Positions 1 to 64,000 of a DNA stretch of 64,000 bases are shown piece after piece. The notes under the pieces were generated by a model. It had not been told where the DNA came from, ran no database searches, and saw only the letters and a list, made by a program, of their open reading frames with translations. The stretch comes from Cellulomonas sp. RIT-PI-Y (GTDB taxonomy: Bacteria; Actinomycetota; Actinomycetes; Actinomycetales; Cellulomonadaceae), in contig NZ_JANZKP010000002.1 of assembly GCF_025642745.1 (NCBI RefSeq), forward strand, positions 1-64,000, read 5' to 3'. The number at the start of each line of letters is the position of its first letter. Position 1 is the first letter of the stretch. Made by a program: the position numbers and the translations under genes.

Positions 1-72
1 AACTCGTCGCCCAAATCGCCCGAAGAGCGACAACTTCCCCGCACTCGGCCTCGGGTAGGCCCCGGGCGGGTC

Positions 73-825
73 GTGCTGCGGCGGGATCTGGGCGAGTTCG
101 GGTCGCCGGCCGCCCGGCCGGTGCGGGCTCGTCCGGGGTGGGGTGTGCTGAGCGCGATCGCGCCGACGTTCTGCGTCGACACCCCGGCGGCGGAGTTCGC
201 GCTCACCTATGACGACGGGCCGGACCCCGCGCACACCCCCGCGCTGCTCGACCTGCTCGCCGAACGCGGGGTGCGGGCCACCTTCTTCGTGCTCGCCGAC
301 GCCGCACAGGCGCATCCCGAACTGCTGCGGCGGATCGTCGCGGAGGGGCACGAGCTGGCGTTGCACGGCCGGGACCACGGTCGGCTCACCCGGCTGCCGG
401 CCCGGCAGGCGGTCGCGGAGATCGCCGTCGCCCGGGCCACCGTGGAGCGGCTGTCCGGCACCACGGTCCGGTTCTTCCGCCCGCCCTACGGCGCGCACAC
501 CCCGGCGATGCTGCTCGGCTGGCGGCGGCTCGGGCTGGACGTGGTGATCTGGTCCGGCTGGGCGGCCGACTGGCAGGACGACCCCGCCGCCGTGATCGCC
601 GACCGGGCCGCCGCCGCGGTGCACCCCGGCGGCATCCTGCTGCTGCACGACACCCGTGCCGATCCGGACACCCTCGGCCCCGGCGAGCGGATGCCGGCCT
701 TCGACCGCGCGGAGGCGACCGCGCTGCTGCTCGACCGGCTGTCGGGCTGGCGTCCGTCGACCGTCGGCGACCTGCTGGCCCGGCATCCTCGGGTGCGTGC
801 CGTGATCCGGGAGCTGTGGACATGA
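73..825 (+). CDS. NodB-type polysaccharide deacetylase
   Basis: Predicted metal-dependent carbohydrate esterase (CE4/NodB fold) that removes N- or O-acetyl groups from a cell-surface polysaccharide. Seen: the metal-binding TYDDGPDP motif near residue 45, HGRDH around residue 99, the RPPYG motif near residue 137 and the late LLLHDT motif near residue 194. These are the hallmark motifs of the family, in order. At 250 aa it is a minimal catalytic domain with no clear signal peptide. The start is a GTG; there is no strong ribosome site, so a start further downstream is possible. Its stop overlaps the next glycosyltransferase in an ATGA, so the two are probably translationally coupled. The precise substrate is unknown. 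Confidence 0.85.
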   Translation: MLRRDLGEFGSPAARPVRARPGWGVLSAIAPTFCVDTPAAEFALTYDDGPDPAHTPALLDLLAERGVRATFFVLADAAQAHPELLRRIVAEGHELALHGRDHGRLTRLPARQAVAEIAVARATVERLSGTTVRFFRPPYGAHTPAMLLGWRRLGLDVVIWSGWAADWQDDPAAVIADRAAAAVHPGGILLLHDTRADPDTLGPGERMPAFDRAEATALLLDRLSGWRPSTVGDLLARHPRVRAVIRELWT

Positions 826-1787
826 GCGTGGACCTGAGCGTCGTGATCGCCGCCTTCGACGCGGCCGGCACCCTGGACGAGCAGCTCGCCGCCCTGGCCC
901 GGCAGCGGGTCGCGGCCACCTGGGAGGTGGTGGTCGCGGACAACGGCTCCACCGACGACACCCGTGCGGTCGCCGGTGCGTGGGCCGACCGGCTGCCCGG
1001 CCTCCGGGTGATCGACGCCTCCGCCCGGCGGGGTGCCGGCGCCGCACGCAACATCGGGGTGGCGGCCGCGTCCGGCCGGGACGTGGTGTTCTGCGACGCG
1101 GACGACGTGGTCGCCGACGACTGGCTGGCGGCCATGCACCGGGCGCTGACCTGCCGGACCTTCGTGGCCGGGCGCTTCGACGGCGAGCTGTTGAACAGTG
1201 CCCGGGTCCGCCGCAGCCGGGTCCTGCCCCAACAGGACGAGCTGCAGTACTCCGCCCAGCTCGGGCTCGCCCACGCCGGTGCCGGGAACCTCGGACTGCG
1301 GCGGGAGCTGTTCCGCGCGGTCGGCGGCTTCGACCCCGACGCGCTGTTCCTGGAGGACACCGACCTGTGCTGGCGGCTCCAGCTCGCCGGGGTCCCGCTG
1401 ATCTGGACGCCGGAGGCCGTCGTGCACGTCCGGCTCCGCGGCACCTTCCGCTCGGCGCTGCGCCAGGGATATCACTACGGATCCGGCGAGCACTGGCTGT
1501 CCCGTCGCTATCGCGAGCAGGTCGAGCGCGCCGCCGAGGTCTCCCATCGGATCACCGGGTCCCGCGATCCGGGCGGTGTCGTCGCCGAGTACGGCCGGGG
1601 CCGTCGTCTGCTGCATCGCGCGGGGGCGACCCTGGGGTCGCTCGCCCGCGTGCACTCCCTCGGGGCGCTCGGCGCCTGGTGCTGGGAGCTCGGCTTCGGG
1701 CTGGGCTACGCCTATGCCCCGGTCGGTGACCCGGCACCGGTGCGGATCACCCCGGTCACCGGGCCGCGCTCGGTCGCCGCGGCCTGA
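822..1787 (+). CDS. Family 2 glycosyltransferase
   Basis: GT-A fold glycosyltransferase, 321 aa. Seen: an N-terminal LSVVIAAFDAAGTL strand, the nucleotide-binding VVVADNGSTDDT segment, the metal-binding CDADDVV (DXD-type) motif near residue 90 and a later LEDTDLCWRL acceptor-side motif, all typical of GT2. The ATG at 822 overlaps the upstream deacetylase stop (ATGA). A GTG six bases earlier is possible but less attractive. It is clearly paralogous to the gene at 5674-6600: both share ADNGSTDDTR, DADDVV and DTDLCWR blocks and a similar C-terminus ending in a WELGFGLG/WDLGFGLG stretch. Role inferred: transfer of a sugar during surface glycan synthesis. Donor and acceptor cannot be read from the sequence. 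Confidence 0.85.
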   Translation: MSVDLSVVIAAFDAAGTLDEQLAALARQRVAATWEVVVADNGSTDDTRAVAGAWADRLPGLRVIDASARRGAGAARNIGVAAASGRDVVFCDADDVVADDWLAAMHRALTCRTFVAGRFDGELLNSARVRRSRVLPQQDELQYSAQLGLAHAGAGNLGLRRELFRAVGGFDPDALFLEDTDLCWRLQLAGVPLIWTPEAVVHVRLRGTFRSALRQGYHYGSGEHWLSRRYREQVERAAEVSHRITGSRDPGGVVAEYGRGRRLLHRAGATLGSLARVHSLGALGAWCWELGFGLGYAYAPVGDPAPVRITPVTGPRSVAAA

Positions 1788-1789
1788 GC

Positions 1790-2989
1790 TCAGCCCACCC
1801 GGCTCGGCAGCACCCGGTCCAGCTCCCGCTCCAGGTGCTTGGCGATCTCCAGCGACGCGGTCGCGGCCGGGGACGGCGCGTTCAACACGTGCACCTGCCG
1901 CGGCGCAGTCTGCACCAGGAAGTCGTCGACCAGCCCGCCGTCCCGCTCGACAGCCTGGGCGCGCACCCCGGCCGGTGCGGGCACCAGGTCGTCCGCGGTG
2001 ATCCCCGGCACCAGCCGGGCCAGGCTCCGCGCGAAGGCCGCCGTCGACAGCGAGCGCACGACCTCCGCCGCGCCCGGTCGCCAGTTCCGGGCGCCCATCC
2101 GCCACAGCCCCGGCCAGCTCAGCGCGTCGCCCAGGTCCCGCACCGACACCTCGGTCCACCGGTATCCCTCCCGGGCCAGCGCGAGCACCGCGTTCGGGCC
2201 GGCGTGCACGTGGCCGTCGATCCCCCGGGTCAGGTGCACCCCGAGGAAGGGGAACCGGGGGTCCGGCACCGGGTAGATCAGGCCGCGCACCAGATCCCCG
2301 GCGGTTTCGGTCAGGCCGTAGTACTCGCCTCGGAACGGCACGATCCGCGCGGCGGGCTCCAGGCCGCTGGCCCGGGCCAGCCGGTCGGCGTGCAGGCCGC
2401 CGCACACCACCAGGCCGTCCGCCTCCCGGTCGGCCGCCGTCGTGCGCACCTGGACCCGGTCGCCCACGGTCCGGGCGGCGAGCATCTCCTCGCCGAGCAG
2501 GATCTCGCCCCCGTCCGCCTCGATCCGGGCGGCCAGCACCCGGCACACCCCGGCGTAGTCGACGACGCCGGTGGTCTCGACCCGGAGCGCCGCGACCGCG
2601 CGCACCTGCGGCTCGTACTCCCGGGCGCCGACCGGGTCGAGCAGCCGCGCCGGCACACCGTTGGCCTCCGCCCGGGCGGCGAGCTTGTGCAGGCCGGGCA
2701 GCTCGGACTCCTCGGTCGCGACCACGAGCTTGCCGCAGACCTCGACCGGCACCCCGTGCTCGGCGGCGAACGCCGCCATCGATCGCGCGCCCTCGGCGGC
2801 CATCCGAGCCTTCAGGCTGCCCTCGGCGTAGTAGAGACCGGAGTGGATGACGCCGGAGTTGCGACCGGTCTGGTGGCGGGCGAGCCCGTCCTCCTTGTCC
2901 AGAACCGTGACCTGGTCCCCGCGGGCCGCGATCCGGGCCGCGGTGGCCAGCCCGACGATGCCGCCCCCGACGACGATGACGTGACGCAT
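1790..2989 (-). CDS. lhgO: L-2-hydroxyglutarate oxidase
   Basis: FAD-dependent oxidase/dehydrogenase of the DAO fold that converts L-2-hydroxyglutarate to 2-oxoglutarate. 399 aa, the usual length for LhgO. Seen: the N-terminal dinucleotide motif VVGGGIVGLATA, then RNSGVIHSGLYY around residue 45 (a strong LhgO signature) and a C-terminal GVRAQAV...DDFL region as in the family. The ATG at 2989 directly precedes the flavin-binding strand. Reading on upstream gives only low-complexity antisense sequence, so this start is preferred. It lies on the reverse strand inside a cluster of forward glycan genes and is not functionally linked to them. A perfect palindrome in its upstream region may be its operator. 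Confidence 0.9.
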   Translation of the reverse strand: MRHVIVVGGGIVGLATAARIAARGDQVTVLDKEDGLARHQTGRNSGVIHSGLYYAEGSLKARMAAEGARSMAAFAAEHGVPVEVCGKLVVATEESELPGLHKLAARAEANGVPARLLDPVGAREYEPQVRAVAALRVETTGVVDYAGVCRVLAARIEADGGEILLGEEMLAARTVGDRVQVRTTAADREADGLVVCGGLHADRLARASGLEPAARIVPFRGEYYGLTETAGDLVRGLIYPVPDPRFPFLGVHLTRGIDGHVHAGPNAVLALAREGYRWTEVSVRDLGDALSWPGLWRMGARNWRPGAAEVVRSLSTAAFARSLARLVPGITADDLVPAPAGVRAQAVERDGGLVDDFLVQTAPRQVHVLNAPSPAATASLEIAKHLERELDRVLPSRVG

Positions 2990-3063
2990 GCCCTGCTCCC
3001 TCTGCCGGGTCCGGGTGGCCCCGCTGCGCTCGAAGGCTAGCCGTCCGTTATGCACCCGATGTC

Positions 3064-3082
3064 GTGAATTGCCCCAATTCAC
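3064..3082. promoter_or_regulatory. Perfect palindrome, candidate operator
   Basis: GTGAATTG-CCC-CAATTCAC: two 8-base arms, perfectly inverted, with a 3-base centre, in the divergent gap between lhgO (start 2989) and the glycosyltransferase at 3131. The AT-rich arms stand out in this GC-rich DNA. Size and symmetry fit a dimeric repressor site, for example of the GntR class that controls L-2-hydroxyglutarate use in other bacteria. No regulator gene is adjacent, so the partner is unknown. Confidence 0.5.
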
Positions 3083-3130
3083 CCTTCGGGCGGTCCCTCG
3101 GGACGGCGAACCGCACGTACGCTCGCCCGC

Positions 3131-3976
3131 ATGACCAGCCGCAGCAGCGTGAGTGCCGTCGTGTACTCCCGGAACGAGGCCGATCTGCTGCGCGACTGCC
3201 TGCCGCTGCTGACCGGGTTCGACGAGGTGCTGGTCTGCGACATGGGCTCCACCGACGAGACGGCCGCCGTGGCCGCCGAGCACGGTGCCCGGGTGGTCGC
3301 GGTGCCGGACGCCCCCGTGGTGGAGCAGGTCCGCCAGCGCGGGATGGCGGCCGCGACGACGGACTGGGTGCTGTTCGTGGACGCCGACGAGCACCTGCCC
3401 GCGGGTTTCCGCGACACGCTGCACCCCCTGATCGACGACCCGGAGCTGGCCGGCGTCCGGCTGTTCTACGACAACTCCGCCTTCGGCCGGATGCTGCGGC
3501 ACAGCCTGCAGGGCAGCGCCAAGTACGCCCTGCTGCGCCGCGGCCGCGCCCGCTACCGGGAACCGGCGCTCGCCCACGTCCCGCCGGTGTTCGACGGCCC
3601 GGTCGTCGACGCCCCCGGCTCCGTGCCGCCGATCGCGCACCTGAACTTCCGGGGCATCGCGCAGACCCAGGAGAAGGTGCTGCGCTACGCCGCGAACCAC
3701 CCCGACCAGCGGGCCCGGATCGACGACCCGATCGCCCTGGTGCGCGAGCTCGTCCGCGCCACCGTGTTCTCCGGCGTCTGGCGCGACGGCCGGGCGGGCT
3801 TCGCGGTGGCCGCCCTGCACACCTTCGGGCAGCTGTCCGGCAGCCTGATCGCCGCCGAGCGCGACGGCACCCTGCTCGACGACCTCCCGCCCCGCCGCGC
3901 CCGGGCCCTCGCCCTCGCCGAGAGCGCCCAGCGCGCCCTGGTCTCCGCCCGCGACACCCTGCGCCGCCGCCGATGA
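3131..3976 (+). CDS. Family 2 glycosyltransferase
   Basis: 281-aa GT-A type glycosyltransferase. Seen: an N-terminal [17 protein letters not shown] segment, CDMGSTDET, and a metal-binding VDADEHLP motif near residue 84. This is the subfamily that resembles LPS/teichoic glucosyltransferases with a long C-terminal helical tail. The ATG start sits at the 5' end of the conserved domain. The stop overlaps the ATG of the next gene (ATGA), so it forms an operon with 3973-5073 and 5073-5591. Inferred role: sugar transfer in surface polysaccharide synthesis. The substrate is unknown. Confidence 0.82.
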
Positions 3977-5073
3977 CGCCCGCACCGGCCCGGCTGCTCC
4001 ATCTCACGCGGATGCCGCCCAGTCCGAGCGGCGTGGCCGCCTACGCCGCCGTGTTCCGCACGGCCTTGGCCGAGGTCGCCCCGACCGAGACGGTCGCGCT
4101 CCCGCCGGACGCTACGGCCTCGCAGTCCTTCCCCCTGGCCGGCCGCCTGATCCGCCGGCTGCGGGGACCGGTCGCCGACCCCGGAACGGTCCTGGTCGTC
4201 GAGCAGGCCGGGCGTGGCCTCGCCGAGTTCTGGGCCGCGTGGTGGCTGACCCGTCGCGGTGCGCGGGTCTGGCTGATGGTGCACGACGTCCCGGCCTTGT
4301 CCGGCGGCGCGTTCTTCGGCCGGCTGCTGGATCGGCGGGGAGGCCGCCGACTGGCCGCGCTGCTCTCCGGCACCCTGGGCCGCCGCGCCGAACGAGGGCT
4401 GCTGACCCGGGCCGAGCGGGTGTTCTGCCTGTCGCCCTCCGGCGCCCGGGCACTGGCATCCGCGCACGGGCTGACCCGCGCCGTCGAGCCGGTGCCCCAC
4501 GTCGCGATCCTGCCCCCGCTCGATCCGCCCGCCGCCCGCCGCGTGATCCTGGTTCCCGGCTACGTCGCCTCCGCCGACGACGTGGTTCCTCTGCTCCCCG
4601 CTCTCGCGACCCTGCCCGCGGACTGGCGGCTCCAGGTCGGCGCCTGCCCCGACGACGCCCGCGACGCGCTCGTTCGGGCCGCCGTCGACCAGGGCCTCGC
4701 CGACCGGGTCGATCTGCTGGGATTCACCGACGAGGCCGGGGTGCGGGCCGCCTTCGCCCGGGCCGCGATCGTCGTCCGGTGGCGACGTTCCGGCTGGTCG
4801 CACGGTGCCGGTCGCTACGCGGTCAGCGGCCCGTTGATCGCGGCCTTCGCCCATGCCTGCGCGGTGCTCACCAACGACGACCGCGGTGCCGCCCACCTGT
4901 TCGAGCGGTCCGGCGCGCAGGTCGTCGAGGGCGCCGACGCACTGATCGCGGCCTTGGCGACCTTGGTCCGCGACCAGGACGAGCGTCTGCGCCGCGCCGC
5001 CGCCGGTCGCATCCTGGTGGAGTCCGAACACACCCCGGTCGCCGTGGCGGCCCTGCTCCGCGGAGGTGCCTGA
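3973..5073 (+). CDS. GT4-like glycosyltransferase
   Basis: 366-aa protein resembling GT-B (group 1/GT4) glycosyltransferases. Seen: the N-terminal segment [16 protein letters not shown], which is typical of the first beta-alpha turn in this fold, a middle segment [11 protein letters not shown], and a C-terminal half with a [10 protein letters not shown] strand and an [14 protein letters not shown] stretch that resembles the nucleotide-sugar half. The classical EX7E motif is not obvious, so the assignment is to the fold only. The start is the ATG in the ATGA overlap with the preceding gene. Its own stop overlaps the next start as TGATG. Tight coupling on both sides argues for one glycan-assembly operon. 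Confidence 0.65.
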
Positions 5074-5591
5074 TGGGCACTCGAGGCGAACTCCTGTTCA
5101 ACCGCGTCCTGACCGACATCCCGAGCAACCGGCTCCGGATCGCCGCCCTGCGTCGCCTGGGTGCCGACCTGGGCGAGCACGTCTACCTGTTCGGCGGATC
5201 CGAGGTGCTCGAGCCGGGCGGCCTGCGGATCGCCGGACGCTGTCACGTCGGCCGGTTCTGCCAGATCGACGCCCGCGGCGGCATCGAGATCGGCCACGAC
5301 GTGGTGATCGCCTCGCACGTCCTGCTGATCACGGCCGACCACGACCATCGTGATCCGGGCTTCGCCGGGCGGCTCGGACCGATCGTGATCGGCGACCGTG
5401 CCTGGCTGGCCAGTCGATCGACGGTGGTCCGCGGGGTCACGATCGGCGAGGGCGCGGTGGTCGCCGCCGGAGCGGTGGTCACCGAGGACGTCCCACCGTG
5501 GACCGTCGTCGGCGGTGTCCCGGCCAAGCCGATCGGGGAGCGTCCCCGGGAGCAGCACTACCGGATCGACTACGGGCCCGAGCGGTACTGA
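5073..5591 (+). CDS. Hexapeptide-repeat acetyltransferase
   Basis: 172-aa left-handed beta-helix acyltransferase related to maltose/galactoside O-acetyltransferases. Seen: hexapeptide repeats through [22 protein letters not shown] and [16 protein letters not shown], the ADHDH stretch with the likely catalytic His, and the terminal [10 protein letters not shown] motif found in nearly all family members. Known function of the family is CoA-dependent O- or N-acetylation of sugars. Here it would decorate the glycan built by the neighbouring transferases. This is opposite in effect to the deacetylase at 73-825. It starts within TGATG, overlapping the upstream stop. Confidence 0.85.
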
Positions 5592-5673
5592 CCCGGGCCG
5601 TCCCCCTGGTCACGGCCTCGTGGACGTGGTGCACTATGTCCCACTTGTCCGATTCGTTGCAGGGGGCGCGTCG

Positions 5674-6600
5674 ATGGACCTCTCGGTGGTGATCGCGGCG
5701 CGCGACGCCTCGTCGACCCTGCCCGCGCAACTGGACGCCCTGGCGCGCCAGCGCACCGCCCTGCGGTGGGAGGTCGTGGTCGCGGACAACGGCTCCACCG
5801 ACGACACCCGCGCTCTGGTCCGGGAGCGCGCGCGGCACTGGCCCGGACTCCGTCTGGTCGACGCCTCTGCGGTGCGCGGTGCCGGTCACGCCCGCAATCT
5901 CGGTGCTCTGCGTGCAGACGGCCGGTGGCTGGCGTTCTGCGACGCGGACGACGTGGTCGGCGACGGGTGGGTCGACGCGATGGGGGCGGCGCTGCAGGAC
6001 GCGGCCCTGGTGGCCGGCCGCCTGGAGTGGCGACGGCTGAACGATGTCGCTGCCCGGCGGTCGCGTGCGCTGCCCCAGGACGCCGGATTGCAGGCCACCG
6101 CCCCGCTGACCTGGCTCCAGCACGCCAGCGCGAGCGACCTGGGCATCCATGCCGATCTGTTCCACGCCCTCGGCGGGTTCGACGTCGGTGCGCGCTTCCT
6201 GCAGGACACGGACCTGTGCTGGCGGGCTCAGCTCTCCGGCGCGGAGCTGGTGTTCGCCCCGGACGTCGTGGTCCACATGCGGCTGCGCCGAGGCCTGCGC
6301 GGTGCGTGGCGGCAGGGGCGGAACACCGGGATGGGGCAGCGGTGGCTGTCCGCGCGGTACGGCGCCCTGGCCGCGCAGCGGTCCGAGACCGAACCCACCG
6401 GGCGTCCTCCCGTGGCCCCGCGCCCGCTCCGGGTGCTGCGCCGGGCGGGGCTGGTCCTCGGTCAGGCCGCCAGGATCCGGCACCGCGGCGAGGCGGCCGC
6501 GCTGTGCTGGGACCTCGGCTTCGGGCTGGGCTTCGCCCGGGGCGGCCTGCCCGAGCCGGACCGGTTCGTCACGCCGGGACGGCACGCGGTCCCGGTCTGA
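5674..6600 (+). CDS. Family 2 glycosyltransferase (paralogue)
   Basis: 308-aa GT2 enzyme. Seen: MDLSVVIAARDAS at the N-terminus, VVVADNGSTDDTR, CDADDVVGDGW (metal site) and FLQDTDLCWRAQLSG. It aligns over its whole length with the protein at 822-1787, including the end region, so the two arose by duplication. The ATG follows GCAGGGGGCGCG, a plausible ribosome site. It is separated from the acetyltransferase by about 80 bases, so it may have its own promoter. It converges with the acyltransferase at 6632-7876. Donor and acceptor are unknown. Confidence 0.84.
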   Translation: MDLSVVIAARDASSTLPAQLDALARQRTALRWEVVVADNGSTDDTRALVRERARHWPGLRLVDASAVRGAGHARNLGALRADGRWLAFCDADDVVGDGWVDAMGAALQDAALVAGRLEWRRLNDVAARRSRALPQDAGLQATAPLTWLQHASASDLGIHADLFHALGGFDVGARFLQDTDLCWRAQLSGAELVFAPDVVVHMRLRRGLRGAWRQGRNTGMGQRWLSARYGALAAQRSETEPTGRPPVAPRPLRVLRRAGLVLGQAARIRHRGEAAALCWDLGFGLGFARGGLPEPDRFVTPGRHAVPV

Positions 6601-6631
6601 GGGTCCGCGTCTCCGAGAGTCCGCGCCGCGG

Positions 6632-7876
6632 TCAGGGAGCGGACGGTGTCTCGGCCACGGACTCGGCGACCGCGGCCGCCACCACGACCACAGCCCCCGG
6701 CACCCCGGCGGGCACCGTGGTCGCCGCGGGCAGTTCGGCCCGCGCCGCCGCCGGTCCGATCGCCCGACGCACCGGGTAGGACCAGGCCACCGCCCGCGGT
6801 CGTCCGTGCCGCGGTCCGCGTCGGGGCACGGACACCACCACCGGCCGCACCGACGTCTCGGTCGCCAGCCGGGCCAGCACCACCCGCCTCCCGGGCAGTT
6901 CGACCCCACGCCACATGACGTAGGCCAGCACTGCCGAGACCACGAGCACGACCGGGACGGTGACCGGCCCGCGCAGCGGGGTGGCGACCAGCACCTTGAT
7001 CACCAGTTCGTGCACCAGGTAGAAGGCGAAGGACAACGCGCCGGCCAGCATCACGGCCGGGTGCCGCGCCCACCGGTTGCCCCCGGCGATGTCGCCCTGC
7101 GCGCATCGGGCGGCCAGCGGGGCGAAGACCGCGGCCAGCACAGCGGTCACCACGGCGGTGTTCAGGTCGAAGCGTGCGGCGCACAGGATCCCGGCGGCCA
7201 GCAGGGCCAGCGAGGCCGTCGCGGGGACCCGGGGCCGCCAGCCCTCCTCCACCGCGAGCGCGGTGACCATCCCCAGCAGGAACTCCGGCAGGCGCGCGGG
7301 CGGGAAGTGGAACAGCACCGGGATCAGCTCGGGCCGGAGCGCCCCGATCAGCGCGGGGGTCGCCAGCGCGGCGAAGGCCACCGTCCAGCGCACCGCGGGG
7401 GAGCGCCGGCGCAGCCACCACAGCAGCACCGGGAACACCAGGTAGAACGCGATCTCGCAGGACAGCGACCAGGCCACCCCGTTCACCGCGAAGACCACAT
7501 CGCGATCCGGTGACCAGGACTGCAGCAGCACGAGTCCGGGCAGGAAGCGCTCCGCGGCGGGCACCGCACCGGTCAGGACGACAGTGACCGCCATCCCGAG
7601 CACGAATCCGACCAGGTGGTTCGGGTAGATCCGGGCGAGGCGCCGGACCCAGAACGCGCCCATCGTGGTGCCCGGACGGGCGGTCCAGGTCAGGACGAAC
7701 CCGCTGAGCACGAAGAACAGCCCGACGCCGGTGAAGCCCGCGCTGGTGCCGCGGATCACCTGCAGGTTCCAGGCGTTGACGTGGTAGAGCATGACCAGGA
7801 GCGCCCCGGCGGCCCGGAGTCCGTTGAGACTCCAGAGCACCGGCGGCGCATCGCTCCGCTCAGGTGCTGCGGTCAC
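6632..7876 (-). CDS. Acyltransferase 3 family membrane protein
   Basis: 414-aa integral membrane O-acyltransferase (OafA/YrhL type). Seen: the N-terminal LNGLRAAGALLVMLYHV helix with the conserved Arg and His, GLFFVLSGFVLTW, then RRLARIYPNH, followed by about eight further hydrophobic helices and a basic, Ala-rich tail. The family moves acyl groups (often acetyl) across the membrane onto polysaccharides or peptidoglycan. Its position beside the glycosyltransferase cluster supports glycan decoration. The start is a GTG at 7876. It is transcribed away from mfd, with about 195 bases between them. Confidence 0.85.
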   Translation of the reverse strand: MTAAPERSDAPPVLWSLNGLRAAGALLVMLYHVNAWNLQVIRGTSAGFTGVGLFFVLSGFVLTWTARPGTTMGAFWVRRLARIYPNHLVGFVLGMAVTVVLTGAVPAAERFLPGLVLLQSWSPDRDVVFAVNGVAWSLSCEIAFYLVFPVLLWWLRRRSPAVRWTVAFAALATPALIGALRPELIPVLFHFPPARLPEFLLGMVTALAVEEGWRPRVPATASLALLAAGILCAARFDLNTAVVTAVLAAVFAPLAARCAQGDIAGGNRWARHPAVMLAGALSFAFYLVHELVIKVLVATPLRGPVTVPVVLVVSAVLAYVMWRGVELPGRRVVLARLATETSVRPVVVSVPRRGPRHGRPRAVAWSYPVRRAIGPAAARAELPAATTVPAGVPGAVVVVAAAVAESVAETPSAP

Positions 7877-7996
7877 GTCGTCGCCCCTCCGTCCGCGCGA
7901 TCGCAGGAATGGGACAATTAGGGCGAAACGTCACACCTGCTGTCAAGCGTCTCGCCGCGTCCATCCGGGTGAAGCGGCGGTGTGTCGGTGCCCGCT

Positions 7997-8002
7997 CGTA
8001 GA
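7997..8002 (+). promoter_or_regulatory. Candidate -10 box for mfd
   Basis: TAGAAT, 70 bases upstream of the mfd ATG, in the divergent gap from the acyltransferase. It matches the actinobacterial TANNNT pattern. No convincing -35 hexamer is visible at the expected distance, so confidence is low. Confidence 0.3.
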
Positions 8003-8072
8003 ATCGCCGCGCACCCCGGGTCCGTCGTGGACTCGGGGTCGTCGTGCTGTCTCTCCCGCTCGAAGGGGTTCC

Positions 8073-11693
<3,621 letters not shown>

Positions 11694-11757
11694 GTCGGCC
11701 GCAGGGCCTAGCATGCGGGTGAGCAGCAGCAGACCTACCACCCCTGGGAGACCACGG

Positions 11758-12300
11758 ATGTCCACCCGTCACCGGCTCGGCGCGATCATCGGAGCGGGCG
11801 TGCTGGCCGCGTCCCTGGCTGCCTGCAGCGGCGGAACCCCCGGGGCCGCCGCGGTGGTCGACGGTCGCGCGATCAGCGAGGGCGACGTCGACAGCGTGGT
11901 CACCGAGCTGCAGCCGGTGCTCACCGACCAGCTGGTGCGCGGCTCGGTGATCCTCACCCTGGCCAACGAGCCGACCCTGACCGAGGTCGCCGCCGAGTAC
12001 GGCATCGCCTACACCGACTCCCAGCTCCAGGACGGCTACGCCACCGCCGCCGAGCAGGCCGGGGTCACGCCGGTCGAGCTGAGCGACTCCGCGCTGTCCT
12101 TCACCCGGTTCCAGACCATCGCGACCGCGCTGAGCGATCTGTCCAGCGACCAGCAGAGCGCCCTGGTCACCGAGTATACCGACGCCACCGCCGCACTCGA
12201 CCTCACCTTCAACCCGCGGTACGGCGAGGAGGTCAGCGCCGGGACCTACGCCCCGACCAGCTACCCGTGGATCGTGCAGACCGGGACTGCCGCCTCGTGA
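11758..12300 (+). CDS. SurA-N-like lipoprotein
   Basis: 180-aa predicted lipoprotein. Seen: a basic N-terminus, a hydrophobic stretch and the lipobox LAAC followed by SGG at about residue 22. The mature part begins AAVVDGRAISEGDVD, which resembles the N-terminal domain of SurA/PrsA-type chaperones, but there is no rotamase domain. The ATG at 11758 is preceded by GGGAG with 7-base spacing; an upstream in-frame ATG at 11713 lacks this and would bury the signal peptide. Its stop overlaps the mazG start (GTGA). In Mycobacterium the equivalent place holds a small lipoprotein gene. It probably acts outside the membrane in protein folding, by inference. Confidence 0.75.
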   Translation: MSTRHRLGAIIGAGVLAASLAACSGGTPGAAAVVDGRAISEGDVDSVVTELQPVLTDQLVRGSVILTLANEPTLTEVAAEYGIAYTDSQLQDGYATAAEQAGVTPVELSDSALSFTRFQTIATALSDLSSDQQSALVTEYTDATAALDLTFNPRYGEEVSAGTYAPTSYPWIVQTGTAAS

Positions 12301-12920
12301 CCGCCGACCCGCTGCGCGAGCTCGTGGCGGTGATGGACCGTCTCCGCTCGCCCGGCGGCTGCCCCTGGGACGCCGAGCAGACCCATGCCTCCCTGGTGCC
12401 CTACGCCATCGAGGAGGCGTACGAGGTCGCCGAGGCGGTCGAGAACGACGACCGCGCCAACCTGCGCGAGGAGCTCGGCGACCTGCTGCTCCAGGTGGTG
12501 TTCCACGCCCGGATCGCCCAGGAGGACGCCGACGACCCATGGGGCGTGGACGATGTCGCCGGTGACCTCGTGGCCAAGCTGATCCGCCGTCACCCGCACG
12601 TGTTCGCCGACGCGCAGGCCGAGGACCCCGACGGCGTGCACCGGCAGTGGGAGCGGATCAAGAAGGCCGAGAAGTCCCGCGACTCGGTGTTCGACGGCAT
12701 CCCGCTCGGCCTCGGCGCACTGGCCCGCACCCAGAAGATCGGCTCCCGCGCGCACCGCACCGACCTGGACGTGCCGGCGCCGGCCGACGGCTCGATCGGC
12801 TCGCGGCTGCTGGCGCTGGTGATCGAGGCGCAGCAGCAGGGACTGGACGCGGAGGGCGAGCTGCGCCGGACCGCCCGCGAGTGGGAGGCCGGTCTGCGGG
12901 CCGCGGAGTCCACCGACTGA
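12297..12920 (+). CDS. mazG: MazG NTP pyrophosphohydrolase
   Basis: Hydrolyses (deoxy)nucleoside triphosphates to monophosphates and pyrophosphate, clearing damaged nucleotides. 207 aa with one MazG domain, shorter than the two-domain E. coli enzyme. Seen: CPWDAEQTHASL, the metal-binding EEAYEVAEAV helix and the EELGDLLLQVVFHA helix with conserved acidic residues, then KLIRRHPHVF. The GTG at 12297 overlaps the previous stop (GTGA), giving MTADPLREL, the usual beginning of the domain. It forms an operon-like string with mfd and the lipoprotein gene. Confidence 0.92.
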   Translation: MTADPLRELVAVMDRLRSPGGCPWDAEQTHASLVPYAIEEAYEVAEAVENDDRANLREELGDLLLQVVFHARIAQEDADDPWGVDDVAGDLVAKLIRRHPHVFADAQAEDPDGVHRQWERIKKAEKSRDSVFDGIPLGLGALARTQKIGSRAHRTDLDVPAPADGSIGSRLLALVIEAQQQGLDAEGELRRTAREWEAGLRAAESTD

Positions 12921-12956
12921 GACGTCCGACCTGGTGATCCGCCCGATTCGGCCGCC

Positions 12957-12962
12957 TAGGGT
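12957..12962 (+). promoter_or_regulatory. Candidate -10 box for pntAB
   Basis: TAGGGT about 110 bases before the pntA start, in the only sizeable gap between mazG and pntA. It fits TANNNT; no clear -35 is seen. Confidence 0.25.
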
Positions 12963-13070
12963 GGGTCGCTGGGCCCATGGTCCCGGGCCTGATCACCGAG
13001 CTGCTCGGCAGGATGGCCCGGGCTGCGACGCGGACACCGACCCGCGCGCCCTCGATCAGAAGGAGAGCCG

Positions 13071-14627
13071 ATGAGGATCGGCGTGCCGAAGGAGAGCAGG
13101 CCGGGCGAGCGCCTGGTCGCCGCCACCCCGGCCACCGTCGCCCAGCTGGGCGCGCTCGGGTACGACGTCGTCGTCCAGTCCGCCGCGGGGGAGGCCGCCG
13201 GATTCCCGGACGCCGCCTACACCGACGCCGGTGCGCTGGTGGCCGAAGCGGACGCGGTCTGGTCCAGCGACGTGGTGACCCTGGTGGACGCCCCGACCGC
13301 CGCGCAGGTGGCCGGTCTGCGTCCCGGGGCGACCGTCGTGGCCACCATGGCCCCGGCCGCGCACCCCGAGCTGGTGGACGCCCTCGCCGAGCAGCGGGTC
13401 ACCGGTCTGGCACTGGACGCGGTGCCGCGGATCTCCCGGGCGCAGGCCCTGGACGTGCTCTCCACCATGTCCAACGTCGCGGGCTACCGGGCGGTGATCG
13501 AGGCCGCCGAGGAGTTCGGCGGCATGTTCACCGGCCAGGTCACCGCCGCGGGCAAGACCCCGCCGGCCACCGTGTTCGTGATCGGCGCCGGGGTGGCCGG
13601 GCTGGCCGCGATCGGTGCGGCGGGCAGTCTGGGCGCCCAGGTCCGTGCGTTCGACGTCCGGCCCGAGGTCGGCGAGCAGATCGAGTCGATGGGGGCGAGC
13701 TTCGTCCAGGCCGCGGTCGCCCAGCAGGAGGTCTCCGGCGACGGGTACGCCTCCGAGCTGACCGCCGAGCAGGAGCGGATGACCGCGCAGATGTACGCCG
13801 CGGAGACCGCCCGGGCGGACATCGTGATCACCACCGCCCTGGTCCGTGGCAAGGCCCCGCGCACGATCACCGCCGAGATGGTCGCCGCCATGCGGCCGGG
13901 CAGCGTGATCGTCGACCTGGCGGCCTCCGGCGGCGGCAACTGCGAGCTGACCGTCGCCGGCCAGAAGGTCGTCACCGCGAACGGCGTCACGATCCTCGGC
14001 TACACCGATCTGACCAGCCGGATGGCACGGCACACCTCGCAGCTGTTCGGCACCAACGTGGTCAACCTGATGAAGCTGCTCACCCCGGCCAAGGACGGGC
14101 AGCTCGTGCTCGACCTGGACGACGTGGTGCAGCGCGGCATGACCGTGGCGCACGACGGCGACGTGCTCTGGCCCCCGCCGCCGGTGCAGGTGTCCGCCGC
14201 CCAGCCCGCCGCCCCTGCCGCCCCGGTGGAGGACCCGGCGGAGAAGGCCGCTCGCGAGCGGGCCGAGGCCCGGCGCACGGGGCAGCGCCAGATGACCGGG
14301 CTGGCGATCGGCGCGGTGCTGCTCGGCCTGGCGATGACGTTCGGGCCGAGCGCCTTCCTCAGCCACTTCACCGTGTTCGTGCTGGCGTGCTTCGTCGGCT
14401 ACTACGTGATCAGCAAGGTGACGCACTCGCTGCACACCCCGCTGATGGCCCAGACCAACGCGATCAGCGGGATCATCCTGGTCGGCGCGCTGCTGCAGAT
14501 CGGCTCGGACGACCTCTGGGTCACGATCCTGGCCGTGATCGCGGCGACCGTGGCCAGCATCAACATCTTCGGCGGCTTCCTGGTGGCGTACCGGATGCTC
14601 GGCATGTTCCGGAAGGAGGACGCCTGA
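13071..14627 (+). CDS. pntA: NAD(P) transhydrogenase, alpha subunit
   Basis: Part of the proton-pumping Re/Si-specific transhydrogenase that exchanges hydride between NADH and NADP+ using the proton gradient. 518 aa, so domain I (NAD-binding) and the membrane part are fused, as in E. coli PntA and unlike the split PntAA/PntAB of many bacteria. Seen: [19 protein letters not shown] at the N-terminus, the dinucleotide motif [15 protein letters not shown] near residue 166, a Pro/Ala linker near residue 380, and about four hydrophobic helices at the C-terminus. AAGGAG precedes the ATG. It is followed after one base by pntB. Confidence 0.95.
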
Positions 14628-14628
14628 G

Positions 14629-16077
14629 ATGCTGACCTCCGCCGTCCAGGCGGCGTTCGTGATCGCCGCCGTCCTGTTCGTCCTGTCACTCGCCGGGCTC
14701 TCCCGTCAGGAGACCGCCCGTCGCGGCAACATCCTCGGCATGGTGGGCATGGTGCTCGCCCTGGCCGCCACCGTCGTGCTGGCCGTCGACCAGTCGCAGC
14801 GCGACGCCCTGGTCACCCTGGTGCTGATCGCCCTGGTGCTGATCGTCGGCGCCGCGGTCGGCGTCCGGCGCGCGCAGCGGGTCGAGATGACCCAGATGCC
14901 CGAGCTGATCGCCATCCTGCACAGCTTCGTCGGTCTGGCCGCGGTGCTGGTCGGGATCAACTCCTACCTGACCGAGGCCGTCGCGCACCCGATCGCCGTC
15001 GCGCCGCTGTCGGGGCAGATCTTCTACGCTCAGCCGGACGCCGTGCACCTGGTCGAGGTGTTCCTCGGCGTGCTGATCGGCGCGGTGACCTTCACCGGCT
15101 CGATCGTCGCCTACCTCAAGCTCTCCGCGCGGATGAAGTCCAGCCCGCTGACGCTGCCCGGCCGCAACTGGCTGAACCTGGGCGCGCTGGTCGCCTGTGC
15201 CGGTCTGCTGACCTGGTTCCTGGTCGAGCCGGGCATCTGGCCGCTGCTGGCCATGACCGTGATCGCCCTGGCCCTCGGCTGGCACCTGGTCGCCGCGATC
15301 GGCGGCGGCGACATGCCGGTCGTGGTGTCGATGCTCAACTCGTACTCCGGTTGGGCCGCCGCGGCCACCGGCTTCATGCTGAGCAACGACCTGCTGATCA
15401 TCACCGGCGCCCTGGTCGGCTCCTCCGGTGCCATCCTCAGCTTCATCATGTGCCGGGCGATGAACCGGTCGTTCGTCAGCGTGATCCTGGGCGGCTTCGG
15501 CTCCGACGGCGGCGCGCCCGCCCCGGGCGGCGGTGCCGACGACGGCTCGCACGGCGTCCACACCGAGATCCAGGCCGCCGAGGTCGCCGAGCTGCTCAAG
15601 GAAGCCAGGACCGTGGTCATCACGCCCGGCTACGGCATGGCGGTCGCCAAGGCCCAGTACCCGGTCGCCGACCTGGTCTCCCGGCTGCGTGCCCAGGGCG
15701 TCCAGGTCCGGTTCGGTGTGCACCCGGTGGCCGGCCGGCTCCCCGGCCACATGAACGTGCTGCTGGCAGAGGCGAAGGTGCCCTACGACATCGTCCTGGA
15801 GATGGACGAGATCAACGACGACCTGGCGGACACCGACGTGGTGCTGGTGATCGGGGCGAACGACACCGTGAACCCGGCCGCGCTGGACGACCCGCACTCG
15901 CCGATCGCCGGGATGCCGGTGCTGCGGGTCTGGGACGCCGGTCAGGTCATCGTGTTCAAGCGGTCGATGGCCACCGGCTACGCCGGGGTGCAGAACCCGC
16001 TGTTCTTCCGCGAGAACACCGCGATGCTGTTCGGCGACGCCAAGACCCAGGTCGAGGCGATCGTGCAGGCGCTCTGA
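14629..16077 (+). CDS. pntB: NAD(P) transhydrogenase, beta subunit
   Basis: 482-aa partner of PntA. Seen: eight to nine hydrophobic helices over residues 1-270, the conserved [16 protein letters not shown] segment, [18 protein letters not shown], and a C-terminal NADP-binding domain III starting around residue 300 with [15 protein letters not shown] and [14 protein letters not shown]. The hinge between them is Gly/Pro/Asp-rich. The start lies one base after the pntA stop, so the two are co-translated. Product: membrane channel plus NADP(H) site, supplying NADPH for biosynthesis. A hairpin follows the gene. Confidence 0.95.
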
Positions 16078-16091
16078 CCGGCGCACCCCAG

Positions 16092-16122
16092 GTCGGGACG
16101 AGTGTTCACCGAAGGTCCCGAC
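16092..16122 (+). terminator. Hairpin after pntB
   Basis: GTCGGGAC and GTCCCGAC form a perfect 8-bp stem with a 15-base loop, 15 bases after the pntB stop. No T-tract follows, which is usual in actinobacteria. Likely terminator separating pntAB from eno. Confidence 0.45.
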
Positions 16123-16146
16123 GACGCTCATGGAACTCGGCACTAG

Positions 16147-17466
<1,320 letters not shown>

Positions 17467-17485
17467 GCGCTCAGCTCACGCAGTG

Positions 17486-17526
17486 ACCGGAGGCCGGTGA
17501 CCCATCTCGGGTCGCCGGCCTCCGGT
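17486..17526 (+). terminator. Terminator after eno
   Basis: Long hairpin: ACCGGAGGCCGGTGACCC pairs with GGGTCGCCGGCCTCCGGT with one mismatch around a 5-base loop, starting 20 bases after the eno stop. Strong stem, no T-tract. Confidence 0.75.
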
Positions 17527-17602
17527 GCGTCCACGGGGTCTTCACCAACACGCAGCGGTCCGCGTCCCGCGTGCGGGGTCCGGACACGGCAGAATCACGG
17601 GT

Positions 17603-18349
17603 ATGTCTGCCCCGCGCCGCCCCGTCGCACCCCGTCCGGGTGCCGGGCGCGCGCCGGAGCCGGGGGACCAGGCCGTCGAGCGGCGTCGTCCGGCCGGTCA
17701 GCCCGCCGAGCAGGAGAAGCGTCCGGCCACCCTGCGTCCGGCCGGCGGAGCACCCCGTCCGGTCCCGCCCCGGGTCCGTCCGGCCCGGTCCGCCGGACCG
17801 AAGTCCTCGGCGAGCCGCCCGTCCTCCGCGCGCCCGGCCGCGCGGACCGGATCCGGTGGGCGTGGCGGCGGCACCGAGTCGGTGCAGCAGCGGGTGCCCC
17901 GGCTGTTCAGCGTCCGGGCGCTGGTCCTGCTGATCGTGCTGGCGGTCGCCTTCATCCTGGTGTTCCCGACCCTCCGGCAGTACCTCAACCAGCAGGTCCA
18001 GCTGCAGCAGTCCCGCGCGGAGGTCGCGGCGGCCCAGCAGCGGAACGAGGATCTGCAGGCGGAGCTGGACCGCTGGTCCGACCCCGCCTACGTGGAGGCG
18101 CAGGCCCGGGAGCGGCTGGCGTTCGTCATGCCCGGCGAGCAGGCGTTGCGGGTGGCCGACCCGGAGACCGTCCCGGAGCAGTCGTCCAGCGCCGACGCGT
18201 CGGACGGTCCGGCGGTCGAGGCCGATCCCACCCGGCCTTGGTACGCGCAGATCTGGGACTCGGTGCAGGTCGCGGGGGTCGCGGGCACCGATGACGGAAC
18301 GGACGCCGGGACGGGGGAGAATGTCCCCGAGCCGACGCCCAGCGAGTGA
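17603..18349 (+). CDS. divIC: FtsB/DivIC-family septum formation protein
   Basis: Small bitopic division protein that links FtsL and FtsQ at the septum. 248 aa. Seen: a Pro/Arg-rich disordered N-terminus of about 100 residues, one membrane helix (ALVLLIVLAVAFILVF) around residue 113, then a periplasmic-side coiled coil rich in Gln/Glu and the family pattern YVEAQARERLAFVMPGE. The acidic C-terminal tail is Ser/Asp/Thr-rich. The ATG at 17603 lies seven bases after CAGAAT, so the transcript may be leaderless. Location between eno and DUF501 is the standard actinobacterial arrangement. Confidence 0.88.
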   Translation: MSAPRRPVAPRPGAGRAPEPGDQAVERRRPAGQPAEQEKRPATLRPAGGAPRPVPPRVRPARSAGPKSSASRPSSARPAARTGSGGRGGGTESVQQRVPRLFSVRALVLLIVLAVAFILVFPTLRQYLNQQVQLQQSRAEVAAAQQRNEDLQAELDRWSDPAYVEAQARERLAFVMPGEQALRVADPETVPEQSSSADASDGPAVEADPTRPWYAQIWDSVQVAGVAGTDDGTDAGTGENVPEPTPSE

Positions 18350-18375
18350 GCGCCGCCCGACCCCGTGAGGACCCC

Positions 18376-18921
18376 GTGACCGACCAGCCCGTCGCCCTCC
18401 CCGACCCCGCCGACGTGCCCCGGGCCGATCGCAGCCGTCCGGAGGTCACCGACCAGGACCGCGACGTTTTGCGCGAGCAGCTCGGCCGCCCGGCCCGGGG
18501 CGTCGTCGGCGTCGCGGCGCGGTGCGTGTGCGGTCGCCCGCTGGTGGTGCGCACCTCCCCGCGGCTCGACGACGGCAGCCCGTTCCCCACCACGTACTAC
18601 CTGACCGGTCCCGAGGCGGTCGCCGGTGCCAGCACCCTGGAGGCGACCGGCCAGATGGTCGGCCTGACCGAGTGGGTCCGGACCGAGCCGGTCGCCGCCG
18701 CCTACCGGCGCGCGCACTTGGCCTACCTGGCCGATCGCGCGGAGCTCGGCGAGGTCGAGGAGATCGCCGGGATCTCCGCCGGTGGCATGCCGACCCGGGT
18801 GAAGTGCCTGCACGCGCTGCTCGGTCATGCCCTGGCCGCCGGCCCCGGAGTGAACCCGGTCGGCGACGAGGTGCTGGTCCGGCTGCGCGACACGTGGCGC
18901 CCGGACCGCTGCACCTGCTGA
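18376..18921 (+). CDS. DUF501 family protein
   Basis: 181-aa protein of a family with unknown biochemical function that is nearly always encoded between divIC and ppx in actinobacteria. Seen: GRPARGVVGVAARCVCGRP, PFPTTYYLTGP, and a C-terminal GMPTRVKCLHALLGHALA, where Cys and His residues may bind metal. The GTG at 18376 is chosen; GTGAGG lies just upstream. Another GTG at 18346 overlaps the divIC stop as GTGA and would add ten residues. No function is inferred beyond the conserved linkage. Confidence 0.85.
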   Translation: MTDQPVALPDPADVPRADRSRPEVTDQDRDVLREQLGRPARGVVGVAARCVCGRPLVVRTSPRLDDGSPFPTTYYLTGPEAVAGASTLEATGQMVGLTEWVRTEPVAAAYRRAHLAYLADRAELGEVEEIAGISAGGMPTRVKCLHALLGHALAAGPGVNPVGDEVLVRLRDTWRPDRCTC

Positions 18922-18988
18922 GCGGGTTCCGACCGTACGACCTGACCACCGCACGACCCCGGCACGCCGGGATGGAAGGATGCCCGAC

Positions 18989-19939
18989 GTGACGCGTGTG
19001 GCTGCCATCGACTGTGGGACCAACTCGATCCGCCTCCTGGTGGCGGACGTCGACCCCGTCGCCGGGACCCTGGTGGACCTGGACCGGCGGATGGAGGTGG
19101 TCCGGCTCGGCCAGGGTGTCGACCGCACCGGCCGGATCGCGCCCGAGGCGATGGCCCGCACCCTGGACGCCGCCCGCCGCTACGCCGCGATCTGCGCGGA
19201 CCTGGGCGTCGAGGCGATCCGGTTCGTGGCCACCAGCGCCTCCCGGGACGCGGAGAACCGGGACGAGTTCGTCGCCGGGGTCCGGGACGCGCTCGGGGTC
19301 GAGCCCGAGGTGATCGGCGGCGTCGAGGAGGCCGCCCTGTCCTTCCGCGGCGCCACCGGTGTCCTGGCCCAGCCCGGTCCCTACCTGGTGATCGACCTGG
19401 GCGGCGGATCCACCGAGGTCGTGCTGGGCGAGGACACCCCGTCCGCCGCGTACTCGATGGACATCGGCTGCGTGCGGATCACCGAGCGGCACCTGCGCAC
19501 CGACCCGCCGACCGCGGACGAGGTCGGGGCGGCGGTCGCCGACGTGCACGCCGCCCTGGACGTCGCCCTCGCCGAGGTCCCGGTCGGGCGGACCCGCACC
19601 CTGGTCGGCGTCGCCGGGTCGGTCACCACCGTCACCGCGCACGCGCTCGGCCTGGACCGGTACCAGCCCGACCGGATCGACGGCGCCGCCCTCACCGTCG
19701 ACCAGGTCGTCGCCGCCTGCGAGGACCTGATGGCCCGGGACCGGGAGTCCCGTGCGGCGCTCGGCTTCATGCACCCCGGTCGGGTGGACGTGATCGCCGC
19801 CGGTGCGCTGGTCTGGCGCGAGGTCGTGCTCCGCGTGCGGCACGAGGTCGAGGCCGCCGGGGGAGAGCTCGCCCAGGTGATCACCTCCGAGCACGACATC
19901 CTCGACGGCATCGCCTGGAGCGTCGCCGAGCGCGCCTGA
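18989..19939 (+). CDS. Ppx/GppA exopolyphosphatase
   Basis: 316-aa phosphatase of the ASKHA fold that hydrolyses polyphosphate or pppGpp. Seen: the first phosphate loop VAAIDCGTNSIRLLVADV, SASRDAENRDEF, the second loop VIDLGGGSTEVVLG near residue 132, and the third VGVAGSVTTVTA. The actinobacterial short form matches mycobacterial Ppx2/Rv1026, encoded after eno, divIC and DUF501. The GTG at 18989 is chosen because GGAAGGA ends eight bases upstream; an ATG at 18980 lies inside that ribosome site. Confidence 0.9.
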   Translation: MTRVAAIDCGTNSIRLLVADVDPVAGTLVDLDRRMEVVRLGQGVDRTGRIAPEAMARTLDAARRYAAICADLGVEAIRFVATSASRDAENRDEFVAGVRDALGVEPEVIGGVEEAALSFRGATGVLAQPGPYLVIDLGGGSTEVVLGEDTPSAAYSMDIGCVRITERHLRTDPPTADEVGAAVADVHAALDVALAEVPVGRTRTLVGVAGSVTTVTAHALGLDRYQPDRIDGAALTVDQVVAACEDLMARDRESRAALGFMHPGRVDVIAAGALVWREVVLRVRHEVEAAGGELAQVITSEHDILDGIAWSVAERA

Positions 19940-19948
19940 CTGCCGGGG

Positions 19949-20860
19949 TCACTCGGCGCCGGGCTCAGCGGGCCGGTGACCGAGCCGGCCGCGGGTGGCG
20001 ACCGCGATCACCAGGGCGGCGACCGCGGCCCCGGTGGCCATCGCGATCAGCGGCAGCTCGCCGTCCAGGGTCGGGAAGATCTCGGCCCAGAGCACCGAGG
20101 CGAAGGTGTTGGCGCCGACGTGCATCAGCATGGACAGCGGCAGGCTCTGACCGGTCCGGTTGAACACCCACGACATCACGATGTTGAACGCGACGCAGAA
20201 CGCGAGGAACACCACCGGGCGGGTCCAGGACGCGTCGGGGTAGCCGCCCCACTCGGTCAGGAACAGCGGGAAGTGCCACAGTCCCCAGAGCGGGCCCAGC
20301 ACGAAGGCCGCCCGCAGCGGCGAGTGCCGGGCCTGGAGCCGCGGCAGGGCGAAGTCCCGCCAACCGGGCTCCTCGGCCAGTCCGGTGGTCACCATCTGGA
20401 ACAGCAGGACCGGGACGTAGGCGAGCAGTGCGGCGGCCGGGGGTGCCACCGCTCGTCCGCCGGAGAACACCAGCCCGGTCAGCAGCATCCCGGCGGGGAC
20501 GCCGAGCAGGGTGAGGGCGTACCAGCGCGGCGCGACCCGCCACCGCCAGAGCCGCCGGGCCCAGGCGCGCAGCCCCGCGCGGCCGTCGGCGACCGCGGTC
20601 ACCAGGAACGCCGCGGTGATCGGGCCGAGGTACGCACCGGGCAGCACCCCGGTCACCTGGCTGGTCCCGAGCATCTCGGGGAACCGGAACGCCCAGACGC
20701 CCAGTCCGTTCCCGGACAGGACGTACGGCAGCCATGCGAGCCAGCTCAGGGCGTTCGCGAGGACGAAGAACGAGATCAGGGGATGCGTCCGGACGGACGC
20801 GAGCGGGCCGCCGGTGGCTGCCGGCTCACGCGGTCCGAGGACGGTCGGAGTGGTCGTCAT
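19949..20860 (-). CDS. CPBP intramembrane metalloprotease
   Basis: About 303-aa polytopic membrane protein of the CPBP (CAAX protease/bacteriocin-processing) family. Seen: the diagnostic LAEEPGWRDFALPRL motif (EExxxR) in the third quarter, GLWHFPLF with the second metal-ligand His, and a later MHVGANTFAS His motif, plus about eight hydrophobic helices. Family members cleave peptides within the membrane; some give immunity to bacteriocins, so function here is open. The ATG at 20860 is preferred over a GTG at 20869; neither has a clear ribosome site. It converges with ppx. Confidence 0.85.
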   Translation of the reverse strand: MTTTPTVLGPREPAATGGPLASVRTHPLISFFVLANALSWLAWLPYVLSGNGLGVWAFRFPEMLGTSQVTGVLPGAYLGPITAAFLVTAVADGRAGLRAWARRLWRWRVAPRWYALTLLGVPAGMLLTGLVFSGGRAVAPPAAALLAYVPVLLFQMVTTGLAEEPGWRDFALPRLQARHSPLRAAFVLGPLWGLWHFPLFLTEWGGYPDASWTRPVVFLAFCVAFNIVMSWVFNRTGQSLPLSMLMHVGANTFASVLWAEIFPTLDGELPLIAMATGAAVAALVIAVATRGRLGHRPAEPGAE

Positions 20861-20967
20861 GACCGCCACGCTAGGAACGGCGGATCACCCGGCTCTAGCG
20901 GCCGAAGGTGGCACCGATGCGATGCCACCGAAGGATGCAGGCAGCAGGCCGGCGGAGCGTGGCGACC

Positions 20968-21909
20968 TCAGCGCAGGTGCGCCCGCCGCGCTGCCCATCG
21001 CGCCAGCCAGCGCCAGCGTCGACGAGGGGTGGTGGACAGCAGCAGGAGCGCCAGCTGGTCCGCGGTGGACAGCCCGGACCGCGCGACGCCGAACAGCAGG
21101 TGATCCAGGTAGTCGGACTCCGGGACGCCCTGGGGGCCGGCACCGCCCAGTCGCAGGGCCGCCGTCGTGGACAGGTAGGGGCCGACCAGCGGCGAGACCG
21201 TGGTCGTGGACGCGGGGTGCACCCGGTAGAACAGGTCGCCGCTGTCGATGCGGGGGATCGGGCCGGCGATCCGGGCCACGGTGTAGAGCAGCAGGTAGTC
21301 GTCGAGGGCGCGGGCGTGCGGCGCGCATCCGCCCGCGCTGATCGCGAGCGTCCGCTGGTAGAGCACCGACGTGGTCAGCGTCGCGGGCGCCTGGCGCACC
21401 CGGTCGAAGGCGATCGAGGTGACGTCCCGGGTGCCGGTGGTGTCCGGGGCGTCCCAGAGCGCCTTCTCCTCGCCCGCTCCGATCCATTCGGCGGCCCAGT
21501 CCTCCCGTCCGTCGGCCAGCGCGGCCAGGGCCGACCGGTCCTGTTCCAGGGAGAACGCGCGCTCGGTCGAGGCCACCGCACCGGCGCCGGTGTCCTCGGC
21601 GAGCTGGAGCAGGGTGCTCACCCGGGTCCGGTGCCAGAGGTCGTCCTGGTCGACGAATCCGACCCAGCGCCCGCTCGCCTCGGCCAGTCCCCGGTTGCGG
21701 GCGACCGCGACCCCGAGATTCGGCTGGCGGATCACCCGGTCCACCACGGGATGGGCGGTCGCGATCCGCGCGGAGTCGTCGGTGGATCCGTCGTCGACCA
21801 CCAGCACCTGGACGCCGGGATGGTCCTGCGCCTGGAGGGAGTCCAGCGTCGCGCCGAGGTGGGTCGCCCCGTTGTAGGTGGGGACGACGACGGTGACGAG
21901 ATCGGGCAC
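20968..21909 (-). CDS. Family 2 glycosyltransferase
   Basis: 313-aa GT2 enzyme. Seen: VTVVVPTYNGATHL at the N-terminus, VLVVDDGSTDDSA, ARNRGLAEASG and the metal-site VDQDDLW around residue 90, all typical. The GTG start has AGGAGGT four bases upstream. It is not adjacent to the glycan cluster at 1-7 kb and stands alone, upstream of the RHS locus and transcribed away from it. The acceptor is unknown. The C-terminus is rich in Arg/Trp/Ala and may be membrane-associated. Confidence 0.82.
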   Translation of the reverse strand: MPDLVTVVVPTYNGATHLGATLDSLQAQDHPGVQVLVVDDGSTDDSARIATAHPVVDRVIRQPNLGVAVARNRGLAEASGRWVGFVDQDDLWHRTRVSTLLQLAEDTGAGAVASTERAFSLEQDRSALAALADGREDWAAEWIGAGEEKALWDAPDTTGTRDVTSIAFDRVRQAPATLTTSVLYQRTLAISAGGCAPHARALDDYLLLYTVARIAGPIPRIDSGDLFYRVHPASTTTVSPLVGPYLSTTAALRLGGAGPQGVPESDYLDHLLFGVARSGLSTADQLALLLLSTTPRRRWRWLARWAARRAHLR

Positions 21910-22219
21910 GCGGACCTCCTGGTCGGGGGAGCCGCGGTGCGGCCGTGGCGGGGGTCGTCCGGCGAGCGCAGCCCCGGCATCCGGGTCGGGGAGCGCTCGC
22001 GGATGCTCCTCACGGCACCGTAGGCACCCGGAGTGCCCGATTTGGGTGTTTTGGGAGATTTCACCCGGATGGCTGGCGGAGGGGTCGACCCGGGTGCCGT
22101 GAGTGCGCCGGTCGGGTGAACGCTGTCCGTTTCGCCGGTATTGCGGCGCTTGTCACGGTACGCATGTCGCGGCGACCCGGCCCAGGTGCGGCGGGAGCCC
22201 GAGCCTGAGGGGGCCTGTG
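21910..22219. other. Divergent gap before the RHS gene
   Basis: No gene seen in these 310 bases. They carry the 5' regions of the leftward glycosyltransferase and the rightward RHS gene. A distinctly AT-richer patch lies at 22038-22067 (GATTTGGGTGTTTTGGG and neighbours), which may mark promoter DNA. No confident -35/-10 pair could be assigned. Confidence 0.5.
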
Positions 22220-25200
22220 ATGCGGGGTCGGTGGCATGCGGTCGTGGCAGTGAGTGTCGGAGCGTTGGTGATCACGGGCGCCCCGGCGATGGCGGCCGGC
22301 CCCTCCGATCCGAGCGGCTTGGTGGTCGAACACTCGGCGACGCACACCCCGGCGCTGGTCGCCACGGTCTCGGATCCGGACGGCGGCACGGTGGACGGGC
22401 AGTTCTTCGCCCGGCGGTCCGGTGCGGCGACCTGGGACCTGGTCGACGGGACGCGGGTCCCGGTGGTCTCGGGCGGGCAGGCCAGGGTGACGTTGCCGGC
22501 GCTGCCCGCGGGTCAGGGCGTGGAGTGGCAGGTCGCCGCGTGCGACGCCACGGCGTGCTCGGCGGTCTCGGCGCTGCAGACGGTGACGGTGCAGCCGTTG
22601 CTCGGTGCGGGCGGCCGGAAGAACGCGACGACGGTGTCCTTCCAGCTCGGTGATCGCACCAGCGCGAGTGTGGATGTGGGCACGGGCAACCTGTCGGTGA
22701 CGACCGCCGGTCTGACCGCCCCGGGTGTGACCGGCGACTTCCCGGTCGATCTGGCGTACAACTCGCTGGCGATCGGCTCGGGTGCGGCCCAGGATCAGGC
22801 CGCCTCGCCGACGGGGTGGGGCTGGCTGGTCGGCTCGTCGATGCGGATCACGACCGAGCCCGACGGTTCGGCGGTGCTCTGGTCGGGATCGGGACAGGCC
22901 GTGACCTTCCTGGCCGGCGTCGCCGGATTCACCGCGCCGGCTGGGATCACGGCGGATCTGGTCGCCGTGGCCGGGGGAGGCTGGACGCTGACCGACCATG
23001 CCTCGCAGCAGAAGTGGACCTTCGGCGCGGACGGCCATGCGACCTCGGTCGCCGACCGGAACGCGAACACCCACACGCTGACCTATGGCGCGGGGCCGGG
23101 CCTGCCCACCTCGGTGAGCGCCACCCGCGGTGGCGCGGATCTCGCGGTCGACCTGGGCTACGAGGCCGGGCGGCTGGTGGAACTCGCGCAGGGACCGTCC
23201 GGGGAGCGTCGCACGGTCGGCCTGGAGTACGACGCGGCCGGTGACCTGGTCCGGGCCACCGACGCCGTGGGTCGGGAGACGACTTTCACCTATGTCGACC
23301 ACCTGCTCACCGAGGTCACGGCACCGGGGCGGCCGGCGACCCAGTTCACCTACGACGACCGGGGCCGGGTGATCACGGTCGCGCAGAACTTCGGGGATTC
23401 CTGGACCCGGTTCGCTTACACCTCGGACACCGAGACGCTGGTCTCCGACCCCGAGTCCGACGGGCCGGGATCCCCGCAGGCGGGCCCGCACACCACGTAC
23501 ACCCTCACCTCGGACATGCTCGGCCGGGTGGCCAAGACGGTCGACGCCGAGGGCCGTGAGCGGTCGGCCACCTATACGCCGAACATCGACCCGGCCACGC
23601 AGGTGCAGGGCTCGGGCACCGGGGCGCAGACCACCAGCTACGGCTACGACGCCAACGACGGGGAGTCGCTGACCGATGTCACCACCCAGGGCGGGGCGGC
23701 CACGACGTACGAGTACGCGAACACCGATGCCGCGTCGAAGTACTCGCCGTCGGCGATGACCGACGACGCGGGGAACTCCTCGCTGTACACGTACAACGGG
23801 ACCGGCAACCAGCTGAGCTCGACCGACGCGCTGGCCGCCGAGGCGACGTTGACCTACAACCCCGACGGGACCGTGGCCACCGCCACCGCCCCGGGCAACA
23901 CCGGCAACCCGACCAGCTACGGTTACGACGCCGACCACCAGCTGATCTCGATCGCCCCGCCCACCGGCACCACCCTCGGCGTCCGGGAGATGACCTACGA
24001 CGCCTACGGGCGCCTGGCCACCGCCACCGACGGCGCGGGGGAGACCACGACCTACAGCTACGACGACCTCGATCTGCTGCTCGGCGTGGACTACGCCAGC
24101 ACCACCCAGCATCCCGACATCGCCTTCGACTACGACGCCGCCGGTCGGCTGAGCTACCGCGAGGACGTCTCGGGCACCACCCTGTACTCCTACGACGGGC
24201 TGTCCCGCCTGACCTCCCGGGTGCACTCGATGGACGACGAGACCGTGGAGTACGGGTACGACAAGTCCTCCCGCCTGAAGACCACGACCAGCGACGGCGG
24301 CGTCACCGAGTACCTCTACGACGACGCCGGGGTGCAGATCGCCCAGGTCACCCGCCTGAACGGCGACGAGGCCTGGACCCGGTTCGCGATCGACGACAAG
24401 GGCCGGCGCACCGACACCTGGATGCGCACGAACGAGGACAACACCGCCTGGGCCGCGCACTCGCACACCGACTACGACGCCGCCGGGCGGGTCAGCGGGA
24501 TCACGGCCGAGTCGGCGCTGTGGGGCAGCGACATCACGCCGGTCGTCGACATCACCTACTGCCACACCGCGGGAACGGCCGCTCCCGACTGCACCGGGGC
24601 ACCCGCCGACGACCGCTCGCTGATCCAGTGGCGCCGGGACAACCTCACCGGCCAGGCCGCCGCCTACACCTACGACGCCGCCAACCGGCTCACCGGTGTG
24701 AACGTCTCGGCAGGCACCGACCCCGACGGCAACCCGATCCCCGCCGAGGTGTACTCCTACACCTACGACGCGCGCGGCAACCGGTTGACGGCCACCGGCC
24801 CCGACGGCACCCAGACCCGCACCTACAACGCCGCCAGCCAGACCACCACCGCGGGCTTCGTCTACGACGGCGCCGGGAACCTGATCGAGGACCCCGAGGC
24901 AGGGGAACTCGAGTACACCCCCGGCGGCCAGCTGGCCAGCGTGGACAACGCCGACGGAGTGTCGACCTACGAGTACGCCGGGCTGGGCAACAACGAACTC
25001 GTCGGCCAGAAGGACCCCAACGGCGGCTATACCTACCGGTACGCCTACGGGCGCACCAACGCCCAGGGCAAGCCGGTCATCGAGTCCGTGTACCACTCCG
25101 GCTCCCGGGTCTACTTGGAGAACGACGCCAACGGCACCCCGCTGCTCATGCGCGGCGCCAGCGGCGACCTCGAGGGCCAGTCGATGTACATCTACGACAA

Positions 25201-25816
25201 CCTCGGTTCCCCGCTGACCATCGTCACCCAGTCCAACACCACCACCGACGCCTGGGCCTACGACCCCTACGGTGTCGCCGAGCTGACCGAGCAGTCCGTC
25301 GCGCAGGCCTACACCCCGTTCGCGTTCACCGGCGGGCTCAACGACCGGGTGACCGGGTGGACGCTCAACGGCGCCCGCTACTACGACGCCGGCGAGGGAC
25401 GCTGGACCCAGATGGACACGTTGGACGCGCCACTGGACCCGTCCAACGCCAACCGGTACGCCTACGCGGCGAACAACCCCGTCAACTACGTCGACCCCAC
25501 CGGCAGGATCTCCGCATCGGCCGTCCTGAGCGCCGTTGGCTTTACAGCGAGCGTCATCGGACTCGCCGCGACAGGATTGGGTGCACCCCTCGCCGCGGGT
25601 GCCGCACTCTCGGCGATCGGTACCGCTGCAGACGTCGGATCCAACCTCGTCGCCGGCAACAAGCGAGGAGCGGTCGTTGCTGGGGTCTTCGGAACAGTTA
25701 CCGCTGGTTTCGGGGCAGCTGGCCACTTCCTCGGCGTCTCCCGAGCGGCGGCATTGGGAGTCGAATCGGGCTACACTGCTCTTGGAATCGGCGCCGGTAT
25801 TGCCGCCAACGGCTGA
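22220..25816 (+). CDS. Secreted RHS/YD-repeat polymorphic toxin carrier
   Basis: 1198-aa exported protein with tyrosine-aspartate repeats that build the RHS shell enclosing a variable C-terminal toxin. Seen: a Sec signal peptide (MRGRWHAVVAVSVGALV... ending PAMA-AG), fibronectin-like N-terminal sequence, many YD-type repeats (for example FTYDDRGR, YTYDAANRL) from about residue 330, and the hyperconserved core end with RYYDAGEGRW and NPVNYVDPTG near residue 1090. The last ~100 residues are a Gly/Ala-rich hydrophobic tip with no recognisable nuclease motif. The ATG follows GAGGGGG. Sec export and no type VI genes make it like Bacillus WapA. The 3' end of its core is duplicated three times downstream. 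Confidence 0.9.
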   Translation: MRGRWHAVVAVSVGALVITGAPAMAAGPSDPSGLVVEHSATHTPALVATVSDPDGGTVDGQFFARRSGAATWDLVDGTRVPVVSGGQARVTLPALPAGQGVEWQVAACDATACSAVSALQTVTVQPLLGAGGRKNATTVSFQLGDRTSASVDVGTGNLSVTTAGLTAPGVTGDFPVDLAYNSLAIGSGAAQDQAASPTGWGWLVGSSMRITTEPDGSAVLWSGSGQAVTFLAGVAGFTAPAGITADLVAVAGGGWTLTDHASQQKWTFGADGHATSVADRNANTHTLTYGAGPGLPTSVSATRGGADLAVDLGYEAGRLVELAQGPSGERRTVGLEYDAAGDLVRATDAVGRETTFTYVDHLLTEVTAPGRPATQFTYDDRGRVITVAQNFGDSWTRFAYTSDTETLVSDPESDGPGSPQAGPHTTYTLTSDMLGRVAKTVDAEGRERSATYTPNIDPATQVQGSGTGAQTTSYGYDANDGESLTDVTTQGGAATTYEYANTDAASKYSPSAMTDDAGNSSLYTYNGTGNQLSSTDALAAEATLTYNPDGTVATATAPGNTGNPTSYGYDADHQLISIAPPTGTTLGVREMTYDAYGRLATATDGAGETTTYSYDDLDLLLGVDYASTTQHPDIAFDYDAAGRLSYREDVSGTTLYSYDGLSRLTSRVHSMDDETVEYGYDKSSRLKTTTSDGGVTEYLYDDAGVQIAQVTRLNGDEAWTRFAIDDKGRRTDTWMRTNEDNTAWAAHSHTDYDAAGRVSGITAESALWGSDITPVVDITYCHTAGTAAPDCTGAPADDRSLIQWRRDNLTGQAAAYTYDAANRLTGVNVSAGTDPDGNPIPAEVYSYTYDARGNRLTATGPDGTQTRTYNAASQTTTAGFVYDGAGNLIEDPEAGELEYTPGGQLASVDNADGVSTYEYAGLGNNELVGQKDPNGGYTYRYAYGRTNAQGKPVIESVYHSGSRVYLENDANGTPLLMRGASGDLEGQSMYIYDNLGSPLTIVTQSNTTTDAWAYDPYGVAELTEQSVAQAYTPFAFTGGLNDRVTGWTLNGARYYDAGEGRWTQMDTLDAPLDPSNANRYAYAANNPVNYVDPTGRISASAVLSAVGFTASVIGLAATGLGAPLAAGAALSAIGTAADVGSNLVAGNKRGAVVAGVFGTVTAGFGAAGHFLGVSRAAALGVESGYTALGIGAGIAANG
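25295..25502 (+). repeat. RHS core 3' end, copy 1
   Basis: The 3' end of the RHS core, from SVAQAYTPFAF to the DPTG codons. It recurs almost identically at 25960-26167 (offset 665 bases) and in partial form at 26785-26883 and 27476-27591. Such duplication is how RHS tips are swapped by homologous recombination. Confidence 0.9.
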
Positions 25817-25830
25817 ATGGAGAATTTGCC

Positions 25831-25938
25831 ATGACTTCCGCAGCTGGTCGCTGGCCGGTATTGACAATTACTGTCTTCTTGCTTGTTGTCGTCGGTTCAT
25901 TCTTGTGGTTGTTCATCAAGGGGCGCGGCAAGAAGTAG
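25831..25938 (+). CDS. 35-aa membrane peptide, candidate immunity
   Basis: Tiny single-pass membrane protein beginning MTSAAGRWPVLTITVFLL and ending FIKGRGKK, so N-terminus, one helix of about 20 residues and a basic tail. GGAG lies upstream of the ATG, 14 bases after the RHS stop. Its DNA is visibly AT-richer than the core, as for transferred tip cassettes. Position directly after a toxin tip is where an immunity gene is expected, and a membrane peptide would suit a hydrophobic tip that attacks membranes. No family was recognised; function is inference from position. Confidence 0.5.
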   Translation: MTSAAGRWPVLTITVFLLVVVGSFLWLFIKGRGKK

Positions 25939-25956
25939 CGCAGGAAGTTCGGTGGG

Positions 25957-26442
25957 GTGTCCGTCGCGCAGGCCTACACCCCGTTCGCGTTCACCGGCGG
26001 GCTCAACGACCGGGTCACCGGGTGGACCCTCAACGGCGCCCGGTACTACGACGCCGGCGAGGGACGCTGGACACAGATGGACACGTTGGACGCGCCACTG
26101 GACCCGTCCAACGCCAACCGGTACGCCTACGCGGCCAACAACCCTGTCAACTTCACCGACCCCACCGGGCTCGCCTCTATCCGCTGCACTGGCGCAGGGA
26201 TCGCGGGCGGGCTATTGGGAGGGATCGTCGGAGCGGGACTTGGTGCAGCTGCAGGTGTAGGTGGAATCGGCGTCGGAGGGGCTCTCGGTGCCGGGATAGG
26301 CGCTGGTTTTGTTGAGGGGGCTTGCTCCAGCACGCGACGAACACGAGGCGGAAGAGCGCTGGACGGGCTCGCAGGAGCAGGATGGGCTCTCATTGGTGCC
26401 GGTGCCGCCGCCTCCGGCCCTGCGCTGATGAGCACGAGCTGA
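25957..26442 (+). CDS. Orphan RHS C-terminal cassette 2
   Basis: 161-aa product starting inside the RHS core: SVAQAYTPFAF through NPVNFTDPTG, then a new tip. The core part is nearly identical to that of the main gene. The tip starts SIRCTGAG, is Gly/Ala-rich, and ends with GACSSTRRTRGGRALDG and a hydrophobic segment. GTG at 25957 with AGGAAG upstream could allow independent translation, but it lacks the signal peptide and shell. It is best read as a silent donor tip that can recombine onto the full gene. The tip resembles that of cassette 3. Confidence 0.75.
   Translation: MSVAQAYTPFAFTGGLNDRVTGWTLNGARYYDAGEGRWTQMDTLDAPLDPSNANRYAYAANNPVNFTDPTGLASIRCTGAGIAGGLLGGIVGAGLGAAAGVGGIGVGGALGAGIGAGFVEGACSSTRRTRGGRALDGLAGAGWALIGAGAAASGPALMSTS
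25960..26167 (+). repeat. RHS core 3' end, copy 2
   Basis: About 208 bases nearly identical to 25295-25502, differing by scattered, mostly silent changes. It gives the homology needed to swap cassette 2 onto the full-length gene. Confidence 0.9.
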
Positions 26443-26550
26443 GGGACGCCCGCCACCTGTCAGCGGTCTACGGTGCATAGATCCAGCAAGCGCAGAACTG
26501 AACGTCAAAGACGAAGACCGACATCCCGACCGCGGACCGCGGAGGTCGCT

Positions 26551-26727
26551 GTGAGGGCACTTCAGATCATTGTGGGCTTCCTCGTCCTGATCGCTGGCGT
26601 CTCGCTGTGCGTCCAGGCGGAGCCCTTGCTCCTACGGATCATCGGGCTGTCTGTGACGAGCGTCGGTGCGTGGAACCTCTCAAGCGGAATACGCCGACAG
26701 GTCGAGAACTCCAGCAACAAGCGCTGA
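26551..26727 (+). CDS. 58-aa two-helix membrane protein, candidate immunity
   Basis: Small protein beginning with a GTG after GGAGG at 5-base spacing. Seen: a first hydrophobic helix (ALQIIVGFLVLIAGVSLC) and a second around LLRIIGLSVTSVGAW, then a polar tail. An upstream ATG at 26473 in the same frame would add an Arg-rich leader without a ribosome site, so the GTG is preferred. It sits directly after tip cassette 2, the expected place for that tip's immunity gene. No family recognised; the role is inferred from location and membrane nature. Confidence 0.55.
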   Translation: MRALQIIVGFLVLIAGVSLCVQAEPLLLRIIGLSVTSVGAWNLSSGIRRQVENSSNKR

Positions 26728-26784
26728 TGGATCGTTCGGCGGGCGATGGAGCAGCTCTCGCCGGACCGACGATAGTGACCAGTG

Positions 26785-27124
26785 GCAGATGGACGCCCCC
26801 GGATGCTCCCTAGGACCCGTCCAACGCCGACCGGTGCGCCTACGCCACCAACAACCCCGTCAACTACGTCGACCCCACCGGGCAGAGAGCGTCAGGTGCA
26901 ACGTTGCAGGACTCGCTGCAGGAATCGGGCTGACCGATGGTCCCGGAGGAGCGGTGATAGGCGGATCAGTCGGTTCCACGCTGGCGGCCGGGTTCACGAC
27001 AGGTGCTTGTTCCAGCACGAAGACGACACCGGGCGGACGCGCCGCTGACGGAGCCGCCGGCGCTCAGTGGGGAGTCAGCGGGTTAATCGCGGGTGCCGCC
27101 GGCGCGAGCTTGGTTACGTCATGA
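26785..27124 (+). pseudogene. Degenerate RHS tip cassette 3
   Basis: Remnant of a third core-plus-tip cassette. The core stretch (DPSNADRCAYATNNPVNYVDPTG) is readable but is in a different frame from both the QMD just before it and the tip just after it, so at least two frameshifts separate them. A one-base deletion lies at the DPTG/tip junction relative to cassette 2. The tip itself is open: ESVRCNVAGLAAG, then GACSSTKTTPGGRAADG, homologous to tip 2. It ends at an ATGA shared with the next gene. Confidence 0.7.
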
Positions 27125-27435
27125 TGGCTGACATGGAAAACGCAAGATTGGCAATCTCTCGGACCGACGACACCGCCGGTGGTATTCGGCGGGTGCAGGT
27201 CCTGGTCGACGGCAGAACGGCCGGCTACGTCCGACCGGGAGAGACCGTCGAGCTTGAGGTCGAGCCGGGCGTCCACGAGGTTCAGACGAAGATGGACTGG
27301 ACAACCTCGCCTCCGCTGACCATCGATGCTGCTGCCGGGACGACAACGCACCTTCGGACTACTTTTCCATGGTCGGCACTATGGAACATGATCCTGTCTC
27401 CTCGTACGACCTTGTTGCTGGAGCAGATCCACTGA
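27121..27435 (+). CDS. PEGA-like small protein, candidate immunity
   Basis: 104-aa soluble-looking protein. Seen: a RRVQVLVDGRTAGYVRPGE segment followed by VELEVEPGVHEVQ, a beta-sandwich pattern like PEGA or similar small surface domains, and a hydrophobic SALWNMILSPRTTLLL C-terminus that could be membrane-attached. Its ATG overlaps the stop of tip cassette 3 as ATGA, so tip and gene would be translationally coupled, which is the usual toxin/immunity layout. Alternative ATGs at 27124 and 27133 exist. Function is not known. Confidence 0.55.
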   Translation: MMADMENARLAISRTDDTAGGIRRVQVLVDGRTAGYVRPGETVELEVEPGVHEVQTKMDWTTSPPLTIDAAAGTTTHLRTTFPWSALWNMILSPRTTLLLEQIH

Positions 27436-27451
27436 GGCACGTGACGCGCCC

Positions 27452-27823
27452 ATGGTGAGGCAGCTTCGTGCGCACGTGACCGAGCAGTCCGTCGCGCAGG
27501 CCTACACTCCGTTCGCGTTCCCCGGCGGGCTCAACGACACCCTCGTCGCACCAGCGGACCCCTCCAACGCCAACCGGTACGCCTACGCCGCCCAGCTGGC
27601 GCTGCCGGGGGTGCCGGAGGCGTGGACGTTCTACCCGAGCCAGGACCTCGACGGCCGGAACCGGTGGAACGTCTACCCATTGAACGGGGCCCCGGACTCC
27701 GCGATCGACTACGGCGGGGATCTGCAGAACGGGAGCTTCCCGCTCGTTGCGGGTGCCGAACTGCAGCAGCCGCCCATTCCGTTCGCCAAGGCGCCCGAGG
27801 TCACCCAGCTCACCAGGGACTGA
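27452..27823 (+). CDS. Orphan RHS cassette 4, internally deleted
   Basis: 123-aa frame carrying TEQSVAQAYTPFAFPGGLND from the RHS core, then a gap removing about 30 core residues (the RYYD...QMD part), then DPSNANRYAYAA, and an unrelated C-terminus starting LALPGVPEAWTFYPSQ with no DPTG junction. The new part is polar, with WNVYPLNGAPDSAIDYGGD, and has no recognised family. The frame is open throughout. It is a rearranged fragment, perhaps the end of the tip array; whether it is expressed is doubtful. Confidence 0.55.
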   Translation: MVRQLRAHVTEQSVAQAYTPFAFPGGLNDTLVAPADPSNANRYAYAAQLALPGVPEAWTFYPSQDLDGRNRWNVYPLNGAPDSAIDYGGDLQNGSFPLVAGAELQQPPIPFAKAPEVTQLTRD

Positions 27824-27947
27824 AGTCCTACATTCGCGGGCGTGACGTCGCCCAAGTCGACGGCTCTCGCGCAGGCGGTGGGCAACCCGTAGGACTTTGT
27901 GCCCAGAATCACGCAGTCCTGAGTCGACCCGGGCACATCCGCGGAAC

Positions 27948-27953
27948 TACCGT
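27948..27953 (+). promoter_or_regulatory. Candidate -10 for leaderless ndh
   Basis: TACCGT ends seven bases before the ATG at 27961, so transcription could start at the start codon. No other ribosome site is at proper spacing. Matches the TANNNT pattern only. Confidence 0.35.
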
Positions 27954-27960
27954 AGAAGGC

Positions 27961-29388
27961 ATGCCTCAGTCCTCTGCGTCCGCGAGCGCCAAGCCGCGCA
28001 AGGTGCCCCGCATCCTGATCCTCGGTGGCGGGACGGTCGGGCTCTATTCGGCCCAGCGCCTGCGCCGGCGTCTCGGCCACCGCGAGGCCGCCATCGTGAT
28101 GGTGGATCCGCGTCCGTACATGACCTACGCGCCGTTCCTGCCGGAGGCCGCCGCGGGGTCGATCGACGCCCGCCACGTCGTCGCGCCGCACGTGCGGGCG
28201 CTCAAGGGCGTGGACGTGCTCCAGGGCAAGGTCTCCGAGATCAAGCACGGCGACCGCACGGTGCAGATCACCCCGGAGGAGGGCGACCCGTACTGGGTCA
28301 CCTACGACCACCTGATCGTCGGCCTGGGCTCGGTCGCCCGCACCCTGCCGATCCCCGGTCTGGCGGAGGAGGCGATCGGCTTCAAGAACGTGGAGGAGGC
28401 CATCGCGGTCCGGAACCACGTCCTGGGCCGGATCGACCTGGCGTCCTCCACCTGGGACGCGGACCTGCGCAAGCGGATGCTGACCTTCACCTTCGTCGGC
28501 GGCGGCTTCGCCGGGGTCGAGGCGATCGCCGAGGTCGAGGACATGGCCCGCGACGCCGTGCGCCAGTACGCCTCGCTGGAGGAGTCCGACCTGCGCTTCG
28601 TGCTGGTCGAGGGTTCGCGCCGCATCCTGCCCGAGGTGTCCGAGGAGCTCGGTGGCTACACCCTGGAGCAGCTGCGCAAGCGCGGCATCGAGGTGTTCCT
28701 GTCCACCTTCCTGAACTCCTGCGTCGACGGCCACGTGGTGCTCTCGGACAAGACCGAGTTCGACTCCGAGACCATCGTCTGGACCGCCGGTGTGAAGGCC
28801 AACCCGGTGCTGGCCAACTCCGACCTGCCGCTGGACAAGCTGGGCCGCGTCACGGCCCTGGCCACCCTGCAGATCGCCGACGAGACCGGCAACATCGTCC
28901 CGGACGCCTACGTCGCCGGTGACTGCGCCGCCGTGCCGGACCTGTACAACCCGGGCGCGTTCTGCCCGCCGAACGCCCAGCACGCGCTGCGCCAGGCCAA
29001 GCACCTGGCCGACAACCTCGCGCTGGTGCTCCGCTCCGCGCAGCCGACCGAGTACAAGCACAAGAACGTCGGGGCGGTGGCCTCGCTCGGCATGTACAAG
29101 GGCGTCGCCCAGATGTTCGGCAAGATCAAGGTCCGCGGCTTCTTCGCCTGGGTGCTGCACCGCACGTACCACGTGATGGCCATGCCGACCTGGAACCGCA
29201 AGATCAACATCATGGCCGGGTGGACCGCCAACCTGCTGTGGCGCCGCGAGGTCGTCCCGCTGGGGTCGATCCACGACCCGCGCGCGGAGTTCCGCGCCGC
29301 GTCCGTGCCGCCGAAGCCGAAGGCCGCCCCGGCCGAGGACCACAGCCCGGTCCCCGGCACGGAGGCGAAGGCCCCGGCCAAGGCTTGA
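27961..29388 (+). CDS. ndh: Type II NADH dehydrogenase
   Basis: Non-proton-pumping, membrane-bound flavoprotein passing electrons from NADH to quinone. 475 aa. Seen: the FAD motif ILILGGGTVGLYSAQRL, the second (NADH) motif FTFVGGGFAGVEAIAEVE near residue 182, VWTAGVKANP, and the AYVAGDCAAVPD motif binding FAD near residue 317. The C-terminus has a hydrophobic/amphipathic anchoring stretch and a Pro/Ala/Lys tail. It follows the RHS array but is a chromosomal respiratory gene. A strong hairpin follows. Confidence 0.93.
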   Translation: MPQSSASASAKPRKVPRILILGGGTVGLYSAQRLRRRLGHREAAIVMVDPRPYMTYAPFLPEAAAGSIDARHVVAPHVRALKGVDVLQGKVSEIKHGDRTVQITPEEGDPYWVTYDHLIVGLGSVARTLPIPGLAEEAIGFKNVEEAIAVRNHVLGRIDLASSTWDADLRKRMLTFTFVGGGFAGVEAIAEVEDMARDAVRQYASLEESDLRFVLVEGSRRILPEVSEELGGYTLEQLRKRGIEVFLSTFLNSCVDGHVVLSDKTEFDSETIVWTAGVKANPVLANSDLPLDKLGRVTALATLQIADETGNIVPDAYVAGDCAAVPDLYNPGAFCPPNAQHALRQAKHLADNLALVLRSAQPTEYKHKNVGAVASLGMYKGVAQMFGKIKVRGFFAWVLHRTYHVMAMPTWNRKINIMAGWTANLLWRREVVPLGSIHDPRAEFRAASVPPKPKAAPAEDHSPVPGTEAKAPAKA

Positions 29389-29400
29389 CCTGCGCTCGAA

Positions 29401-29431
29401 CGCCCCGCACATCCCGGTGATGTGCGGGGCG
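29401..29431 (+). terminator. Terminator after ndh
   Basis: CGCCCCGCACATC-CCGGT-GATGTGCGGGGCG: a perfect 13-bp stem with a 5-base loop, beginning 13 bases after the ndh stop. Confidence 0.85.
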
Positions 29432-29460
29432 TCGTCGTGTCTGCGGCAGGATGAGTGCGC

Positions 29461-29534
29461 GCCCCCGTAGCCCAATCGGCAGAGGCAGTCGGCTTAAACC
29501 CGATCCAGTGTGGGTTCGAACCCCACCGGGGGCA
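29461..29534 (+). tRNA. tRNA with anticodon UAA, short variable loop
   Basis: 74-base cloverleaf. Seen: acceptor GCCCCCG pairing with CGGGGGC, anticodon stem GTCGG/CCGAT with one G-T pair, loop CTTAAAC giving anticodon TAA, T stem GTGGG/CCCAC with TTCGAAC loop, discriminator A. CCA is not encoded (CCT follows). The D stem has three good pairs and one mismatch. UAA reads leucine UUA, but the variable region is only CCAGT (5 bases), whereas bacterial tRNA-Leu has a long variable arm. The identity is therefore uncertain: leucine-reading anticodon on a class I body. Confidence 0.85.
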
Positions 29535-29564
29535 CCTCCGCCACTACCAAGCTATAGCGCGGCA

Positions 29565-29585
29565 GGGGTCTTGCGGCAAGGCCCC
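29565..29585 (+). promoter_or_regulatory. Rifamycin-associated element (RAE)
   Basis: GGGGTCTTGCGGCAAGGCCCC, an imperfect inverted repeat extended by CA/TG flanks. It differs by about one base from the RAE consensus as I recall it (GGGGCTTGCGGCAAGGCC). RAEs occur in actinobacteria upstream of rifamycin-resistance genes, including helR, and drive induction by rifamycins. Here it lies 63 bases before the HelR-like gene. TATAGC at 29553-29558 is a possible -10. Confidence 0.8.
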
Positions 29586-29647
29586 CCTGCCGGTCCAGAC
29601 TCTCCGGCCGGACCCGCCACCGTGGCGCGGTCCGACCGGAGGAACCC

Positions 29648-31753
29648 GTGTCCGCTGTCTTCGACCTGCCCGCCATCCGTGCCGCCAAGTCCGACCCCGC
29701 CCTGATCGCCGAGGACCAGCGTCGCCTCGCCGCGATCGAGGACACCCTCACCGGATCGATCGCCGACCTGACCGCGCGGCTGGACGCCGCCCGCCGGGCT
29801 CCCGGTGGGCACGGCACCGCGGCCCTGGAACGTGACCAGGAGATCCACCGGCTCAATGCCCGACTGCGGCTGCTGCGGCGGTTCGGGCTGGACCTCTGCC
29901 TCGGCCGGATGGTGCCGGCCGACGGTTCCGCTCCGGTGTACATCGGGCGGATCGGGCTCACCGACCCGGACGGTCGGCGGCTGCTGGTCGACTGGCGGTC
30001 CGCGGTGGCCGAGCCGTTCTTCGGGGCCACGCACGCCGACCCGATGGGCCTGGCCAGTCGTCGCCGGTACCGCTGGACCGAGGGCCGGATCACCGACTAC
30101 TGGGACGAGGTCTTCGACGCCGGCCAGTGGGACCACCACGCGGCGCTGGACGACCAGTCGGCGTTCATCGCCAGCCTGGCCGGGTCGCGGTCGGCGCGGA
30201 TGCGGGACGTGCTCGGGACCATCCAGGCCGATCAGGACGCGATCATCCGCGCAGGCTCTCAGGGGGCGCTGGTGGTGGACGGCGGTCCGGGCACCGGCAA
30301 GACGGTGGTCGCCCTGCATCGCACCGCGTATCTGCTGTACGCCGACCCGCGGTGGGGGCATCGACGCGGCGGGGTGCTGTTCGTCGGACCGAGCCGGCCG
30401 TATCTGTCCTACGTCGGCGACGTGCTGCCCGGTCTGGGCGAGGAGGGGGTGACCGCCTGCACGCTGCGCGACCTGGTGCCCGAGGGGGCTCGTGCGCTCG
30501 AGGAGCTCGACCCGGAGGCGGCCCGGCTCAAGGCGGACGTCCGGATGGTGGCGGCGATCGAGCCGGCGGTGCGGTTCTACGAGCGCCCGCCCGAGGACGG
30601 CACCACCGTGCTGGACGACGTCCGGCTCAGCCCCGCCGACTGGGCGGAGGCGATCGACGGTGTCGAACCGGGCACTCCGCACAACGAGGCCCGGGACCAG
30701 GTGCGGGATGCGCTGGTCGCCGTCGTCCGGGACCGGGCCGACGTCTCGGTGACCCGGGCGCGGCAGGCACTGCGTCCCGGGTTGGACCGCTGGTGGCCGA
30801 TCCTCGACCCGCACGACCTGGTGGCCGACCTGTGGGAGGTCCCGGCCTACCTGCGGCTGTGCGCGCCCTGGCTCGACGCGGACCAGCGGGCGGTGCTGCG
30901 TCGCGCCGACCCGCGGGCCTGGACGGTGCCGGACCTGCCGCTGCTGGACGCGGCCCGGATGCGGCTCGGCGACCCGGAGCAGTCCGCCCACCAGGAGGCG
31001 CGGGACGCCACCGTCGCCACCGAGCGCGCCCGGATGTCCGACGTGATCGACGACCTGATCGCCGCCGACGACTCCACGCTGAGGGTGATGACCATGCTCC
31101 GCGACGACGACCTGCGCGACGCCCTGGTCGACGACACCGTGCTGCCGGTCGCCGAACCCGACCGGCTGGCCGGGCCGTTCGCGCACGTGGTGGTGGACGA
31201 GGCGCAGGAGCTCACCGACGCCGAGTGGCGGATGCTGCTCTCCCGCTGTCCGTCCCGGAGCCTCACCGTGGTCGGCGATCGGGCCCAGGCCCGGCACGGC
31301 TTCGCCGAGTCCTGGGCCGACCGCCTGCACCGGGTGGGGCTCGACCGGGTCGAGGTGGCAGCGTTGACCGTGAACTACCGCACCCCGGCCGAGGTGATGG
31401 CCGAGGCCGAGCGGGCGATCCGGGAGGCGGTGCCGGAGGCGAATGTCCCGACCTCGGTGCGGGAGACCGGGCGCCCGGTCCGCCACGGGCCGGCGGCGGG
31501 ACTGGGCGCGATGGTCGACGAGTGGCTGGCGACGCACGAGGGGACAGCCGCAGTGATCGGCGCCCCCGGGTACCGCTCCACCGACGGCCGGGTCAGCTCA
31601 CTGTCCCCGGCCCTGGCCAAGGGCCTGGAGTTCGACCTGGTCGTGGTCGTCGACCCCGCACGGTTCGGCGCCGGGGTCGAGGGAGCCGTCGACCGGTACG
31701 TGGCGATGACCCGGGCCACCGGTGACCTGGTGCTGCTGGAGACTCAGCCCTGA
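29648..31753 (+). CDS. helR: HelR/HelD-like RNA polymerase-recycling ATPase
   Basis: 701-aa superfamily 1 helicase-like motor that displaces rifamycin-bound or stalled RNA polymerase. Seen: an N-terminal charged coiled coil (to about residue 75), the family segment PVYIGRIGLTD and VDWRSAVAEPFF, Walker A GGPGTGKTVVALH near residue 217, Walker B VVVDEAQELTD near residue 515, VGDRAQARHGF, and VNYRTPAEVM. The GTG is preceded by GGAGG. An RAE upstream supports HelR rather than a general HelD. It ends by overlapping the convergent holin gene by ten bases. Established role of HelR: rifamycin tolerance. Confidence 0.88.
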   Translation: MSAVFDLPAIRAAKSDPALIAEDQRRLAAIEDTLTGSIADLTARLDAARRAPGGHGTAALERDQEIHRLNARLRLLRRFGLDLCLGRMVPADGSAPVYIGRIGLTDPDGRRLLVDWRSAVAEPFFGATHADPMGLASRRRYRWTEGRITDYWDEVFDAGQWDHHAALDDQSAFIASLAGSRSARMRDVLGTIQADQDAIIRAGSQGALVVDGGPGTGKTVVALHRTAYLLYADPRWGHRRGGVLFVGPSRPYLSYVGDVLPGLGEEGVTACTLRDLVPEGARALEELDPEAARLKADVRMVAAIEPAVRFYERPPEDGTTVLDDVRLSPADWAEAIDGVEPGTPHNEARDQVRDALVAVVRDRADVSVTRARQALRPGLDRWWPILDPHDLVADLWEVPAYLRLCAPWLDADQRAVLRRADPRAWTVPDLPLLDAARMRLGDPEQSAHQEARDATVATERARMSDVIDDLIAADDSTLRVMTMLRDDDLRDALVDDTVLPVAEPDRLAGPFAHVVVDEAQELTDAEWRMLLSRCPSRSLTVVGDRAQARHGFAESWADRLHRVGLDRVEVAALTVNYRTPAEVMAEAERAIREAVPEANVPTSVRETGRPVRHGPAAGLGAMVDEWLATHEGTAAVIGAPGYRSTDGRVSSLSPALAKGLEFDLVVVVDPARFGAGVEGAVDRYVAMTRATGDLVLLETQP

Positions 31754-31965
31754 ACCCGGTCCACCGGGCTGACCCTCGACCGCGCCCACAGCGTGGTGAC
31801 CGCCTCGATCAGCGCGTAGAGCGCGGCGATCACGGCGAGCACCCGGCCCTGCACCTCGGCGGAGACGCCCAGCCCGATCGCGGCGGCCAGCACGAACACC
31901 GCCCGAGCCACCGCCTGCACGGCGACGGGCTCCAGCGCCACGATCCGGCGCAGCAGTTCTTTCAT
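31744..31965 (-). CDS. Small holin-like protein
   Basis: 73-aa protein: short basic N-terminus MKELLRRIVALEP, a first hydrophobic helix (VARAVFVLAAAIGLGV) and a second (VLAVIAALYALIEAV), then a charged tail. Length and topology resemble phage holins, and it directly follows the endolysin: the ATG overlaps the endolysin stop as TGATG. Last gene of the tail cluster. Expected job: permeabilise the membrane so endolysin reaches the wall and particles are released. Assigned by topology and location, not motif. Confidence 0.7.
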   Translation of the reverse strand: MKELLRRIVALEPVAVQAVARAVFVLAAAIGLGVSAEVQGRVLAVIAALYALIEAVTTLWARSRVSPVDRVQG

Positions 31966-32807
31966 CAGTACCTCCCGGAGGCGATCGATGCCCGGTTCAG
32001 CGCACGCTGGTGCAGGCGGGTGGTGGTCGGTCCGGCGATCCCGTCGAAGTCGGCGGCGGTCGGGGACTGACCCTGGGTGTTGAACAGCCAGAACTGGCGG
32101 ACCCGGATGGTGGCGGAGCCCTCGATGCCGTCCACCGCGAGGGCGGTGCCACCGGTCAGGTCCCGGATGTTGCCGGCCGGGACCGCCGAGTTCAGGAACC
32201 GCTGGTCCGCCTGGATCAGCGTGGACACCGGCCGCGAGACCACTCCGTCCGCCGGGGTGCCGAGCACCTGCTGCCAGCGCGTGACCGTCGCGGGCCCGCG
32301 CACCCCGTCCTCGGCGATCGACGCGCTCACGGTGGGGCCCGGCGAACCGTCGTAGAGGTTCTGCAGGTCGACGTACCCGACGATGGCGGACGAGCGCGCC
32401 CGTCGGGCGACCCGGTTCCCGTTGTACTGGGACCCGGCGGTCCCGGCCGAGGTGTTGCCCTCGATCGCGAAGATCCCGGAGCCGGTGCGCGACTCCACGA
32501 TGCCGGTGTGGCAGACCGCCGGCACGCCCCGGCCCGCGGCGGACACCCCGGGCCACATGTACAGCACCAGGTCCCCTGGCCGGGGGTCGGCGCTCTTCCA
32601 CCGGCCGCGGGCTCGGGCCCAGCTGACCAGGTTCGGGGTCCAGCCGGTCCACGGGTGCTCCGCCAGTCCGGCCTGGCGCAGCACCCAGGTGGCGAAGTAC
32701 GCGCACCAGGCACCGCTGCTCACGCCGTGCGCGCGCTGGTACACCGCGCCGCCGACGGTGCCGAGCTGGGAACGGGCGACGGTCAGGACCTGCGCGGCGG
32801 TGGTCAT
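31965..32807 (-). CDS. CHAP-domain endolysin
   Basis: 280-aa cell-wall hydrolase. Seen: the CHAP catalytic part in residues 1-150 with the nucleophile Cys in SSGAWCAYFATWVL, and the matching His in AVCHTGIVESR, followed by two peptidoglycan-binding-like repeats (GVRGPATVTRWQQVLG and GIAGPTTTRLHQRALN). No signal peptide, as expected for a holin-released lysin. Start ATG overlaps the stop of the small gene upstream; GGAGGAGG lies inside that gene. It pairs with the holin as the lysis cassette of the tail cluster. Confidence 0.88.
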   Translation of the reverse strand: MTTAAQVLTVARSQLGTVGGAVYQRAHGVSSGAWCAYFATWVLRQAGLAEHPWTGWTPNLVSWARARGRWKSADPRPGDLVLYMWPGVSAAGRGVPAVCHTGIVESRTGSGIFAIEGNTSAGTAGSQYNGNRVARRARSSAIVGYVDLQNLYDGSPGPTVSASIAEDGVRGPATVTRWQQVLGTPADGVVSRPVSTLIQADQRFLNSAVPAGNIRDLTGGTALAVDGIEGSATIRVRQFWLFNTQGQSPTAADFDGIAGPTTTRLHQRALNRASIASGRY

Positions 32808-32902
32808 GCCTCCTCCTCGGGGGTCCAGTCCGGATCCTGCGGGACCTGCGGCTGGGGGCCGTCGGGGTCGAAGGGCCAGGTGTCGATCGGGGTGCAGCTC
32901 AT
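32804..32902 (-). CDS. 32-aa acidic peptide before lysin
   Basis: Short frame MSCTPIDTWPFDPDGP... ending TPEEEA, rich in Pro/Asp/Glu. The ATG is preceded by GGAGA, and its stop overlaps the lysin ATG (ATGA). Its 3' end carries the lysin ribosome site, so it may act mainly as a translational leader. Similar tiny Pro/Asp peptides are common beside actinophage lysin genes. No function is known. Confidence 0.55.
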   Translation of the reverse strand: MSCTPIDTWPFDPDGPQPQVPQDPDWTPEEEA

Positions 32903-32918
32903 GTCTCCTCCAGACACG

Positions 32919-32957
32919 GCACGGCCCCGCGCCGGTGAGGACCGGGCGGGGCCGTGC
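32919..32957 (-). terminator. Hairpin between tail genes and lysis cassette
   Basis: GCACGGCCCCGC pairs with GCGGGGCCGTGC, extended by CCGGT/ACCGG, around a short loop. It lies in the 67-base gap between the 134-aa gene and the lysis genes on the reverse strand. Possible attenuator lowering lysis expression relative to structural genes. Confidence 0.55.
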
Positions 32958-32969
32958 GAGGGTTCGGGG

Positions 32970-33374
32970 TCAGATGTCGGCGCTGATCTCCGGGGGCGGC
33001 GGGGGCAGCTCCTCCGAGGAGTGGCCGAGTGCCCCGGCCCAGGCGATCAGCGTCCGGATGTGGGTGATGGCGCGCCAGTACCGGGTGCGCACCACGTCCA
33101 CCTCCGCGCGCAGCTGCCGGACCTCGGCCCGCAGGCCGCCGACCTCCGCGCGCAGCGGTTCGATGATGTGCCCGGTGAGGATGCGGACCTGGCGCTCCCA
33201 GTGCGCGTCCTTGGTCTCTTCCTCGGTGGCCAGGGCCTGAGCCTCGACCAGACGGGCGTCGGCCTGGTAGCGGCGACGCTGCCACCGGGCACCCGCGACG
33301 GCGCCGAGGGAACCGAGCCCCCCGGCGCCGAGCAGCGCGGTGAGCAAGGAGGCCAGGAGGGGGTCGGTGGTCAT
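32970..33374 (-). CDS. Coiled-coil membrane-anchored phage protein
   Basis: 134-aa protein: an N-terminal hydrophobic Gly/Leu/Ala stretch (LLASLLTALLGAGGLGSLGAV) then a basic RWQRRR, then a heptad-rich coiled coil with repeated LRAEV units (residues 75-95) and a Pro-rich acidic tail (ELPPPPPEIS). Good AGGAGG ribosome site. Such proteins occur next to lysis genes in many actinophages, with unclear role (possibly spanin-like or antiholin). No confident family. Confidence 0.6.
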   Translation of the reverse strand: MTTDPLLASLLTALLGAGGLGSLGAVAGARWQRRRYQADARLVEAQALATEEETKDAHWERQVRILTGHIIEPLRAEVGGLRAEVRQLRAEVDVVRTRYWRAITHIRTLIAWAGALGHSSEELPPPPPEISADI

Positions 33375-33394
33375 GACGTCCCTCCTGTGGTGGC

Positions 33395-34369
33395 TCAGCT
33401 GCCGTAGGGCACGGCGATCCAGTTGAAGCGAGCGCTGCCGGCGCCGGCGCCGGCGTAGCGGATGGTGACCGTGCTACCCGTCGACGGCACCAGATTGGCC
33501 AGAGCGGTCCCGACGACGTACATCGAGTTCTGGGCTCCCGCGTCGCCGTTCTGGACCAGCACCGTGGACTGGACGGCGAACGGGCCGAAGCTCTGGGTGA
33601 AGGACCCGGAGCCAGCGGTCAGGACCCGGGTGAACGTGCCGCCCATGGGACCGACGATCCGCTTGGCCTGCGAGGAGGTGAGAACCGGCTGGACCGACCA
33701 GCCGGTGCCGTCGTGCCGCCACATCTGGCCGTTCGCGGTGTTGCTGTCGCCGACGTGCTCCACCCAGAGCGGATTCTCCTTCGAGGCGCCGAGCGTGGAG
33801 ACCAGGAGGTTCGCCTCCGTGGTCGAGCGCACCCGGATCGGTGCGCTCGCGGCCGCCAGGTAGAGGGCCTCCCAGACCACGCTCGGCGCGGCGCCTGCCG
33901 GCGGCACGATGATCCGGGCCAGCAGCAGGGAACGCTCCGGTGCGGTGGGCCGGGCCGGGGTGGCGGCGGGCTCGCCGACCCGGTACTCGATCCGGGCGGT
34001 CGGCGTGACCTCGGAGTCGGTCTCCGCGGGGTCGTCGATCACCAGGTACACCTGGTCCCAGCGGGTGTAGACCTGCGACGCCGCGGGGACGGTGCCGGAC
34101 TCCGGCTCGGCGACGGCCCAGGAGTACGGCCCGGCGGAGGCGGACAGGTGCGGGTCGATCACGCCCGCGCAGGGGTGCACGGTCCAGGTCGAGCCGCTGA
34201 CCGTCACGGTGTCCGGCGAGGTGCCGGGGCGGACGCCGGAGCGCACGCCGAACGGGCGGTCGGCGGTGGCGCCGGCCAGGAAGGGGGAGACCTGGGCCAG
34301 TCGCAGCGACCGGCCGGTGTAGGTGGGGGTGATGCCGTCGGTGGAGTCGAGCGGCCAGGCGTGTGCCAT
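33395..34369 (-). CDS. Putative minor tail/receptor-binding protein
   Basis: 324-aa protein, the most distal structural gene and so a candidate for the tip/fibre protein that recognises target cells. Seen: N-terminal AHAWPLDSTDGITPTYTGRS with a DPHLSASAGPYSW stretch and a YLVIDDP segment of the type common in actinophage minor tail proteins, and a beta-rich, Ser/Thr/Gly-rich C-terminus. No enzymatic motif seen. CAGGAGG lies upstream of the ATG. Assignment is from position and composition. Confidence 0.6.
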   Translation of the reverse strand: MAHAWPLDSTDGITPTYTGRSLRLAQVSPFLAGATADRPFGVRSGVRPGTSPDTVTVSGSTWTVHPCAGVIDPHLSASAGPYSWAVAEPESGTVPAASQVYTRWDQVYLVIDDPAETDSEVTPTARIEYRVGEPAATPARPTAPERSLLLARIIVPPAGAAPSVVWEALYLAAASAPIRVRSTTEANLLVSTLGASKENPLWVEHVGDSNTANGQMWRHDGTGWSVQPVLTSSQAKRIVGPMGGTFTRVLTAGSGSFTQSFGPFAVQSTVLVQNGDAGAQNSMYVVGTALANLVPSTGSTVTIRYAGAGAGSARFNWIAVPYGS

Positions 34370-34405
34370 GGGAAAACCTCCTGAGGATGTGGGGGAACGG
34401 GTGGG

Positions 34406-34936
34406 TCAGAGCGGTTCGACCCGCAGGGTGCACGGGCCGAAGGAGACGGCGGCGGCCGGGTCGGTGCGACGGACCCAGGCCTGGGCGACGATCACGCCGC
34501 CCTCGGCGGTGCCGGAGCGGTGCAGCGATCCGCCGACGGTGCCGCCGTCGGTGCGCAGCAGGGCGGAGCGAGGCCCCGGATCCGCCACGAGGGGTGCGGT
34601 CGGGGAGTCCTCGACGCCCCAGGCCAGCCCGGCGGTCGCGGTGCCGTCGCGGGGATCGATCAGCACCTGGTCGCAGTCGACGGTGACCCGGACGGGGCCG
34701 TCGGCCGGCAGCGACAGCACCGGTCCGACGAGTCCGTCGCCGGCGCCCGGATCGACGGAGTCCAGACGCACCTCGGTCGGCAGGGCCGCGAACCGGGCGG
34801 TGGTCGCCACCGTGGCGGTCCCGGTCGTGGTGCCCGGTCCCGCCCGCAGGCGTCGCAGCTCGGCGCGCAGGGCGGCGAGCTGCCGGGTGAGATGGTCCTC
34901 GCCCGGTGGGTGGTGTGCGGCGATTCCGCCCGGCAT
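34406..34936 (-). CDS. Minor tail protein
   Basis: 176-aa protein with an N-terminal coiled coil (HLTRQLAALRAELRRLRAG) and a beta-rich remainder containing LSLPADGPVRVTVDCDQVLI and a WGVEDSPTAPL segment. It starts right after the stop of the Gp37-like gene, so translation is probably coupled. The N-terminal trimeric-looking coil followed by beta structure resembles small fibre or tip proteins. Function not established. Confidence 0.6.
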   Translation of the reverse strand: MPGGIAAHHPPGEDHLTRQLAALRAELRRLRAGPGTTTGTATVATTARFAALPTEVRLDSVDPGAGDGLVGPVLSLPADGPVRVTVDCDQVLIDPRDGTATAGLAWGVEDSPTAPLVADPGPRSALLRTDGGTVGGSLHRSGTAEGGVIVAQAWVRRTDPAAAVSFGPCTLRVEPL

Positions 34937-34937
34937 G

Positions 34938-36047
34938 TCAGTCCTCCTCGATCGTGATCAGGGCCTCGGTGTCGGCGAGCACCGGCACCACGGTGGGGGC
35001 GGCCGGATCCAGGTCGAGCGTCCAGCCGATGCACCGGGCCACCCCGTCCAGCCCGCGCGGGAAGGACGGCACGCCGGGATCGACGTGGTAGCCGATGTCG
35101 TCGCCGAGCGCCCAGTCGACGCCGAGCAGCGGGGCCCGATCCGCCCGGGCGGTCAGGGCCAACGACTGGGCGCCGTCCCGGAGCACGGCCAGGGCCCCGG
35201 CGGCCGCCTCGTCCAGCACGGCGGTCGAGGTCGTCCTGCCCGGTGACCACCGGTGCTCCACCGTCGGCCGGTCCGGATCCGGGTGCACCTGGGCGGCGGA
35301 CTCCGGTCGGGCGCCGCCGGTGGTCGAGCTCGTCCCGGTGGCGATCACCCGGTTCGCGCCCTTGCCGTCGGCCCAGTCCTCGACCAGTTCCAGGGCGGTG
35401 AGCACCCCGGGCAGGTCGAGCACCGCGGCCGGGGGCAGTGCGCCGGCGGACGTGCCGATCCGGTCGGCGATCAGCAGTACCGGGACGTAGCGCAGGGCGC
35501 CGTCGGTCTCGGCCTCCTTGCTCCAGCCGACGGTGTACTCCAGTCCGCCGGAGGCCGAGGACAGATCGTCGAGAGCGTCCAGCACCGTGGTGTCGGAGTC
35601 GTGCGTCCAGCTCCGGGTCCGCGTGGTGCTGCCCGGCCGGGTCTGCACCCGCAGGGCGATGCTGCCGTCCAGCACGGACCGGGTGACCAGGTCCGCGGCC
35701 AGCGCGCACTGCTCCCGGGCGGTGTAGCTCAGGGTGCCGAGGTAACGCCGCCCCAGGTACGTCTCCATCGTGCCGAGGGTGATCGTGACCTCGTCCCCGG
35801 CGGTCCGGAGCCGTTTGAGCACCAGCCCGCCCCAGACCGGGTCGCCGTCGTCGTCCACCAGCACCAGCGCGGAGCCGAGCGGCGTGGTGGCCCGTTCCCA
35901 CTCGGTCGGTGCGCCGCTCACCGGCAGGACGCCGTTCGCGGTGCTGTAGTCGGACAGCCGCACGGCCACCGATCCGACCGAGAAGCCCGGCAGGTCGCAG
36001 ATGATCCGTCCGGTGCGCAGTTCGGTGGCGATCCACTGGTGTCCCAT
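34938..36047 (-). CDS. Tail-tip protein (Gp37-like)
   Basis: 369-aa protein resembling the siphovirus ReqiPepy6 Gp37-like family of minor tail proteins, which attach to the distal tail protein. Seen: WIATELRTGRIICDLPGF at the start, VLVDDDGDPVWGGLVLKR, and a C-terminal LGDDIGYHVDPG with GWTLDLDP. It starts 2 bases after the upstream stop. Expected location is the tail tip, bridging to receptor-binding proteins. Assignment is by family resemblance from memory. Confidence 0.7.
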   Translation of the reverse strand: MGHQWIATELRTGRIICDLPGFSVGSVAVRLSDYSTANGVLPVSGAPTEWERATTPLGSALVLVDDDGDPVWGGLVLKRLRTAGDEVTITLGTMETYLGRRYLGTLSYTAREQCALAADLVTRSVLDGSIALRVQTRPGSTTRTRSWTHDSDTTVLDALDDLSSASGGLEYTVGWSKEAETDGALRYVPVLLIADRIGTSAGALPPAAVLDLPGVLTALELVEDWADGKGANRVIATGTSSTTGGARPESAAQVHPDPDRPTVEHRWSPGRTTSTAVLDEAAAGALAVLRDGAQSLALTARADRAPLLGVDWALGDDIGYHVDPGVPSFPRGLDGVARCIGWTLDLDPAAPTVVPVLADTEALITIEED

Positions 36048-36049
36048 GC

Positions 36050-36901
36050 TCACTCCCAGGCCGATCGGGTGGTCACGGTCATCCGGGCGCCGGGCCCGGC
36101 GGTGGCGGTGCCGAACACCCAGGTGTTCCGGCCCGGCAGGGCCTCGGACCATTCCCGCCGGGTCAGCAGCCGGGAGCGCGAGGCGGTGCCCTGCGCCAGC
36201 ACCTGGCGGTCGTCCATCTGCACCACCAGGTGCTCGCCCTCGGCCAGGCTGAGCGCCGAGGACAGCGCCACGGTCCGGTCGGTCTGCGCGTGCCGGACCG
36301 AGGGCCCGGTCAGCGGACCGTCGAACCGCACCGTCACGGGTGCGGCGATCGTCCCGTCGTTGGTCAGCGACACCTCGCCGCTCGACACGGTCGAGGCGAT
36401 CGAGAACGGGACGGTGAACGGCACCGCCAGTCCGCCGCTGGAGGAGGCGACCTCGGTGGACCGCTCCTGCTCGGCTCCGTACCAGCGCGGGTCCTCCGCG
36501 ATCACCTGGGCCGACCAGCTGAACGTCCGGTCGGTGATCCGGGTGATGATCACCTCGCCGTCACGGCGGACCGTGCTGGCCCGCCGGTCCGTCCCGTCCA
36601 CCAGCACCAGCTCGGTGCGGTCCAGGGTGATCGCCGACTTCAGCCGGTCCCGGCCTGCCGCGGCGGCCTCCGGGTCGTCGCCGTGGATCCAGCCCGAGAC
36701 GGCGATGCTCCGGCCGCCCAGGAAGGACCCGCCGGTCCACACCCCGTGGCCCAGCGTGCGCTGGGTGGCGGCCAGGGTCGGTGCGGGTGAGCCCGCGGCC
36801 CCGTCCAGGTCGCCCAGCACGATGCTGACCCCGGCCTCGTCGTCCCGGCCGCTGATCACCAGATCCCCGATGGTCACGTATTCACGCGAGAGCGGTCGCA
36901 T
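36050..36901 (-). CDS. Distal tail (Dit)-like protein
   Basis: 283-aa tail protein. Seen: N-terminal MRPLSREYVTIGDLVISG, a GGSFLGGRSIAVSGWIHGD segment typical of Dit-type beta sandwich, WSAQVIAEDPRWYG, and a C-terminal jelly-roll-like stretch (GEVSLTNDGTIAAPVTV). It directly follows the tape measure gene, the fixed position of Dit in siphophages. The ATG overlaps the tape-measure stop (TGATG). It forms the hub connecting the tube to the tip. Confidence 0.75.
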   Translation of the reverse strand: MRPLSREYVTIGDLVISGRDDEAGVSIVLGDLDGAAGSPAPTLAATQRTLGHGVWTGGSFLGGRSIAVSGWIHGDDPEAAAAGRDRLKSAITLDRTELVLVDGTDRRASTVRRDGEVIITRITDRTFSWSAQVIAEDPRWYGAEQERSTEVASSSGGLAVPFTVPFSIASTVSSGEVSLTNDGTIAAPVTVRFDGPLTGPSVRHAQTDRTVALSSALSLAEGEHLVVQMDDRQVLAQGTASRSRLLTRREWSEALPGRNTWVFGTATAGPGARMTVTTRSAWE

Positions 36902-38823
36902 CACACCTCCTGCAGCCATTGCCGGCGCGCCACGGCCGCGGCAGCGGCGAGCGGGTCCGGCGTCGTGATGTTGAATGTTGTGCCGGCGCGGTTGGCGTTC
37001 CGCCCCCAGGCACGGGTGTCGACGGCCCCGAGCGAGGCCTCGACGGTCGGACTGATCGACGCGGTGAGCCGGCCGAGCGAGCGCTGGACGGCGCCGTACT
37101 CCGACTCCAGGCCGTCGACCAGGCCGGTGATGATGAGCTGCCCGGCACCGACCAGCAGGACCTTGTCCCGGCTGACCGGGCCCTTCCAGTCCGGGATCAT
37201 GTCGGTGAGCCGGCCGAAGGCGTCCCTGACCCGGTCGAACGCCCCGGTCACCCCGCTGATCAGGCCCTCGACGATCTTGATGCCGATCTCTTTCAGCCAC
37301 TCGCCGGCATCGCCGACGAAGCCCCGGATCCGGTCCGGCAGTCCGGTGAACCAGTCCCGGACGGTCGGCCACACGTCCTCGACGCCCTGCAGGACGCCGC
37401 GGATCAGATCGCCACCGGCGGCGAGCATCAGGACCACGCCGGTGGCCAACGAGGTCACCAGCTGCGGCAGCATCCCGATCACGGCCTGGAGCAGCTGCGG
37501 CACGACCTGGCCCAGCCCGTCGATCAGCCCGAAGAACATCGTCACCGCTCCGACGATCAGCTGCGGCAGCATGGCGGCCAGTGCCGTCAGCAGGTTCGGC
37601 AGCACCACGGTGAGCAGCGTGTCGACCAGGGTCGGCAGCATGTCCGTGAGCCCGGTGACCAGCGCGAGGAACATGTCCATCGCGCCGAGGATCAGCTGGG
37701 GCAGCATCGTGACCAACGTGTCCAGCAGGGTCGGCAGCCCGACGGTGAGCAGGGTGTCGATCAGCATCGGCAGGGCGGTGTTCAGCCCGTCGACCAGGGC
37801 CTGGAACAGGGAGATCGCCCCGGTGATCAGCTGCGGGAGCATCGTGATCAGGGTGTCGATCAGGCCCGGCAGCACCACGTTCACCAGGGTGTCGATCAGG
37901 GTGGGCAGCACGTCGTTCACCAGGGAGTCGATCAGCTGGGGAAGCATCGTGGTCAGCCCGGTGACCAGCGCGGTGAACAGGGTCAGCGCCGATTCCAGGA
38001 GCTGCGGCAGCATCGCGCCGAGGGTGGTGATCAGCTGCGGCAGCACGTCGCCGACCAGGGTGTCGATCAGGGTCGGCAGGGTGTCCACCAGCGCGGTGAC
38101 CAGCCCGTTGAACAGATCGAGCCCGGCGGTGACCAGTCCGGGCAGGGCCCCGATCAGCGTGGTCGCCACCTGCGGCAGGAGGTCCGAGATCGCGGTGAGC
38201 AACGCCGGCGCCATCTCGGAGACGGTGCCGGCCAGGGTGTTCACCATCTCGGTCGCCGCGGAGGCCAGCCCGGGCAGCGCGGCGGAGACCGACTCGACCA
38301 CCTGGGGCAGCACGTCGCCGATCGGGGCCCCGGAGCCCAGTGCGGCGAACTGGTCGCCGACGTTCTTGGCCGCGTCCTCGACCGGTCCGAGCATCCCGAC
38401 CAGCCCGCCGAGTGCCGCGTCCGCGGCGGGCATCAGCCCGGAGGTCAGGTTGGTGCCGATCCGGCTGAGAGACTCGTCCAGACCCGAGAACGCGTCCCCG
38501 AAGGACACGTCGGCGAAGACCTTGCTGCCCAGCGTGGACAACCCGCCCAGCGCCGTCCCGAAGCCCGCCGAGGCGAGGTCGCCCAGCTTCGAGAAGGCCG
38601 TTGCGCTCAGCTGTACGGCAGCCTCGGCGGCCTGCGGCACCAGGGTCTGGATCGAGCTGGCCGCCTGCTTCGCCCCGTTCGGGATGTCGTTGAACAGCTT
38701 CGTGAAGTGGTCCTTGGCGGAGTTCACCGCCCGGTCGAAGGACCCGGCGACCTCGGCTTCCACCTCCTTCGACACAGTGCGTGGGAAGATGTCTTGGCTG
38801 GTGACCGCGGCTTTCTCGCTCAC
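36901..38823 (-). CDS. Tape measure protein
   Basis: 640-aa long helical protein that sets tail length and sits inside the tube. Seen: Ala/Leu-rich helices and, over residues about 215-455, an internal repeat made of LPTLIDTL-like 12- and 11-residue units followed by a 22-residue LPQLI...LFxALVxGL unit, about four or five copies of a 45-residue super-repeat. The C-terminus has a GLISGVTGAFDRVRDAF and a WKGPVSRDKVLL segment typical of actinophage tape measures. At about 1.5 angstrom per residue it predicts a tail near 95 nm (inference). Follows the frameshifted chaperones as in siphophages. Confidence 0.88.
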   Translation of the reverse strand: MSEKAAVTSQDIFPRTVSKEVEAEVAGSFDRAVNSAKDHFTKLFNDIPNGAKQAASSIQTLVPQAAEAAVQLSATAFSKLGDLASAGFGTALGGLSTLGSKVFADVSFGDAFSGLDESLSRIGTNLTSGLMPAADAALGGLVGMLGPVEDAAKNVGDQFAALGSGAPIGDVLPQVVESVSAALPGLASAATEMVNTLAGTVSEMAPALLTAISDLLPQVATTLIGALPGLVTAGLDLFNGLVTALVDTLPTLIDTLVGDVLPQLITTLGAMLPQLLESALTLFTALVTGLTTMLPQLIDSLVNDVLPTLIDTLVNVVLPGLIDTLITMLPQLITGAISLFQALVDGLNTALPMLIDTLLTVGLPTLLDTLVTMLPQLILGAMDMFLALVTGLTDMLPTLVDTLLTVVLPNLLTALAAMLPQLIVGAVTMFFGLIDGLGQVVPQLLQAVIGMLPQLVTSLATGVVLMLAAGGDLIRGVLQGVEDVWPTVRDWFTGLPDRIRGFVGDAGEWLKEIGIKIVEGLISGVTGAFDRVRDAFGRLTDMIPDWKGPVSRDKVLLVGAGQLIITGLVDGLESEYGAVQRSLGRLTASISPTVEASLGAVDTRAWGRNANRAGTTFNITTPDPLAAAAAVARRQWLQEV

Positions 38824-38838
38824 TCCGCCCTCCTTGAG

Positions 38839-39312
38839 TCAGTGTGACGACGGCGCGTCGTGGCCGTCGTGGTCGGTAGGCCCCGCGGCATCACGGCCGA
38901 AGAGCAGGTCGTCGAGCAGGGCACGCTGTGCGTGGTCCTCCTCGGTGAGGGGCCGGAGCGGCCCGGTGGCCGGCGTGGTGCCGGCGGCCCACGGACGGGG
39001 CAGGGTCTGCGGCCGGGTGTGCTTGCCGCGGTGGGCGTTGAGGTAGCCCTCGAACAGGTCCACGCCGATCTGCCGGGCGGGGCCGGGCACGTAGGACCAG
39101 TCGAGGAGCGACGCCACGGTGTGGGAGTCGGGGTCGCGGAGGATCTGAGAGGTCAGCGCCCACGCCTCGGCCCAGGTCATCTCCCGTCGTAGGAACGCGG
39201 AGACGCCCAGGCCGAAGCGGCTGCGCCAGTCGTACTCGAGCGCCGGTCTGTGGTCTCGGATCAGCGCCCAGAGACCGGCTGCGAGGGGTCCAGGCGCGAG
39301 TGCTGCGCCCAC
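38839..39312 (-). CDS. Tail assembly chaperone, frameshift extension
   Basis: The second reading frame of the tail chaperone pair (G-T type). Seen: ALIRDHRPALEYDWRSRFG and EMTWAEAWALTSQILRDPDS, which is typical of the second chaperone in actinophages, then a Pro/Asp/His-rich end. The frame opens at 39312 and overlaps the end of the first chaperone by about 50 bases in the -1 frame. It is probably made as a fusion by programmed -1 frameshift near CCCC (reverse strand, 39285-39288), not from its own GTG, which lacks a ribosome site. Confidence 0.75.
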   Translation of the reverse strand: MGAALAPGPLAAGLWALIRDHRPALEYDWRSRFGLGVSAFLRREMTWAEAWALTSQILRDPDSHTVASLLDWSYVPGPARQIGVDLFEGYLNAHRGKHTRPQTLPRPWAAGTTPATGPLRPLTEEDHAQRALLDDLLFGRDAAGPTDHDGHDAPSSH

Positions 39313-39608
39313 TGCTCGATCAGGCCGCCGACCCAGGCCAGCGGGGTCTGCTGACGCTTGATCACCTGCCAGATCTTCGGCTGGTCCTCCTGCAGCCAGC
39401 TGACGAAGGCGCCGATCACCCGGAACTGGGTGTCGGAGTCCGCGGCCGACTCGGTGCGCAGGGTGAGGACGACCGGGATCAGGCCCAGCGGGATGTCCGC
39501 GGACATCAGGGCGGGCAGTTCGAACCGCTCGCCGTCGATCGCGAACCGGAACGGGTCGGCACCGGACACGATGTCGTTGGCGGGGGAGATCTCGAGGTAC
39601 TCGGTCAT
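39261..39608 (-). CDS. Tail assembly chaperone, first frame
   Basis: 115-aa protein beginning MTEYLEISPANDIVSG, with AIDGERFELPALMSAD and LTLRTESAADSDT. It coats the tape measure before the tube polymerises. The ATG at 39608 has CAGGAG upstream. It is placed between the major tail protein and the tape measure, the invariant position for this gene. Overlaps the second chaperone frame at its 3' end, as in lambda G/GT. Confidence 0.8.
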   Translation of the reverse strand: MTEYLEISPANDIVSGADPFRFAIDGERFELPALMSADIPLGLIPVVLTLRTESAADSDTQFRVIGAFVSWLQEDQPKIWQVIKRQQTPLAWVGGLIEQWAQHSRLDPSQPVSGR

Positions 39609-39645
39609 GGGGTGCTCCTGGGGTGCTGGCAACGTGGCAACGGGT

Positions 39646-39683
39646 CCGCCGGGCCGGCTGGTTGCCGTCAGCCGGCCCGGCGG
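39646..39683 (-). terminator. Strong hairpin after major tail protein
   Basis: CCGCCGGGCCGGCTG pairs perfectly with CAGCCGGCCCGGCGG (15 bp) around an 8-base loop, between the major tail protein and the chaperone gene. Likely an attenuator that makes major tail protein more abundant than downstream genes. Confidence 0.7.
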
Positions 39684-39698
39684 GGTCGGGGCCGGAGC

Positions 39699-40289
39699 TC
39701 AGCCCTCGGGCGTGGTCTCCGGCTGCTCCTGCACGAAGCCCCAGGCCTTGAAGTGGTACGGCGCGTCCGCGGCACCGGCGAAGGTCCGGAAGGTCATCCC
39801 GTAGGCGAGCAGCGTGGTGCGGTTGAACGCCATGTCCTCACGGGCGTTGATCTGCACGTTCGGGTAGTGCACGAGCACCAGCGCGTCGTTCTGGTCCAGG
39901 CCGACGGTGACGATGTCGTAGCGGCGGGACGCGGCGGCCGAGGTGACCTCCAGCGAGCCGTCGGCGGCGACCTCGGTGTCGAAGTAGGCCTCGGCGTTCT
40001 GCGCGTTGGCCTCCAGACCGGAGAAGGTCAGCGTCCAGTAGCCCGGGGCGAACTCGGCGAAGACGCTGTCGCCGTTGTGTGCGGCGATCGTGGTCTCGTC
40101 GCCCGGCACCGCGGACAGGGTGAACCCGGCGTCGGAGTAGTAGCCCAGGCGGCCGTCGTCCTCGGTCGGGGTCCAGTTCACGCCGGTCGGCGCGGTGGCG
40201 CTGCCCGCCTTCCGGATGAAGATCGCGCCGTTCTTGACCAGGCGGACCAGGTCGGTGTTGTTCGTCTGCATGTACTCGGGGGTGGCCAT
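39699..40289 (-). CDS. Major tail (tube) protein
   Basis: 196-aa protein starting MATPEYMQTNNTDLVRL with KNGAIFIRKAGSA, a beta-sandwich-like middle (TLSAVPGDETTIAAHNGD) and RYDIVTVGLDQNDALVLVHYP, which fits actinophage major tail subunits that stack into the non-contractile tube. AAGGAGG lies upstream of the ATG. First gene of the structural operon, followed by a strong hairpin. No sheath gene is present, so the tail is non-contractile. Confidence 0.82.
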   Translation of the reverse strand: MATPEYMQTNNTDLVRLVKNGAIFIRKAGSATAPTGVNWTPTEDDGRLGYYSDAGFTLSAVPGDETTIAAHNGDSVFAEFAPGYWTLTFSGLEANAQNAEAYFDTEVAADGSLEVTSAAASRRYDIVTVGLDQNDALVLVHYPNVQINAREDMAFNRTTLLAYGMTFRTFAGAADAPYHFKAWGFVQEQPETTPEG

Positions 40290-40323
40290 GGAGGCGTCCT
40301 CCTTGATGTGGGTGTGGGTGGGC

Positions 40324-40344
40324 GACATGCGCCGGGCGCATGTC
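40324..40344. promoter_or_regulatory. 21-base perfect palindrome, candidate operator
   Basis: GACATGCGCC-G-GGCGCATGTC, ten-base perfect arms about one central base, 35 bases upstream of the major tail protein start. Its symmetry fits a dimeric repressor such as the cluster's XRE proteins. It is the only such palindrome in the tail operon's upstream region. Confidence 0.6.
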
Positions 40345-40368
40345 CGGGTGGACGGATCCGGGTACGAC

Positions 40369-40403
40369 GAAGCCCCGGCCTCGGGAGTCGAGGTCGGGGC
40401 TTC
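40369..40403. terminator. Hairpin between regulators and tail operon
   Basis: GAAGCCCCGGCCTC and GAGGTCGGGGCTTC pair with one G-T around a 7-base loop, between the HTH gene and the palindrome. Would end transcription from the regulator operon before the structural genes. Confidence 0.6.
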
Positions 40404-40444
40404 GGGGGATCGTCCTGCGGGCAGAGCTCCGCGTGAGATCGACA

Positions 40445-40630
40445 TTACGGGGCGGCGATCCGATCACGCCAATTCTTCTCCGCCCGCCGCACGTCGCCGA
40501 GGTGAACCACCCTCCGACCTGCGAAGACGTCGCTGCGGACCTTCCCGCGGCTGGCCCAGACCCGGATGGTGCCGGGCAGCACCCGGACCGCCCGGGCGGC
40601 GTCGTCGACCCGTGCCCACTGCTCGCTCAC
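40445..40630 (-). CDS. Small MerR/excisionase-like DNA-binding protein
   Basis: 61-aa protein: WARVDDAARAVRVLPGTIR resembles the helix-turn-helix of MerR/Xis proteins, then VWASRGKVRSDVFAGRRVVHL with a beta wing, then a basic end. The GTG start overlaps the upstream stop (GTGA). No integrase gene is present, so it is more likely a transcriptional regulator of the adjacent tail operon than an excisionase. Function inferred from fold and location. Confidence 0.65.
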   Translation of the reverse strand: MSEQWARVDDAARAVRVLPGTIRVWASRGKVRSDVFAGRRVVHLGDVRRAEKNWRDRIAAP

Positions 40631-41277
40631 CGGCACATCGCCTCCCACTCGTCCTCGGAGAACACCCGGGCGCAGTCCGGGTCGGAGCACTCCACCCGTA
40701 CCGGATCGCCCGGGGCCCGGGGCGGGGTGCGGTAGAGCGCGAAGAGTCCGCAGGCGGGGCACGGACGGTCGAGCTGCTGGGCGCGCACCGGCTCGTCCGC
40801 GGCGGGGTAGCGGTGCCGCAGCGCGTCGACGGTCTCGCAGACCTCCCGACGGAGCTCGCCGGCCCACTCCTGCCCGGCGCACCAGGGCAGGTACCCGGTC
40901 AGCCAGCTCACCGCGTCGCCGGTGCGCCGGGTCGTCCGCGGGTGCTCGTCCGCGACGAGACCGGCCCACGACTCGAGCAGTCCGAGCAGGTCGTCGGCCG
41001 CCAGCCAGGGGGCGGGCAGCACGGTCAGGGTGCTGGGGTCGGCGTGCCCGCGGGTGGGCCGGTCGTAGGAGCGGGAGCGTGCGGAGGGCTCCCCGATCTC
41101 GCGCAGGTGCGCGAGCAGGGCGGGCACCCGGTCGATCGCCTCGGTGAGCCGGGACCAGCACCAGCCGCACAGGCGGCCGTGCACGGCGGGTCGGGGCAGG
41201 CAACCGGCGCAGTCGGTGCCCGGGCAGGTCTCGTGGTGCGCGCCGGTCGTCCGGCAGCCGGTCAGGCACGGGGTCAT
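40627..41277 (-). CDS. Zinc-ribbon phage-type protein
   Basis: 216-aa protein with two Cys-rich ends. Seen: an N-terminal group (CLTGCRTTGAHHETC, then GTDCAGC and LCGWC) and a C-terminal CPACGLF with a later ECSDPDCARVF, two likely zinc ribbons, separated by a helical middle containing WLAADDLLGLLESW. Proteins like this sit before structural genes in many actinophages; their job is unknown. The ATG start lacks a clear ribosome site. Adjacent to WhiB and the HTH protein in one operon. Confidence 0.65.
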   Translation of the reverse strand: MTPCLTGCRTTGAHHETCPGTDCAGCLPRPAVHGRLCGWCWSRLTEAIDRVPALLAHLREIGEPSARSRSYDRPTRGHADPSTLTVLPAPWLAADDLLGLLESWAGLVADEHPRTTRRTGDAVSWLTGYLPWCAGQEWAGELRREVCETVDALRHRYPAADEPVRAQQLDRPCPACGLFALYRTPPRAPGDPVRVECSDPDCARVFSEDEWEAMCR

Positions 41278-41309
41278 GGGTCCTCCCAGAGGTCGTGGGT
41301 CGTGGGTCG

Positions 41310-41573
41310 TCACGGGGTGCGCAGTGCGCGCCGTTCGGTCGGGGTCAGTCCGCCGCGCATGCCGTGGTCGGCGCGGCGCTCGGGGTCGAGGGCATCGGCC
41401 AGGCAGAGCTCCCGCACCGGGCAGCTCGCGCAGATCCGTCGGGGCAGCTCCCACGCCCCGGGATGCGGAGTGCCACGGTCGTCCGGTTCGAACAGGGCGG
41501 GGGAGCGGCCGACGCAGGCGCCGTGGTGCTGCCACGGCTCGTCGTCCTCCCGGGGCTGCAGCTGCGGGTTCAT
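41310..41573 (-). CDS. WhiB-family iron-sulfur regulator
   Basis: 87-aa WhiB-like protein. Seen: four cysteines (ACVG, then ICASCP, then ELCLAD) that hold a 4Fe-4S cluster, and the G[VI]RGG-type turn as HGMRGGLTPTERR, both hallmarks. WhiB proteins bind sigma factor SigA and steer transcription. Phage-encoded versions are known in actinophages. The ATG overlaps the upstream XRE stop (ATGA), so they are co-translated. Likely switches host/phage promoters when the tail cluster is induced. Confidence 0.9.
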   Translation of the reverse strand: MNPQLQPREDDEPWQHHGACVGRSPALFEPDDRGTPHPGAWELPRRICASCPVRELCLADALDPERRADHGMRGGLTPTERRALRTP

Positions 41574-41809
41574 CGGTTGACCGTCGGTCGCGCATCGGGC
41601 GACTGCGTGCGCGCGAACAGGGTGCCCGGCACCACGTGCAGCGCCTCCTCGATGCGTGCCCCCACCGGCTCGGAGCATCCGCGACGACTGCCGGTGGTGA
41701 GCATGTGGATGAACTGGCGCGAGACGCCGGCGCGGCGGCCGAGGTCGGCCTGGGTGTATCCCCCGGCGTCGAGGTAGCGGGTGAGTTGGCGCGGGTCGCG
41801 CAGGTGCAT
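41570..41809 (-). CDS. XRE-family helix-turn-helix regulator
   Basis: 79-aa Cro/C1-like protein. Seen: GYTQADLGRRAGVSRQFIHML, a classic HTH_3 motif, followed by RIEEALHVVPGTLF. First gene of the leftward regulatory operon; WhiB starts in its stop (ATGA). A TTGACA/TGCAAT promoter lies 37-66 bases upstream. Divergent from a second XRE gene and ImmA, so the two regulators likely form a lysis-like switch. Confidence 0.88.
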   Translation of the reverse strand: MHLRDPRQLTRYLDAGGYTQADLGRRAGVSRQFIHMLTTGSRRGCSEPVGARIEEALHVVPGTLFARTQSPDARPTVNR

Positions 41810-41845
41810 GACGTGCCCCCTGAGGTCGGTACGGCTGAGGGCTCC

Positions 41846-41875
41846 ATTGCACCGCCGCGACCGCCGCCATGTCAA
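41846..41875 (-). promoter_or_regulatory. Leftward promoter for XRE-WhiB operon
   Basis: Reverse strand TTGACA (41870-41875), 18 bases, TGCAAT (41846-41851). A near-consensus -35 in strongly GC-rich DNA, 37 bases before the ATG. Confidence 0.6.
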
Positions 41876-41904
41876 TCAGCACAGGACCAGTCGTCGCGCT
41901 ACGG

Positions 41905-41934
41905 TTGACGCGCATCGCGCCGATCGGGCACAGT
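41905..41934 (+). promoter_or_regulatory. Rightward promoter for XRE-ImmA operon
   Basis: TTGACG (41905-41910), 18 bases, CACAGT (41929-41934). Two further TTGAC hexamers (41973 and 41994) lie downstream, so more than one start is possible. Confidence 0.45.
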
Positions 41935-42070
41935 GGGGTTCCGTGCAGCCGATGAGCCCGGTCGCACACTGCTTGACGAGGAATCGTCCGGGGTTGACTA
42001 CCCTGGGCCCTCGCGCCGTCCGGCCCGGTCCTCTCCCGGTCGCCGGTCGAGTCCCAGGGAAGGAAACCCC

Positions 42071-42523
42071 ATGCACGCGCTACGTCAGTACGTCCAGGGC
42101 GAGATGGACCGCCGCGGCTGGAAGCCGGTCGACCTCGCGAAGCGCTCCGGTGTGTCCAAGCAGGTGTTGAGCAATCTGCTCAACGACGACCGGGACGAGC
42201 TCCGGATGCTCCCGTCGCGGGAGACCGTCGACGGCCTGGCCGCCGCGCTCTCGGTGGACCGGGACGTGCTGCTCGGCGTGATCGGCGAGGCGATGGGCAT
42301 CCCGGTCGGCCGCACGGTGGTGGTCTACGACGCGTCCCGGGTCTCCGACGAGGATCTGCTGCACGAGCTCGCGCAGCGGCTCGCCGCCCGGGCGCCGGGC
42401 GCCGCTCCGGCTCCCGCGCTGCTGGACGAGCTGGACGCCCGGCGTCGCAAGCCGGTGCCGGAGGTCGGCGCCGCCGCGGCCCGCCGCGGCTCGCTGCACC
42501 GGCCGGCCGACACCCAGGAGTGA
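42071..42523 (+). CDS. XRE-family repressor (ImmR-like)
   Basis: 150-aa regulator. Seen: an N-terminal HTH (GWKPVDLAKRSGVSKQVLSNLL) of the Cro/C1 type, SRETVDGLAAALSVDRDVL after it, then a helical oligomerisation part and an Ala/Pro-rich, basic end. GAAGGA precedes the ATG. It precedes an ImmA/IrrE-type protease in the same operon, the pairing known from ICEBs1, where the protease cuts the repressor to induce the element. Probably the lysogeny-type repressor of the tail cluster. Confidence 0.85.
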   Translation: MHALRQYVQGEMDRRGWKPVDLAKRSGVSKQVLSNLLNDDRDELRMLPSRETVDGLAAALSVDRDVLLGVIGEAMGIPVGRTVVVYDASRVSDEDLLHELAQRLAARAPGAAPAPALLDELDARRRKPVPEVGAAAARRGSLHRPADTQE

Positions 42524-42540
42524 CCGGTTGACCAGCGGTG

Positions 42541-42987
42541 ATGTCGGAGCACGGGGATAACGTCGGGACCATGGAGATGTACCACCCGTGGCGTGCGTTG
42601 CGTGCGATGACGCACGTCGACGTGCAGTGGGTGGAGCTCCCGGACGGGGTGCTCGCGCTCGGTGACGGGGAGACGGTGTGGATGGACCGGCGGCAACGTC
42701 AGGCCCAGCGGCGTTCGACCATCGCGCACGAGCTCGAGCACCTGAGCGCCGGGGACACGGGGTGCCAGAGCCCCGCGGTGGAGCGCCGGATCGACGAGGT
42801 CGCCGCGGCGAAGCTGGTGTCGTTGGACCAGCTGGCCGAGGCGATCGTGTGGGCGATGAGCGAGGAGGAGCTGGCCCTGGACCTGTGGGTCGACGTCGAC
42901 GTGGTCCGCACCCGGCTCGGCAGCCTCACCGAGGAGGAGAGGGACGCGATCGACCGGGTGATCGCGGCACGCGAGGAGTCGCTATGA
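42541..42987 (+). CDS. ImmA/IrrE-type metalloprotease
   Basis: 148-aa zinc protease. Seen: the HEXXH motif in TIAHELEHLSAG near residue 64 preceded by RRQRQAQRRS, and a later helical part with EEELALDLWVDV. The family activates mobile elements by cutting their repressors on DNA damage or other signals. Its partner is the XRE gene just upstream. An ATG at 42571 (MEMYHPWR) is an alternative start. Its 3' end overlaps the convergent DUF3467 gene by six bases. Confidence 0.85.
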   Translation: MSEHGDNVGTMEMYHPWRALRAMTHVDVQWVELPDGVLALGDGETVWMDRRQRQAQRRSTIAHELEHLSAGDTGCQSPAVERRIDEVAAAKLVSLDQLAEAIVWAMSEEELALDLWVDVDVVRTRLGSLTEEERDAIDRVIAAREESL

Positions 42988-43284
42988 CGGCTCGGTCGGG
43001 CGCCGGCCGGTCTCCGACTCCCAGGCGGACAGCTGCTGCTCCAGAGCCTTCATGATCTCGAACACCTGGCTCGGCGGGAGCTTCACCCGGGCGATCACCT
43101 GGGCGTCGACCTGGGTGACCGGCTGACCGTCCGCGCCCTCGCCCGGCCGCCCCGGGCCGACCATGGCCGCGAAGTCCAGGACGAACACGTCCGGCGTGTG
43201 CCAGGCGGACACGAAGTCGGCGTGCACCCCGGTGACCTGCTCCGGCGGCATGGTGATCGACACGTTGGTCGGGCGCGCGTTCAT
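42982..43284 (-). CDS. DUF3467 family protein
   Basis: 100-aa small protein. Seen: NVSITMPPEQVTGVHADFVS, then VFVLDFAAMVGPG and VIARVKLPPSQVFEIMKALE, the three-part pattern of DUF3467. The family is found in bacteria and archaea with unknown function. It lies at the edge of the tail cluster and converges with ImmA. No clear ribosome site. Whether it belongs to the element or to the host backbone is not clear. Confidence 0.75.
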   Translation of the reverse strand: MNARPTNVSITMPPEQVTGVHADFVSAWHTPDVFVLDFAAMVGPGRPGEGADGQPVTQVDAQVIARVKLPPSQVFEIMKALEQQLSAWESETGRRPTEPS

Positions 43285-43302
43285 CGCCCCAGTGTGCACG
43301 GG

Positions 43303-44310
43303 TCAGGCCGGTGCGGGCCCGGTGGACTCGCGGGCGGTCAGCGAGACCGCGATCAGCTCGGACCGCGGCCCGGCGGCCTCGCCGGTGACCAGCTCCAGCA
43401 GCAGTTCGGCCGCGACCTGGCCCTTGCGGGTGGTGTCCTGGGCGATCGTGCTCAACCGGGGCGTCACGTACCGGGCCAGGTCGGCGTCGTCGTAGCCGAG
43501 CACGGACACGTCCTCCGGCACCCGCAGTCCCTGGTCGGTCAGCCCGCGGATCACCCCGGCGGCCAGGATGTCCGCGGTGGCGAAGATCGCGGTGACGTCC
43601 CCGGCGCGGACCGTCGGTGCGAGCCGGAGGCCGAGCGCGACGCCGTCGTCGTAGGTGGTCTGGGCGTCCACCACCCGGACCTCGCGGTCGGCGGCGGCCC
43701 GGAAGCCCGCGACGCGCTCGCTGACCACCCGGCTGGTGGTGCCGGTCGGGCCGCAGATCAGCAGCCGGGTGTGGCCGAGGCCGGTCAGGTGCTCGCCGGC
43801 CAGGCGCCCGCCGGAGCGGTCGTCGGAGCGGACGTGGGCCACCGGCCCGCCGGCGGTGGCGTCGACCACCACCGCGGGCAGGCCTGCGGGGAGGGCCAGC
43901 GCGCCCACCTCGTCGTCGGTGAAGCCCATCAGCACGATGCCGTCCAGACTCCATCGCCGTACCGAGTCCTGGACCTGCCGGGCGGTGCCCACCCCGCGGA
44001 GCATCAGGTGGTGGTCGCGGTGCCGCAGCGCCGCCTCGACCGCGCCGGTCACGGCCACGTCGTGCGGGCTGGCCAGCAGGGACGCCTCGTCGGTCCCGGT
44101 GGGCAGCAGGAGGCCGATCAGTCGGGTCCGCCGGGCGGCCAGGGACTGGGCGGCGGCGTTCGGCACGTAGCCGAGCTCCGCGATGGCGCGTTCGACCCGG
44201 GCGGTGGTGGCCGGGGAGACCCGGCCGCGATTGCCGTTGACCACGTTGGACACGGTCATCACGCTGACGCCGACCTCGCGGGCGATGTCCTTGAGGGTGA
44301 CGTGGTTCAC
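43303..44310 (-). CDS. LacI-family sugar regulator
   Basis: 335-aa repressor. Seen: the HTH with VTLKDIAREVGVSVMTVSNVVNG, then a periplasmic-binding-protein fold with IGLLLPTGTDE, DGIVLMGFTDDEV and SVLGYDDADLARYV. GTG start (NHVTLK). It is divergent from the ABC importer and GH31 genes and almost certainly controls them through the palindrome at 44365-44376, which lies between them. Confidence 0.93.
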   Translation of the reverse strand: MNHVTLKDIAREVGVSVMTVSNVVNGNRGRVSPATTARVERAIAELGYVPNAAAQSLAARRTRLIGLLLPTGTDEASLLASPHDVAVTGAVEAALRHRDHHLMLRGVGTARQVQDSVRRWSLDGIVLMGFTDDEVGALALPAGLPAVVVDATAGGPVAHVRSDDRSGGRLAGEHLTGLGHTRLLICGPTGTTSRVVSERVAGFRAAADREVRVVDAQTTYDDGVALGLRLAPTVRAGDVTAIFATADILAAGVIRGLTDQGLRVPEDVSVLGYDDADLARYVTPRLSTIAQDTTRKGQVAAELLLELVTGEAAGPRSELIAVSLTARESTGPAPA

Positions 44311-44348
44311 CGGTGTGCTCCGCGGGTGGGTGACGGGCGGGTGGGGCG

Positions 44349-44377
44349 TTGACACCCTACGAGGTTTAGCGCTAAAT
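44349..44377 (+). promoter_or_regulatory. Sugar operon promoter with LacI operator
   Basis: TTGACA (44349-44354), 17 bases, CTAAAT (44372-44377). The perfect palindrome TTTAGCGCTAAA (44365-44376), a typical LacI-family operator, overlaps the -10 box, so binding would block the polymerase. It also lies upstream of the LacI gene, allowing autoregulation. Confidence 0.85.
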
Positions 44378-44428
44378 GTAATCCCTGCCACCGGCGGACC
44401 CCGCGCCGGACCCGACCTAGGAGTGACG

Positions 44429-45811
44429 ATGACGTCCACCCGTACGGCGGCCCTGGCCGCGATTCCGCTCGCACTGGCTCTGACCCTGACCGCGTGCTCC
44501 TCCGGCGACGGCGACGACGCCGCGGCGTCGGACGGGCCCGTGGAGCTCACCGTCTCCATCGACGAGGGCCTGGAGGCCGACGCCCTGGCCGCGATCGACG
44601 ACCGGATCGCCCAGTTCGAGGACGAGAACCCCGACATCACGGTAACCACCCAGGAGTACACCTGGACCGGCACCACCTTCGCCGCCCAGCTGGCGGGCGG
44701 CACGCTGCCCGACGTGTTCGTGGTGCCGTTCACCGACGGCCGCGGCCTGATCGAGCGCGGCCAGATCGCCGACGTCTCCGGTCTGGTGGACGAGCTGCCC
44801 TGGGCCGACGGCCTGAACCAGAACGTCGCCGAGGCCGGTCAGGACGCCGACGGCGACCAGTGGGCGGTGCCGATCGCCGCCTACGGCCAGGGACTGCACT
44901 ACAACCGCACGCTGTTCACCCAGGCCGGCCTGGACCCCGACTCCCCGCCGACCACCTGGGACGAGGTCCGCGAGGACGCCCGGGCGATCGCCGACGCGAC
45001 CGGCCAGGCCGGGTACGCGCAGATGACCCAGTCGAACACCGGCGGGTGGATCCTCACCACCCTGGTGTACGCGCTGGGCGGCCGGGTGGAAGACGTGGGG
45101 GGCGACGGGGCTGATGACACCGTGACCGCCACCGTCGACACCGACCAGATGAAGGACGCGCTGACCTACCTGCACGACCTGCGCTGGGAGGACGACTCCA
45201 TGGGCGCGAACTTCCTGTACGACTGGTCCTCGATCAACCAGGACTTCGCCGCCGGGAAGATCGGCATGTACGTCTCCGGTGGCGGCAACTACGGCAACCT
45301 GTTCACCCAGAACGCGATGAACCCGGACGACTACGGCGTCACCGTCATCCCGCTGGAGGGCGACGACGCCGGGGTGCTGGGCGGTGGCACGCTGGCCGCC
45401 GTCTCCGCCACCGCGTCGGCCGCCGAGCAGGCCGCCGCGGTGAGGTGGATCGACTTCTACTACATGCAGAAGCTCACCGACCAGGACGCGGCCGTGCTGG
45501 ACGCCAAGACCACCGCCGAGTCCGGCCAGCCGGTCGGCGCCCCGCAGCTGCCGATCTTCGACCAGGCGACCTACGACGAGCAGCAGGGCTGGATCTCCGA
45601 GTACGTGAACGTCCCGCTGGACCAGATGACGCCGTACACCGACGCGATCTTCGACCAGCCGCTGCTCGCCGAGCCCGGCGTCGCCACCCAGGAGGTCTAC
45701 GCCGCGCTCGACCCGGTGGTGCAGACCGTCCTGACCCAGGAGAACGCGGACATCGACCAGCTGGTCGCCGACGCGCAGACCTCCGTCGAGTCGATCCTCG
45801 CCCGGCAGTGA
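44429..45811 (+). CDS. Sugar ABC transporter substrate-binding lipoprotein
   Basis: 460-aa extracytoplasmic binding protein of the carbohydrate uptake family (CUT1-like). Seen: a signal peptide with lipobox LTAC followed by SSGDGDD, then ELTVSIDEGLEADAL, GGTLPDVFVVPFTDGRG and GLHYNRTLFTQAGLD. TAGGAG lies before the ATG. First gene of the LacI-controlled operon, followed by a hairpin and two permeases. Ligand inferred as an alpha-linked oligosaccharide from the GH31 gene in the operon. Confidence 0.93.
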   Translation: MTSTRTAALAAIPLALALTLTACSSGDGDDAAASDGPVELTVSIDEGLEADALAAIDDRIAQFEDENPDITVTTQEYTWTGTTFAAQLAGGTLPDVFVVPFTDGRGLIERGQIADVSGLVDELPWADGLNQNVAEAGQDADGDQWAVPIAAYGQGLHYNRTLFTQAGLDPDSPPTTWDEVREDARAIADATGQAGYAQMTQSNTGGWILTTLVYALGGRVEDVGGDGADDTVTATVDTDQMKDALTYLHDLRWEDDSMGANFLYDWSSINQDFAAGKIGMYVSGGGNYGNLFTQNAMNPDDYGVTVIPLEGDDAGVLGGGTLAAVSATASAAEQAAAVRWIDFYYMQKLTDQDAAVLDAKTTAESGQPVGAPQLPIFDQATYDEQQGWISEYVNVPLDQMTPYTDAIFDQPLLAEPGVATQEVYAALDPVVQTVLTQENADIDQLVADAQTSVESILARQ

Positions 45812-45817
45812 GCTCGT

Positions 45818-45850
45818 GTCCCGGGGCCGGCCGCACACCGGCCCCGGGAC
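45818..45850 (+). terminator. Attenuator hairpin after binding-protein gene
   Basis: GTCCCGGGGCCGG pairs perfectly with CCGGCCCCGGGAC (13 bp, 7-base loop) between the binding protein and the first permease. Probably lowers permease transcripts relative to the binding protein. Confidence 0.7.
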
Positions 45851-45869
45851 CCGGTCGAAAGGACCACCC

Positions 45870-46832
45870 GTGACCACCCTGACCCGCGCGGAGCACCGCG
45901 CCCCCACCGACGAGACCCCGCCACCGCCCCGTCGTCGCCGCTCCCCGGTGACCTGGGTGCGCCGCGGGGGTCTGAGCACCCTGGTGTTCCTGCTGCCGCT
46001 GGTGATCGTCTTCGGCTTCTTCAGCTGGTTCCCGATCGGCCGGTCGGTGGTGATGAGCCTGCAGCAGACCAACCTGGTCACCGCGCCGACCTTCGTCGGG
46101 CTGGAGAACTTCCGGCACGTGCTGGACGACCCGCTGCTGTGGACCGCGATCAGGAACACGGCCTGGTTCGCGGTGCTGGCGCTGCTGTTCGGCTACCCGA
46201 TCCCGCTGATCGCGGCGGTGGCGATGAGCGAGGTCAAGCGGATGAAGGGGCTGTTCTCCGCGCTGGCCTACCTGCCCGTGGTGATCCCGCCGGTGGTCGC
46301 GGTGCTGCTGTGGAAGGTGTTCTACGACGCCTCACCGACCGGGGTGTTCAACACCATCCTCGGCTGGGTCGGCCTCGGGCCGTTCCCCTGGTTGCAGGAC
46401 GCGGGCTGGGCCATGCCCTCGCTGGTGCTGGAGGCGACCTGGGCCGCGGCCGGCGGCACGGTGATCATCTACCTGGCCGCGCTGACCGGGGTGCCGACCG
46501 AGCTCTACGACGCGGTCGAGGTCGACGGGGCCGGACTCTGGCGCAAGATCTGGCACATCACCCTGCCGCAGCTGCGCGGCATCCTGCTGATCACCCTGAT
46601 CCTGCAGGTGATCGGCACCGCGCAGGTCTTCCTCGAGCCGTTCCTGTTCACCGACGGCGGTCCGGCCAACTCGACGCTGACCGTGCTGCTGCTGATCTAC
46701 CGCTACGCCTTCGGCAACAGCCTGGGCGGCGACTACGGCGCGGCGACCGCCCTCAGCCTGATGCTGGCGGCCTTCCTCGCGGTGATGTCCGCGGTGTACC
46801 TGCGCCTGACCCGATCCTGGAGCGCGTCATGA
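45870..46832 (+). CDS. Sugar ABC transporter permease 1
   Basis: 320-aa inner membrane subunit of the MalF type. Seen: six hydrophobic helices and the ATPase-docking EAA loop with YDAVEVDGAGLWRKIWHITLP near residue 213. A Pro/Arg-rich N-terminus precedes the first helix. GAAAGGA lies before the GTG. The next permease starts in its stop (ATGA). Confidence 0.92.
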   Translation: MTTLTRAEHRAPTDETPPPPRRRRSPVTWVRRGGLSTLVFLLPLVIVFGFFSWFPIGRSVVMSLQQTNLVTAPTFVGLENFRHVLDDPLLWTAIRNTAWFAVLALLFGYPIPLIAAVAMSEVKRMKGLFSALAYLPVVIPPVVAVLLWKVFYDASPTGVFNTILGWVGLGPFPWLQDAGWAMPSLVLEATWAAAGGTVIIYLAALTGVPTELYDAVEVDGAGLWRKIWHITLPQLRGILLITLILQVIGTAQVFLEPFLFTDGGPANSTLTVLLLIYRYAFGNSLGGDYGAATALSLMLAAFLAVMSAVYLRLTRSWSAS

Positions 46833-47785
46833 GCCGCTGGAGCACCGGTCCCACCTCCGCCGAGGCCGGCGTCCTGACCCGGACCCGCCGCCCGCGGCCC
46901 GCCGACCCCGACGACCGGGGGATCCTGTCCCAGGCCGACTGGCGCCGACCGGCGGTCCGCCGCGGGATGACCGTGGTGCAGTTCGTCCTGCTGATCGCCC
47001 TGCTGGTGATCGGGCTGGCGCCGCTACTCTGGCTGGCCAAGGCCGCGATCACCCCCACCCAGGACACCCTGCGCGAGCCCCTGGCCTTCTTCCCGCACGG
47101 CGCGGACTGGGCCAACCTGGCGACCGCCTGGACCCGGGTCGAGATCAGCCGGTACTTCGGCAACACGGTGGTGATCGCCGCCGGGTCCTGGTTCATGCAG
47201 CTCCTGGTCGCCACCACCGGCGGCTACGCGCTGTCCGTGCTCCGCCCGCGCTACGGAGCCGTGATCAACGCACTGGTGATGGCGACGCTGTTCGTCCCCG
47301 CCGTGGTGCTCCTGGTCCCGCTCTACCTCACGATCCTCGACCCGCCGCTGCTCGGCCGCTCGCTGCTGAACTCGTTCTGGGCGGTGTGGCTGCCCGCGGG
47401 TGCCTCCGCCTTCAACCTGGTGCTGGTCAAGCGCTTCTTCGACAATCTGCCCCGGGAGGTCTTCGAGGCCGCCCGGGTCGACGGCGCCGGCCCGTTCCGG
47501 CTGTTCTGGTCGATCGTCCTGCCGATGAGCAGGCCCATCCTGGGCGTGGTCTCGGTGTTCGCGGTGATCGCCGCCTGGAAGGACTTCCTGTGGCCCATGC
47601 TGGTGCTCCCCGACCCGACGAGGCAGCCGCTGAGCGTGCGACTGCCCGCGCTGGCCGACTACATCGAGCTGGACGTGTTCCTGGCCGCCCTGGCGATCTC
47701 GACGCTGATCCCAGTGCTGATCTTCCTGGTGTTCCAGCGCATGTTCCTGCGCGGGGCCGGGATGGGCGGGGCGGTGAAGGGATGA
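46829..47785 (+). CDS. Sugar ABC transporter permease 2
   Basis: 318-aa MalG-type permease. Seen: six helices and the EAA loop FEAARVDGAGPFRLFWSIVLP near residue 213. Start within ATGA of the previous stop; its own stop overlaps the GH31 start. Together with permease 1 and the binding protein it forms the importer; the operon has no ATP-binding gene, so a shared MsiK-type ATPase elsewhere must energise it (inference). Confidence 0.92.
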   Translation: MSRWSTGPTSAEAGVLTRTRRPRPADPDDRGILSQADWRRPAVRRGMTVVQFVLLIALLVIGLAPLLWLAKAAITPTQDTLREPLAFFPHGADWANLATAWTRVEISRYFGNTVVIAAGSWFMQLLVATTGGYALSVLRPRYGAVINALVMATLFVPAVVLLVPLYLTILDPPLLGRSLLNSFWAVWLPAGASAFNLVLVKRFFDNLPREVFEAARVDGAGPFRLFWSIVLPMSRPILGVVSVFAVIAAWKDFLWPMLVLPDPTRQPLSVRLPALADYIELDVFLAALAISTLIPVLIFLVFQRMFLRGAGMGGAVKG

Positions 47786-50232
47786 CCGCGCTCGCTGTCG
47801 AGTCCGTGGCCGACCCCCGGGCCACGATCCAGGGCGACCGGTTCCGGATCACCGTGCTCACCGACGGGCTGCTGCGCCTGGAGTACGCGGGCGACGGGGT
47901 GTTCGAGGACCGGCCCAGCACCTTCGCCCAGCACCGCGAACTGCCGGTGCCGGACTTCCGGGTGATCGACCGCGGCGCGGTGCTGGAGGTCGTGACCAGC
48001 CGCCTGCGCCTGACCTACGACCGCGGACCGTTCAGCACCGCCGGCCTTCAGGTCGAGGTCCTCGGCGGGCTGAGCGCGTACCACTCGGTCTGGCGCTACG
48101 GCGAGCCCGCCGACGGCCTGGGCGGCACCGCCCGCACCCTGGACTTCGCCGACGGTGCCGTGCCGGTGGACGGGGGCGTGATCTCCCGCCAGGGCTACGC
48201 CGTGCTGGACGACTCGTCCTCGATGGTCTTCACCGACGACGGCTGGGTCGCCCCCCGGGACGGCTCCCGCGCGGATCTGTACGTCTTCGGCTACGGCCAC
48301 GACTACGCCGCCGCGTTGCGGGCCTTCCACGCGGTCTCCGGTCCGGCCCCGCTGCTGCCGCGCTGGGCGCTGGGCAACTGGTGGAGCCGGTTCCACCGGT
48401 ACACCGCGGACGGCTACCGCGCACTGATGGAGCGGTTCGCCGCCGCGGGGCTGCCGTTCTCGGTCTCGGTGATCGACATGGACTGGCACGTCACCGAAGT
48501 CGACCCCGCGCTCGGCTCCGGGTGGACCGGCTACAGCTGGAACCGTGATCTGTTCCCGGACCCCGGCGCGCTGCTGGACTGGCTGCACGCACACGGCCTG
48601 CGGGTCACGCTGAACGTGCACCCCGCCGACGGGGTCCGCGCGCACGAGGACGCCTACGCCGCGATGTGCGCCGCCCTCGGCCGTGAGCCGGACGGCGACC
48701 CGGTGGCCTTCGACGTCACCGACCGGGAGTTCCTCGCCGCCTACTTCGACGTGCTGCACCGCGGGCTGGAGTCCGACGGCGTCGACTTCTGGTGGGTCGA
48801 CTGGCAGTCCGGACCGCACAGCCGGGTCGCCGGCATCGACCCGCTCTGGATGCTCAACCACTTCCACTTCCTGGACAACGGGCGGCTGACCTTCTCCCGC
48901 TACGCCGGGCCCGGCAGCCACCGCTACCCGGTCGGCTTCAGCGGCGACGCCACGATCAGCTGGGCCTCCCTGGACTTCCAGCCGGAGTTCACCGCCACCG
49001 CGGCGAACATCGGCTACGGCTGGTGGAGCCACGACATCGGCGGTCACATGGGCGGGACCAAGGACGACGAGCTGGCCACCCGCTGGGTCCAGTTCGGGGT
49101 GTTCTCCCCGATCATGCGACTGCACTCCTCGGACAACCCGTTCACCAGCAAGGAGCCCTGGTCCTTCGACGAGGTCGCCGAGCGGGTGCAGACCCGGTTC
49201 CTGCGGCTGCGGCACCGTCTGGTGCCCTACCTGCACACCATGAACCACCGCGCCGCCGAGCACGCCGAGTCCCTGGTCCGCCCGCTCTACCACCGCTGGC
49301 CGGAGGTGGACGAGGCCTACTCCGCCCGGCACCAGTACCTGTTCGGCACCGAGCTGCTGGTCGCCGCGATCACCCGGCCCGCCGACCCGGTGACCCGGAC
49401 CGCAGCGGTGCGCAGCTGGCTGCCGGAGGGCACCTGGGTCGACCTGTTCACCGACCGGGTCTACGACGGCGGACGCCTGCTCGACCTGCACCGCGACCTG
49501 GACACCCTGCCGGTGCTGGCCGCGCCCGGGGCGATCGTGCCGCTGGACGCCGCCGACCTCCCGGCGAACGACCCGGTGGCACCGGTCGGCCTGGACCTGC
49601 ACGTGGTGCCCGGTGCGGACGGCCGGTTCGTCCTGGTCGAGGACGACGGCGAGCCGGACGGTGCGGTCGCCCGGACGTCGCTGACCTGGTCGGACGCCAC
49701 CGGGACCCTGACCGTGCGTGCCTCCGGCGAGGTCGGTCTGCTGCCCGCGCGCCGGGACTGGACGCTCACGCTGCACGCGGCGGGTCCGGCGGGTCCGGCG
49801 GGTCCGGCGGGTCCGTCGAGCTCGGCGCGTTCGGCGCGTCCGGCGGGTCCGGTCGGCCGGACGGCCGAGGGTGACGCCGTGGTCGACGCAGCGGCCGTCC
49901 AGCACTGGGCCCGGACGGACGGTGTCCCCGTCCCGGTCGAACGCGACCACGACGAGTCCGGTCGACCGCGCCTGACCGTCCGCGACGTCCCGGCCGCCGC
50001 GGTGCTGGAGCTCTGCACCGGCACCCGGGTCGCGCTGACCGCCCCCGACGTCGACACCACCCTGTTCCGGGTGCTCGACGTCGCCCGGATCGGCTACGAC
50101 CTGAAGACCCAGGCCTACCGGGTCGCCGTCGCCGACCGACCGCTGCACGTCCGGCTCGCCCATCTGGCGGCGCTGGACCTGCCGGAGGCGGTGCTGTCGG
50201 CGGTGCACGAGGTGCTGCTGGCCCGGGCCTGA
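47782..50232 (+). CDS. GH31 alpha-glycosidase
   Basis: 816-aa glycoside hydrolase of family 31 (alpha-glucosidase/alpha-xylosidase type). Seen: a beta-rich N-terminal domain, the substrate loop FSVSVIDMDWHV, the nucleophile region GVDFWWVDWQSGP near residue 335, and the acid/base region GFSGDATISWASL. The C-terminal part has a GPAGPAGPAGP-SSSARSA linker encoded by 9-base tandem repeats, then an extra domain. Intracellular (no signal peptide). It would cut sugars imported by the operon's transporter. The ATG overlaps the permease stop (ATGA). Confidence 0.92.
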   Translation: MTALAVESVADPRATIQGDRFRITVLTDGLLRLEYAGDGVFEDRPSTFAQHRELPVPDFRVIDRGAVLEVVTSRLRLTYDRGPFSTAGLQVEVLGGLSAYHSVWRYGEPADGLGGTARTLDFADGAVPVDGGVISRQGYAVLDDSSSMVFTDDGWVAPRDGSRADLYVFGYGHDYAAALRAFHAVSGPAPLLPRWALGNWWSRFHRYTADGYRALMERFAAAGLPFSVSVIDMDWHVTEVDPALGSGWTGYSWNRDLFPDPGALLDWLHAHGLRVTLNVHPADGVRAHEDAYAAMCAALGREPDGDPVAFDVTDREFLAAYFDVLHRGLESDGVDFWWVDWQSGPHSRVAGIDPLWMLNHFHFLDNGRLTFSRYAGPGSHRYPVGFSGDATISWASLDFQPEFTATAANIGYGWWSHDIGGHMGGTKDDELATRWVQFGVFSPIMRLHSSDNPFTSKEPWSFDEVAERVQTRFLRLRHRLVPYLHTMNHRAAEHAESLVRPLYHRWPEVDEAYSARHQYLFGTELLVAAITRPADPVTRTAAVRSWLPEGTWVDLFTDRVYDGGRLLDLHRDLDTLPVLAAPGAIVPLDAADLPANDPVAPVGLDLHVVPGADGRFVLVEDDGEPDGAVARTSLTWSDATGTLTVRASGEVGLLPARRDWTLTLHAAGPAGPAGPAGPSSSARSARPAGPVGRTAEGDAVVDAAAVQHWARTDGVPVPVERDHDESGRPRLTVRDVPAAAVLELCTGTRVALTAPDVDTTLFRVLDVARIGYDLKTQAYRVAVADRPLHVRLAHLAALDLPEAVLSAVHEVLLARA

Positions 50233-50270
50233 GCCGCCGGGTGGTCACCGCGGACGGATACCCTCACGCG

Positions 50271-50540
50271 GTGACCACCCATCGGCTGGACGGCGGCGAC
50301 CTCGGCTGCGCCAGGCTCCTGATCCTGCTGCGCGCCCGGGTGGCCGACCTGCCCGCCGGCGACGTGGTGCATCTGAGCACGGTCGACCCGGTGGCCCCGA
50401 TCGACCTGCCGGTGTGGTGTCACATGACCGGCCACGAGTACCTCGGCACCGTGCCGGGCGCGATCCCGACCTACGCGGTGCGCGTGGTCGCGGACCCCCG
50501 CGACACCGACCCGGCCTCGCCCTGGCGCACCGCCCCCTGA
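50271..50540 (+). CDS. TusA-like sulfurtransferase domain protein
   Basis: 89-aa protein with the TusA/SirA fold: LDGGDLGCARLLILLRARVADL replaces the usual L[DN]xxGLxCPxP Cys motif (here GDLGCARL), then VVHLSTVDPVAPIDLPVWC and GHEYLG, a second Cys like the TusA substrate loop. The usual CPxP is changed to CARL, so sulfur relay cannot be assumed. The GTG at 50271 is chosen by length; an upstream ATG-like start is less likely. A lone gene after the GH31 operon. Confidence 0.7.
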   Translation: MTTHRLDGGDLGCARLLILLRARVADLPAGDVVHLSTVDPVAPIDLPVWCHMTGHEYLGTVPGAIPTYAVRVVADPRDTDPASPWRTAP

Positions 50541-50596
50541 CCGCCACCTCCTGACCCTCGCCCCTCGCCACCCGCCGCCATCGCGACGGCCACCGT

Positions 50597-50660
50597 CGTC
50601 GAGAAGCCACGTGCTGTCGCTCGGCGGGCGGTTTGTCCGACGCGAATTGGCTTCTCGACG
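50597..50660. repeat. Inverted repeat in intergenic gap
   Basis: CGTCGAGAAGCCA and TGGCTTCTCGACG are perfect 13-base inverted arms separated by 38 bases. It sits between the TusA-like gene and the convergent siderophore gene. Could be a bidirectional terminator or a small interspersed palindrome. Confidence 0.6.
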
Positions 50661-50682
50661 AGTGGCGGCCCGGGAGCGGGCG

Positions 50683-51588
50683 TCAGAGACCGGCTTCGGC
50701 CTCGGCCTCCTCGATGGCGCGCAGCCATTCGCGCTTGCCCGCGCGCCAGGCCTCGTCGTCGCCGCCGAGTCGCCAGTAGCCGGAGATGGACAGATCCGCG
50801 ATCGGCACGGCCCGGTCGACGCGCAGGTAGCGGCGCAGTTCGCGGACCGCTCCGGCCTCGCCGTGCACGAAGCCCTGCACCCGGCCCTCCGGCCAGACCA
50901 GGTCGCGCACCGTGCGGATCAGGGACGCACCCGGCGCGCCGGGCTCCCCGGTCACCCAGTGGAGCCGGACCCCGGCGGGAGCGGTCAGGGACTGGGCCTC
51001 GGCCGGGCCGGGAACCTCGATCACGGCGTCGCCGCGGGCGTCCTCGGGCAGTCGCTCCAACGCGACCGCGATGGCGGGCAGCGCGCTGGCGTCCCCGGCG
51101 AGCAGGTGGTGGTCCGCGTCGGGGTCGGGGGAGTAGCCGCCGCCCGGGCCGACCACGATCACCACGTCACCAGGGGCGGCGACGTCCGCCCAGGGTCCGG
51201 CGAGACCCTCGGTGCCGTGCACCACCAGGTCGACGACCATCCGGGTGCCGTCCCAGTCACGCACGGTGTACGTCCGCATCCGCGGCTGCTGCTCGGCCGG
51301 GAGCGCCTCGCGGGCCGCGTCCAGGTCGATCCGTCCGTCCGGCTGGGTCCACGCGGACAGCAGCTCGGCACCGGTGCGGTCGGTCGACCCGGGCACGAAC
51401 AGCAGCTTCACGTAGGAGTCCGCGTGCGGGTCCGGCCGGTAGTGCGTGGGCAGCGGCTCACCGCCGAGCGTCAGGCGGACCATCTCCGGGGTCAGGCGTT
51501 CGCTGGTCAGCACGGTCGCGGGCATCCCCGGTCGCGGGCCACGGGGTCCGCCCCGGTGTCCGGTGCTCTGCTGCGTGGGCGCGCTCAT
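50683..51588 (-). CDS. Siderophore-interacting FAD protein
   Basis: 301-aa ferric-siderophore reductase (ViuB/SIP family). Seen: TSERLTPEMVRLTLGGEPL, the FAD-binding RMRTYTVRDWDG motif near residue 103, the GPGGGYSP loop and a GDASALPAIAVALE NAD(P)H-binding motif, then the SISGYWRLGGDDEAWR end that marks the family. The ATG at 51588 follows AAGGGAAGC. It releases iron from imported siderophores by reduction. No siderophore transporter is adjacent. Confidence 0.9.
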   Translation of the reverse strand: MSAPTQQSTGHRGGPRGPRPGMPATVLTSERLTPEMVRLTLGGEPLPTHYRPDPHADSYVKLLFVPGSTDRTGAELLSAWTQPDGRIDLDAAREALPAEQQPRMRTYTVRDWDGTRMVVDLVVHGTEGLAGPWADVAAPGDVVIVVGPGGGYSPDPDADHHLLAGDASALPAIAVALERLPEDARGDAVIEVPGPAEAQSLTAPAGVRLHWVTGEPGAPGASLIRTVRDLVWPEGRVQGFVHGEAGAVRELRRYLRVDRAVPIADLSISGYWRLGGDDEAWRAGKREWLRAIEEAEAEAGL

Positions 51589-51697
51589 CCACGCTTCCCT
51601 TCCCTCGGTGGTCACGGCCGTCCCGGCCGCCGGTCCACCTTAGGTCACCCTTACCCGACTGCGCCCCTGTGACCTCGCGCACCCGGACCCGGCGGGT

Positions 51698-51754
51698 CGA
51701 GAGTGCACGCATGCCGACCTCAGCGCCCGGGAGGCCGGCATTCGTGCACTCTCG
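51698..51754. repeat. Long imperfect hairpin
   Basis: 24-base arms: the left starts CGAGAGTGCACG and the right ends CGTGCACTCTCG, with two mismatches, around a 9-base loop. It lies between the SIP gene and MarR. It looks like an interspersed palindromic element; copies elsewhere in the genome would confirm that. Confidence 0.7.
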
Positions 51755-51808
51755 GCGGATGCGGATGCGGATGCGGGTGCGGATGCGGATGCGGGTGTGG
51801 ATGCGTAT
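51755..51808. repeat. GGATGC hexamer tandem repeat
   Basis: About nine copies of a 6-base unit (GCGGAT with GCGGGT variants) directly after the hairpin, before the end of MarR. The run would encode Met-Arg repeats in one frame, but no gene is expected there. Prone to slippage. Confidence 0.75.
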
Positions 51809-51819
51809 CCGGACCGGGA

Positions 51820-52278
51820 TCAGCCGGCGTGGGCACGGCCCCAGTCGTCGAGGTCGGCGTTGAGCCGGTGCAGGGCGGCTGCGAGGGTGCTCCGCTCGGC
51901 ATCGGTCCACCCGGCGAGCACCTCCCGGTAGATGCCGCCGCGGATCTCCCGGGTCCGGGCCAGGGCGTCGCGCCCCGCGTCGGTGGCGGAGACCACGGTG
52001 ACCCGGCGGTCGGCGTCGTCGGCGCTGCGGGACACGTGCCCGGCGCGCTCCATCGCCAGTACCTGACGGGTGACGGTGGAGGGGTCGAGCCGGAGGGCGT
52101 CCGCGATGGAGTTCACGCTGCACGGCCCGTCGGCGGTCAGCACGCCCAGGACCAGGTAGGCGGAGCGGTCGAGCTCGTGGAGTCGGCGGGGCGACGACCG
52201 GCGGCTGCGTTCGGCCAGTCTCAGCAGCATGGCGACCTCGGCCTCGACGGTGCTGACGGCGTCCTCGGTCGGCGACAT
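51820..52278 (-). CDS. MarR-family regulator
   Basis: 152-aa repressor. Seen: the winged-helix HTH with CSVNSIADALRLDPSTVTRQV and LAMERAGHVSRSADDADRRV, plus VTVVSATDAGR. The ATG at 52278 has GGGAG upstream; upstream in-frame sequence is not conserved. Divergent from an MFS exporter that it probably controls, via the near-palindrome at 52336-52350. Confidence 0.88.
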   Translation of the reverse strand: MSPTEDAVSTVEAEVAMLLRLAERSRRSSPRRLHELDRSAYLVLGVLTADGPCSVNSIADALRLDPSTVTRQVLAMERAGHVSRSADDADRRVTVVSATDAGRDALARTREIRGGIYREVLAGWTDAERSTLAAALHRLNADLDDWGRAHAG

Positions 52279-52335
52279 GATCTCCCTCGTGGCGGCTTCG
52301 GGCCCCTGTCGGGCCAAGTCTGACACGCGATCCTG

Positions 52336-52350
52336 GCATAACAGCTGTAT
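52336..52350. promoter_or_regulatory. Candidate MarR operator
   Basis: ATAACAGCTGTAT, a near-palindrome centred on CAGCTG, in the 110-base divergent gap between MarR and the MFS gene. It is AT-richer than its surroundings, and TATGAT overlaps it as a possible -10. Confidence 0.5.
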
Positions 52351-52389
52351 GATGCAGGTAATCCCACCGTCGCGTTTCCGAGGAGAGCT

Positions 52390-53628
52390 GTGCCCAGCCG
52401 TCATCCCGAACCGAACAAGACGGCGATCTACGCCACGGCGCTGACCGCCTTCTTCGCCATCGCCGGCATCGCCATCGTGGACCCGATCCTGCCCGTCATC
52501 GGTCAGGAGATCGGCGCCTCCACCTGGCAGATCGAGCTGCTGTTCACCGCATACCTGCTGGTGATGGCGGTCGGCATGATCCCCGCCGTGATCGCCACCG
52601 GGAAGTTCGGCTACCGCAAGATCCTCGCCACGGGCGTGACCGTGGTCGCGGTCGCGGCGATCCTGGCCGCGCTCTCCGGCAACATCCTGGAGCTGTCCGT
52701 ACTGCGCGGGCTCTGGGGTCTGGGCAACGCGATGTTCTTCGCCACCGCCATGGTGCTGCTGGTCGCCCTCGCCCAGGACCGCGAGTGGGTGGTCGAGCTG
52801 TTCGAGACCTGCGTGGGCCTCGGCTTCGCGGTCGGCCCGCTGCTCGGCGGTCTACTCGGCCGGATCTCCTGGCGGATCCCGTTCGCGGCCTGCGGGCTGT
52901 TCATGATCGTGGCGCTCGCGGTGTCGATCACCCGGCTGAAGGACCCGGCGGAGGCGCCCGGCGCACTGACCCTGCGGGACGTGATGACCCCGTTCCGCCG
53001 CCCGGCGTTCCGCACCCTGTGCGTGGTCACCGGTGCCTACAACTTCGTGTTCTTCGTGGTGCTCGGCTACACCCCGGTGTTCCTCGGCCTGGGCGTGATC
53101 CCGCTCGGCCTGGTGTTCACCGCCTGGGGCATCGGCCTGGCGCTCGGCATCCTGGTGATCGGACACCGGCTCGCGCACCGGATCGGCGCGGTCGCCACCG
53201 TCGGCACCGCCCTCGGCGGGCTGCTGGTCGCCCTGGTGCTGCTGGCCACCTCGGTCGGCACCGCGGAGTCGATCGTCGTGCTGGTGCTCGCCGGGGTCTG
53301 CATGGGCATCGCCAACGCGAACCTGACCGACCTGGCACTGGGCATCGGCGGCCAGGAGCGCCGGACCACGACCGCCGCGTTCAACCTGGTCCGCTGGGGC
53401 CTCGCCGCCCCCGCACCGGTGATCGCCGGCCTGCTGCACCCGGTCAGCGACGTGCTGCCGTTCTGGGTGGGCGCCGGGGTGCTGGTGATCGGCGTGGTCG
53501 CGTTCGTCTGGAAGGGCCACGGGATGGCGCACGCGGTGGGGGAGTCGCTGCCGTGGGCGCGCCGGGAGGCGGACGCCGCCGCCCGCACCGCGGAGCTGAC
53601 GCCGGAGGAGGCGCTCGGGGAGGTCTGA
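52390..53628 (+). CDS. MFS drug exporter
   Basis: 412-aa major facilitator with about 12 helices. Seen: FFAIAGIAIVDPILPVIG in helix 1, the family A-motif-like GKFGYRKILATG after helix 2, RGLWGLGNAMFFATA, and GLGFAVGPLLGGLLG (antiporter C motif region) in helix 5. GTG start after GAGGAGAGCT. Under MarR control by position. Substrate not known. Confidence 0.9.
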   Translation: MPSRHPEPNKTAIYATALTAFFAIAGIAIVDPILPVIGQEIGASTWQIELLFTAYLLVMAVGMIPAVIATGKFGYRKILATGVTVVAVAAILAALSGNILELSVLRGLWGLGNAMFFATAMVLLVALAQDREWVVELFETCVGLGFAVGPLLGGLLGRISWRIPFAACGLFMIVALAVSITRLKDPAEAPGALTLRDVMTPFRRPAFRTLCVVTGAYNFVFFVVLGYTPVFLGLGVIPLGLVFTAWGIGLALGILVIGHRLAHRIGAVATVGTALGGLLVALVLLATSVGTAESIVVLVLAGVCMGIANANLTDLALGIGGQERRTTTAAFNLVRWGLAAPAPVIAGLLHPVSDVLPFWVGAGVLVIGVVAFVWKGHGMAHAVGESLPWARREADAAARTAELTPEEALGEV

Positions 53629-53631
53629 GCC

Positions 53632-54303
53632 TCAGCCCTCGATCAGCCCCGACCGGTACGCCAGCACCACCGCCTGCACCCGGTCCCGCACCTCGAGCTT
53701 GGTCAGGATCCGCCCGACGTGCGTCTTCACCGTCGCCTCGGACAGGAACAGCCGTTCGGCGACCTCGGCGTTGGACAGGCCCTCGGCCACCGCGAGCAGC
53801 ACCTCCCGCTCGCGGGCGGTCAGGGACTCCAGCTTCGGGTCGGCGACGGCCGGGGCGGTCTGTCCCACCCCGGGCATCTCCCCGGAGAACAGCTCCAGCA
53901 TCCGCCGGGTCACCCGGGGTGAGATCACCGCGTCCCCGCTGGCCACCGACCGGATCGCCGCGATCAGATCACCCGGCCGGGCGTCCTTGAGCAGGAAGCC
54001 GCTCGCCCCCTCGCGCAGGGCGGCGAACGCGTACTCGTCCAGGTCGAAGGTGGTGAGGATCAGCACCCGCGCGTCGGCGCCGGAGGCCACGATCTGCCGG
54101 GTCGCCTCGATGCCGTTGGTCCCGGGCATCCGGACGTCCATCAGCACCACGTCGGGGCGCAGGGCGGCGACCTGGGCCACGGCCTCCGCGCCGTCGGAGG
54201 CCTCGCCGACCACGTCCAGGTCGTCCTCGTCCTGCAGCACCAGCGTGAAGCCCATCCGCAGCAGCGGCTGGTCGTCCACCAGCAGCACGCGGATCGCGCT
54301 CAC
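53632..54303 (-). CDS. NarL/LuxR-type response regulator
   Basis: 223-aa regulator. Seen: a receiver domain with LLVDDQPLLRMGF, phosphorylation Asp in VVLMDVRMPGTNG near residue 54, and Lys in GFLLKDARPGD, then a LuxR HTH (SLTAREREVLLAVAEGLSN...AEVAERLFLSEATVKTHV). GTG start overlapping the kinase stop (GTGA). Partner of the kinase at 54300-55691. Probably controls the ABC genes upstream in the operon. Confidence 0.95.
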   Translation of the reverse strand: MSAIRVLLVDDQPLLRMGFTLVLQDEDDLDVVGEASDGAEAVAQVAALRPDVVLMDVRMPGTNGIEATRQIVASGADARVLILTTFDLDEYAFAALREGASGFLLKDARPGDLIAAIRSVASGDAVISPRVTRRMLELFSGEMPGVGQTAPAVADPKLESLTAREREVLLAVAEGLSNAEVAERLFLSEATVKTHVGRILTKLEVRDRVQAVVLAYRSGLIEG

Positions 54304-55691
54304 CGGTCCTCCTCGGCATCGTCGATCTGCACCAGCACCTGCACCCGCCAGCCGTTCTGGTGCGGCCCGGCGGAGACGGTGCCACCGTAGACCGCGGCGC
54401 GCTCGCGCATGCCGACCAGCCCACGACCGGGCCGGGGCGGGACCGGCAGCACGGCGTCGTCCCCGGAGAGCCGGGCGCGCAGGCGCTCGGAGCGGGGCGT
54501 CATCAGCGGCTCGCCGGGCAGGCCGACCGGGCCGGAGTCGGTGACCTCGATCAGCACCTCCTGCCGGGTGCGCGCCACGATCACCTCGGCGCGGGTGTGC
54601 GTCCCGGCGTGCCGCAGCGCGTTGGTCAGCGACTCCTGGACCACCCGGTAGACGGTCAGGGCCAGGGTCGGGTCCTCGGGCAGCGCCGGGCCGGAGGTGG
54701 TCAGGTGCACGGTCATCCCGGCCATCCGGAACGACTGCACCAGCTCGTCCAGGTCCTGGGGCTGCGGTTCCAGCGGCGCGTCGCTGCCGCGCAGCACTCC
54801 CAGCATCCGGCGCATGTCGGTCAGCGCGGTGCGCCCGGTCTCGGACAGCAGCTCCAGCGCCCGGTCGGCGTCCTCGGGCGAGCGGCGCATGGCGGTCCGG
54901 GCGCCGTCGGACAGCGCCACCATCACGGTCAGGCCGTGCGCGACCACGTCGTGCATCTCCCGGGCGATCCGGGTCTTCTCGGTGGCGGCGGCGAGGGTGG
55001 CCTGCTGCTCACCGGCCGCCATCAGCTCCCGGTGCCGGGCGAGCAGCCCGTTCACGTGGGTGCGCCGACTGCTCACACTGGTGCCGATCACCAGGGCGAT
55101 CAGGCTGGTGAACACCAGGTTCGAGATGTCGGTCGTGGCGTCGACCCGCAGGTCCTGGGAGGCGCCGAACGTGATCGCGCCGTCGGTGTGCTGCCCGGTG
55201 ACCGCGCTCCCGTCCGCCGCGACCAGGGTGAGGCCGGCGAGCAGCAGCGCGCCTCCGACGATCCACCAGGTCATCCGCGCGGTCCGGCTCGCGGCGACGG
55301 CGTAGACGCCGAAGCCGATCGCCAGCGCGAAACCGCCGATCCGCCCGGTGACCGCCACGTTGCCCGCCGCCAGGATGGCCAGCAGACCCAGCACCACCAC
55401 CGGGGACCGCCGGCGGAACCACAGCGTCCCGATCGCGGCGAGACCGAGCAACCCGGCCACCGCGATCCGCCACACCGCCAGCCCGTCGGAGTCGAAGGCC
55501 ACGGTGGTGCCGGTGTCGATCAGCACGATCACGCAGACCAGCACGTCCGAGGCGCGCGGTCTCCGGGCGAAGAACCGCCGCAGCCGGTTCATCCGCCGGG
55601 CGTCGAACTCGGTGAAGTCCGCGCCCGGGGACGCCACGACGCCCGCCCCGGAGCCGGTGGGCTCGGGGACGGGCGTCGTGGTGGTCGTCAT
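54300..55691 (-). CDS. NarX/DesK-type histidine kinase
   Basis: 463-aa membrane kinase. Seen: five to six hydrophobic helices between residues 45 and 190, the HisKA_3 phosphoacceptor motif REMHDVVAHGLTVMV near residue 247, and the ATP-binding site with QESLTNALRHAGTHT and a late GRGLVGMRERAAVYGG. Acts on the response regulator whose start overlaps its stop. Ten bases separate it from the ABC permease gene. Confidence 0.93.
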   Translation of the reverse strand: MTTTTTPVPEPTGSGAGVVASPGADFTEFDARRMNRLRRFFARRPRASDVLVCVIVLIDTGTTVAFDSDGLAVWRIAVAGLLGLAAIGTLWFRRRSPVVVLGLLAILAAGNVAVTGRIGGFALAIGFGVYAVAASRTARMTWWIVGGALLLAGLTLVAADGSAVTGQHTDGAITFGASQDLRVDATTDISNLVFTSLIALVIGTSVSSRRTHVNGLLARHRELMAAGEQQATLAAATEKTRIAREMHDVVAHGLTVMVALSDGARTAMRRSPEDADRALELLSETGRTALTDMRRMLGVLRGSDAPLEPQPQDLDELVQSFRMAGMTVHLTTSGPALPEDPTLALTVYRVVQESLTNALRHAGTHTRAEVIVARTRQEVLIEVTDSGPVGLPGEPLMTPRSERLRARLSGDDAVLPVPPRPGRGLVGMRERAAVYGGTVSAGPHQNGWRVQVLVQIDDAEEDR

Positions 55692-55701
55692 CGCCGATGG
55701 C

Positions 55702-56559
55702 TCAGGCGTCGCGCTTGCGGAGCAGCACCAGGGCGATGCCCAGCAGCACCACGCCCCACGCGATCAGCACCCCGTAGCCCTGCCACGGCGTCAGGACCGT
55801 CACGTCGCTGGCGGCCCGCAGCGCGTCGATCGACTCGGTGGAGGTCGACAGCACCCGCGACCCGGCGCTCGACGGCAGGAACGGGCTGACCTCGGCCATC
55901 CAGCGGATGTTCGGGAAGGCGCCGAACAGCGTCTCGACCACCAGGAACACACCGAACACCGTGGCGAGCGCCGCGGCGGAGACCCGCAGCAGCGCACCGA
56001 TCGCGAAGGCGAACAACGCCACGCCCATCAGGTACAGCGGCATCGCGATCAGCACCCGGCGGTGGATCTCGTCCGACAGGTCGATGCCGTACTCGGAGCC
56101 GAGCGACGGGGTGATCAGCGCCCACGACAGCAGGGTGGCCAGCGCACCGGTGATGAACGCGACGACCAGGACGACGACGCCCTTGGCCAGCACCGCGCCG
56201 ATCCGCCGCGGGGCCGCGGCGAAGGTGGAGCGGATCGACCCGGTCGAGTACTCACCGGTGATCGCGAGCACCGCCAGCACCGAGATGACCAGCTGGCCGA
56301 TCATGATCCCGGCCTGCAGGAAGTTCGGCCCCACCTGGTCGGGCGACAGCCCGATCTCGGCCGGGTCGATGTTCTGCAGCGTGAAGTAGGTGCCCATCCA
56401 GGTGAAACCGGCCTGGGCGACCACGGTGATCGCGACGACCCACCAGGTCGAGCGCAGCGTCCACAGCTTGATCCACTCCGAGCGGACCAGCTTCGGGAAG
56501 GTCACCGTCGGCTGTCCGACCCGGGACCGGGTCGGGGCGGGTGCGGTCGTGGCGCTCAT
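55702..56559 (-). CDS. ABC transporter permease (ABC-2 like)
   Basis: 285-aa membrane protein with six helices. Seen: VRSEWIKLWTLRSTWW at the N-terminus, typical of antibiotic-export/ABC-2 permeases, and VLAITGEYSTGSIRSTFAA, which is a family hallmark. The stop of the ATPase gene overlaps its ATG (ATGA). Works with the ATPase as an exporter, probably linked to the two-component system for sensing envelope damage or drugs. Confidence 0.88.
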   Translation of the reverse strand: MSATTAPAPTRSRVGQPTVTFPKLVRSEWIKLWTLRSTWWVVAITVVAQAGFTWMGTYFTLQNIDPAEIGLSPDQVGPNFLQAGIMIGQLVISVLAVLAITGEYSTGSIRSTFAAAPRRIGAVLAKGVVVLVVAFITGALATLLSWALITPSLGSEYGIDLSDEIHRRVLIAMPLYLMGVALFAFAIGALLRVSAAALATVFGVFLVVETLFGAFPNIRWMAEVSPFLPSSAGSRVLSTSTESIDALRAASDVTVLTPWQGYGVLIAWGVVLLGIALVLLRKRDA

Positions 56560-57497
56560 CGCCGGGTCTCCTCACGGTTCTGCGGCTGCTCGCCGGTGGT
56601 GGAGTGGTACTCGACCGCGTCGGCGGTCAGCGACATGTAGGCGGACTCCAGCGACGCCTGCACCGGGGTCAGCTCGTGCAGCACGAGGGCGTTCTGCGCG
56701 GCCAGCTCACCGACCGCCTGCGCGCTGGTGCCGGTCACCTCGATCAGTCCGGCCTCCAGCGAGGTCACGGTGACCTCCGGTCCGGCGAGCAGCTCGACCA
56801 GCCGGGTGGCCTGCGGGCTGCGCACCCGGACCGACTGCCCGGAGGCGCCGGCGACGATGTCGGCCACCGGCGCGTCCGCGATGATCGAGCCGCGGCCGAT
56901 CACCAGGATGTGGTCGGCGGTCAGGGCCATCTCGCTCATCAGGTGGGAGGACAGGAACACCGTCCGCCCCTCACCGGCCAGGTGCTTGACCAGGTTGCGG
57001 ACCCAGAGCACGCCCTCCGGGTCGAGGCCGTTGACCGGCTCGTCCAGGATCAGGGTGCGCGGGTCGCCGAGCATGGCGGCCGCGATGCCGAGCCGCTGGC
57101 CCATCCCGAGCGAGAACCCGCCGACCCGCTTGCCGGCGACCTGCCCGAGGCCGGTCATCTCGATCACCTCGGCCACGCGCTTCTTGCCGATGCCGTGCGT
57201 GGCGCCCAGCGCCCGCAGGTGGTTGGTGGCGGAACGACCCTGGTGGACCGCCTTCGCCTCGAGCAGTGCGCCGACCTCGGTCAGGGGGGAGCGCAGCTGG
57301 GCGTAGGGCTTGCCGTTCACGGTGACGGTGCCCGCGCTGGGGCTGTCCAGTCCCATGATCATCCGCATGGTGGTCGACTTCCCGGCACCGTTCGGGCCGA
57401 GGAATCCGGTCACCTTGCCCGGCTGGACGGTGAAGCTGATGCCGTTGACGGCGGTCTTCGCGCCGTATCTCTTCGTCAGGCCGTGGGCCTCGATCAT
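56556..57497 (-). CDS. ABC transporter ATP-binding protein
   Basis: 313-aa ATPase of the drug-export type. Seen: Walker A GPNGAGKSTTMRMI near residue 35, signature GFSLGMGQRLGIAAAML near residue 133, Walker B RTLILDEPVNGLDPEG, and the H-loop VFLSSHLMSEM. The extra C-terminal domain is typical of the ABC-2 type exporters. First gene of a four-gene operon: ATPase, permease, kinase, regulator. Confidence 0.93.
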   Translation of the reverse strand: MIEAHGLTKRYGAKTAVNGISFTVQPGKVTGFLGPNGAGKSTTMRMIMGLDSPSAGTVTVNGKPYAQLRSPLTEVGALLEAKAVHQGRSATNHLRALGATHGIGKKRVAEVIEMTGLGQVAGKRVGGFSLGMGQRLGIAAAMLGDPRTLILDEPVNGLDPEGVLWVRNLVKHLAGEGRTVFLSSHLMSEMALTADHILVIGRGSIIADAPVADIVAGASGQSVRVRSPQATRLVELLAGPEVTVTSLEAGLIEVTGTSAQAVGELAAQNALVLHELTPVQASLESAYMSLTADAVEYHSTTGEQPQNREETRR

Positions 57498-57736
57498 GAT
57501 GTCCTCGCACAGGTCGGTGATGGCGACAGAACGAAACTAGGCCCGGGGGCGGGGGCGCCGGAACGGTCGGACGGCGGATCTTGCGACCTCCGACGGCTAC
57601 GCCCGACGACGGAGGGACTACCTCTCAAGGATGACGTGCGCAGGTCAGGCGCGCGCGGGAACTGTGCGATGCCCGTGCGCGTTCTAGGCTGAAGACCCAT
57701 CAGCCGGTCCGACACCCGAACCGACCCGGAGGACTC

Positions 57737-58630
57737 ATGAGCAACCCGGTGTTCAGCAACAGCGCCGTCTTCGGCGACCCTCGCGCCCAGGGCAAGCGCG
57801 GCGGCCAGGCCCGTGCGGGCCAGCCCCAGCAGCCCGGCTACCTGGAGGGCTACTACACCGGTCAGCCCCAGCGGTCCGCGACGGCGTCGACGGTGGACGC
57901 GGCCCAGCTCGACCAGATGTACGGCGCCCCGGCGGCCACCACCCGGGACACCGGGCGGATGACCTACGACGACGTGATCGTGAAGACCGGCGGGCTGCTG
58001 GCCCTGCTGGTGGTCGTGGCCGCGGGATCCTGGTACCTCACCCCGCAGATGCCCGCGCTGATGTTCATCGGTGCGGTGGTCGGTCTGGTGCTCGGTCTGG
58101 TCAACTCGTTCAAGAAGAGCCCCAGCCCGGCGCTGATCATCGCGTACACGGTGGCCGAGGGCGTGTTCCTGGGCGGGATCAGCTACTTCTTCCAGAACTA
58201 CTACATCGACCAGCAGAACGCGCAGCCGATCGTGCTGCAGGCGGTCGTCGGCACGATGGCCACCTTCGGCGCGGCGCTGTTCCTGTTCAAGTCCGGCAAG
58301 GTCCGGGTGACGCCCAAGTTCACCCGCTGGCTGATGATCGCCCTGGTGGGATACCTGGCGTTCAGCGTGCTGAACCTGGTGCTGTCCTTCTTCATGCCGG
58401 GCGACTTCGGCCCGCTGCGCGGCGGCTGGATCGGGGTGCTGGTCGGCCTGGTCGCGGTCGGCCTGGCCGCGGCGACGCTGATCATGGACTTCGACTCGAT
58501 CAAGCGCGGCGTCGAGGGCGGCGCCCCGGCGAAGTTCGCCTGGTCGGCCGCGTTCGGCCTGATCGTTACCCTGGTCTGGCTGTACCTGGAGATCCTGCGG
58601 ATCCTCGCGATCCTGCAAGGCCGCGACTGA
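57737..58630 (+). CDS. Bax inhibitor-1/YccA-like membrane protein
   Basis: 297-aa protein. Seen: a Pro/Gln/Gly-rich N-terminus of about 80 residues (SNPVFSNSAVFGDP), then seven hydrophobic helices with LVNSFKKSPSPALIIAY and GLVAVGLAAATLIMDFDSI, as in the actinobacterial BI-1/YccA family. The conserved TEGVFLGGISYFFQN region is present as VAEGVFLGG. CCGGAGG lies before the ATG. Precise function is unknown. Confidence 0.9.
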   Translation: MSNPVFSNSAVFGDPRAQGKRGGQARAGQPQQPGYLEGYYTGQPQRSATASTVDAAQLDQMYGAPAATTRDTGRMTYDDVIVKTGGLLALLVVVAAGSWYLTPQMPALMFIGAVVGLVLGLVNSFKKSPSPALIIAYTVAEGVFLGGISYFFQNYYIDQQNAQPIVLQAVVGTMATFGAALFLFKSGKVRVTPKFTRWLMIALVGYLAFSVLNLVLSFFMPGDFGPLRGGWIGVLVGLVAVGLAAATLIMDFDSIKRGVEGGAPAKFAWSAAFGLIVTLVWLYLEILRILAILQGRD

Positions 58631-58639
58631 CCCGGGCAC

Positions 58640-58682
58640 CCACGACCCCGGCCCCGGCCTACGCTGGGCGCCGGGGTCGTGG
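58640..58682 (+). terminator. Hairpin after BI-1 gene
   Basis: CCACGACCCCGGC pairs with GCCGGGGTCGTGG (13 bp), starting 10 bases after the stop. Loop about 17 bases. No T-tract. Confidence 0.6.
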
Positions 58683-58729
58683 TATGCCCGCCACCACCCT
58701 TGTCCCCCTCTGCGACAGGAGCTCCCGCG

Positions 58730-60127
<1,398 letters not shown>

Positions 60128-60198
60128 GCGCACCCGTCAGGCGCCGGACGGCAGCGCTCGCCCGCGGCCGGCTCCCGGTCGTCGGTGGTCGCGCGGTG

Positions 60199-61455
60199 TC
60201 ACCGAGCCGCTCGGTGGTACACCCCGGCCTCCTCAAGGAACCGGTTCCCGAACTTCCGGTCCGGGTCCGACCGCTGGACCAGGTCCTGGAAGTCACGCCA
60301 GCGCTCCCAGCTCGCCGCCCCGTCGACGGCGTGGAACAGCTTCCCCCAGTGCGGGCGCGCGCCCAGCGGGTACAGCGCGGCCTCGATCGCGGGCAGCACC
60401 GACTCCACCTCGGGCTGCCGGGACTGCCAGGTCAGGTGCAGACCGACCCGGTCGCCGCCGTACGCGCTGCTCAGCCACAAGTCGTCGGCGGAGACGGTGC
60501 GCACCTCGGAGACCTGGAGCAACGGGGCGACCAGCGACCCGAGCGACCGCATCTCCTCGATCGCCGCCACGGCGTGCTCCCGGGGCACCAGGTACTCGGA
60601 CTGCAGCTCGTCGCCGTTGGACGGGGTGAAGGCCAGCCGGAAGTGCGGCAGCCGGTCGTGCCAGGGGCCCGGGACGCCGAGCTGCTCGGTGCAGTTCACC
60701 GGGTCGATGCCGGGTAGCGGGTGCACCGGTCCGGGCGCGGGTCGGGCACCGAAGAGGTCGGCGCGCGGCCGGTAGGTGCCGCCACGCGGCAGCCGGGTCT
60801 TGCGCCAGACCTGCTGCACCGCCGGTCCGGTCCAGTCGGTGAACAGGCTGACCGAGTCCGCCGACCCGGTCACCGCGTCCAGGTCGGACAGCACCGCCTC
60901 CCAGGGCAGGTCGAGGTGCACCTCCTGCGCGACGTCGTAGGTCGGCTCGATGTCCAGCACCACCCTGGCCACCACGCCCAGCGCCCCGAGCCCGACCACC
61001 GAGCCCGCCAGCTCGTCGTCGCCGCGCCGCAGGGACCGCAGCCCGCCGTCGGCCGCGACCAGGTCCAGGCCGGCCACCGCCGACGACAGGTTGGCCGAGC
61101 CCGACCCGTGGGTGCCGGTGGACACCGCGCCGCCGACGCTGATGTGCGGCAGCGACGCCAGGTTGTGCAGCGCCCAGCCCTGTCGGTGCAGCTCCTCGGC
61201 CACCGTCCCGTAGCGCGCCCCGGCGGAGACCGTCGCGGTGCGGGCGTCGGGGTCGATGACGACCTCGGCCGGGAGCCCGTGCAGCTGCACCAGGTCGTGC
61301 TCGGTGTCCGCGAGGTGGTTGAAGCTGTGCCGGGTGCCGAGCGCGCGGATCCGCCGGCTCCGCGCCACCAGCTCCTGGAGCTCGTCGACGGTGGACGGCC
61401 GGTGCAGTCGATCGTGGTGGTAGGTCAGGTTCCCGGCCCAGGTGGTCAGCGTCAT
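60199..61455 (-). CDS. aldO: Alditol oxidase
   Basis: 418-aa FAD oxidase of the VAO family, the same length as Streptomyces AldO. Seen: the His that covalently binds FAD in ALGTRHSFNHL near residue 43, the FAD loop HISVGGAVSTGTHGSGS near residue 100, VVGLGALGVV, and a C-terminal PHWGKLFH. It oxidises the terminal carbon of polyols (xylitol, sorbitol) with oxygen, giving aldose and H2O2. Alternative: a close relative with another sugar-alcohol substrate. Converges with the CBS gene. Confidence 0.88.
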   Translation of the reverse strand: MTLTTWAGNLTYHHDRLHRPSTVDELQELVARSRRIRALGTRHSFNHLADTEHDLVQLHGLPAEVVIDPDARTATVSAGARYGTVAEELHRQGWALHNLASLPHISVGGAVSTGTHGSGSANLSSAVAGLDLVAADGGLRSLRRGDDELAGSVVGLGALGVVARVVLDIEPTYDVAQEVHLDLPWEAVLSDLDAVTGSADSVSLFTDWTGPAVQQVWRKTRLPRGGTYRPRADLFGARPAPGPVHPLPGIDPVNCTEQLGVPGPWHDRLPHFRLAFTPSNGDELQSEYLVPREHAVAAIEEMRSLGSLVAPLLQVSEVRTVSADDLWLSSAYGGDRVGLHLTWQSRQPEVESVLPAIEAALYPLGARPHWGKLFHAVDGAASWERWRDFQDLVQRSDPDRKFGNRFLEEAGVYHRAAR

Positions 61456-61595
61456 CGCTCGCCCTCTCGTTCGCCCTCGTCGGCTGCGGCGACGGTAACC
61501 CGTCCCGCCCCCGCGGGACCATGCGTTCGCTCGTGGGTGCACGAACCAGGCAGGATGGGGGAGACCGCGCGCATCCGATCCCGAGGAGCACCCCC

Positions 61596-62000
61596 ATGTC
61601 CGCCACGCTGCCCCAGGCCACCGGTTCCTTCGGCGAGAAGCCGACCCTGACCTTCCCCGCGGGCGACGCCCCCGCCGAGCTGGAGGTCCTGGTGCTCGAG
61701 CCCGGCACCGGCTCCCTGGTCGAGGCCGGGGACGAGATCGAGGTGCACTACCTCGGCCAGAGCTGGAACGGGAACGTCTTCGACAACTCCTACGACCGCG
61801 GCTCCTCGATCAGCTTCCCGATCGGCGTCGGCGCGGTCATCGGCGGCTGGGACGAGGGCCTGGTCGGCCAGCCGATCGGCTCCCGCCTGCTGCTGTCGAT
61901 CCCGCCGCACCTGGGCTACGGCGACCGTGGCGTCCCGCAGGCCGGCATCCGGGGCGGCGACACCCTGGTGTTCGTGGTCGACATCGTCTCCACCCACTGA
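61596..62000 (+). CDS. FKBP-type peptidyl-prolyl isomerase
   Basis: 134-aa FKBP. Seen: VEAGDEIEVHYLGQSWNGN and FDNSYDRGSSISFPIG, then VIGGWDEGLVGQPIGS and LLLSIPPHLGYGDRG, the core FKBP pattern with the active-site Trp and Tyr. A single domain, without a signal peptide, so cytosolic. CGAGGAG lies before the ATG. Only 16 bases before deoD, so possibly in one operon with it. Confidence 0.93.
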   Translation: MSATLPQATGSFGEKPTLTFPAGDAPAELEVLVLEPGTGSLVEAGDEIEVHYLGQSWNGNVFDNSYDRGSSISFPIGVGAVIGGWDEGLVGQPIGSRLLLSIPPHLGYGDRGVPQAGIRGGDTLVFVVDIVSTH

Positions 62001-62016
62001 TCGGACGCTCGCGCAG

Positions 62017-62733
62017 ATGGCTACCCCGCACATCGCCGCCGAGAACGGCGACTTCGCCCCCGACGTCCTGATGCCGGGCGACCCGCGCCGCGCCAAGCGG
62101 ATCGCGGAGACCGTCCTGGAGGACGCCCGCCTGGTCACCGAGGTCCGCGGCATGCTCGGCTACACCGGCACCTACCGGGGCCGTCCGGTCTCGGTGATGG
62201 GCTCCGGCATGGGCATCCCCTCCATCACGATCTACGCCACCGAGCTGTACCGGTTCTTCGGGGTGGAGCGGATCATCCGGATCGGCACCGCCGGCGGCAT
62301 GGCGCCGTTCCTCAACGTGGGCGACGTGGTGATCGGCACCGCCGCGCACACCGACTCCGACGTGCTGCGTCGGCTGGTGCCCGGGGCGAACTACTCGGCC
62401 GCCCCGGACTTCGGCCTGGCGTCGGCCGCCTACGCCGCGGCCACGACGGCGGAGGGCACCGGTGCGGTCTACGCCGGTGCGATCTTCAGCTCCGACTCGT
62501 TCTACAACAACGAGCCGGAGCTGCGCGCCGGCCTGGTCGCGCACGGCACCCTCGGGGTGGAGATGGAGGCCGCCGGTCTGTACGGCGTCGCCGACCGCGA
62601 GGGCAAGAAGGCCCTGGCCATCTGCTCGATCTCCGACCTGATGTTCCGCGCCGAGGAGCTCTCCGCCGCCGAGCGCGAGCAGCTGTTCGACCGCGCCGTC
62701 CAGCTGGGTCTGGCGGCGTTCGCGAACGCCTGA
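62017..62733 (+). CDS. deoD: Purine nucleoside phosphorylase
   Basis: 238-aa hexameric-type PNP. Seen: VLMPGDPRRAKRIAET, GSGMGIPSITIYATEL, RIGTAGGMAPFL and the VEMEAAGLYGVA motif, and SDLMFRAEELSAAER at the end. It phosphorolyses purine nucleosides for salvage. Co-directional with the FKBP gene. A strong terminator follows. Confidence 0.95.
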   Translation: MATPHIAAENGDFAPDVLMPGDPRRAKRIAETVLEDARLVTEVRGMLGYTGTYRGRPVSVMGSGMGIPSITIYATELYRFFGVERIIRIGTAGGMAPFLNVGDVVIGTAAHTDSDVLRRLVPGANYSAAPDFGLASAAYAAATTAEGTGAVYAGAIFSSDSFYNNEPELRAGLVAHGTLGVEMEAAGLYGVADREGKKALAICSISDLMFRAEELSAAEREQLFDRAVQLGLAAFANA

Positions 62734-62742
62734 GCACACGGC

Positions 62743-62777
62743 ACGGGGCGTCGGGACCACGGGTCCCGGCGCCCCGT
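62743..62777 (+). terminator. Terminator after deoD
   Basis: ACGGGGCG-T-CGGGACC pairs with GGTCCCG-G-CGCCCCGT around ACG, starting 10 bases after the stop, followed by CGTCGTC. Confidence 0.8.
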
Positions 62778-62834
62778 CGTCGTCCTGCGGGTGAGGACCC
62801 CGATCGGCACGGACGCGGGCGGGGCCGGCCCGGC

Positions 62835-63527
62835 TCAGTCCGGCAGCACCCGGCGCAGCCGCGCCTTCTTCCGGTTCTCCCGGACGATCCACCGCACGTC
62901 CGGGTCGTCCACCGCCGCCAGGGCCAGGAATCGCGGCACTCCCGGCTCCGGCGCCCCCGCCACAGCCACGCTCCAGCAGTAGCCCAGCCCCTGGCGCAGC
63001 GTCCGGACGTCCGGCTGCCGGCGCGGACCGGGCGCGAGGGCGCGCAGCCGGTCGGTGGCCAGCCCGCAGACGTCCAGCGCGGCCAGAGCGGTCGCGGGGT
63101 CCCGGAGCAGCCGGGGCTCGCAGATCCCGGCGACGGCGGCCCGGATCACCAGAGGATCGGGGTCCGTCGCCCACAGCAGGGCCGTGGCGCGCAACCGCGC
63201 GGGGTGGTCGTCGCCGAGACGTTGCAGCGCCATCGCCGCGGCCTCCCGCACCCGCCAGAGGCCGTCACGCGCCCGCTCGTGCAGCAGGTCGACGGCGCCC
63301 GGGTCGGCGGCCAGCAGCCGGCCGAGGGCCGCGGTGCCACAGCTGCGCAGGTACTCGTCCGGGTCGTGCACCAGGCGCAGCGTCAGCGCGGGGCCGGCGT
63401 GCTCGACCAGGGCACCCAGGAGCGCCAGATCGCTGCGCGGACCGGGCAGCCCGGAGTGCGCACGGAGATAGGCCGGGACCTCCTGATCGGCGAGCCCCCG
63501 CAGGGCGTCGCGGTGCTGATCGGCCAT
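62835..63527 (-). CDS. HEAT-like repeat protein
   Basis: 230-aa all-helical protein with HEAT-like repeats: [60 protein letters not shown], then [15 protein letters not shown]. Such repeats mediate protein contacts. ATG at 63527 (MADQHR) is preferred; an upstream ATG at 63551 would add eight residues. No function can be assigned. Sits alone between deoD and msrA. Confidence 0.7.
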
Positions 63528-63587
63528 GTGCCGGACCGTAGTCCGGCGCATGGCCTCGTCGCCGGGACGTTCGGCCGGCCGGTGACC

Positions 63588-64000
63588 TCAGGCCGACGCG
63601 ACCCCGTCCACCGGTCGAGGGCAGGACACCCCGGTGCCGCCCAGACCGCAGTACCCGTTCGGGTTCTTGTCCAGGTACTGCTGGTGGTAGTCCTCGGCGT
63701 AGAAGAACGGGCCCGCCTCTTCGGCGGTGCGGATCTCGGTGGTGATCTCCCCGAAGCCGGACCGGGTCAGCCGGTCCTGGAATGCCGCGCGGGTCTCCTC
63801 CGCGGCAGCGGCCTGCTCGGGGGTGGTGGTGTAGACGGTCGACCGGTACTGGGTCCCGGCGTCATTGCCCTGCCGGAAGCCCTGCGTCGGGTCGTGGCCC
63901 TCCCAGAAGGCGCGCAGCAGGTCGGCGTCGGAGATCACCGTCGGGTCGTAGGCGACCAGCACCACCTCGGCGTGCCCGGTCAGGCCGGTGCACACCTCCT
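63588..64000 (-). CDS. msrA: Peptide methionine sulfoxide reductase A (5' end off window)
   Basis: C-terminal part of MsrA, continuing past the right edge, so the active-site Cys is outside. Seen: [46 protein letters not shown], and the end [20 protein letters not shown]. Repairs oxidised methionine. The initiation codon is not in the window. Confidence 0.93.

What the first reader, a model, noticed from the sequence alone, without database searches (positions are those of the whole stretch)
31744..43284. Tail-only phage cluster: candidate non-contractile (F-type) tailocin
The cluster has major tail protein, frameshifted chaperones, tape measure, distal tail and tip proteins, endolysin and holin, with regulators, but no capsid, portal, terminase, integrase or replication gene in the 11.5 kb before flanking host genes. 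Every structural frame is intact. That is the signature of a domesticated phage tail used as a bacteriocin. F-type tailocins are rarely described in actinobacteria.
Basis: partly seen in the sequence, partly recalled or inferred. Interest (0 to 1): 0.78.

Follow-up and report, generated by a model that had tools for sequence, protein, structure and literature searches.

The report
Headless phage tail cluster, possible bacteriocin
A high-GC actinobacterium carries a compact set of phage tail, lysis and switch genes without the head, DNA-copying and integration genes of a whole phage, which is what one expects of a bacterial weapon made from a phage tail, although nothing computed here shows that it still assembles or kills.

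Summary
Window 31744-42987 encodes 17 genes: a repressor/ImmA pair, four small regulators, a siphophage tail set (tube, chaperones, tape measure, Dit, tip), endolysin and holin. Profile searches found no terminase, portal, capsid, replication, integrase or sheath gene. All frames are open and 93% of the stretch is coding. In complete relatives a capsid gene lies upstream of the tail, and in L062 and L067 the same phrog_1467-HTH pair precedes the terminase; here the pair is followed after 154 bases by the tube gene. The best reading is an F-type, monocin-like tailocin made from a siphoprophage (0.58). Points against: no other tail-only copy was found; none of 15 related genomic sites holds it, and the site is a variable hotspot; no tail-terminator gene was recognised; and the chaperone overlap lacks the slippery heptamer seen in 10 of 12 relatives, having only a hypothetical motif. 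A recently beheaded, functionless remnant (0.30) is a serious rival. If it works, it would be the first actinobacterial F-type tailocin in the literature I could search.

The parts
31744..31965 (-). holin, 73 aa
   Evidence: phrog_9752 holin E 2.7e-5; strongly hydrophobic; its 3' end overlaps the end of the helR gene by 10 bases (coordinates)
31965..32807 (-). endolysin with CHAP domain
   Evidence: Pfam CHAP 4.5e-8; phrog_21825 3.2e-27
32970..33374 (-). small protein with an N-terminal hydrophobic segment, phrog_1397, function unknown
   Evidence: (1.7e-8)
33395..34369 (-). putative receptor-binding or tip protein (phrog_3398, filed by PHROGs under head and packaging)
   Evidence: 2.8e-11; 20 Arthrobacter phage records match, up to 65% coverage, the 10 listed annotated minor tail (8) or virion structural (2); model pLDDT 65.8, no significant fold match
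34406..34936 (-). small protein after the tip gene, function unknown
   Evidence: no family; weak similarity to proteins just after Tal in some phage loci
34938..36053 (-). tail-tip (Tal-like) minor tail protein
   Evidence: phrog_1885 4.7e-20; 45% and 41% to L013 and L014
36050..36901 (-). distal tail protein Dit
   Evidence: phrog_5577 1.1e-32; Pfam SPP1_Dit 4.8e-6
36901..38823 (-). tape measure protein, 640 aa, with repeats of about 45 residues
   Evidence: phrog_5493 7.1e-60; repeats
38839..39312 (-). tail assembly chaperone, downstream part (TAC2), in the -1 frame of TAC1
   Evidence: phrog_4075 5.1e-8; no ribosome-binding site of its own
39261..39608 (-). tail assembly chaperone, upstream part (TAC1)
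   Evidence: tblastn to L032 and L033 at 4e-15 and 6e-17; no family match
39699..40289 (-). major tail (tube) protein
   Evidence: phrog_476 5.4e-18; 63% to viral contig L027
40290..40444 (-). inferred deletion point: short gap where complete relatives have terminase, portal, capsid and connector genes
   Evidence: comparison with L062 and L067; gap length
40445..40630 (-). small MerR-like HTH protein (HTH_b)
   Evidence: phrog_2474 1.1e-4; 53% to L062
40627..41277 (-). cysteine-rich phrog_1467 protein, possible late regulator
   Evidence: phrog_1467 8.4e-17; matches in 20 of 396 order genomes including its own
41310..41573 (-). WhiB-like regulator
   Evidence: Pfam Whib 8.1e-16
41570..41809 (-). 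small Cro-like HTH protein (HTH_a)
   Evidence: Pfam HTH_3 6.8e-5; 58-62% to G205 and G204
41810..42070 (.). divergent control region between repressor gene and tail operon
   Evidence: 261-base gap; imperfect repeats; no exact GAACNNNNGTTC site
42071..42523 (+). CI/Cro-type repressor; no peptidase domain found
   Evidence: Pfam HTH_3 1.7e-5
42541..42987 (+). ImmA/IrrE-type metallopeptidase, HELEH motif, putative anti-repressor
   Evidence: Pfam Peptidase_M78 4.6e-5; phrog_87 1.1e-12; motif

Best explanation
An F-type (non-contractile) tailocin made from a temperate siphophage. At rest the repressor (42071) silences the tail operon. After stress the ImmA-type protease (42541) removes the repressor. 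HTH_a, WhiB, the phrog_1467 protein and HTH_b then switch on the operon. Chaperones, tape measure and tube protein assemble headless tails; the Tal-like protein and the 33395 protein aim them at the envelope of related bacteria; holin and endolysin burst the producer and free them. Shown: gene content, open frames, order, and no recognised head, replication or integration gene. Inferred from relatives: loss of the head block and of the integrase. Inferred only: the place where early genes were lost, induction, assembly, release, killing, and selection for them.
For: Tail, lysis and switch modules with all 17 frames open and 93% coding. A capsid gene lies upstream of the tail in 14 of 14 tail relatives checked. 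The phrog_1467/HTH_b pair precedes terminase in L062 and L067, so the head block is missing here at HTH_b|MTP. In own-genome contig C72 an integrase-like frame (my reading, no profile search) follows an ImmA gene, whereas here a host lacI follows. The gaps at the inferred loss points are about 155 and 32 bases, too short for genes; I did not search them for remnants beyond the MTP frame. Plan and metalloprotease match the Listeria monocin as described in PMC6872733 (passages).
Against: No second tail-only copy: 0 of 15 related sites; Dit matches in 11 of 221 family genomes, MTP in 8 of 396 order and 2 of 394 class genomes, own genome included each time, and those examined carry head genes. X XXY YYZ heptamer in 10 of 12 relatives, GGGGGAA in the other 2, neither here. 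No terminator gene recognised; in TP901-1 its loss gives long polytails (PMC4493119, passages). No exact LexA-like site in the cluster. No selection test was possible.
Confidence: 0.58

Rival explanations
1. A cryptic prophage remnant that lost its integrase, early and head modules recently and has no function; its open frames only mean that too little time has passed.
For: Sporadic presence in a variable hotspot, 0 of 15 related sites; slippery heptamer absent; no terminator gene recognised; tape measure (640 aa) shorter than all six compared relatives (689-1100 aa), though the candidate tape measure of L013 is only 533 aa.
Against: Two losses supported by comparison and a third inferred all fell between whole genes and left every tail, lysis and switch gene open.
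Confidence: 0.3
2. A stress-triggered lysis and regulatory island whose ImmA protease co-induces other prophages of the genome, the tails being incidental.
For: The same genome has a head-bearing siphoprophage contig C52 and contig C72 with an ImmA gene; the monocin protease controls a co-resident prophage in Listeria (PMC6872733, passages). HTH_a-repressor-ImmA modules without recognised phage neighbours exist in G204 and G205.
Against: C72 has its own ImmA, only 35% identical to this one; this does not explain keeping a whole tail module.
Confidence: 0.07
3. One end of a complete prophage, split by assembly or rearrangement.
For: Tail homologs checked sit beside head genes.
Against: The cluster lies inside a 140,667-base contig with non-phage genes on both sides; window tail proteins have no tblastn match in the fetched part of the C52 prophage.
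Confidence: 0.02

Closest known systems
Monocin (F-type tailocin of Listeria monocytogenes)
   Same: 17 genes in regulatory, tail and lysis modules, no capsid genes and no early module, a CI-like repressor and a metalloprotease anti-repressor (PMC6872733, passages); 17 genes here too
   Different: Different phylum; WhiB and phrog_1467 regulators here; sequence relationship not tested; production and killing are reported for monocin, not shown here
Rhizoviticin (F-type tailocin of Allorhizobium vitis)
   Same: chimeric prophage locus with regulators, tail and lysis genes, lacking head formation (PMC10811719, passages)
   Different: Gram-negative host; antagonism shown; sequence not compared
F-pyocin (Pseudomonas aeruginosa)
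   Same: non-contractile headless tail (PMC12090994 and PMC8910223, passages)
   Different: related to phage lambda, Gram-negative host; sequence not compared
Actinobacterial siphophages and siphoprophages (L027, L062, G057, Arthrobacter and Bifidobacterium phages)
   Same: homologous tail proteins, about 25-63% identity
   Different: those checked carry head genes
Streptomyces contractile injection systems
   Same: phage-tail-derived machines in actinobacteria (PMC8910223, passages; PMC10020575 and PMC13277306, listings only)
   Different: contractile; no sheath gene recognised here

Membership tests
F-type tailocin | non-contractile siphophage tail gene set (tube, chaperone, tape measure, Dit, tip) | tested here: met
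   no sheath match
F-type tailocin | no head, packaging, replication or integration genes | tested here: met
   for the 17 genes (phrog_3398 is filed under head and packaging but reads as a tip protein); neighbours are HelR and LacI
F-type tailocin | own lysis cassette and regulators | tested here: met
F-type tailocin | assembly functions intact, chaperone frameshift included | tested here: inconclusive
   frames open, but no X XXY YYZ heptamer; GGACCCC 31 bases before the TAC1 stop fits my reading of PRFect's hypothetical 'twoonefour' motif, found in register near the end of 2 of the 47 other window ORFs
F-type tailocin | kept at one site across related genomes (typical rather than defining) | tested here: not met
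   0 of 15 related sites; strains of the same species were not available
F-type tailocin | induced by stress or DNA damage | tested here: inconclusive
   repressor/ImmA pair present; no exact LexA-like palindrome in the cluster, three one-mismatch sites inside genes (motif recalled)
F-type tailocin | headless particles that kill relatives | not testable with these tools
   needs induction, microscopy and killing assays
R-type tailocin or contractile injection system | contractile sheath | tested here: not met
   no match
Complete prophage | terminase, portal, capsid, integrase | tested here: not met

The most novel reading that the evidence does not exclude
The first F-type tailocin of the Actinomycetota: a monocin-like weapon that arose independently from an actinobacterial siphoprophage, run by a repressor/ImmA switch and a WhiB regulator, using a non-canonical frameshift site and possibly making tails without a dedicated terminator.
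Probability: 0.5. Interest if true: 0.62.

Novelty: new member of a known kind. Interest (0 to 1): 0.45.

Why it matters
F-type tailocins are rarely described: PMC10811719 (passages) names only F-pyocin and monocin besides rhizoviticin. A working one in a high-GC Gram-positive would add an independent origin in a third phylum, with the same outcome as monocin (switch, tail and lysis modules kept; head and early modules lost), and could serve as a narrow-spectrum tool against actinobacteria. Even if dead, the locus is a neat case of a siphoprophage without its head block.

Tried and rejected
Att site at the tRNA-Leu: a search with the tRNA's own 3' end found only the tRNA itself; the repeat search showed 20 of 50 direct-repeat families, none of them at the tRNA.

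Second tail-only copy: Dit, MTP, phrog_1467, ImmA and Tal queries gave none that I could recognise. In the 40 loci showed a head hit by tblastn; the other 32 are no evidence of head loss, since loci are cut at about 10 kb and the head queries are few. Weak matches not examined for head genes: five of the ten other Dit genomes, three of the seven other MTP genomes, G702 and L029.

Frameshift: first taken as lost, then softened. Besides the 12 relatives counted, I scanned six loci (L014-L018, L062) without a defined chaperone pair: L015 and L017 show CCCTTTC 70 and 58 bases before a stop, the others nothing clear at a frame end; these six are left out of the count, as are L020/L021 and L032/L033 (same genomes as L030/L031 and L022/L023) and L026 (no usable pair).

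Fold of the 33395 protein: mean pLDDT 65.8, residues 231-324 below 50, no match with E under 0.05; phi812 baseplate and SPP1 gp22 are only a hint. The promoter scan found none, which says little for high-GC actinobacteria. Paper search was badly framed (none of 15 listed papers held 'tailocin') and one search gave nothing of use.
Full report
What is there. The window is bases 1-64000 of a 140,667-base contig of a 3.5 Mb, 94-contig, high-GC genome. On the minus strand, from 41809 down to 31744, lie HTH_a, a WhiB-like regulator, a phrog_1467 protein, a small MerR-like HTH (HTH_b), major tail protein, TAC1, TAC2, tape measure, Dit, a Tal-like tip protein, a small protein, a putative receptor-binding protein, a small protein with a hydrophobic N-terminus, a CHAP endolysin and a holin. 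On the plus strand lie a CI/Cro-type repressor and an ImmA/IrrE-type protease with an HELEH motif. All 17 frames are open, 93% of 31744-42987 is coding, and 11 of 17 genes have GGAGG or AGGAG within 18 bases upstream. PHROGs files the family of the 33395 protein (phrog_3398) under head and packaging; its phage matches are annotated minor tail protein (8 of 10 listed) or virion structural protein (2), and I read it as a tip protein. The neighbours are a HelR RNA-polymerase recycling ATPase (NCBIfam NF041254, 1140 bits) and a LacI regulator followed by transporter and GH31 genes.

Where it came from. The tail proteins are siphophage proteins. The tube protein is 60-63% identical to viral contigs L027-L029 and 35-43% to four prophages of the same order; Dit is 41% and Tal 45% identical to those of G057. 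I checked 14 tail relatives for head genes and found a capsid gene upstream of the tail in all 14: L013-L017, L027, L028, L030-L033 and L062 by profile search, L211 and L212 by annotation. L067, related through the regulators only, also has terminase, portal and capsid. Weaker matches were not checked (listed in Tried and rejected). In L062 and L067 the phrog_1467 protein and HTH_b stand before the terminase-portal-capsid block. In the window the same pair is followed, after about 155 bases, by the tube gene. The simplest account is that the head block dropped out there. In contig C72 of the same genome an ImmA gene is followed by what reads as a tyrosine-integrase frame (my reading, no profile search); here ImmA is followed by lacI. 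Early genes are absent too, but I have no comparison that shows where they were lost.

The site. In relatives, an NDH-like oxidoreductase gene and tRNA-Leu are followed by a siderophore-interacting protein gene. Fifteen related regions were fetched; the NDH-like gene was seen in 14, the siderophore gene in 12 (three fetched stretches end before one is met), and a cluster gene in 0, even at E 1e-3. From tRNA to siderophore gene the distance is 0.5-9.3 kb in 11 of the 12 (in L139 the tRNA match has the opposite orientation) and 21 kb in the window. HelR orthologs of 12 relatives (61-69% by tblastn) have no tRNA-Leu and no window neighbour beside them, apart from paralog-level matches of 28-33% in two (a thirteenth, on a 4.1 kb contig, was not compared). 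So the cluster sits in an accessory hotspot and is not an old fixture of the genus. No second copy of the tRNA end was found.

Is it intact? Two points weaken that claim. First, siphophage tail assembly needs a TAC1-TAC2 fusion made by a -1 frameshift; disrupting the slippery site of TP901-1 left capsids without tails (PMC4493119, passages). Of 12 relatives whose overlap I could read, 10 have an in-frame X XXY YYZ heptamer (CCCAAAA in L022, L023, L027, L030, L031, L211, L212; CCCAAAC in L024; GGGAAAA in L028, L029) and 2 (L013, L025) have GGGGGAA, a motif that PRFect reports as common in actinobacteriophages. The window has GAC CCC TCG at the matching place and no such heptamer anywhere in TAC1. 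It does hold GGACCCC in register, 31 bases before the TAC1 stop, the same distance as in L013. This fits my reading of the 'twoonefour' motif that PRFect proposes; the motif's definition is in a supplement I did not see, and it is untested (PMC10885494, passages). Two of the 47 other window ORFs carry such a motif in register near their end. Second, no tail-terminator gene was recognised; TP901-1 without it makes long polytails. I did not check whether known F-type tailocins have one.

How it most likely works. No peptidase domain was found in the repressor, so release by the ImmA-type protease is the likely switch, as shown for the monocin protease MpaR in Listeria (PMC6872733, passages). No exact GAACNNNNGTTC site lies in the cluster (the window's two are at 5088 and 53746); one-mismatch sites at 32196, 34250 and 36521 lie inside genes. 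The operon would then yield tails, and holin and endolysin would free them by lysis. Assembly, release and killing are inferred.

What is known. The papers seen describe F-type tailocins in Pseudomonas, Listeria and Allorhizobium (PMC10811719, PMC12090994, PMC8910223, passages). Searches (3 of 3 papers listed; 20 of 32; 15 of 80; 29 of 29) of the open-access library showed, in titles and abstract starts, no F-type tailocin in actinobacteria; the actinobacterial machines seen there are contractile (PMC10020575, PMC13277306, listings; PMC8910223, passages). The 2016 monocin paper is not held, so no sequence comparison with monocin was made. This is therefore a candidate new member of a known kind.

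Verdict. The tailocin reading is the best single explanation (0.58), with a recently beheaded, non-functional prophage as the main rival (0.30).

Noticed in passing
window 22103-25816 (+): 1237-aa RHS/YD-repeat protein with an RHS core domain, a possible polymorphic toxin, left of the tRNA-Leu; GC falls to 0.66 just after it.
   Followed up: partly
window 29648-31753 (+): HelR, an RNA polymerase recycling ATPase, sits in the accessory hotspot here but in other contexts in the 12 relatives compared.
   Followed up: partly
window 29461-50683: The tRNA-Leu to siderophore-protein interval is an insertion hotspot: 0.5-9.3 kb in 11 relatives, 21 kb here.
   Followed up: yes
G000 contigs C52 (L018) and C72 (L209): The same genome has a head-bearing siphoprophage contig and a contig with HTH, ImmA and an integrase-like frame, perhaps parts of one prophage.
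   Followed up: partly
L196 (G205) and L200 (G204): HTH_a-repressor-ImmA modules, 43-62% identical to the window's, lie without recognised phage neighbours.
   Followed up: partly
G159:C1 near 2657, 4123867 and 4162201: Three ImmA matches with identical scores in one genome, perhaps copies of one element.
   Followed up: no
G466:C1:3622887 and G466:C2:33477: The phrog_1467-HTH_b stretch occurs twice with identical identities, perhaps two copies of one prophage or an assembly duplicate.
   Followed up: no
window 37466-38327: The tape measure gene carries repeats with a 135-base (45-residue) period.
   Followed up: no
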